28,669 nt of DNA from a virus, in IMG/VR virus record IMGVR_UViG_3300025849_002978, positions 1-28,669 of that record, one strand, 5' to 3'. The notes below the pieces were generated by a model that was given only the letters and a program-made list of their open reading frames with translations, was not told the DNA's origin and searched no databases. A program made the translations under genes and the position numbers. Below, one piece after another: positions 1 through 28,669 of this stretch. Every line of letters starts with the position of its first letter. Position 1 is the stretch's first letter.

Positions 1-2
1 TA

Positions 3-230
3 AACATCAGTGCTGCAACAATGGACATACAATGGTACTGTGACAGTTTCTCAACCACAGGAGACGAATTAGGTTCTGCCGATGGATATTTAATGCTTGG
101 GATTTATTTTAAATTGGATGATTCGAGCCGAACGCGGAATAGCGAAGGCATTGAGTTTATATATGGTCAATCTACATCAAGTGAATTAACAAGTCCTAAT
201 ATTAGGAAAAAAATAAGAGCGACACAATAA
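3..230 (+). CDS. C-terminal fragment of a protein in the fibre locus (5' end outside window)
   Basis: The reading frame is open from the first complete codon of the window, so this is probably the tail end of a longer gene. The internal ATG at 21 need not be the true start. About 75 residues are visible. They contain alternating hydrophobic and polar segments that look beta-rich, and the end is basic (RKKIRATQ). I recognise no domain. The stop codon overlaps the start of the next gene by one base (TAATG), an arrangement repeated several times in this locus, so it probably belongs to the same fibre/adhesin operon. A role as a virion adhesin component is inferred from position only. Confidence 0.6.
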   Translation, partial: NISAATMDIQWYCDSFSTTGDELGSADGYLMLGIYFKLDDSSRTRNSEGIEFIYGQSTSSELTSPNIRKKIRATQ

Positions 231-1186
231 TGGCAGATTTAGATTTTCCCACATCACCATCAACGAATGACACATATACAGATGACAATGCTGCTGTGTG
301 GCAATGGGATGGTGAAAAATGGGACGTGATTACAAGATCAACAAAACGCGCATTCAAAGGCGCAAAGGTTATGTTGTCTACAGATTTTTCTTTGACCGCA
401 ACATCAACAGCAATTTCTTGGGCGACTGAAGAGTTTGATACTGCTGCTCTTTGGTCTGCATCTCAACCAACAAGATTCTCAATTACAGAGAATGGGTTTT
501 ATCGAATCAATACTCAAATTACAACAACCGCTGGCGGTACTGCTTCTTCTTATACAATTTCAATTCGTAAAAACGGTACAGAAGTATCGTCAACAACTGT
601 AGCAAGTAATCAGTTTGTTTTATTCGATGATGTACTACAGTTAGCAGTAGGGGATTATATAGAGGTGTTTGCGGCAGAAAGCACTGCTGCAGGTTCAATC
701 GAAAGCGATACAAGTTTCGTTGAGATTATTCAAGAAGGTCTTTCGCTCGGTACAGGCATTTCTACATGGAGTGCTTTCTCAGGAGCAAGAACTTATATGA
801 CATCAGCATTTTCTACAACCAGTACTGAAACTGCTATTACTTTTACAGATACTGAATTTGATCAAAACGCTGATGTTCTTGGATCAGAGTACTGGGCAAG
901 CGGAACAGCGTCAAGATTAACAGCGAAGGTCACAGGATATTACAGAATCAAGGGAGTTTTTGAAACTTCTTCTGCAGGTTCTGCAGATTCCTATACTTTT
1001 AGTTTAAAGAAAAACGGTACAACAACGCTTGAAACAGGAACTCTTGGTCCGAATTCTACAATTTCTATTGACGAAATATATACATTAACATCAAATGATT
1101 ACCTTGAAATGTATGTGCAAAATTCAGATAACACTGGTTCAGTTGCGAATACTGCATATATAGAAATAACAAGGAAGGGAGTTTAA
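230..1186 (+). CDS. Tail fibre-like protein with an N-terminal anchor module and two C1q-like domains
   Basis: The 318-residue protein has three parts. Residues 1-35 carry the module FPTSPSTNDTYT...WQWDGEKW, also found at the start of the two collagen-like fibres downstream. Residues ~45-168 and ~180-318 are two copies of a jelly-roll pattern typical of C1q/TNF-like domains: an aromatic strand with G-(F/Y)-Y-R-I, then S-Y-T-(I/F)-S-(I/L)-(R/K)-K-N-G, then a D-(Y)-(I/L)-E-(V/M) strand near the end. C1q-like heads are known in phage fibre tips and usually trimerise. I infer a trimeric fibre or fibre-tip protein that contacts the host surface. It overlaps the previous stop by one base, and the next gene starts two bases after its stop, so it is translated as part of an operon. 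The duplication gives two similar but divergent heads in one chain. Confidence 0.7.
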   Translation: MADLDFPTSPSTNDTYTDDNAAVWQWDGEKWDVITRSTKRAFKGAKVMLSTDFSLTATSTAISWATEEFDTAALWSASQPTRFSITENGFYRINTQITTTAGGTASSYTISIRKNGTEVSSTTVASNQFVLFDDVLQLAVGDYIEVFAAESTAAGSIESDTSFVEIIQEGLSLGTGISTWSAFSGARTYMTSAFSTTSTETAITFTDTEFDQNADVLGSEYWASGTASRLTAKVTGYYRIKGVFETSSAGSADSYTFSLKKNGTTTLETGTLGPNSTISIDEIYTLTSNDYLEMYVQNSDNTGSVANTAYIEITRKGV

Positions 1187-1188
1187 AA

Positions 1189-1557
1189 ATGTCTTTTGTA
1201 AAATCAACTGACGTAATCACTGATGTAGCTCTGACTGTGAGTGGACTGTCCGGAGGAACGAACGGTAAAGTTGTTCGAATCAATGGAACAAACACTGCTA
1301 CTGATGCTTCTTCTGGTGATACGTCTATACAATTAAATAATGTTTTAATTAAAGTGAATAATATCTATTACAGTTGGGGATTGGTTCAAGGTTTCAGTGG
1401 ATTGAGCGCAGGTTCTGCTTTATTTTTGGCGTCAGATGGAACACCAACCGACACGCCGCCAACACCTTCTTCAACAGTTCGTTCGCTATTTTTAGGGTTC
1501 GCAGTTAACTCAACTGATATTATTTTCCGTCCAGGAACACCTATTTCAGGAACATAA
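1189..1557 (+). CDS. Small fibre-associated structural protein
   Basis: This 122-residue protein is rich in Ser, Thr and Gly. It contains a GLSGLSAGSALFLASDGTP-like stretch followed by a run of strands ending in GTPISGT. That pattern (short strands, S/T-rich turns, 'G-x-x-(A/V)-N-S-T-D-I-I' close to the C-terminus) is familiar from small beta-sandwich or beta-prism modules in phage tail fibres, but I cannot assign it to a named family. A strong ribosome binding site (AAGGGAG) lies just before the stop of the preceding gene. It sits between the C1q-like fibre and the large propeller adhesin, which suggests a fibre accessory or connector. Function is inferred from context. Confidence 0.6.
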   Translation: MSFVKSTDVITDVALTVSGLSGGTNGKVVRINGTNTATDASSGDTSIQLNNVLIKVNNIYYSWGLVQGFSGLSAGSALFLASDGTPTDTPPTPSSTVRSLFLGFAVNSTDIIFRPGTPISGT

Positions 1558-1560
1558 TTC

Positions 1561-4500
1561 ATGGCAACTTTTGCAAATATCACATATGAGTATACGGCGA
1601 ATACAACTGAGTATTCTCCGCTTCCTATTAACAATGCTTTTGATAGAGAAGGTTTTTGGTACACATATGTTCCTGTGAATGCTAGTAATGATACAACTGG
1701 CGCAGAAGTCAAACTGTATCAGTGGGGTGCATCTGTAGCACTTGAAAACGGCGCAAGTTATTTGACCATCGATGGAACTATTCCTTTATTAGTAGAAGAA
1801 TGGGATGGAGCAAACACCGAATATCACGCTGGAGTCATTGAGCACATTGGCGCTGGATTGAATGATATCACAAACGCAGTTGAAGACAACGCAATCATGT
1901 TTGCACACATGGGAGCGGATAATGCAAGCGATGATGCTTTTTATTGGGATCGTTTTTATCTTCCAGAAGGCGATACTGAATGGTATTATTATCAGTATCA
2001 CAAACACCTTCCAAGTTTTTACGTTGGGTATGAGGGCGGTCGAGAAACTACATCAGGTGGTGGATTTATTGATGCCGATGATAAATCTTTCGGATATCAA
2101 ATCAGTATTAGAGTATCTTCTGGTGGAACAAGTTATCAAAGTCGATTAGCAAGAGTACATACTCCTTCAATTGGTGGTGCTCATAACTCACACAATGATG
2201 TTACTCTGCCTTCAACTGGCACGAAAAACTATATGTCTGGTGGCGTGATACGCGGAACGAGCGATCGTTACCATTATTTTTATATCAGTGCTAACAGCGC
2301 CCAGTGGGACGTCTTTAGTAAAACATACAGCGATTCTTCTGGATCATTTACAGGAGAAGTTGGTGTTGGAACATTCGATTTAAAAGATCCCGTATTTACT
2401 GCGAATGGAACATCTGGCATACAACAGAATTTTCCAGTAAGAGCAAGTTGTGGTGACTTGCTAGGCAGTAGAATATATTTTCCTGTCTTAATGACAAATC
2501 AAACTCACTCTGCTAACTCAGATTTAGAAATATGGTCTGTTTCCAGCATTACTACATTGGATAACAGCGATCTTGTTCGACAAGTTATAAAATCAAATTT
2601 CCTTGGTCCATGTGATGCCCAATGTATTACAGTTGGTTCAACTCTTTATGTTGCTTACAGTGATATAGCAAATGGCGGTGTTCGCCTTCACTCTTATGAT
2701 GAAACTACATGGACTGACGAAGGACAAATCCTAACAAATACAAGCGGCAGTCCTGTCCGCGTACATGGTTTCCGTTATAACTCTGCTGACACTGCTTTCT
2801 ACTTAATGTTAAGCGGCACGGCAGATGGCGGTGCTTCAACATATGAAGGTGATGGAATTTATTCTTATAAACTCGATGAAGCATTTGCTGGTTATCCTCA
2901 CCTAGATTACGATTCGACTAATAGAGCATATCTATTGCGCAATGCATCTACTGCTGGGTATCTTGAATATAATACTAACAATGGTTCTTTGACTCGATAT
3001 AATGCAACCGAACCAAAAGGTATCGCGACCGATCGTAGAATCTTAGAGTACAACGCAGGTAGTCCAAAATTTTATCGCAGTAAAGAAGTTAACATTGGCG
3101 GTCAAGAATTTTATGAACACGTGCTTCCACTGAATGATGGAAGAAAAGTTGCAGTCGGTCGAGTTTCTGGATTAAATATTGCAAACACAGAAAACAGTAA
3201 TATCCTAATCAGTTTCATTGATGATGATAGCACAACTAGAGAAACTCATTTTGTATACGGTGGACTTGGTGCAGATTTCTGTACTGGAGTTTGTCAAGCA
3301 TCTGATGACAAGATATGGGTTACTGGATACACTAAATCAGAATTGCTTACGAAACGCGATATCAAGTGTCATGGATTTTTAAGAAATATTGAAGATGGTT
3401 TAAGCGAAATATCTCCAGTCGATGTAATACAAGACTCTGATGAAAACTACTACACACTGGCAAATCATGAAGATGGTTACATTGTTATCTATAAATTAAA
3501 TAAAAACTTCGAGGAAGTTTGGCAATACAAATATGATAGTGGATCAACTGGCGCAGATGTAGCATATGGTATCGCGATAGATTCTAGCGACAATCTTTAT
3601 ATTTGTGGAAGCACTGTTAATTTCGGCGCAGGTAGCACCGATGCTCTTTTAATTAAAATAAATCCAACAGGCACAACTTCTTCTGTCACTTGGTCATATG
3701 CATATGGAACTTCTAGTGCTGAAGTTGCGAAGAGCGTAGTCGTAACAAACGATGGCGGTACAGAGTATGTTGTTATGGCGATGGAAACTGGTACAACAAC
3801 ATACTTTACCGTTGTTGATTTAGACGGCACTGTGACAGAAGTTAACACCGTTTCTAATCTGAATGTAAATCGACTTCGCCCTGATACTGATAGCACAAAA
3901 GGCAGATTCTTATTCTCCGGCGATAATGGTGCAAATAAGATTCGTTATGGTATGGGTGAAACTGACAGTACATCAAATCGAATGATTCAATGGATTGGTG
4001 GTTTTTCTGCTTCTGCCAATGGTGCCGCGAATGATATTGCATGTATTGGCGACCCTGATGGTTCTGGTAACGGCGCTGATTACGCGGTAGTTGGTAATGA
4101 AGAATCTGATGGTTTTGTATTACAGTTACAGGTTGACGAAACTTTAGGTTCTGCATCATATAACGTCGGTAAGACTTGGTCAAGGACTCTTGGTTCGTGT
4201 ACTTTTAATTCTGTTGTTGCTGAAAACTACACAAATCCAAACTGGGTTATTGGCAATACGAATCGAAAGATTCATGTTGTTGGTCAAGCAGGAGCAAATG
4301 GTGTTATTGTACAGTATGATAATACTGGTGCAATTCAATGGCAAAATAGCATAGGGTTCATGGGAACAGAAAATCTTGTTGCTGTGATTGATGATGCTAC
4401 ACAGGATAATATTGTTTCTGTTGGAACCAAAACAAGTCACTCTGACAGTATTGATGGAATGTTATTCCGATCTTGGAAACAAGAGTTCGGAACGGGTAAC

Positions 4501-5733
4501 TATCATATTAATGGTAACCCAACCACAAAGATGTTATATCAAGCAACAACTTTAACGGAATCTTTAAATAGTGCGACAATTACTTCTATTTCTGCTTCTG
4601 CCGATTCAACTGCTAGTTGGACAAGAACTGCGGCCGGCAGTCCGACATACACTGCAACCTTTGCTACTGTTGAAGAATATGATGGTTCATTCGGCGCGCA
4701 AGGTGTATTTCAGTTCTGGGCAGCGTCAGTTGACTTGTCTGATGTGCAAAATTATTTAAATACAGATTCTTATCGATCGGATAAAACTTCAGGGCTGAGA
4801 TACAACTTTACCGATAGTATCTTTAATTTCTATCAAGTAGCTACTGTTGGTGATGGTACTGCTGATGATGGTAACGCATTTGGATATGATATTATACAAC
4901 ACAGCGGAGGAATGATTGTACCTGTTGGTGTGACATCAGGAGATATAGGAAGAAAAAACACTGGTGAGTCTGGTGTGTATGATTATATTATCTATCATAT
5001 TAATCCATCAACTGGCGCATTTATGTATTTTCAGAATGGTTCTACCAAAGATGAAGAGATATATGCAGTCACAGAATTGGAGAATACAGACATTGCTATT
5101 ACTGGAAGATCAACAGGCACGTTAGGTGATCCTACTCATACGAATCTAGGTGGATATGATATTTTCTTAGGTATCCACGAGATGACAACTCACACTACCG
5201 AATATTATCAAACTGGAAGTGGCTTCAATGATAGTGGTATAAATATACATGATATTGGCGCGAATACATTAGTTGTAACATATTCTACAAATGGTGCGCT
5301 TGGTAATCAAACCAACTCTGGATCAGAAGATTTCGGTGTAGTTAAATTTAATTATGTAACTGATGTTTGGGGTGATGCGTATCAAACAGGAACATTAAGG
5401 TCGTGCTTGGTAACACAGAACGGGCATCACAGTACTAAACTTCCAGATGGTAGAATTGCGATAGTCGGTCATAGTTCCGGATTCTTCGCAGATGATAATC
5501 AGACTTCTGGGTTGTTAGATTTAATTGTTGGTATTATAGACATGGATGCTGATGCTTGGAAACAATATCAAATAGGTACAGGTTCAAATGAATTCGGTAC
5601 TTCAATAGAATCTTTGGGGAATAAATTGATTATCGGCGGTCACACAGAAGCATCTTTTGAAGATGGAATGCACGCCGTCTATCTAGAGTTTGATGCTTCA
5701 TATGGTATTTCTGGCAAGTCAAGTTCAGATTAA
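1561..5733 (+). CDS. Large beta-propeller-rich adhesin / tail fibre protein
   Basis: At 1390 residues this is the largest protein in the window. No signal peptide, membrane segment or enzyme motif is evident. It consists largely of repeated four-strand blade-like units. The clearest stretch is residues ~620-800, with the pattern D-(S/E)-x-(D/N)-(N)-(L/Y)-Y-(I)-x-G-(S/x) followed by a new W-x-x-x-Y-(G/D) strand, as in SBBP/NHL-type propeller repeats. Similar units recur at ~850-1010 and ~1110-1385. The N-terminal ~300 residues (aromatic-rich, with a YYYQYHKH segment near 143) look different and may attach to the baseplate or form a separate fold. It lies inside the fibre operon, with only three bases between the preceding stop and its ATG. 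A receptor-binding or glycan-binding role is inferred; homology to a specific fibre cannot be claimed. Confidence 0.65.
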   Translation: MATFANITYEYTANTTEYSPLPINNAFDREGFWYTYVPVNASNDTTGAEVKLYQWGASVALENGASYLTIDGTIPLLVEEWDGANTEYHAGVIEHIGAGLNDITNAVEDNAIMFAHMGADNASDDAFYWDRFYLPEGDTEWYYYQYHKHLPSFYVGYEGGRETTSGGGFIDADDKSFGYQISIRVSSGGTSYQSRLARVHTPSIGGAHNSHNDVTLPSTGTKNYMSGGVIRGTSDRYHYFYISANSAQWDVFSKTYSDSSGSFTGEVGVGTFDLKDPVFTANGTSGIQQNFPVRASCGDLLGSRIYFPVLMTNQTHSANSDLEIWSVSSITTLDNSDLVRQVIKSNFLGPCDAQCITVGSTLYVAYSDIANGGVRLHSYDETTWTDEGQILTNTSGSPVRVHGFRYNSADTAFYLMLSGTADGGASTYEGDGIYSYKLDEAFAGYPHLDYDSTNRAYLLRNASTAGYLEYNTNNGSLTRYNATEPKGIATDRRILEYNAGSPKFYRSKEVNIGGQEFYEHVLPLNDGRKVAVGRVSGLNIANTENSNILISFIDDDSTTRETHFVYGGLGADFCTGVCQASDDKIWVTGYTKSELLTKRDIKCHGFLRNIEDGLSEISPVDVIQDSDENYYTLANHEDGYIVIYKLNKNFEEVWQYKYDSGSTGADVAYGIAIDSSDNLYICGSTVNFGAGSTDALLIKINPTGTTSSVTWSYAYGTSSAEVAKSVVVTNDGGTEYVVMAMETGTTTYFTVVDLDGTVTEVNTVSNLNVNRLRPDTDSTKGRFLFSGDNGANKIRYGMGETDSTSNRMIQWIGGFSASANGAANDIACIGDPDGSGNGADYAVVGNEESDGFVLQLQVDETLGSASYNVGKTWSRTLGSCTFNSVVAENYTNPNWVIGNTNRKIHVVGQAGANGVIVQYDNTGAIQWQNSIGFMGTENLVAVIDDATQDNIVSVGTKTSHSDSIDGMLFRSWKQEFGTGNYHINGNPTTKMLYQATTLTESLNSATITSISASADSTASWTRTAAGSPTYTATFATVEEYDGSFGAQGVFQFWAASVDLSDVQNYLNTDSYRSDKTSGLRYNFTDSIFNFYQVATVGDGTADDGNAFGYDIIQHSGGMIVPVGVTSGDIGRKNTGESGVYDYIIYHINPSTGAFMYFQNGSTKDEEIYAVTELENTDIAITGRSTGTLGDPTHTNLGGYDIFLGIHEMTTHTTEYYQTGSGFNDSGINIHDIGANTLVVTYSTNGALGNQTNSGSEDFGVVKFNYVTDVWGDAYQTGTLRSCLVTQNGHHSTKLPDGRIAIVGHSSGFFADDNQTSGLLDLIVGIIDMDADAWKQYQIGTGSNEFGTSIESLGNKLIIGGHTEASFEDGMHAVYLEFDASYGISGKSSSD

Positions 5734-5746
5734 GAGATAAAATAAA

Positions 5747-7623
<1,877 letters not shown>

Positions 7624-7624
<1 letters not shown>

Positions 7625-8340
7625 TGGCGATTAATTTCCCAAATTCACCGAGTCTAAATGACGATCATACAGTCGGCACAAGTATTTGGCGATGGGACGG
7701 ATCAAAGTGGATTTTTGTAGGTGACTTAGGTTATACTGGATCAAAAGGTGATACAGGCGATCAAGGTGTTATCGGATTCACTGGTTCTCAAGGTGATCAA
7801 GGTGTTATTGGATTTACTGGTTCTCAAGGCGACACTGGCCCAACAGGATTTACTGGATCGAAGGGTTCTGACTCAACAGTCGCGGGCCCAACAGGATTTA
7901 CTGGTTCTCAAGGTGCAGGTTTTACTGGGTCAGCAGGATCAACAGGATTTACTGGTTCATCAGGTGTCACGAGTATTGTAGACAACGGTGATGCCACGGC
8001 AATTACTATTGGTTCAGATGAAACTGTAACATTCGCAAAAGCAATTCAAGAAAATGTTTATACAAACGCGACAGTTGGTGCAACATTTGCCCTTGATCCT
8101 TCAAATGGTACAATTCAAAACTTGACACTTTCTGCGAGTTCTACATTCAGTGATAGTCTTACAACAGGCGAATATATCACAATGCATATTCTCGACGGAA
8201 CAGCATACACAATTACTTGGCCGACAATGGAATGGATTGGCGGTACTGCTCCAACGCTTGATACAACAAATGAAACAATTATTAATGTGTGGAAAGTTGG
8301 TTCAGTATTATATGGAGCATTGGTTGGGGTTTCTTCTTAA
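7624..8340 (+). CDS. Short collagen-like fibre protein
   Basis: This 238-residue protein has the shared anchor module at residues 1-33 (NFPNSPSLNDDHT...WRWDGSKW), a Gly-x-y shaft at ~36-115 made of GFTGSQGD and GVI units, and a beta-rich C-terminal head at ~116-238. The head resembles small phage fibre heads (strand patterns TFALDPSNGTIQNLTLS, ITMHILDGTAYTITW and INVWKVGSVLYG). It lacks the S74 chaperone of its neighbour, so it may fold unaided or use the head as its trimerisation unit. Its ATG overlaps the previous stop by one base and its stop overlaps the next start in the same way, which points to translational coupling. A second, shorter fibre or a fibre tip is the most likely role. Confidence 0.8.
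7729..7968 (+). repeat. Collagen-like Gly-x-y coding repeat in the short fibre
   Basis: About 80 codons of GFTGSQGD/GVI/GPT triplets encode the shaft. The units are near-copies of those in the preceding longer fibre gene, so the two genes could recombine here. Confidence 0.85.
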
Positions 8341-8957
8341 TGTTCAGATTTAAAGCACTACTTTCGTCTTTTGTCGAGTTTGATTATGAAGCGGACTACG
8401 GTACGCCAGACTACACGATAACGTCTTTCCCAAGCACCGGAACTGGGGTGTTCGGTTTTTATGATGTTCTCATAGCGATTGATGCCAACATTTCATCAAC
8501 TAATGACGGTGTTTTAATTGATTTGGGCGGCAATGGTGGTGCTGGTTTGGCTGTTGGGGTCAATAATGGGACTTTACGCGCAAGGGCTTTTGACAGTGCT
8601 GGAAATTCCTCATGGGGAACTGATCCAGATGCAGCAGAGGTTGAGGTCGATATATCCTCATATACTGGATCAGACGCAACCTATTATATTGTTGTTGATG
8701 CAAGCACCTTTACTCTCACGGTCTATGTACAAGAAGGCGGCAAAGGATCGGCAAACTCAATAGTTGAACTAGGAACTGATACTGCTGGCGGGGGGCAAAG
8801 TCAAGTTTACGGAAGCAACGGTAAAGGATACGGGCAAAATAACTCAGGCATTGCAGACATTGGCTCTGCTTATGAAGTAAACTTTAATGGCACTATAGAT
8901 GAGATTCGAATTTGGACTGAAGACTCAGGACTTGATGCTTCAGGATTTGGATCGTAA
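8340..8957 (+). CDS. LamG/concanavalin A-like lectin-fold protein of the fibre locus
   Basis: I place the start at the ATG overlapping the previous stop (TAATG), giving 205 residues. A longer frame from 8289 would lie inside the upstream gene. The N-terminal segment (MFRFKALLSSFVEFDYEADYG) is followed by a jelly-roll pattern: strands around IDANISSTNDGVLIDLGG, a YYIVVDASTFTLTVYV pair, and near the C-terminus NGTIDEIRIWTED. The last of these is a hallmark of LamG / concanavalin A-like domains, which often bind carbohydrate. I infer a small glycan-binding accessory on the fibre or baseplate. No catalytic residues are evident. Confidence 0.65.
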   Translation: MFRFKALLSSFVEFDYEADYGTPDYTITSFPSTGTGVFGFYDVLIAIDANISSTNDGVLIDLGGNGGAGLAVGVNNGTLRARAFDSAGNSSWGTDPDAAEVEVDISSYTGSDATYYIVVDASTFTLTVYVQEGGKGSANSIVELGTDTAGGGQSQVYGSNGKGYGQNNSGIADIGSAYEVNFNGTIDEIRIWTEDSGLDASGFGS

Positions 8958-8970
8958 GAGAGAATATTAA

Positions 8971-9516
8971 ATGTATGTTAAAATAGCAAATAACTTAGTT
9001 GAAACATATCCATATTCTGTTAGGCAATTAAAAACAGATAATGCTAATGTTTCTTTTCCGAAAGAAACATCAGAAGAACTGTTAGCAGAGTGGGGTGTTT
9101 ATCCTGTAACAATTGTCGAAGATCCCACATATGATAAAGTCACGCATAAGATTGTAGTTGGTTCTACTCCATCTTTAGTTGATGGAGTTTGGACTATAAA
9201 TAAAACTGTTGTAGAAATGACAGCAGAAGAAAAAGACGCATATAAACAAATTTTAATTGGTGAATATTCTGAAGCAGTACAAGAACATTTAGACACAGAA
9301 GCAAAAACGAAACTGTACGACAATATTATGTCTGCTTGTTCATATGCTTCTGGTACAGGAACATATGCTACAGAAGGGCAAGCAGCATTGACTTGGAGAG
9401 TGGCAGTTTGGGAATACGTCGAGCAAGTATTAGCAGATGTTGAGGCAGAGACTAGAACTTTGCCAACAGTTTCAGAATTAATTGCTGAATTGCCAGTGAT
9501 GACTTGGCCATCATGA
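8971..9516 (+). CDS. Tail fibre assembly-like protein
   Basis: This 181-residue protein begins with an ANNLVETYPYSVRQLKTDN segment, then VSFPKETSEELLAEWGVYPV, an extended linker, and a helical C-terminal half (EEKDAYKQILIGEYSEAVQEHLD ... TWRVAVWEYVEQVLADVEAE) ending LIAELPVMTWPS. That architecture is common in proteins encoded immediately after fibre genes in marine and other tailed phages, where they are usually considered assembly chaperones or small fibre accessories. An RBS-like AAGAGAG lies 5' of the ATG. The following gene overlaps the stop (ATGA). The exact function is not proven by the sequence. Confidence 0.6.
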   Translation: MYVKIANNLVETYPYSVRQLKTDNANVSFPKETSEELLAEWGVYPVTIVEDPTYDKVTHKIVVGSTPSLVDGVWTINKTVVEMTAEEKDAYKQILIGEYSEAVQEHLDTEAKTKLYDNIMSACSYASGTGTYATEGQAALTWRVAVWEYVEQVLADVEAETRTLPTVSELIAELPVMTWPS

Positions 9517-9773
9517 AACTAACCTTTCAAAGAAGAATACTTCATTTATTGATTGCTCTGGATCAGTTTATATTTTCTGTAATCTCGTTGGGTGCCGCGT
9601 GGCCTGACGAGACTATTTCCGCTGCTTGTTGGAGACTTGAACGAGACGACAAAAGAATTGGAAGGATTATGAGGCCAATTCTTGACTTTCTATTCCGACC
9701 ACTGGAGACAAATCATTGTTATCACTCATATATGTCTGAAGTGAAAGGTTCTCATCTACCCGACGAGTATTAG
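9513..9773 (+). CDS. Small conserved phage protein with an N-terminal membrane-like segment and PDET motif
   Basis: I prefer the ATG at 9513, which overlaps the previous stop as ATGA (86 residues); an in-frame ATG at 9504 would add three residues. Residues ~6-26 form a hydrophobic segment (ILHLLIALDQFIFSVISLG), then comes WPDETISAACWRLERD, and later an RPLETNHCYHSY segment. Small phage proteins with the pattern LDQ...(P/W)-D-E-T-(I/L)-S...H-C are widespread near lysis or tail genes and have no established function. Membrane association, and possibly a lysis-related role, are only inferences. The gene converges on the minus-strand methyltransferase gene, overlapping it by four bases (TTAG). 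Confidence 0.6.
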   Translation: MKLTFQRRILHLLIALDQFIFSVISLGAAWPDETISAACWRLERDDKRIGRIMRPILDFLFRPLETNHCYHSYMSEVKGSHLPDEY

Positions 9774-10435
9774 GAAACAAATCCCTTTGGTTGATGTTGA
9801 ATAATCGGCAACCAAAAACTATCGTGATGATACGTATCAATATTGTAATATCGTAAATTACTCATATAATCATTCACCTCTTTTTCAGTTCCCACTCTTG
9901 TTTCAATACACAACACTGGTCTGAATTTATCAATGGTGTTACTGGCACCACGCAATGCGGGAATCTCAAACCCCTCTACATCTAACTGTATAAAGTCACA
10001 TGTATCTAAACCCAGTGAGTCAATGGTAAACATTGGATACTTGTTACCTTGTATCACACTGTTCATTCCAACATTGTGTTCGCAAAATCTATTGATGTCT
10101 ATGAGACCATTGTGTTCACCGACCGCAGCTTGTATTTTTATGATATTATCTTTTTGACAGTTATTGACAAGACAATGAAAACTGAGAGGATCAGGTTCAA
10201 AGGTATATACTCGTTCAAACATATCGCTGAGTAATCTTGGATACATTCCCTGTAATCCTCCTGCCTGAACGACAACAGTTCTACTGTTCACATGTTTTTC
10301 AATCAACCCTTTGATCGCATCTTGCCAATCTTCTTTTGGCCAACGAAAACCTTCCCAGTCTTTTTCAATCCAAGTCCAAGATTCCACATTGTCAATCTTT
10401 TCTTCTACTTGATGTGTTAGAGATTCGTAACTCAT
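9770..10435 (-). CDS. FkbM-type SAM-dependent methyltransferase
   Basis: This 221-residue protein matches FkbM-family O-methyltransferases. A glycine-containing SAM-binding motif I appears as VVVQAGGLQG (residues ~54-63; the usual form has D-x-G-A-N). It is followed by YTFEPDP (77-83), the family signature FIQLDVEGFE (148-157) and a late CIETR strand (176-180). Such enzymes commonly methylate sugar hydroxyls. The start overlaps the stop of the upstream glycosyltransferase gene (ATGA), so the two are translationally coupled, and a joint role in building and capping a glycan is likely. The first acidic residue of motif I is replaced by Gln, which may weaken or alter cofactor binding. The gene is antisense to the surrounding fibre genes. 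Confidence 0.8.
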   Translation of the reverse strand: MSYESLTHQVEEKIDNVESWTWIEKDWEGFRWPKEDWQDAIKGLIEKHVNSRTVVVQAGGLQGMYPRLLSDMFERVYTFEPDPLSFHCLVNNCQKDNIIKIQAAVGEHNGLIDINRFCEHNVGMNSVIQGNKYPMFTIDSLGLDTCDFIQLDVEGFEIPALRGASNTIDKFRPVLCIETRVGTEKEVNDYMSNLRYYNIDTYHHDSFWLPIIQHQPKGFVS

Positions 10436-13065
10436 TTGACAACCTCGTATACATGTGTTCCTTTATGACCGCAGAAAAGACTGGTATCAGCATACAGTTG
10501 AAAACCATTTTCTCTCGCTGCTTTACAGAAATAATTATCTTCACTGAAAGTATCTTTATGGTCAATCGCTGAATGATAAACAAACTGCGGATAACCAATC
10601 TTAACAAATAATTTTTTCTTAACTAAAACGCAACCGAAACCACAACCGCCAATTTCTATTAGAGAGTTATTAGGTAAATTTTCAATTGGAATATTCTGTA
10701 GATTTTGATCATATACCTCAAGAGTTTGATTAGGCAGTCGTTGCCGATATATTCCTGTGACCAAATCTTTATCATGATCGAGTAGGCGAATCAATGTATC
10801 AGGAGGGAATATAATATCCGAGTCAACGGAGAACAAATAATCATAATCTTTATTTTCCATCCAGTTAGCAATCAGATTACGAATTTGATCAATCTGATAA
10901 CCATAGAAGAACTGAAACTCAGTTTGATAACCTTCTGGAATAATCTGATCATAGATTGACTTCATTGTCTCTGGTTCAATATACTTCGCTGTGGGAATAG
11001 CAATCAATATTCGTTTAGTTTTCTTCATATTTTTTCCTAAAATGTTATTTGCAGTTTCATTCTGTTCTGTGCCATTCACTTTATAGTCGTTGATTGGATT
11101 GGTGTCGTTGTAGTTATATACGATGTCAGGCACGCATACGACCTTCTCTGGGTCTGCCTGTTCAATGATGTTGTAGAAGGTAGAGTTATCCCCACCTGCA
11201 CGATACCATTCGCCCTGCGCGTCTTGGAACAGTGTGGCGTCTAGGTCCAAGGCAAGTCTACCAAGAAAAGTTCTTAAATGCGGATACGGAAAGTTCCAGT
11301 TGAATTTATAATCGCGATAAGACTTATTCGCTTTGACTTCTGGTGGATAAGGTTGAGCAATCAATGGTATCTTATCAACTAACGACCAGCAACTGCCATA
11401 GGTATATTCTGCGCCATCATGATATAGATTATTATACAGGTTAAAGATATTTGAATTATTGACTAACCAATCATCACCATCAAGGATCATTGTAATATCT
11501 TCTGGGTCACATTTTGATTGAATGGTTGATATTTGATTGAACACTGCTCCCACATTTTCTTTACGAGTAATCACCTCAAAGTTTTCAAGACCAGTTTCAG
11601 CGATTGTATTTTCAATCACCTCAGCAGTGCGATCTGTTGATGCATCATTAATAATAATCATCCGATAGTTTTCATAATCCTGTGCCGCAACAGAACGAAT
11701 ACACTTGTCAATATAATTCTCTGCATTATAAACAGCAGTAATAACTACAATAGGTTTCTCTATCTGTTTGCGAATGGTCGCTTCTTCGTAGTTATGAAAA
11801 CGGCGACCAAATACTTTATGAACACGATTGTTAATATCAGTCACTTTACGATATTCTTGGATTGATAAGAAGTCACCCATTAGTTTATAGAAGTGTTGTT
11901 TCCATTGTAATGCGACTGTTGACCACGCACAAATATCTTTGACTTGATTACAAGCATACATCTTCTGTTGATGTAGATAAGGAGTGTTGTATGCGCGAAC
12001 AACAGCATCAGCAAAGATTGCCGATTGAATATCGGTATCAATTGACGGTAATTGAAAGTTTGGTTGTATTGGATAAGGTATTTTATAACAAGCAACATCA
12101 ATCGCAGTTTCTTCAAGTGCGCCGAAACGACAAGTAATGAGTGGTGTATTATATGCGAGAGACTCAAGTGTAGAGATGCCAAATGTTTCAGGAAACGCAG
12201 AAGGATATATCATATATGAAGACTTCACAAGTATGTCAGCGATTTCTTTTTGTGATATGATACCAGTAAACTCTATGTCTCTATCTGCGTGAACTGGATT
12301 ATCAACCATATCTCGCCAGTCAAGTTCCTGTTGATCTGGACCATGTGTAGATCGAAATCGATAGAAACCACCAATGACCTTGAGTTTCGCATTAGGTAGT
12401 TTTTCTTTGACAATCGGCCACACATTATTCACAAGAGGTATCATACCCTTTGTAACTGACGCATTATAAACAAACAGATCGGGGTCTTTTGCTTTTACAT
12501 CTACCCATTCGTGATGAAGTTGAATACCATTGCGAGTTTGGAAAATATATTGTTTCAGTGTTTCATAACTTCGTTGTTTGCCGTGATTACATGTTGTTAC
12601 ATATGATGTATGCCAATCAGACAGAGTAAAGATTTCATGAATGCGACCTCGTAATACAAAGTCTTCAATCAGATCATCACCATCACAGAATGTATCATGC
12701 ATCCAGAGTACACGATGTTTAGATGTCATTGCGACACTTTCAAGATTAGGTAGTTTGTCTGCCCACTTAAATCTTTCTTTCATTGAGTTGGGTGCAAATG
12801 AAACCACTGATCTTGAAGAGATATAAATATCGAAGTAATTATGATATTGTTCTATGTCATGTAGAGAACGATATGTAACACCGTCATAGATGCCTGGATT
12901 TGCATCGTCGTGTATACAGTCGTTAAATACAGTAACTTCGAATCCTAGTTGAACAAGTTCTTTTGACATTAGAATGATTGCGGACTCGGAACCACCTAAT
13001 CCTCTTTTATCGAGTGTGGATCCATCATAACAGAGGCCGAGTGTATCAACAAAGCAAAGTTTCAT
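10432..13065 (-). CDS. Fused three-domain glycosyltransferase (GT4 - GT2 - GT-A-like)
   Basis: This 877-residue protein contains three transferase modules. Residues ~1-400 are GT4/GT-B-like: GLGGSES near 22-28 and a donor-site E-x7-E (Glu293...Glu301) within FPETFGISTLESLAYNTP. Residues ~438-660 are a GT2/GT-A domain: VVITAVYNAENYI, INDASTDRT, and an ILDGDDW acidic motif at 527-533. Residues ~683-877 form a second GT-A-like unit beginning RILIAIPTAKYI, with a VDSDIIFPP acidic motif at 747-755 and a C-terminal EIGGCGFGCVLV region. No membrane segments are seen, so it is probably cytosolic. It likely assembles a short glycan from nucleotide sugars. The target (fibre proteins, host surface glycans or DNA) is not indicated. 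Transcription probably starts at the consensus sigma70 promoter at 13107-13135, and the FkbM methyltransferase is the next gene. Confidence 0.85.
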   Translation of the reverse strand: MKLCFVDTLGLCYDGSTLDKRGLGGSESAIILMSKELVQLGFEVTVFNDCIHDDANPGIYDGVTYRSLHDIEQYHNYFDIYISSRSVVSFAPNSMKERFKWADKLPNLESVAMTSKHRVLWMHDTFCDGDDLIEDFVLRGRIHEIFTLSDWHTSYVTTCNHGKQRSYETLKQYIFQTRNGIQLHHEWVDVKAKDPDLFVYNASVTKGMIPLVNNVWPIVKEKLPNAKLKVIGGFYRFRSTHGPDQQELDWRDMVDNPVHADRDIEFTGIISQKEIADILVKSSYMIYPSAFPETFGISTLESLAYNTPLITCRFGALEETAIDVACYKIPYPIQPNFQLPSIDTDIQSAIFADAVVRAYNTPYLHQQKMYACNQVKDICAWSTVALQWKQHFYKLMGDFLSIQEYRKVTDINNRVHKVFGRRFHNYEEATIRKQIEKPIVVITAVYNAENYIDKCIRSVAAQDYENYRMIIINDASTDRTAEVIENTIAETGLENFEVITRKENVGAVFNQISTIQSKCDPEDITMILDGDDWLVNNSNIFNLYNNLYHDGAEYTYGSCWSLVDKIPLIAQPYPPEVKANKSYRDYKFNWNFPYPHLRTFLGRLALDLDATLFQDAQGEWYRAGGDNSTFYNIIEQADPEKVVCVPDIVYNYNDTNPINDYKVNGTEQNETANNILGKNMKKTKRILIAIPTAKYIEPETMKSIYDQIIPEGYQTEFQFFYGYQIDQIRNLIANWMENKDYDYLFSVDSDIIFPPDTLIRLLDHDKDLVTGIYRQRLPNQTLEVYDQNLQNIPIENLPNNSLIEIGGCGFGCVLVKKKLFVKIGYPQFVYHSAIDHKDTFSEDNYFCKAARENGFQLYADTSLFCGHKGTHVYEVVK

Positions 13066-13096
13066 ATAATAAGGTTCTCAAAGAGGATTGTTTTAG

Positions 13097-13104
13097 TATA
13101 AATA
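13097..13104 (+). promoter_or_regulatory. T4-type late promoter for the FG-GAP cluster
   Basis: An exact TATAAATA late box lies in the 88-base divergent intergenic region, about 50 bases before the GTG of the first FG-GAP gene. In T4-like phages this box is recognised by the phage late sigma factor. Confidence 0.75.
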
Positions 13105-13106
13105 CA

Positions 13107-13135
13107 ATTATACTTATATTTAACTCATTTGTCAA
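13107..13135 (-). promoter_or_regulatory. Consensus sigma70-type promoter for the glycosyltransferase-methyltransferase operon
   Basis: Read on the minus strand, this is TTGACA (13130-13135), a 17-base AT-rich spacer, then TATAAT (13107-13112): both hexamers match consensus with the optimal spacing. The predicted start near 13100 leaves a leader of about 35 bases before the ATG at 13065. The -10 lies next to the plus-strand late box at 13097-13104, so the two promoters face away from each other and should compete. Confidence 0.75.
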
Positions 13136-13153
13136 TATGTATTGGAGAATTTA

Positions 13154-14398
13154 GTGACATTTAAAGTAAATAACGTTGCAGTTTTGAGTCAGAGTGGAAT
13201 TCCGTTTATGTACGGATCAGGAGATGTTGACACTGCACCCAGCAATGAAACCAAGATAGTTGGTAGTGATACTGCGGATTCGGACTATTTCGGTGGGCAA
13301 GTTGCGGTAGGATCAGGTAGAATTTGTGTTGGTGCTTATGGTGATGACGATAATGGTTCTGCATCTGGTTCAGCATATATCTTTGATCTAGATGGCACTC
13401 AACTCGCCAAGATAACTGCCAGTGATGGCGCGGCGAGTGACCTGTTCGGTGCTTCAATTGCGGTAGGATCAAGTAGAATCTGTGTTGGTGCTTATGGTGA
13501 TGCTAGTCAAGCTGGTTCAGCATATATCTTTGATCTGGATGGCACTCAACTCGCCAAGATAGTTGCCAGTGATGCTGCGTCAAATGACAGGTTCGGTAGA
13601 TCAGTTGCGGTAGGATCAGGTAGAATCGTAGTTGGTGCCCTATTTGATGACGGTATCAATGACGGTAATGAGAATAATTCTGGTTCAGCATATATCTATG
13701 ATCTGGATGGTGTTCTAATAACCAAGATAGTTGCCAGTGATGTAGAGGAGAGTAAACGATTCGGTGAATCAGTCGCCGTAGGATGCGATAGAATTGTAGT
13801 TGGTGCTTCGGGGGATAGCGATAATGGTTCTTATTCTGGCGCAGCATATATCTTTGATCTGGATGGCAATCAACTCGCCAAGATAAAACCAAGTGATGGT
13901 GACATTGGCGACTATTTCGGTCGATCGGCGCCATTCGCCTCCGGCACTTCCGGAGTTGCGGTAGGATCAGGTAGAATCTGTGTTGGTGCTTATGGTGATG
14001 ACGATAATGGTACTTATTCTGGTTCAGCATATATCTTTGATCTAGATGGCACTCAACTCGCCAAGATAGATGCCAATGATGGTGCGGCAGGTGACTATTT
14101 CGGTAGATCAGTTGCGATAGGATCAGGTAGAATCTGTGTTGGTGCTTATCTGGATGACGATAATGGTTCTAATTCTGGTTCAGCATATATCTTTGATCTG
14201 GATGGCACCCAACTCGCCAAGATAGATGCCAATGATGGTGCGGCAGGTGACAATTTCGGTGCCGCAATTTCGGTAGGATGTGGTAAAATCTGTGTTGGTG
14301 CTTATGGTGATGGTAGTAGTGCTGGCGCAGCATATATTTGGGACACACCAGATGTTATTACACCGTTCGATGTAAAAGATTGGGAGAGTGGATACTAA
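13154..14398 (+). CDS. Seven-bladed FG-GAP beta-propeller protein 1
   Basis: I choose the GTG at 13154, six bases after a GGAG ribosome binding site (13144-13147), over a TTG at 13142 that overlaps that site. The protein is 414 residues: ~31 unique N-terminal residues, seven repeats of ~47-60 residues, and a short unique end (KDWESGY). Each repeat follows K-I-x-x-(S/N)-D-x(4)-(D/K)-x-F-G...(V/I)-x-V-G-x-x-(R/K)-I-x-V-G-A...SGSAYIFDLDGTQL, the FG-GAP signature of integrin-type propellers. Acidic DDDNG loops in many blades resemble the Ca-binding loops of that family. Seven units match one closed propeller. Repeat 5 has a ~9-residue insertion (APFASGTSG region). The location and a late promoter point to a virion adhesin; this is inferred. 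Confidence 0.8.
   Translation: MTFKVNNVAVLSQSGIPFMYGSGDVDTAPSNETKIVGSDTADSDYFGGQVAVGSGRICVGAYGDDDNGSASGSAYIFDLDGTQLAKITASDGAASDLFGASIAVGSSRICVGAYGDASQAGSAYIFDLDGTQLAKIVASDAASNDRFGRSVAVGSGRIVVGALFDDGINDGNENNSGSAYIYDLDGVLITKIVASDVEESKRFGESVAVGCDRIVVGASGDSDNGSYSGAAYIFDLDGNQLAKIKPSDGDIGDYFGRSAPFASGTSGVAVGSGRICVGAYGDDDNGTYSGSAYIFDLDGTQLAKIDANDGAAGDYFGRSVAIGSGRICVGAYLDDDNGSNSGSAYIFDLDGTQLAKIDANDGAAGDNFGAAISVGCGKICVGAYGDGSSAGAAYIWDTPDVITPFDVKDWESGY
13247..14340 (+). repeat. FG-GAP blade repeat array 1 (7 units)
   Basis: Seven direct coding repeats of about 145-180 bp are present, with long stretches nearly identical in DNA, such as the strand encoding AVGSGRI and the one encoding SAYIFDLDGTQL. Variation concentrates in two loops per unit. 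A 109-bp segment spanning units 2-3 (13521-13629) is exactly repeated in array 3. Confidence 0.9.
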
Positions 14399-15597
14399 TG
14401 GCCTTTAAAGACAGCGCAAGTGATATAGTAATAAGTGACAAAGGCGAACTATTGCACAAATCGTTTAATCGCCTGACTGGAACCATACAGAGTACCGAAA
14501 CCAAGATAGTTGCCAGTGATGCTGCGTCAAATGACCAGTTCGGTTTCTCAGTTGCGGTAGGATCAGGTAGAATCGTGGTTGGTGCTTCTCGTGATGATAG
14601 TCTAGCTGGTTCTAATTCTGGTTCAGCATATATCTTTGATCTGGATGGCACCCAAATCGCCAAGATAGTTGCTAGTGATGCTGATGGAGGTGACTTTTTC
14701 GGTTTCTCAGTTGCGGTAGGATCAGGTAGAATCGTGGTTGGTGCTTACAAGGCGGGCGGGGGTCATGCATATATCTTTGATCTGGATGGCACCCAAATCG
14801 CCATTATAGAAGGTACCGGTTTGCAGACAGGTGACCAGTTCGGTGCCGGAGTTGCGGTAGGATCAGGTAGAATCGTGGTTGGTGCTGATGCAGATGATGG
14901 TCTAGCTGGTTCAGCATATATCTTTGATCTGGATGGTACCCAACTAACCAGGATAAAGGCCAGTGATGCTGCGGCAGGTGACCTGTTCGGTAGATCAGTT
15001 GCGGTAGGATCAGGTAGAATCGTGGTTGGTGCTTATCGTGATGACGATAATGGTTCTAATTCTGGTTCAGCATATATCTTTGATCTGGATGGTACCCAAC
15101 TAACCAAGATAACTGCCAGTGATGGCGCGGCAGATGACAGTTTCGGTTTCTCAGTTGCGATAGGATCAGGTAGAATCTGTGTTGGTGCTTATGACGATGA
15201 CGATAATGGTTCTAATTCTGGTTCAGCATATATCTTTGATCTGGATGGCACCCAACTAGCCAAGATAAAGGCCAGTGATGGCGCGGCAGATGACGAGTTC
15301 GGTAGATCAGTTGCGGTAGGATCAGGTAGAATCGTGGTTGGCGGACATCCTCCGTACGGTGCTACTGGTTCTGGTTCAGCATATATCTTTGATCTGGATG
15401 GCACCCAACTCGCCAAGATAGTTTCCAGTGATGCTGCGAATGCTGACCATTTCGGTGTCTCACTTGCGATAGGATCAGGTAGAATCGTGGTTGGTGCTGA
15501 TTTCGATGACGATACTGCTACTGATTCTGGTTCAGCATATATCTATGATCTGGACGAAAATTTCGACACTTATATTGAAAGACAATTAGGATACTAA
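14398..15597 (+). CDS. Seven-bladed FG-GAP beta-propeller protein 2
   Basis: The start is the ATG overlapping the previous stop (TAATG at 14396-14400); an ATG further upstream at 14338 lies inside the preceding gene. The protein has 399 residues: a unique N-terminus of ~33 residues (MAFKDSASDIVISDKGELL...), seven FG-GAP blades, and a short end (YIERQLGY). Blade 2 is shortened in its loop (GAYKAGGGHAY instead of the DDDNGS-type loop), and blade 6 carries a distinct GGHPPYGATGSGS loop. The framework residues are nearly invariant and the same DNA segments recur as in the two sister genes. The different N-termini suggest that each propeller attaches to a different partner or position. Likely a receptor-binding or decoration protein of the tail; binding specificity cannot be predicted. 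Confidence 0.8.
   Translation: MAFKDSASDIVISDKGELLHKSFNRLTGTIQSTETKIVASDAASNDQFGFSVAVGSGRIVVGASRDDSLAGSNSGSAYIFDLDGTQIAKIVASDADGGDFFGFSVAVGSGRIVVGAYKAGGGHAYIFDLDGTQIAIIEGTGLQTGDQFGAGVAVGSGRIVVGADADDGLAGSAYIFDLDGTQLTRIKASDAAAGDLFGRSVAVGSGRIVVGAYRDDDNGSNSGSAYIFDLDGTQLTKITASDGAADDSFGFSVAIGSGRICVGAYDDDDNGSNSGSAYIFDLDGTQLAKIKASDGAADDEFGRSVAVGSGRIVVGGHPPYGATGSGSAYIFDLDGTQLAKIVSSDAANADHFGVSLAIGSGRIVVGADFDDDTATDSGSAYIYDLDENFDTYIERQLGY
14497..15555 (+). repeat. FG-GAP blade repeat array 2 (7 units)
   Basis: Seven direct repeats of ~140-160 bp share the framework of arrays 1 and 3. Unit 1 has the loop residues ASDAASND found also in unit 3 of array 1 and unit 7 of array 3. Confidence 0.9.
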
Positions 15598-15598
15598 T

Positions 15599-16219
15599 AT
15601 GAATTACGCAAGAATAGATACAACAACAGGTGACGTTATTGAGTTTCCTTATAGGAATAATGAACTCACTGGAAATATTCAAAGGGGCGAGACTTTACCG
15701 GATGATGTAGTTGAAGTTGATACCTACACAAATCGGCCAGCGACTGCGTGGGATGAGGTTTTACGATATGCTGATATTACTAGAAATGGTGATGCATATA
15801 TTTTAAATTATACGATTGAAGCTCGATACTTTGAAGATGATGCAGACCGTAAGAAGAAATTTCTGGCATTACATAAAACAAAAGATCAGAATAATGAGAA
15901 ACGGTTTGCATATCTGTCGGGAGAAATGGTAAAAGACTACCCTCTGTCAGAAAGGGAAAGTTGGTATGTACAGGTTTCTGAAGCAGAGAGATACCTTGCT
16001 GATAACACTTCGGTTGTACCAATGATTTCAATAATGTCCACGAATCGTGGTGAAACTGTTGATGTACTTGCTCAGAAGATTGTTGACAAAGATAACCTAA
16101 TGCGAGTGGCCTTCGGTGATTTACTCGGTCGTTATCAGGATAACAAAAACAAGTTAAACAGCATTGATACAGAAGATGATACAACTTGGAGTGCTATAGA
16201 CACAATTGGAGCATTGTAA
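15599..16219 (+). CDS. Tail fibre assembly-like protein 2
   Basis: This 206-residue protein lies between the second and third propeller genes, starting one base after the preceding stop and ending directly against the next ATG. The N-terminal half (YARIDTTTGDVIEFPYRNNEL ... ETLPDDVVEVD) resembles the extended N-termini of fibre assembly proteins. The middle is charged and helical (DDADRKKKFLALHKTKDQNNEKRF). The C-terminal half includes SEAERYLADNTSVVPMISIMSTNRGETVDVLAQKIVDKDNLMRVAFGDLLGRYQ, a pattern seen in small phage assembly proteins. It differs in sequence from the 8971-9516 protein. I infer a chaperone or adaptor for the propeller proteins, because it is embedded among them; this is not demonstrated. 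Confidence 0.55.
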   Translation: MNYARIDTTTGDVIEFPYRNNELTGNIQRGETLPDDVVEVDTYTNRPATAWDEVLRYADITRNGDAYILNYTIEARYFEDDADRKKKFLALHKTKDQNNEKRFAYLSGEMVKDYPLSERESWYVQVSEAERYLADNTSVVPMISIMSTNRGETVDVLAQKIVDKDNLMRVAFGDLLGRYQDNKNKLNSIDTEDDTTWSAIDTIGAL

Positions 16220-17440
16220 ATGCCTTATAGAAATATATCTACATTTGGTAGTTTTTTAAGCAGAGACCTAAGTTTTTATGAAGAGGATATGGGTGTTACT
16301 GATGAATATGATGATACCACTACACCCAGCAATGAAACCAAGATAACTGCCAGTGATGGTGCGTCAAGTGACGAGTTCGGTTACTCAGTTGCGGTAGGAT
16401 CAGGTAGAATCTGTGTTGGTGCTTATAGTAATGACGATAATGGTAGTCAGTCTGGTTCAGCATATATCTATGATCTGGATGGCACTCAAATCGCCAAGAT
16501 GACTGCCAGTGATGCTGCGGGAAGTGACTTTTTCGGTGTCTCAGTTGCGATAGGATCAGGCAGAATCGTGGTTGGTGCTTCGGGTGATGACGATAATGGT
16601 AGTCAGTCTGGTTCAGCATATATCTTTGATCTGGATGGCACCCAACTCGCCAAGATAAAATCAAGTGATGGTGCGGCGACTGACTATTTCGGGGAAATAG
16701 TTGCGGTAGGATCAGGTAGAATCGTGGTTGGTGCTTTGGTGGATGACGATGATGGTTCTGCATCTGGTTCAGCATATATCTTTGATCTGGATGGTACCCA
16801 ACTAACCAAGATAACTGCCAGTGATGCTAACAATGGTGACAGGTTCGGTACCTCAGTTGCGATAGGATCAGGTAGAATCGTGGTTGGTGCTAGTCTGGAT
16901 GACGATGATGGTAGTGAGTCTGGTTCAGCATATATCTTTGATCTGGATGGCACCCAACTAACCAAGATAACTGCCAGTGATGCTGCGGCGGGTGACAGGT
17001 TCGGTCACTCAGTTGCGGTAGGATCAGGTAGAATCGTGGTTGGTTCTTATGGTGATGACGTCAATGGTGGTCAGACTGGTTCAGCATATATCTTTGATCT
17101 GGATGGCACCCAACTAGCCAAGATAACTGCCAGTGATGGTGCGTCGGGTGACAGTTTCGGTTTCTCAGTTGCGGTAGGATCAGGTAGAATCGTGGTTGGT
17201 GCTTATGGTGATGGTGATGATTCTGGTTCATCATATATCTTTGATCTGGATGGCACTCAACTCGCCAAGATAGTTGCCAGTGATGCTGCGTCAAATGACA
17301 GGTTCGGTAGATCAGTTGCGGTAGGATCAGGTAGAATCGTGGTTGGTTCTTATCTGGATGACGATAATGGTGGTTCATCTGGTTCAGCATATATTTGGAA
17401 CACACCATTCGTAAAACATCATCTGGATATTTTAGATTGA
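16220..17440 (+). CDS. Seven-bladed FG-GAP beta-propeller protein 3
   Basis: The protein has 406 residues: a ~38-residue unique N-terminus (MPYRNISTFGSFLSRDLSF...), seven FG-GAP blades and the end WNTPFVKHHLDILD. It is the most regular of the three arrays: most blades keep a loop of the GDDDNGSxSGS type, which resembles acidic Ca-binding loops. The 'TPSNETKI' junction before blade 1 also occurs in protein 1 (APSNETKI), so the two share a linker although their N-termini differ. Its last blade is almost the same as the third blade of protein 1, with 109 identical bases at the DNA level. The stop overlaps the -35 element of the next promoter. Likely a tail adhesin. Confidence 0.8.
   Translation: MPYRNISTFGSFLSRDLSFYEEDMGVTDEYDDTTTPSNETKITASDGASSDEFGYSVAVGSGRICVGAYSNDDNGSQSGSAYIYDLDGTQIAKMTASDAAGSDFFGVSVAIGSGRIVVGASGDDDNGSQSGSAYIFDLDGTQLAKIKSSDGAATDYFGEIVAVGSGRIVVGALVDDDDGSASGSAYIFDLDGTQLTKITASDANNGDRFGTSVAIGSGRIVVGASLDDDDGSESGSAYIFDLDGTQLTKITASDAAAGDRFGHSVAVGSGRIVVGSYGDDVNGGQTGSAYIFDLDGTQLAKITASDGASGDSFGFSVAVGSGRIVVGAYGDGDDSGSSYIFDLDGTQLAKIVASDAASNDRFGRSVAVGSGRIVVGSYLDDDNGGSSGSAYIWNTPFVKHHLDILD
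16334..17400 (+). repeat. FG-GAP blade repeat array 3 (7 units)
   Basis: Seven direct repeats of ~145-156 bp. Positions 17232-17340 are identical to 13521-13629 in array 1, although they include a loop that is otherwise variable between blades. Confidence 0.9.
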
Positions 17441-17465
17441 CAGTAATATATTTTTGTGATATGAT
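17437..17465 (+). promoter_or_regulatory. Near-consensus sigma70-type promoter for the oxygenase-sulfotransferase pair
   Basis: TTGACA (17437-17442), a 17-base AT-rich spacer and TATGAT (17460-17465) match a host-type promoter with one mismatch. The predicted start near 17472 gives a ~20-base leader containing GGAAG (17482-17486) six bases before the ATG. No TATAAATA box is present in this gap. Confidence 0.72.
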
Positions 17466-17492
17466 ATAAGACTAACACAATGGAAGTTTATA

Positions 17493-18032
17493 ATGAAAAA
17501 GATAACACACTACTCTCCTATAAAAGGAGTTGATGTATATGATAATGTCTTTAGTTTAGCAAAAAGATTTGATATACAAGAGTCGGTGAAAAAATGTCCT
17601 TATCAGATAGGGTGGTCTGATAATACTGACAATTCCGAACAATATATGTTCTCTCGGTGGACTCCCGAAAAACTCAATTCAATCAATTTCTTTTCTGATT
17701 TTGTAGAGGGACATCCTTTACACGAGAAAATTAATCCCGACAAATTCATTCGTTGTATTGTAAACAATGATGTATGTACAAACACACATTGGACACATAC
17801 ACACATCAACGAAAATGTTTTTCTATATTATGTAAATATGGATTGGCAAGATCATTGGTCGGGTGAGACATTGTTCTATGATAAGAACGAGAACCACGAT
17901 ATTATCTTTGGATCGCGATTTGTGCCAGGAAGAATCATTTGGTTTGATGGAGAAATTCCACATACAATCCGGCCGCAATCGAGACTAGGTCCAAAGTATC
18001 GTTTTAGTCTGAGTATTTTCTTTGAGAAGTAG
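17493..18032 (+). CDS. 2OG-Fe(II) oxygenase-like protein
   Basis: The C-terminal half of this 179-residue protein fits small 2-oxoglutarate/iron oxygenases: THTHINENVFLYYVNMDW (101-118), W-S-G-E-T-L-F-Y-D (122-130), PGRIIWFDGEIPH (145-157), then IRPQS and YRFSLSIFF. His157 is the expected distal iron ligand and Arg170 the expected 2-oxoglutarate contact. The usual H-x-D motif is not present in obvious form; the equivalent place reads H102-T-H104-I-N106, so metal binding may differ. Possible substrates are a protein side chain, a sugar or a small metabolite. It sits three bases before the sulfotransferase gene, which suggests a two-step modification. The promoter just upstream is host-like. 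Confidence 0.72.
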   Translation: MKKITHYSPIKGVDVYDNVFSLAKRFDIQESVKKCPYQIGWSDNTDNSEQYMFSRWTPEKLNSINFFSDFVEGHPLHEKINPDKFIRCIVNNDVCTNTHWTHTHINENVFLYYVNMDWQDHWSGETLFYDKNENHDIIFGSRFVPGRIIWFDGEIPHTIRPQSRLGPKYRFSLSIFFEK

Positions 18033-18035
18033 ATT

Positions 18036-18839
18036 ATGAAAACTTATTATTTTTTGTCTGGACTTCCGCGAAGCGGCAGTTCAATGTTGTCTGCTTTGTT
18101 AAATCAAAATCCTACATTTTATAGTGGTCCAAGTTCTCCTGTATGTGGTTCGATCGTCGCACTTGAATCTTCTATAGAAAATAATGACCTGTATAAATCA
18201 TATCCAAAACCCGCGTATAAAAAAAGCATGTTGCAATCTTCATTATACAATTATTATAATGATGTAAAAGAAGATATTATTTTTGATAAGAATAGAAGTT
18301 GGACACACCGACCCGAATATATTTCAAAATATTTTGATATAAAAAATCCAAAGATTATATGTACTGTGCGAAATCTCGACGAAGTGTTAACTTCTTTCAT
18401 CGCGATGATTTCGCGAAATCAAGACAAGAAATTGAATTTTATTGATAGGTTTCTACAATCCAATAATCTTCCTCTGAATGATTTTACACGTTGTCAGTAT
18501 ATCGCATCAGATGGTCCTCTAGGAAGAGCATATACAGGATTGAAAAATGCTTTGTCGGGCGAATTAAAGGATAACATACTCTTAGTTGAATATTCTGATC
18601 TAGTAGAAAATACAGACGCGACTATGAAATCAATCTATAATTTTATAGAACAACCCTATTATCAACATGATTATAAAAATCTATATAATAAACATAGAGA
18701 GAAGGATAATAAAGTCTATGGATTGTCTGATATGCATCATGTCAGTTCTAAAATAAAATACTATTGTAGAAAGCCAGCGGATGTTTTGCCTCCACAAGTT
18801 ATAAGTGATGTGCGGGGTCTTGAGTTCTGGAGACAATAA
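18036..18839 (+). CDS. Sulfotransferase
   Basis: This 267-residue protein carries both PAPS-binding signatures of the family. The 5'-phosphosulfate loop is LSGLPRSGSSMLSALL (PRSGSS at residues 11-16). The 3'-phosphate motif is IICTVRNLDEVLTSFIAM (108-124), with Arg112 and Ser120 in the expected places. A F-D-K-N-R-S-W segment (83-89) also matches Sulfotransfer-type enzymes. No membrane segment is seen. The enzyme would transfer sulfate from PAPS made by the host to a hydroxyl or amine, most plausibly on a glycan, although a protein or small-molecule acceptor is possible. It follows the oxygenase-like gene by three bases and precedes the gp13 late promoter. Sulfotransferases are known as accessory genes in marine phages. 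Confidence 0.82.
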   Translation: MKTYYFLSGLPRSGSSMLSALLNQNPTFYSGPSSPVCGSIVALESSIENNDLYKSYPKPAYKKSMLQSSLYNYYNDVKEDIIFDKNRSWTHRPEYISKYFDIKNPKIICTVRNLDEVLTSFIAMISRNQDKKLNFIDRFLQSNNLPLNDFTRCQYIASDGPLGRAYTGLKNALSGELKDNILLVEYSDLVENTDATMKSIYNFIEQPYYQHDYKNLYNKHREKDNKVYGLSDMHHVSSKIKYYCRKPADVLPPQVISDVRGLEFWRQ

Positions 18840-18847
18840 TTTGATTA

Positions 18848-18855
18848 TATAAATA
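18848..18855 (+). promoter_or_regulatory. T4-type late promoter for gp13
   Basis: An exact TATAAATA box lies in the 48-base gap before gp13, about 33 bases from the ATG, with a CGGAG ribosome binding site between them. Confidence 0.8.
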
Positions 18856-18887
18856 ACACCGAGACAAACTAATTACGGAGATATCAA

Positions 18888-19631
18888 ATGGCAGTCCCTG
18901 CTACACGTTCTGATTTTAAAGAATACTGCCTGCGATCACTCGGCAAACCTGTCATCGAGATCAACGTTGATGACGATCAAGTCGACGATCGTATTGACCA
19001 GGCAATACGTTTCTATTGGGATTATCACTTTGATGGAACCGAAAAAACGTATTATAAACATCAGATAGACGCGAATACGATATCAACGCAGTCGATTACT
19101 CTTCCCGAGAATATCATTGGTGTTGTTAAGATATTTGAACTCGGCGATCCTACCTCATCCACTGGTGATCTGTTTAATATAAAGTATCAAATCGCACTCA
19201 ACGACATGCATACATTGTCTAATATTGGACTTACAAACTATTATGCGACAATGACACATCTTGGACTTGTTCAAGAGATGCTTGTTGGCAAAACTCCGAT
19301 ACGTTATAATCGCCATCGCGACATTTTACACCTCGACAAAACTAAATCTACTATGACTGTTGGGCAGTATTTGTTAGTGGAGGCTTATGAGGTTGTTGAT
19401 CCTGATGTATACACTGATGTGTGGGCAGATCGTTGGTTACAACATTATACTGCACAACTCATTAAAAGGCAATGGGGTTCAAACCTAACAAAGTTTGAGG
19501 GATTACAATTACCGGGCGGCGTGACATTTAATGGCAATAAGATATACGATGATGCCGATACCGAAATTAAGAGATTGGAAGAAGAAATGATTAACAATTA
19601 TTCCCTCCCTGTTTCTGATATGTTGGGATAA
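18888..19631 (+). CDS. gp13: Neck protein gp13
   Basis: This 247-residue protein starts with the segment RSDFKEYCLRSLGKPVIEINV, followed by DDDQVDDRIDQAI and FYWDYHFDGTEKTYYKH, which I recognise as the conserved N-terminus of T4-like gp13 in marine myoviruses. T4 gp13 is longer (about 309 residues). In T4, gp13 and gp14 form the head completion or neck complex that seals the portal after packaging and joins the tail. Here gp14 follows after four bases and gp15 comes next, as in T4. The gene begins the structural operon, behind its own late promoter and a good RBS. Confidence 0.88.
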   Translation: MAVPATRSDFKEYCLRSLGKPVIEINVDDDQVDDRIDQAIRFYWDYHFDGTEKTYYKHQIDANTISTQSITLPENIIGVVKIFELGDPTSSTGDLFNIKYQIALNDMHTLSNIGLTNYYATMTHLGLVQEMLVGKTPIRYNRHRDILHLDKTKSTMTVGQYLLVEAYEVVDPDVYTDVWADRWLQHYTAQLIKRQWGSNLTKFEGLQLPGGVTFNGNKIYDDADTEIKRLEEEMINNYSLPVSDMLG

Positions 19632-19635
19632 TTAC

Positions 19636-20364
19636 ATGACAACCAACGTCTTCTTCAATAATTTTCAGAGTTATGCAGAACAAAATCTAATCGAAGATTT
19701 GATCATTGAATCAATTAAAATCTACGGTCATGATTTGTATTACTGCCCGAGAACAATTGATGAACAAGATGATATTTTTGGAGAAGTTACCGTTGCCTCC
19801 TATAATGATGCATATCTGGTTGAAATGTATATTAAGAATGTTGAGGGGTTTGAGGGTGAAGGTGACTTTCTCTCTAAGTTCAATATTCAGATTCGTGATG
19901 AAATTACCTTCACTGTTTCACAGAGAGTATTTTCCAACGAAATAGGCGCGCCAGAAATACAGGTTCGGCCTGAAGAAGGTGACTTGATATTTTTCCCACT
20001 TACCGGTAAAGTATATGTTATCAAGATTGCTGAACATGAAGCACCTAACTTTTATCAAATGGGTGCCTTACAGTGTTATGATTTGCGTTGCGAATTGTTT
20101 GAATATAGTCATGAAGATTTAAATACAGGCGTTCCTGAGATTGACAATTTAGAGAAATTATATTCTGAAAATATTGCCGTGTCAAACGCCGACTCAACAT
20201 ATGCGAACGGTGATATTATTATGGACGCGAACACTGGACGACCAGTTTCCGCACCTGATTACACTACTGATGATCCATTTTCCGAGAATGCTACGTTCCA
20301 GTCATCCGGTGCTGATATTATAGACTTCACCGAAACAAATCCTTTCTCAGAAGGGTCTATCTAA
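19636..20364 (+). CDS. gp14: Neck protein gp14
   Basis: This 242-residue protein, close to the T4 length (about 256), begins with NVFFNNFQSYAEQNLIEDLIIESIKIYGHDLYYCPR, the typical opening of gp14 in T4-like phages. A beta-rich core follows (EVTVASYNDAYLVEMYIKNVEGFEGEGDFLSKF, TFTVSQRVF, RPEEGDLIFFPLTGKVYVI). Together with gp13 it should build the neck and close the DNA-filled head. It starts four bases after gp13 and ends one base before gp15, so the three genes are tightly packed. The C-terminal ~50 residues are polar and low in complexity, and probably flexible. Confidence 0.88.
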   Translation: MTTNVFFNNFQSYAEQNLIEDLIIESIKIYGHDLYYCPRTIDEQDDIFGEVTVASYNDAYLVEMYIKNVEGFEGEGDFLSKFNIQIRDEITFTVSQRVFSNEIGAPEIQVRPEEGDLIFFPLTGKVYVIKIAEHEAPNFYQMGALQCYDLRCELFEYSHEDLNTGVPEIDNLEKLYSENIAVSNADSTYANGDIIMDANTGRPVSAPDYTTDDPFSENATFQSSGADIIDFTETNPFSEGSI

Positions 20365-20365
20365 T

Positions 20366-21226
20366 ATGTTTGGTCAAACTTTCGCACATGGTACACTTCG
20401 AAAATATGTCATACTGTTTGGCACATTATTTAACGATGTGTGGATTAATCGCAAAGATTCTGATGGTAATGTTAAGGCATCATTCAAAGTTCCTCTCGCA
20501 TATGGACCAAAAGAAAAGTTTCTTGCTCGTATTGATGGAGTTGATCAAGACCTCGATCCAATGGATCAGCCATTCGCAATTACATTACCGAGAATGGGAT
20601 TTGAAATCACCGGGTTTAGTTATGCGCCTGAGAGAAAATTGCCAACAATTCGACGATTTGTAACGACACCATCAGATGCGGATGAAGATCAAAAGAGATA
20701 CCAGTATAACCCAGTGCCTTATGATATTCAGTTTTCTTTGTCAATTTTTGTAAAGACTGTTGATGATGGTACTCAGATCATAGAACAGATTCTACCGTTT
20801 TTTACTCCTGAGTGGACAACGACAGTTCAGTTGATTTCTGATCCAGATATTACTCTTGACATTCCTCTGGTTCTAACAGGCACCTCACAAGATGATGTGT
20901 ATGAAGGTTCGTTTGAGGAAAGAAAGTCGTTGATCTTTACCTTTGATTACACGATGAAAGGATTCTTCTTTGGACCTACCAAGAAGAGTGAGATCATCAA
21001 ACTCGCGAATACTCAGTTATATGATGCGACACTGTTTAACGACATTGATGATGCTGTTGGCAACACTGATGTTATATCGAGAATTACAGTCACACCAGGT
21101 CAAACAGCAAACGGCGCGGCTACATCAAACGCATCTTTGACTGTTTCTTCCAATAATATCTCTTCTGATGAAAACTTTGGTTATATAGTGGACATAGATG
21201 AAACATTCCCAGATGATGGAGCATAA
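20366..21226 (+). CDS. gp15: Tail sheath stabiliser / terminator gp15
   Basis: This 286-residue protein, near the T4 size (about 272), opens with FAHGTLRKYVILFGTLFNDVWI and contains VPLAYGPKEKFLARI, a segment typical of gp15. There are further matches at LPRMGFEITGFSYAPERKL, the RYQYNPVPYDIQFSLSIFVK strand region, and FTFDYTMKGFFFGPTKK. In T4, gp15 forms a hexameric ring capping the completed tail tube and sheath and docking it to the neck. The last ~60 residues (from ~NTDVISRITVTPGQT) are Ser/Asn-rich and acidic, and are likely disordered. The gene lies between gp14 and the small terminase, as in T4. Confidence 0.9.
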   Translation: MFGQTFAHGTLRKYVILFGTLFNDVWINRKDSDGNVKASFKVPLAYGPKEKFLARIDGVDQDLDPMDQPFAITLPRMGFEITGFSYAPERKLPTIRRFVTTPSDADEDQKRYQYNPVPYDIQFSLSIFVKTVDDGTQIIEQILPFFTPEWTTTVQLISDPDITLDIPLVLTGTSQDDVYEGSFEERKSLIFTFDYTMKGFFFGPTKKSEIIKLANTQLYDATLFNDIDDAVGNTDVISRITVTPGQTANGAATSNASLTVSSNNISSDENFGYIVDIDETFPDDGA

Positions 21227-21227
21227 T

Positions 21228-21644
21228 ATGTCAGATGATATAATCGGTGAAGTTCTTGATCTTACTCCAATGCCAAAAGAAGAAAACATTCCGACAACTT
21301 ATGAACCTACTATGTCCTCTAATAGACAGGCAGAAACAGATGTAGCATATGTTCGTAAGAATATGTACGACTTAATAGAGAAGGGTACTAGGTCAATGGA
21401 TGAGTTATTAACAATTGCTGATCAATCGCAACATCCTAGATCATATGAGGTTCTCTCAGGACTGATTAAAAATATGAGCGAACTGAATAAAGATTTAATT
21501 GATCTTCACGACAAGAAAAAGAAACTCTTAAATACTGAACAAGAAAATGTGTCACCCAACACCGTAAATAATAATTTATTTGTTGGGTCTACGAGTGATT
21601 TATTAAAAATGATTAATCAAGAGAATGATGTCAGTACCGATTAA
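21228..21644 (+). CDS. gp16: Small terminase subunit gp16
   Basis: I start at the ATG at 21228, six bases after a GGAG site (21218-21221) and one base past the gp15 stop; an in-frame ATG at 21198 lies inside gp15. The protein has 138 residues (T4: about 164). The centre is predicted helical: DVAYVRKNMYDLIEKGTRSMDELL, then SYEVLSGLIKNMSELNKDLIDLHDKKKKLL. That is consistent with the coiled-coil oligomerisation core of T4-type small terminases, which regulate the packaging motor and recognise DNA. The Q-H-P-R-S-Y-E-V-L-S-G segment is characteristic of this family in T4-like phages. The gene overlaps gp17 by 20 bases. Confidence 0.85.
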   Translation: MSDDIIGEVLDLTPMPKEENIPTTYEPTMSSNRQAETDVAYVRKNMYDLIEKGTRSMDELLTIADQSQHPRSYEVLSGLIKNMSELNKDLIDLHDKKKKLLNTEQENVSPNTVNNNLFVGSTSDLLKMINQENDVSTD

Positions 21645-23280
21645 AGATATTGAAGAATATAGATCGTATTTGGGTAACACCAATTTAAAAAGACACGGTG
21701 TAGATATTTCGTGGACGGAGGATATGATCCGCGAATATGTAACTTGTTCATCTGATCCGATTTATTTTTCAGAAAAATATATTCAAATAGTCCATGTAGA
21801 TCGTGGTTTAATACCTATTGATCTATATGATTATCAGAGAGATATCATTGAAAAGACAACAAACAACCGAAGAACATGTGTCGTTACAGCGCGGCAGTCT
21901 GGTAAAACAACGACTGCTGTATGTCTTATACTTCATTATATTCTTTTCAATAATCATAAACTTGTCGCTCTACTCGCTGATAAAGGAGACTCTGCAAGAG
22001 AAATATTGGATCGTATCAAAACAGCTTACGAAGCATTACCAAAATGGTTACAACAAGGAGTCGTGGAATGGAACAAAGGATCAGTAGAGTTTGAAAATGG
22101 ATCAAAGATCATCGCAACCGCTACTTCCTCTACTGCTATTCGTGGCAAATCCGTATCTTTCCTATACATTGACGAGACAGCTTTCGTTACGAACTGGGAT
22201 CAATTCTTCGCCGCAGTATTTCCAACAATATCTTCAGGCACAACCACAAAAATATTGCTTACATCTACACCAAACGGATTGAATCATTTTTATAAAACTT
22301 GTGAAGGTGCCCGAGAAGGTAAAAATGGATATCAGTTTGTATCTGTAATGTGGTATGATGTTCCTGGTCGCGACGAGAATTGGAAACAAGAAACGCTCGC
22401 CGCGCTGGACTTTGACACTGAGAAGTTCGCACAAGAAATGGAGTGTGAATTTCAAGGTAGTAGTGGTACACTTATATCAGGTAATAAACTAAAACAACTT
22501 GTGTATCGTGAACCGATTGAAGAAAAGAATGGTCTGTCTATGTTCTATAGACCGGTGATCGATCACAATTACACTATTGTGGTTGATGTTTCTCGCGGTA
22601 AAGGATTAGATTATTCGGCATTTCAAGTCATAGACACCACTCAAATGCCTTATATGCAAGTATGTGCATATCGTGACAATATGATTTCTCCGATGGATTA
22701 TTCTTCAGTAATCCATAGAATAGGTACTTTCTATAATGAAGCACAAATTCTTGTTGAGGTTAATGATATTGGTGAACAAGTCTCCAGTACATTATATGAA
22801 GATTTTGAATATGAGAATATGTTATTCACTGAAAATGCCGGCCGCGGCGGGAAACGATTAACTACTGGATTCTCATCAAAGTCTGATAAGGGTGTACGAA
22901 CAACAAAAACCGTTAAGTCGGTAGGTTGTTCTATACTGAAATTGTTGATTGAACAGAACCAACTGATAATAAATGATTTTGATACGATTAAAGAATTGTC
23001 AACATTCAGTAAAAAAGGTGTAGGATGGGAAGCCGAATCTGGATGTCATGATGATCTTGTGATGGGACTTGTACTCTTTGCTTGGGTATCTAATCAGAAA
23101 TTCTTTAAAGAATTAACTGATATAAATACTATTAGTCAGTTACGAGAAATGAATGATGAACAACTGATGAATGAATTAACTCCTTTCGGAATCATTGATG
23201 ACGGGCAGGATCACTTTGAAGATAACCCTCCCATGGCGGTAAAAGGTAATGCATTTCTTTTTGCCGACGATGAACGGTGA
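21625..23280 (+). CDS. gp17: Large terminase subunit gp17 (packaging ATPase and nuclease)
   Basis: This 551-residue protein (T4: about 610) shows the full motor signature. Walker A is ARQSGKTT at residues 89-96, Walker B is FLYIDE at 179-184, and the coupling motif is TSTPNG at 213-218. The C-terminal RNase H-like nuclease has acidic residues at Asp321 (VVDVSRG), Glu378 (VEVND) and Asp476/Asp477 (CHDDLVMG), matching the three-acid site of T4 gp17. It powers DNA translocation into the prohead and cuts the concatemer. The N-terminal region is shorter than in T4. Two consecutive Met codons open the frame and either could start it. The gene is followed by a ~100-base intergenic region with two promoters. 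Confidence 0.96.
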   Translation: MMSVPIKDIEEYRSYLGNTNLKRHGVDISWTEDMIREYVTCSSDPIYFSEKYIQIVHVDRGLIPIDLYDYQRDIIEKTTNNRRTCVVTARQSGKTTTAVCLILHYILFNNHKLVALLADKGDSAREILDRIKTAYEALPKWLQQGVVEWNKGSVEFENGSKIIATATSSTAIRGKSVSFLYIDETAFVTNWDQFFAAVFPTISSGTTTKILLTSTPNGLNHFYKTCEGAREGKNGYQFVSVMWYDVPGRDENWKQETLAALDFDTEKFAQEMECEFQGSSGTLISGNKLKQLVYREPIEEKNGLSMFYRPVIDHNYTIVVDVSRGKGLDYSAFQVIDTTQMPYMQVCAYRDNMISPMDYSSVIHRIGTFYNEAQILVEVNDIGEQVSSTLYEDFEYENMLFTENAGRGGKRLTTGFSSKSDKGVRTTKTVKSVGCSILKLLIEQNQLIINDFDTIKELSTFSKKGVGWEAESGCHDDLVMGLVLFAWVSNQKFFKELTDINTISQLREMNDEQLMNELTPFGIIDDGQDHFEDNPPMAVKGNAFLFADDER

Positions 23281-23301
23281 ACTATGAGAAATATCAAATC
23301 T

Positions 23302-23309
23302 TATAAATA
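23302..23309 (+). promoter_or_regulatory. T4-type late promoter for gp18
   Basis: An exact TATAAATA box lies about 75 bases upstream of the gp18 start, in the longest intergenic gap of the structural operon. Confidence 0.78.
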
Positions 23310-23347
23310 AAAAATAGAAGAAAAACTTAAAGCACAATAATTTAAAA

Positions 23348-23356
23348 TGCTATAAT
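23348..23356 (+). promoter_or_regulatory. Possible extended -10 host-type promoter for gp18
   Basis: TGC-TATAAT is a perfect extended -10 element, 28 bases before the gp18 ATG, with a GGGAG ribosome binding site in between. A -35-like TTAAAG lies 18 bases upstream but matches poorly. This would add host or middle-type transcription to the late promoter just upstream. Confidence 0.45.
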
Positions 23357-23383
23357 TGAAAACCAATAAAGGGAGAAAACACT

Positions 23384-25693
23384 ATGCCTTTTCAACTTAG
23401 TCCGGGCGTAAATGTCACCGAAGTAGATTTGACTACTGTAATTCCAGCAGTATCTACTACTGAAGCAGCAATCGGTGGTGTTTTTCGTTGGGGACCAGTA
23501 GACAAACCACTACTGATTCAAAACGAAGATCAGTTAGTTGACCGATTCGGTAAACCGACTAACGCAAACTACGAAACATTTTTTAGCGCCGCAAACTTCT
23601 TGGCATATGCTGATGCCTTATATGTAAGTCGCGCACATCACTCAACTGGTAATACTTTTTCATTCAGTGGAGCCACAACAACAGCAGCTAATGCCACTGT
23701 AACTGTTAGTAACACAACCGGCATCGCTGTTGGAGATGCTGTATTTGGTCCAGGTATACCAGCTGACGCAACCGTCGCATCGGTTACTAGTAATACCGCG
23801 TTTGAACTGTCTGTAGCTGCTACTGCAAACAGTGTTGCCGCAGCGGACATTCAAGTCTTTGATGCCAACTATTCATTCAATGCGATTGCAAATACCAATA
23901 TTGCAAACCTAGCCTCTCAAATCACAAAGAATGATGAGGACTATATTACCGCGGAAGGCAACTATGATTCAGATGTTCAATTTGTAGCAAAGTATCCTGG
24001 AGAACTCGGTAACTCTCTGCGTATCTCAGTATGTGACAGTGCCGCTGCCTTTAGTAGCAACACCAATCTATTGACTGTACAGTCTGCTAATACCAGCGGA
24101 AACACTGCTGATCACGTTGAAACAGCGAATATCGCTTTCACAATTGGTTCCAACACTGCTACAATTTCTGTCGGTGCGACGGCAAATGGTGATGCGAACT
24201 CAAGTTCAGGCGCGCTTACAACAATAATCGGAACTTTAGCTGTAAATGACTTAGTTCGAGCAGGCAATAGTTCTGTAGGTGAACAGGACTTAGTGATCAC
24301 CTCAATCGGTGTTATCAATAAAACAGTGGTCGAGGAATCAGAAAACGGCGAAGCAACTGTTGTTATCAACTTCAGCGATCGATTTGTTCTGAGTTCTGAC
24401 TTCTCAGATACAACTCTACGAAGACTCTGGGGCGGTGCTGGTCTTGTGAATAAAGCACCCAAGCAATCACCCTATCAACTAGCAAACGGTAACACTGCCG
24501 CTCAAGATGAGATGCACGTTATTGTTTATGATGAAGATGGTAAGATTTCAGGTATACCTGGCACTGCTCTTGAAGTGTATGAGGGACTATCTCGCGCAAC
24601 TGACGCGAAAACTCTTGATGGTGGAAATAACTACTATAAAGATGTCTTGAATACAACTTCAGAATATGTTTGGTACGGGCACGACATATCTGGCGCTGCT
24701 TCTGCAACCTCTGATAACTTAGCGTCCTCCACTAACACTGCACCCTATAGTAAGTCATTTGTTGGCGGTCGTGATACCAAAAACGAAACCAACATTGCGG
24801 TTGGAGATGTTATTAATGCATATGACCATTATAAGTCAGCAGAAGATATCGATATCTCTCTACTCATCACCGGCAAATCTCGTGGTGGTTCTGTAGGACA
24901 ACAACTTGCCAACTATCTGATAGATAACATTGCTGAAACGCGAAAAGACTGTCTTGTATTCTGTTCGCCCGATCGTGCTGATGTTGTCAACCAGACTTAT
25001 GGTGACACCGAGCAACAGGTCCTTGCTTTCAGAGATGCACTTCGATCAACTTCTTATGGTGTGCTTGATTCTGCATACAAGTATCAATATGACAAGTATA
25101 ATGATCAATATCGGTATGTTCCTTTGAACGGCGATACTGCTGGTTTGACTGCATATACCGCAGACACTAATGATGCGTGGTGGTCACCTGCTGGATTCAA
25201 TCGTGGTCAAGTAAAGAACATTCTTCGTCTTTCTTGGAATCCTAAGAAGGCAGAACGCGATGTACTTTATTCAAATGGTGTAAACCCAGTTGTCAACTTC
25301 CCCGGACAAGGTACTGTATTATTCGGCGACAAGACTCTTCTGGCGAAACCATCCGCCTTTGATCGGATCAATGTTCGTCGTCTGTTTATCGTTCTTGAGA
25401 AGGCGATTGCGACATCTGCTAAGTTTACTCTGTTTGAGTTCAACGATTCATTTACTCGTGCTTCATTCGTCAATCTAGTGACACCGTTCCTGCGTAATGT
25501 ACAGGGTCGTCGTGGTATTACTGATTTTGTTGTAATCTGTGACGAAACAAACAATACTGGAGAAGTTGTTGATCGCAATGAGTTTATTGGTGATATATAC
25601 ATCAAACCTGCTCGATCCATTAACTTCATTCAGCTGAACTTTGTTGCTGTTAGGTCTGGCGTAGAATTCTCCGAAGTTATCGGTCAATTTTAA
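23384..25693 (+). CDS. gp18: Tail sheath protein gp18
   Basis: This 769-residue protein is longer than T4 gp18 (about 659). The N-terminus (LSPGVNVTEVDLTTVIPAVSTTEAAIGGVFRWGP) and C-terminus (FLRNVQGRRGITDFVVICDE, YIKPARSINFIQLNFVAVRSGVEF) are clear sheath signatures. These ends form the interlocking arms and the core that contracts around the tube. The extra length lies mainly after the first ~90 residues, where an Ala/Thr/Ser-rich beta segment (TVTVSNTTGIAVGDAVFGPG ... SNTAFELSVAATANS) and later a second one (ETANIAFTIGSNTATISVGATANGD) look like surface-exposed insertions. It precedes the tube gene, as in T4. Transcription probably uses the late promoter at 23302 and possibly a second, host-like one. 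Confidence 0.96.
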   Translation: MPFQLSPGVNVTEVDLTTVIPAVSTTEAAIGGVFRWGPVDKPLLIQNEDQLVDRFGKPTNANYETFFSAANFLAYADALYVSRAHHSTGNTFSFSGATTTAANATVTVSNTTGIAVGDAVFGPGIPADATVASVTSNTAFELSVAATANSVAAADIQVFDANYSFNAIANTNIANLASQITKNDEDYITAEGNYDSDVQFVAKYPGELGNSLRISVCDSAAAFSSNTNLLTVQSANTSGNTADHVETANIAFTIGSNTATISVGATANGDANSSSGALTTIIGTLAVNDLVRAGNSSVGEQDLVITSIGVINKTVVEESENGEATVVINFSDRFVLSSDFSDTTLRRLWGGAGLVNKAPKQSPYQLANGNTAAQDEMHVIVYDEDGKISGIPGTALEVYEGLSRATDAKTLDGGNNYYKDVLNTTSEYVWYGHDISGAASATSDNLASSTNTAPYSKSFVGGRDTKNETNIAVGDVINAYDHYKSAEDIDISLLITGKSRGGSVGQQLANYLIDNIAETRKDCLVFCSPDRADVVNQTYGDTEQQVLAFRDALRSTSYGVLDSAYKYQYDKYNDQYRYVPLNGDTAGLTAYTADTNDAWWSPAGFNRGQVKNILRLSWNPKKAERDVLYSNGVNPVVNFPGQGTVLFGDKTLLAKPSAFDRINVRRLFIVLEKAIATSAKFTLFEFNDSFTRASFVNLVTPFLRNVQGRRGITDFVVICDETNNTGEVVDRNEFIGDIYIKPARSINFIQLNFVAVRSGVEFSEVIGQF

Positions 25694-25699
25694 TAAATA
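25692..25699 (+). promoter_or_regulatory. Likely late promoter (AATAAATA) for gp19
   Basis: The box AATAAATA differs from the T4 consensus only at the first base, a position known to vary in marine T4-like phages. It overlaps the gp18 stop and lies 25 bases before the gp19 ATG, with AGGAG between them. Confidence 0.5.
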
Positions 25700-25723
25700 G
25701 ATAAAATAATAGGAGAATAAAAA

Positions 25724-26230
25724 ATGGCTTTCAGTATTGAATCATTTAAGAATGGCGCGATCGCAGCGGGTGGGTATCGTCCTGCCCTGTTCGAAGTGCA
25801 AGTCACACGATTAGGTAATCCCATGAACTTCCTTTGTCAGGCCTCGCAAGTTCCTGGAATGACAATGGGAGTAATTGAGGTTCCTTACTTTGGTCGTAAG
25901 ATCAAAGTTGCTGGCGATCGAACATATGCCGAATGGACAACAACGCTCATGATTGAAGAAGACTTCGCTCTGCGAAATGAGTTAGAGGATTGGCAAGAAG
26001 CAATTAACTCTGCTGCTGGTAATACTCGTGATGAAGTCTTTGAAGCATATAAGACTGACGCAGAAGTTTTCTTGTATGGTAAGGGTGGAGGCAGTGCGCT
26101 TCGTTCTTACAAACTCGAAGGTTGTTGGCCAACAGATGTAGGTACTATTGAATTGGATTGGAATACAACTGATACAATCGGTACTTATTCTGTGACATGG
26201 GCATTTGATGTGATGGCTCCCGGTAGTTAA
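25724..26230 (+). CDS. gp19: Tail tube protein gp19
   Basis: This 168-residue protein is nearly the T4 length (about 163). The segments GGYRPALFEVQVTRLG, FLCQASQVPGMTMGVIEVPYFGRKIKVAGDRTYAEWTTTLMIEEDFALRNELEDW and SYKLEGCWPTDVGTIELDW are the conserved core of the T4-type tube fold. It polymerises as stacked hexamers to form the channel inside the sheath. It lies directly after gp18, with an AGGAG site and a late-type promoter in a 30-base gap. The gene is followed by a strong terminator hairpin, so very high transcription of gp18-gp19 may be separated from the portal gene. Confidence 0.96.
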   Translation: MAFSIESFKNGAIAAGGYRPALFEVQVTRLGNPMNFLCQASQVPGMTMGVIEVPYFGRKIKVAGDRTYAEWTTTLMIEEDFALRNELEDWQEAINSAAGNTRDEVFEAYKTDAEVFLYGKGGGSALRSYKLEGCWPTDVGTIELDWNTTDTIGTYSVTWAFDVMAPGS

Positions 26231-26258
26231 TACCATCGAGCGCAAACTTCGTCACATA

Positions 26259-26294
26259 TGGGGGCATAAATATCTTTATGCCCTCACTTTTTTT
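26259..26294 (+). terminator. Rho-independent terminator after gp19
   Basis: A stem of nine perfect pairs (GGGCATAAA 26262-26270 with TTTATGCCC 26275-26283) extends by three more pairs, one of them G-U, around a four-base TATC loop. After two more bases comes a run of seven T (26288-26294). The left arm itself contains a late-type box (CATAAATA). Confidence 0.88.
26265..26272 (+). promoter_or_regulatory. Likely late promoter (CATAAATA) for gp20, inside the terminator stem
   Basis: CATAAATA matches NATAAATA and sits 40 bases before the gp20 ATG, with CGGAG (26298-26302) in between. It occupies the left arm and loop of the gp19 terminator. The match may follow from the palindrome rather than from function. 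Confidence 0.5.
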
Positions 26295-26312
26295 ATTCGG
26301 AGTTGAATTATA

Positions 26313-27938
26313 ATGGATTTATTTGGTTTTCAAATTAACAGAAAAAAAGAGGAAAAGGAACAAGAGAAAGTTGTTTCTTTCGTACCTCCATCCAATGACG
26401 ATGGTTCGTTAACCATTGCATCGGGTGGAGTTTATGGTACATATGTTGATCTAGACGGCAGTGTTAGAACTGAAGCGGAACTTGTAACCAAGTACCGAAC
26501 AATGGCATTGGATCCTATTGTTGATCTCGCTGTTCAAGATATTTGCAATGAAGCAATTGTTGAAGATTCTGATGAAGAAACTGTTCAATTGGTACTCGAC
26601 AATCTAAAAGTTAGTGATAGCATTAAGAACAGTATCCGTAAAGAGTTTACCACATTATTACAAAAACTTGAGTTTGATTATTTGAGTTACGAAATATTCC
26701 GTCGGTGGTACATTGATGGTCGATTATACTATCATGTCATTATTGATGAAAGTAAACCAAACAAAGGAATTATTGAACTTCGTTATATTGATCCAAGATA
26801 TATCAAGAAAGTTCGTGAAGTAAAAAAAGAAAAGACAGCACAAGATGTGACTGTTGAAAAAGTTGTTGCAGAATATTACATTTACAATCCAGCAGGTTTT
26901 TTGAACCGATCAAATTCAACCGGCGGTTCTGGCCAGTCAGCTGGTATCAAGATTTCAAAAGACTCAATTGCTTATTGTACCAGTGGTATACAAGCAACAG
27001 ACAATAATTTAATTCTTTCATATATGCATAAAGCGATTCGACCATTGAATCAGTTACGATCTATGGAAGACTCTCTTGTTATCTATCGTATATCAAGAGC
27101 ACCAGAACGCAGAATTTTTTATGTTGATGTTGGTGGACTGCCAAAAGCAAAGGCAGAACAGTATCTAAACAGCATCATGACAAAGTTTAAAAATAAAGTT
27201 GTGTATGATTCAGGCACGGGTGAAGTTCGAGATGATCGTAAGTTTATGACGATGCTTGAGGATTTCTGGTTACCGAGACGAGATGGTGGTCGTGGTACAG
27301 AAATCACTACATTGCCAGGTGGTCAGAATCTCGGTGAAATAGAAGATGTACAATATTTTCAGAATCTTTTGTATAAGTCTCTGAATGTTCCAATTACTCG
27401 TTTACAGTCTGATTCTACATTTTCATTAGGTCGTGCCACTGAGATCACAAGAGATGAAGTAAAGTTCTCTAAGTTTATTACTCGTTTGAGAAATAAGTTC
27501 AGCGAACTGTTTAATAAACTTCTTGAACAACAGTTGTTACTAAAGGGTATTTGTACGCCTGATGATTGGAAAGAGTGGCGACATATAATACAATACGATT
27601 ACGCGATTGATAATTATTTTCATGAACTAAAGCAAATGGAAATATTTCGTGATAGAGTAAGCCTTTTGCGAGAGATGGAAGAGTCGATCGGTACATATTA
27701 CTCACACGAATACACGCGGCGACAAATTCTTCAACAAAGTGAAGAAGACATTAAAAGTATTGATGAACAGATTGCCAGTGAAAAGAATGATCCGAGATAT
27801 GCTGATGCTGATATGGATTTTGAAGGTGACGATGATGATGAACCAGAATCAAAACCAGAACCAAAACCAGAACCACCGGAAGATAAACAACCGGATGAAG
27901 TAGAACAAGACAACGAAGAAGAATCTGAACAAAAGTAA
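26313..27938 (+). CDS. gp20: Portal protein gp20
   Basis: This 541-residue protein is close to T4 gp20 (about 524). Conserved portal segments include TKYRTMALDPIVDLAVQDICNEAIV, SYEIFRRWYIDGRLYYHVIID, IELRYIDPRYIKKVREV, the long helix-turn IRPLNQLRSMEDSLVIYRISRAPERRIFYVDVGGLPKAKAEQYL, and FWLPRRDGGRGTEITTLPGGQNLG. It forms the dodecameric vertex through which DNA enters and to which the neck and tail attach, and it nucleates prohead assembly. The last ~55 residues (DFEGDDDDEPESKPEPKPEPPEDK...) are an acidic, Pro-rich tail, likely disordered. The upstream terminator and late-type box suggest its own transcription start. The gp67-like gene follows. Confidence 0.96.
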   Translation: MDLFGFQINRKKEEKEQEKVVSFVPPSNDDGSLTIASGGVYGTYVDLDGSVRTEAELVTKYRTMALDPIVDLAVQDICNEAIVEDSDEETVQLVLDNLKVSDSIKNSIRKEFTTLLQKLEFDYLSYEIFRRWYIDGRLYYHVIIDESKPNKGIIELRYIDPRYIKKVREVKKEKTAQDVTVEKVVAEYYIYNPAGFLNRSNSTGGSGQSAGIKISKDSIAYCTSGIQATDNNLILSYMHKAIRPLNQLRSMEDSLVIYRISRAPERRIFYVDVGGLPKAKAEQYLNSIMTKFKNKVVYDSGTGEVRDDRKFMTMLEDFWLPRRDGGRGTEITTLPGGQNLGEIEDVQYFQNLLYKSLNVPITRLQSDSTFSLGRATEITRDEVKFSKFITRLRNKFSELFNKLLEQQLLLKGICTPDDWKEWRHIIQYDYAIDNYFHELKQMEIFRDRVSLLREMEESIGTYYSHEYTRRQILQQSEEDIKSIDEQIASEKNDPRYADADMDFEGDDDDEPESKPEPKPEPPEDKQPDEVEQDNEEESEQK

Positions 27939-27940
27939 TT

Positions 27941-27948
27941 TATAAATA
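27941..27948 (+). promoter_or_regulatory. T4-type late promoter for the prohead core genes
   Basis: An exact TATAAATA box lies in the 28-base gap after gp20, 18 bases before a GTG start that has GGAG (27956-27959) seven bases upstream. The short distance means the transcript leader would be only about a dozen bases. Confidence 0.75.
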
Positions 27949-27966
27949 ACTGAGAGGAGTTTAATT

Positions 27967-28155
27967 GTGACGAATATTACAAACATTATTACCGCGGCCG
28001 TATCAGAGAAGCCGAATCAAACATATGATGCGTTCTCGGCCGCGATTGAATCTAAATTGGTTTCTGCTTTGCAGGCGAAGTATGATTCAGTGTCTTCGGC
28101 AATTTTTAACAAAACTACAGATACAGAAGAAGCTGGAGATAACGATGAAGGATAG
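27967..28155 (+). CDS. Prohead core protein, gp67-like
   Basis: This 62-residue protein begins at a GTG with a well-placed GGAG site. Its central helix (YDAFSAAIESKLVSALQAKYDSVSSAIF) has the pattern of T4 gp67: Phe, then a helix with the repeat (A/K)-x-x-(L/I)-x-x-x-(K/E), ending in a hydrophobic pair. As in gp67 it is followed by an acidic end (TEEAGDNDEG), although the acidic tail is much shorter than in T4. It follows gp20, the position of gp67 in T4. In T4, gp67 is a small core component needed for correct prohead shape and is cut by the gp21 protease. The overlap with the next gene is 11 bases. Confidence 0.6.
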   Translation: MTNITNIITAAVSEKPNQTYDAFSAAIESKLVSALQAKYDSVSSAIFNKTTDTEEAGDNDEG

Positions 28156-28609
28156 ACTACTAGAGATTCTGGAAAAATATGAACCACGTAGTGGTGATGA
28201 AGAGAAATTCATCAATAAGCACACCGTTGTTGCAATGGAAGGACCAGGATACGCAGAGATTCGTGCAGCTGTTGAAAATTCTTCCTTCGCTGATCGGAAG
28301 GGTTATACTCCCGGCGAAGACGAGGAAGTTTATGAACAGCACGCCGCTGACATCACACAAGCAGTTGAAGATTTCCTAGAAGAAGCATCTGAGGAAGATC
28401 GCGCAGCTCTTGAAGAATTATTTGCAACAGAAGAAGGTTATGATGAGTTGGTTGCAGCAATCTTCGAAAGTGACGACGATGATGAAGACGATGATGATGA
28501 AGATGATGATGAAGACGACGATGATGAAGACGACGATGATGAAGTCGAAATTGAAACTAATCCAAAAGTGAAGAAAGAAAGCAAAAAGAAAGCGAAGTCT
28601 GGATACTAA
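28145..28609 (+). CDS. Acidic prohead core-type protein
   Basis: I start at the ATG at 28145, six bases after GGAG (28135-28138); the reading frame is open further upstream to 28025, but that part lies inside the gp67-like gene. The protein has 154 residues. The N-terminal part (EKYEPRSGDEEKFINKHTVV ... GYTPGEDEEVYEQH) is of a type found after the portal gene in marine T4-like phages. A helical segment follows (~66-107), then a run of almost only Asp and Glu (residues 109-137), then a Lys-rich end (KVKKESKKKAKSGY). A core or scaffold role, at the place of T4 gp68 or the acidic half of gp67, is inferred from position and composition. The Asp/Glu run is encoded by GAT/GAC/GAA triplets that could expand or contract. 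Confidence 0.65.
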   Translation: MKDRLLEILEKYEPRSGDEEKFINKHTVVAMEGPGYAEIRAAVENSSFADRKGYTPGEDEEVYEQHAADITQAVEDFLEEASEEDRAALEELFATEEGYDELVAAIFESDDDDEDDDDEDDDEDDDDEDDDDEVEIETNPKVKKESKKKAKSGY

Positions 28610-28612
28610 TCT

Positions 28613-28669
28613 GTGGCGCAATATCGTATAGATTCAAATCAGTTTTTACCAAACGGCGCTTCGATATAT
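28613..28669 (+). CDS. 5' end of a further structural gene (continues beyond the window)
   Basis: A GTG at 28613, three bases after the preceding stop, opens a frame that runs to the end of the window (19 codons, VAQYRIDSNQFLPNGASIY). The segment (A)QYR(I/V)DSNQFLPN resembles the N-terminus of a small conserved structural protein seen near head genes of marine T4-like phages. The ribosome binding site is weak (GGA nine bases upstream), and too little is visible to name it. T4 order would place gp21 protease nearby. Confidence 0.45.
   Translation, partial: MAQYRIDSNQFLPNGASIY

Follow-up and report, generated by a model that had tools for sequence, protein, structure and literature searches.

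A trio of FG-GAP propeller genes in a phage structural module

The window analysed here, the whole 28,669-nucleotide stretch of the virus record IMGVR_UViG_3300025849_002978, carries three adjacent genes for FG-GAP proteins, designated types A, B and C (Table 1). The initial annotation had described them as three paralogues of seven repeats each, and this description holds: the open reading frames are present, that of type A opening at a GTG start with GGAG ahead of it, the proteins belong to PF14312 (FG-GAP_2) with scores of 311, 308 and 372 bits at a curated cut-off of 23 bits, and each contains seven FG-GAP_2 stretches, giving 21 blades in total. The window and its relatives are metagenome contigs of uncultured phages, and the blade arrays are assembled repeats. 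Matches of the FG-GAP proteins to PHROG 'polynucleotide kinase' families were disregarded, as they span stretches of 9-19 residues only, and a megablast match to P-HM2 is located in the portal gene and not in FG-GAP.

Table 1. Features of the window in and around the propeller trio
Feature	Position	Strand	Description or basis
Collagen-like tail fibre, C-terminal Peptidase_S74 chaperone domain	5747..7624	+	likely part of the host-recognition module
FG-GAP propeller type A	13154..14398	+	N-tail ...GIPFMYGSGDVDTAPSNETK, seven blades, C-tail DTPDVITPFDVKDWESGY
FG-GAP propeller type B	14398..15597	+	N-tail MAFKDSASDIVISDKGELLHKSFNRLTGTIQSTETK, seven blades, C-tail DLDENFDTYIERQLGY
206-aa companion	15599..16219	+	PHROG 2618/1604 (unknown function)
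FG-GAP propeller type C	16220..17440	+	N-tail MPYRNISTFGSFLSRDLSFYEEDMG..., seven blades, C-tail NTPFVKHHLDILD; modelled
Predicted strand SNETKI (codons 37-42 of type C)	16328..16345	+	model
T4-type neck, sheath stabiliser, terminase, sheath, tube, portal genes	18888..27938	+	structural context

In the AlphaFold2 model of the type C protein (pLDDT 87.9, pTM 0.88), seven four-stranded blades form a closed ring, so that the seven-bladed propeller proposed at the outset is borne out, as a prediction, for the one protein of the three that was modelled. All 50 matches listed for this model against the PDB are integrin entries (Z 42.1, rmsd 2.5 and 342 residues for the integrin match). Like the N-terminal propeller of integrin alpha chains and its bacterial counterparts, as presented in PMC3192720, the window proteins have seven FG-GAP blades, and judging by strand order and the integrin alignment the predicted strand SNETKI is most likely the fourth strand of blade 7, closing the ring from the N-terminus as in the alpha chain. 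The analogy does not extend to calcium binding, which the initial annotation had also invoked. The integrin Ca site, DxDxDG, sits in the 1-2 loop (same source), whereas this motif occurs in none of 28 proteins and the 1-2 loop reads GSGR in 18 of the 21 window blades, which excludes integrin-type Ca-binding loops. Two variable loops per blade are real, but they are the 4-1 (D-A) and 2-3 (B-C) loops. The window propellers also differ from the alpha chain in their near-uniform blades, their phage context and the lack of the GAP proline (Cage motif): the column that follows GA holds no P in any of the 21 window blades and holds one in 44 of 168 other phage blades.

The collagen-like fibre gene lies 5.5 kb upstream of the trio and likely belongs to the same host-recognition module. 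S74 fibre genes adjoin the trio itself in L034, L036, L037, L043, L057 and L126; the S74 search gave matches in eight of nine candidate ORFs, the ninth, without a match, being window ORF 8289-8954. The companion stands directly 3' of a B gene in all five loci found with it, and in Pasteurella phage Pmp6 a relative comes after a gene annotated as tail fibre. The companion itself gave no Pfam match above the cut-off, no clear fold match and no informative family; its position right after a putative adhesin gene is that expected of a chaperone, and it is possibly a fibre-assembly chaperone. Among isolated cyanophages, the S-TIM5 relative of the propellers is annotated as virion structural, and in S-MbCM6 FG-GAP modules form part of a giant protein, also annotated as virion structural, whose gene neighbours those for the baseplate wedge.

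Tails follow gene type and propellers do not

Three distinct N-terminal anchors had been noticed in the window and are indeed seen in the N-tails of A, B and C. Beyond this, the proteins carry C-terminal tags as well, and the A/B/C set is conserved across phages. Three adjacent FG-GAP genes with A, B and C tails, one of each type, were found in ten IMG/VR contig groups (window, L034, L036, L037, L041, L043, L054, L057, L121, L126), which amount to seven clusters because window/L054, L034/L037 and L041/L043 are related. Blade number is seven in 32 of 33 trio proteins (L055 and L059 included), the C protein of L126 having five. L112 has four FG-GAP genes bearing other tails and no A/B/C trio; the trio was not seen in L104, L124 and L137 either, and L139, with three adjacent divergent genes, was kept out of the trio count.

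Tail orthology is clear. The nearest tail in another cluster is of the same type for 33 of 33 C-tails and, once the last ten residues are removed, for 30 of 31 N-tails (28/31 with whole N-tails; L054 A and L059 B, whose N-tails are truncated, did not enter the count). The nearest propeller in another cluster is of the same type in only 8 of 30 cases. A tail tree needs two changes of type against a shuffled mean of 16.0, although this figure is partly circular because the A/B/C labels were assigned from tails, the separate test of N- and C-tails being less so; a propeller tree needs 16, against 14.6 when shuffled. The L126 propellers were left out of this tree and of the 8/30 count.

Blades evolve in concert on a near-fixed framework

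For 21 of 30 propellers the nearest one comes from their own genome cluster, and the propellers of L034/L037, L041/L043 and L054/L059 are intermixed in the tree. At framework positions that share an amino acid, the codon is also the same in 81.5% of comparisons within a protein and 81.2% between the proteins of a genome, as opposed to 46.7% of pairs between genomes. Codon bias does not account for this, since the same residue in another column of the same genome shares its codon in 33-45% only. Exact tracts common to different genes reach 109 (window, A and C), 114 (L036) and 106 bp (L041). The blades of one genome's three genes are thus homogenised, at synonymous sites too, indicating concerted evolution by recombination, an aspect that goes beyond the initial annotation. 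The codon-identity, face and loop counts cover 189 blades in 27 proteins (window, L034, L036, L037, L041, L043, L054, L055, L057, L059), with L121, L126, L131, L137 and L139 outside them.

When blades of one window protein are compared in pairs, the D-A/B-C loop face differs at 58% of its positions, the strands at 20% and the other loop face at 7.5%. These differences match the near-constant framework with two variable loops per blade described initially, and the variation is concentrated on one face. Y, W, R, F and H make up 46% of residues at four loop positions and 10% elsewhere. In bacterial FG-GAP_2 proteins, the loop columns that vary here are also among the most variable, and the location of the variable columns is therefore a property of the family. 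What is out of the ordinary is the near-fixed framework, the tag set and the turnover.

Change at the loops between related phages

Between the sister contigs L054 and L059, differences affect 253 of 2,755 bp within the FG-GAP genes and 19 of 2,386 bp outside them. With loop positions picked from the window alone (an earlier run had picked them from all data), loop dN is 0.37 in this pair versus a dS of 0.09 elsewhere in the blades, about fourfold, and 0.96 versus 0.37 in L034/L037, an excess of loop amino-acid change in both sister pairs. The flanks of L054/L059 show dS of 0.035-0.040 and dN of 0-0.006; the tail figure for this pair covers C-type tails only (65 codons), because L054 A and L059 B have truncated N-tails. 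Together with the trio comparison, these differences bear out the proposed turnover of the locus in related phages.

Elsewhere the pattern is mixed. Within the L126 group, the FG-GAP genes are not clearly more variable than their neighbours in two of three comparisons (114/1231 bp within FG-GAP versus 142/3464 outside for L128, 92/1227 versus 340/1893 for L130, 371/2397 versus 340/1893 for L131). For the L049 group, where the propeller lies within a large protein, variants inside and outside the FG-GAP gene number 29/0 (L050), 17/14 (L051), 0/45 (L052) and 0/1 (L060). Within populations there is almost no variation: seven near-identical contigs of the window virus hold no FG-GAP variant except one substitution and indel pair (L013), and five other contig sets hold none. 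The turnover is therefore evolutionary and is not seen in a population.

Proposed role and alternative explanations

We consider it probable, at roughly two chances in three, that the three genes encode tail-tagged fibre adhesins with exchangeable binding faces for host recognition. According to this model, each protein would form a closed, seven-bladed, integrin-like propeller, most likely serving as a tip or accessory head of the tail fibres encoded nearby. The short N- and C-tails, specific to each type, would emerge on the conserved side and serve as addresses (A, B, C) that direct the propellers to three separate docking sites or into a heteromeric tip. The putative binding surface would be the other side, where the seven blades expose their 4-1 and 2-3 loops. 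Recombination among a genome's 21 blades would keep the framework uniform and move loop variants between blades and genes, and putative selection for new binding specificities would favour amino-acid change at loop positions. The neighbouring genes and the annotation of relatives point to a place in the virion, and receptor binding is a well-founded putative function. The three genes appear to exchange variable faces while their end tags remain unchanged, probably so that the phage can go on altering its grip on the host.

The loops might instead be under no selection for diversity, drifting under relaxed constraint or being imported by recombination, with exchange homogenising the rest. Such an explanation, which we regard as unlikely, fits the variation of bacterial FG-GAP_2 proteins at the same columns, the absence of a clear FG-GAP excess in the two L126 comparisons and, in L054/L059, a higher dS in the propellers than in the flanks (0.10 versus 0.04). 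The dS of the loop positions themselves is elevated too (0.33 in L054/L059, 0.56 in L034/L037), so that dN/dS among these positions is only 1.1 in the first pair and 1.7 in the second, and part of the excess could have arisen without selection if loops were imported or mutated more often. The rise in loop dS comes partly from codons with several changes, however, and in L054/L059 codons with synonymous differences only are no commoner at loops (4/87) than elsewhere (21/539), whereas amino-acid changes are (38/87 versus 63/539); the enrichment of loops in Tyr, Trp, Arg, Phe and His also speaks for selection. Phage adhesins in which some codons vary and the framework is fixed resemble the targets of diversity-generating retroelements, and this likeness is what would recommend such an element as the mutator of the loops. 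It is nevertheless barely conceivable here and was set aside: RVT_1 (reverse transcriptase) gave no match in seven incomplete trio contigs, the longest of 151 kb (a control search was positive in 3 of 14 genomes), retroelement targets carry AAY-derived codons, unlike a loop mix that includes TGG, GAA, CAG and AGA, and populations hold almost no variation.

As to location, the propellers could be decorations of capsid, neck or baseplate, whose loose hold on glycans or mucus raises the encounter rate, and not primary receptor binders. The position of the window trio between fibre and neck genes would suit such a role, but the S74 fibre genes beside the trio in several contig groups, the companion family behind a tail fibre gene in Pmp6 and the S-MbCM6 stretch beside baseplate wedge genes make it quite improbable. 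Secreted or intracellular proteins acting outside the virion, for example as enzymes or superinfection-exclusion factors, are very improbable given the FG-GAP stretches inside annotated virion structural proteins of isolated cyanophages and the place of the propeller genes within the structural module of the window phage.

Relation to known adhesins and significance

Loop variation on a constant scaffold is already known from phage adhesins, as are single propeller receptor-binding proteins. According to PMC12892980, the T-even adhesin gp38, located at the fibre tip, bears hypervariable loops on a constant scaffold, much like the window propellers with their putative tip position, and mutations in these loops altered receptor specificity. 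It is, however, a poly-glycine II sandwich with glycine-rich motifs, whereas the type C model is a propeller, the window has three copies with blades homogenised between genes, and no gp38 family is among the Pfam matches of the window proteins. The five-bladed phi11 RBP and the seven-bladed PhiKZ gp131C are beta-propellers of phage receptor-binding or baseplate proteins; according to PMC4901313 they are domains of one larger protein, unlike the three stand-alone tagged propellers here. Cyanophage S-TIM5 gp054 (NC_019516) is a stand-alone FG-GAP protein and first among the BFVD structural matches listed; it differs in being a single gene with other tails and another closure register (six full repeats plus partial repeats at both ends). 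The branched tailspike complexes of Ackermannviridae (PMC11414711), a parallel to the proposed set, combine several receptor-binding proteins of one phage in one complex, as tailspikes and not propellers. A conserved set of three tagged propellers with concerted blades was not among the results listed by searches of the open-licence literature, subscription papers being outside the scope.

One may speculate, tentatively and at somewhat less than even odds, that this is receptor diversification independent of reverse transcriptase, in which three slots with permanent tags (A, B, C) draw on a common stock of 21 interchangeable blades, and homologous recombination on the homogenised framework carries both blades and loop variants from slot to slot. 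If so, the three binding faces of a phage lineage would keep appearing in new combinations, with an effect resembling gene conversion of immune receptors. The adhesin model, if true, would explain how a phage diversifies several binders at once with assembly kept fixed; it would also point to the residues that probably determine host range in uncultured phages, and would supply natural propeller scaffolds that carry tags and accept change on their loop faces.

Results

The window (28,669 bases) carries T4-type neck, sheath stabiliser, terminase, sheath, tube and portal genes, and the first-ranked match to its terminase is that of Sinorhizobium phage phiM12 (57.6%). The initial annotation had described three FG-GAP ORFs of seven blades each, a count that holds.

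Coordinates of features in the window and, where named, in related IMG/VR contigs (L and G numbers)
Feature	Position	Remarks
FG-GAP ORFs of types A, B and C (the trio)	13154-14398, 14398-15597, 16220-17440	seven FG-GAP_2 repeats apiece, 21 in total
206-aa companion gene	between second and third FG-GAP ORF	
Collagen-like fibre gene	upstream of the trio, beyond minus-strand genes	Peptidase_S74 domain at end (Pfam)
FkbM methyltransferase and two-domain glycosyltransferase	9770-13065, minus strand	opposite to fibre-gene direction
2OG-Fe(II) oxygenase-like (below cut-off) and sulfotransferase genes	17493-18839	after the trio
1,390-aa protein	1561-5733	weak SBBP beta-propeller repeat match
Trio-neighbour ORF	8289-8954	no Pfam match
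Two adjacent 564-aa propeller proteins	L104, 4185-7578	
Four adjacent propellers	L112, 2810-7680	tails other than A/B/C, seemingly alternating between two kinds
913-aa FG-GAP protein	L102, 5467-11626	near psbA-/psbD-like genes
Terminase large subunit matches	G004 (record of L036), 4500-8768	three separated pieces, 28-35% identity

The SBBP match suggests that the fibre module may also hold a second, unrelated kind of propeller. Inside the same 1,390-aa gene, identity to the 94,927-bp contig G001 changes abruptly, from ~78% (from 33 up to somewhere between 3,250 and 3,500) to complete identity beyond; this boundary (~3,300-3,500) would be either a recombination breakpoint or an assembly joint.

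Pattern scans of IMG/VR retrieved, besides many relatives, seven contigs of this virus. Three neighbouring FG-GAP genes, one each of A, B and C, are present in ten contig groups (the window, L034, L036, L037, L041, L043, L054, L057, L121 and L126), which form seven clusters when window/L054, L034/L037 and L041/L043 are treated as related. Gene order is A-B-C in eight groups and B-C-A in L041 and L043, and 32 of 33 trio proteins (L055 and L059 included) have seven blades, the C protein of L126 having five. The companion directly follows B in all five loci found with it (window, L036, L041, L055, L121); no ORF occupies this position in L034, L037, L043, L054, L057 or L126. In seven groups, that is all but L041, L054 and L121, Pfam assigned Peptidase_S74, a chaperone domain, to eight of nine ORFs near the trio (window, L034, L036, L037, L043 twice, L057, L126).

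Other arrangements also occur, with FG-GAP propellers inside large proteins (L049-L053, L061, S-MbCM6) or in pairs (L104, L137). A search of 50,697 phage records with the C protein gave 15 matches, and the surroundings of three of them (S-TIM5, S-MbCM6, S-SCSM2R) held no trio. The neighbours of the L102 protein are, we presume by eye, photosystem II psbA and psbD, and this contig looks like a cyanophage. The G004 terminase pieces look as if split by intervening sequences.

The C protein, modelled from a 25-row alignment, gave a confident fold (pLDDT 87.9, pTM 0.88; residues 1-28 below 50), and all 50 PDB matches listed are integrin entries, the best of these with Z 42.1 and rmsd 2.5 over 342 residues. 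The closed seven-bladed propellers that had been proposed are thus supported for C, the one protein modelled. The structural match begins at integrin residue 1, model residue 34. Strand 37-42 lies ahead of blade 1, and blade 7 itself contributes only three strands, so that ring closure in this model most likely falls to the N-terminal strand, as an excerpt of PMC3192720 describes for integrins. From topology and strand order, loops D-A and B-C would lie on one face and A-B (GSGR) and C-D (DLDG) on the other, where both tails would exit. The closest structural matches listed from BFVD include giant-virus proteins with collagen-repeat or FG-GAP in their names (Mimivirus LCMiAC01 and others).

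Hypervariable loops on a near-constant framework, also expected from the initial annotation, were recovered: blades within a window protein differ at 58% of D-A/B-C face positions, 7.5% of the opposite face and 20% of strands, and over 189 blades at 60%, 20% and 16%, respectively. The most variable window columns include 11 and 14 (flanking FG), 29 (after GA), 36 and 8, and Y/W/R/F/H make up 46% of residues at columns 11, 14, 28 and 29 versus 10% elsewhere. In a control set of 130 blades from bacterial FG-GAP_2 proteins, these columns again rank among the most variable and the framework varies too (for instance, columns 19-22 at 0.62-0.66 versus 0.02-0.41 in phages), so the location of variation is a family property, and the fixed framework is not.

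Tails follow type and propellers do not. With types set from the tails themselves, 33/33 C-tails and 30/31 N-tails (28/31 with the closing strand) have a tail of their own type as nearest neighbour from another cluster, versus 8/30 for propellers, in line with the proposed three different N-terminal anchors on a common scaffold. Type changes at least 2 times across the tail tree (mean after shuffling 16.0) and 16 times across the propeller tree (14.6; as low in 186/200 shuffles). Genome labels need 14 changes on the propeller tree (23.3 shuffled; as low in 0/200) and 30 on the tail tree; clustering by genome is incomplete, with sister groups intermixing. Where two framework codons specify one and the same residue, they match exactly in 81.5% of pairs drawn from a single protein, in 81.2% drawn from different proteins of a genome and in 46.7% drawn from different genomes. 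Codon bias cannot account for this, since a residue that recurs at another column of its genome takes an identical codon in only 33-45%. Between genes, A and C of the window share exact tracts of up to 109 bp, and tracts of up to 114 bp and 106 bp are shared in L036 and L041, respectively; by eye most blades of the three L121 genes use YG, VIG and YDLDGNLITKLTA. As judged from these sequences, the blades of one genome evolve in concert by recombination.

Discussion

The loops change fast in two pairs of relatives. L054 and L059 differ at 253 of 2,755 bp in FG-GAP genes versus 19 of 2,386 bp outside, with dS 0.035-0.040 and dN 0-0.006 in two flanking genes, identical C-type tails (65 codons), and propeller dN 0.105 and dS 0.103. 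When only the window is used to define loop positions, and in counts that take no account of recombination, loop dN is 0.37 versus dS 0.09 at the remaining blade positions (38/87 loop codons with an amino-acid change versus 63/539 others), and 0.96 versus 0.37 in L034/L037, whose tails are 94% and propellers 75% identical. Blade position is recognisable from best matches in L054/L059 (12/14) and lost in L034/L037 (4/21) and window/L054 (1/21); the window and L054 share 81-88% identity in three neck-region proteins and 47-58% in same-type FG-GAP proteins. The expected loop turnover is seen in these pairs. Against this pattern, FG-GAP genes are no more variable than neighbours in two of three comparisons within the L126 group, and in near-identical contig sets they are almost invariant. 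All these sequences come from metagenome assemblies, in which repeats can be misassembled; several of the contigs are identical base for base, from samples perhaps of one project. A search of seven incomplete trio contigs for a reverse transcriptase gave none.

It is possible, though in our view unlikely, that no selection for diversity lies behind the loop change. Loop dS is itself raised (0.33 in L054/L059, 0.56 in L034/L037), leaving dN/dS within loops at 1.1 and 1.7, so these rates do not separate selection from imported sequence. This raised dS lends weight to the no-selection explanation and lowers that of adhesins, which we nevertheless favour at roughly two in three.

Our searches of the open-access literature listed no account of such a trio. 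Among phage proteins, phi11 RBP and PhiKZ gp131C contain propellers (excerpt of PMC4901313), and the gp38 adhesin of T2-type phages likewise sets hypervariable loops on a constant scaffold, of a different fold (excerpt of PMC12892980). The trio has an integrin-like predicted fold but is not an integrin-type calcium propeller, and the suggested analogy to the calcium sites of integrin loops was not upheld. The companion, without a match in fold comparison, has a relative after a tail fibre gene of Pasteurella phage Pmp6 and may be a chaperone.

The trio most probably consists of fibre-associated adhesins, putatively on the virion, whose propellers would be tagged and whose loop faces would be renewed. 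According to this model, the tails would serve as address tags, the conserved face would point toward the virion and the loop face, putatively ligand-binding, toward the host, and recombination among the 21 blades together with selection would renew the binding faces.
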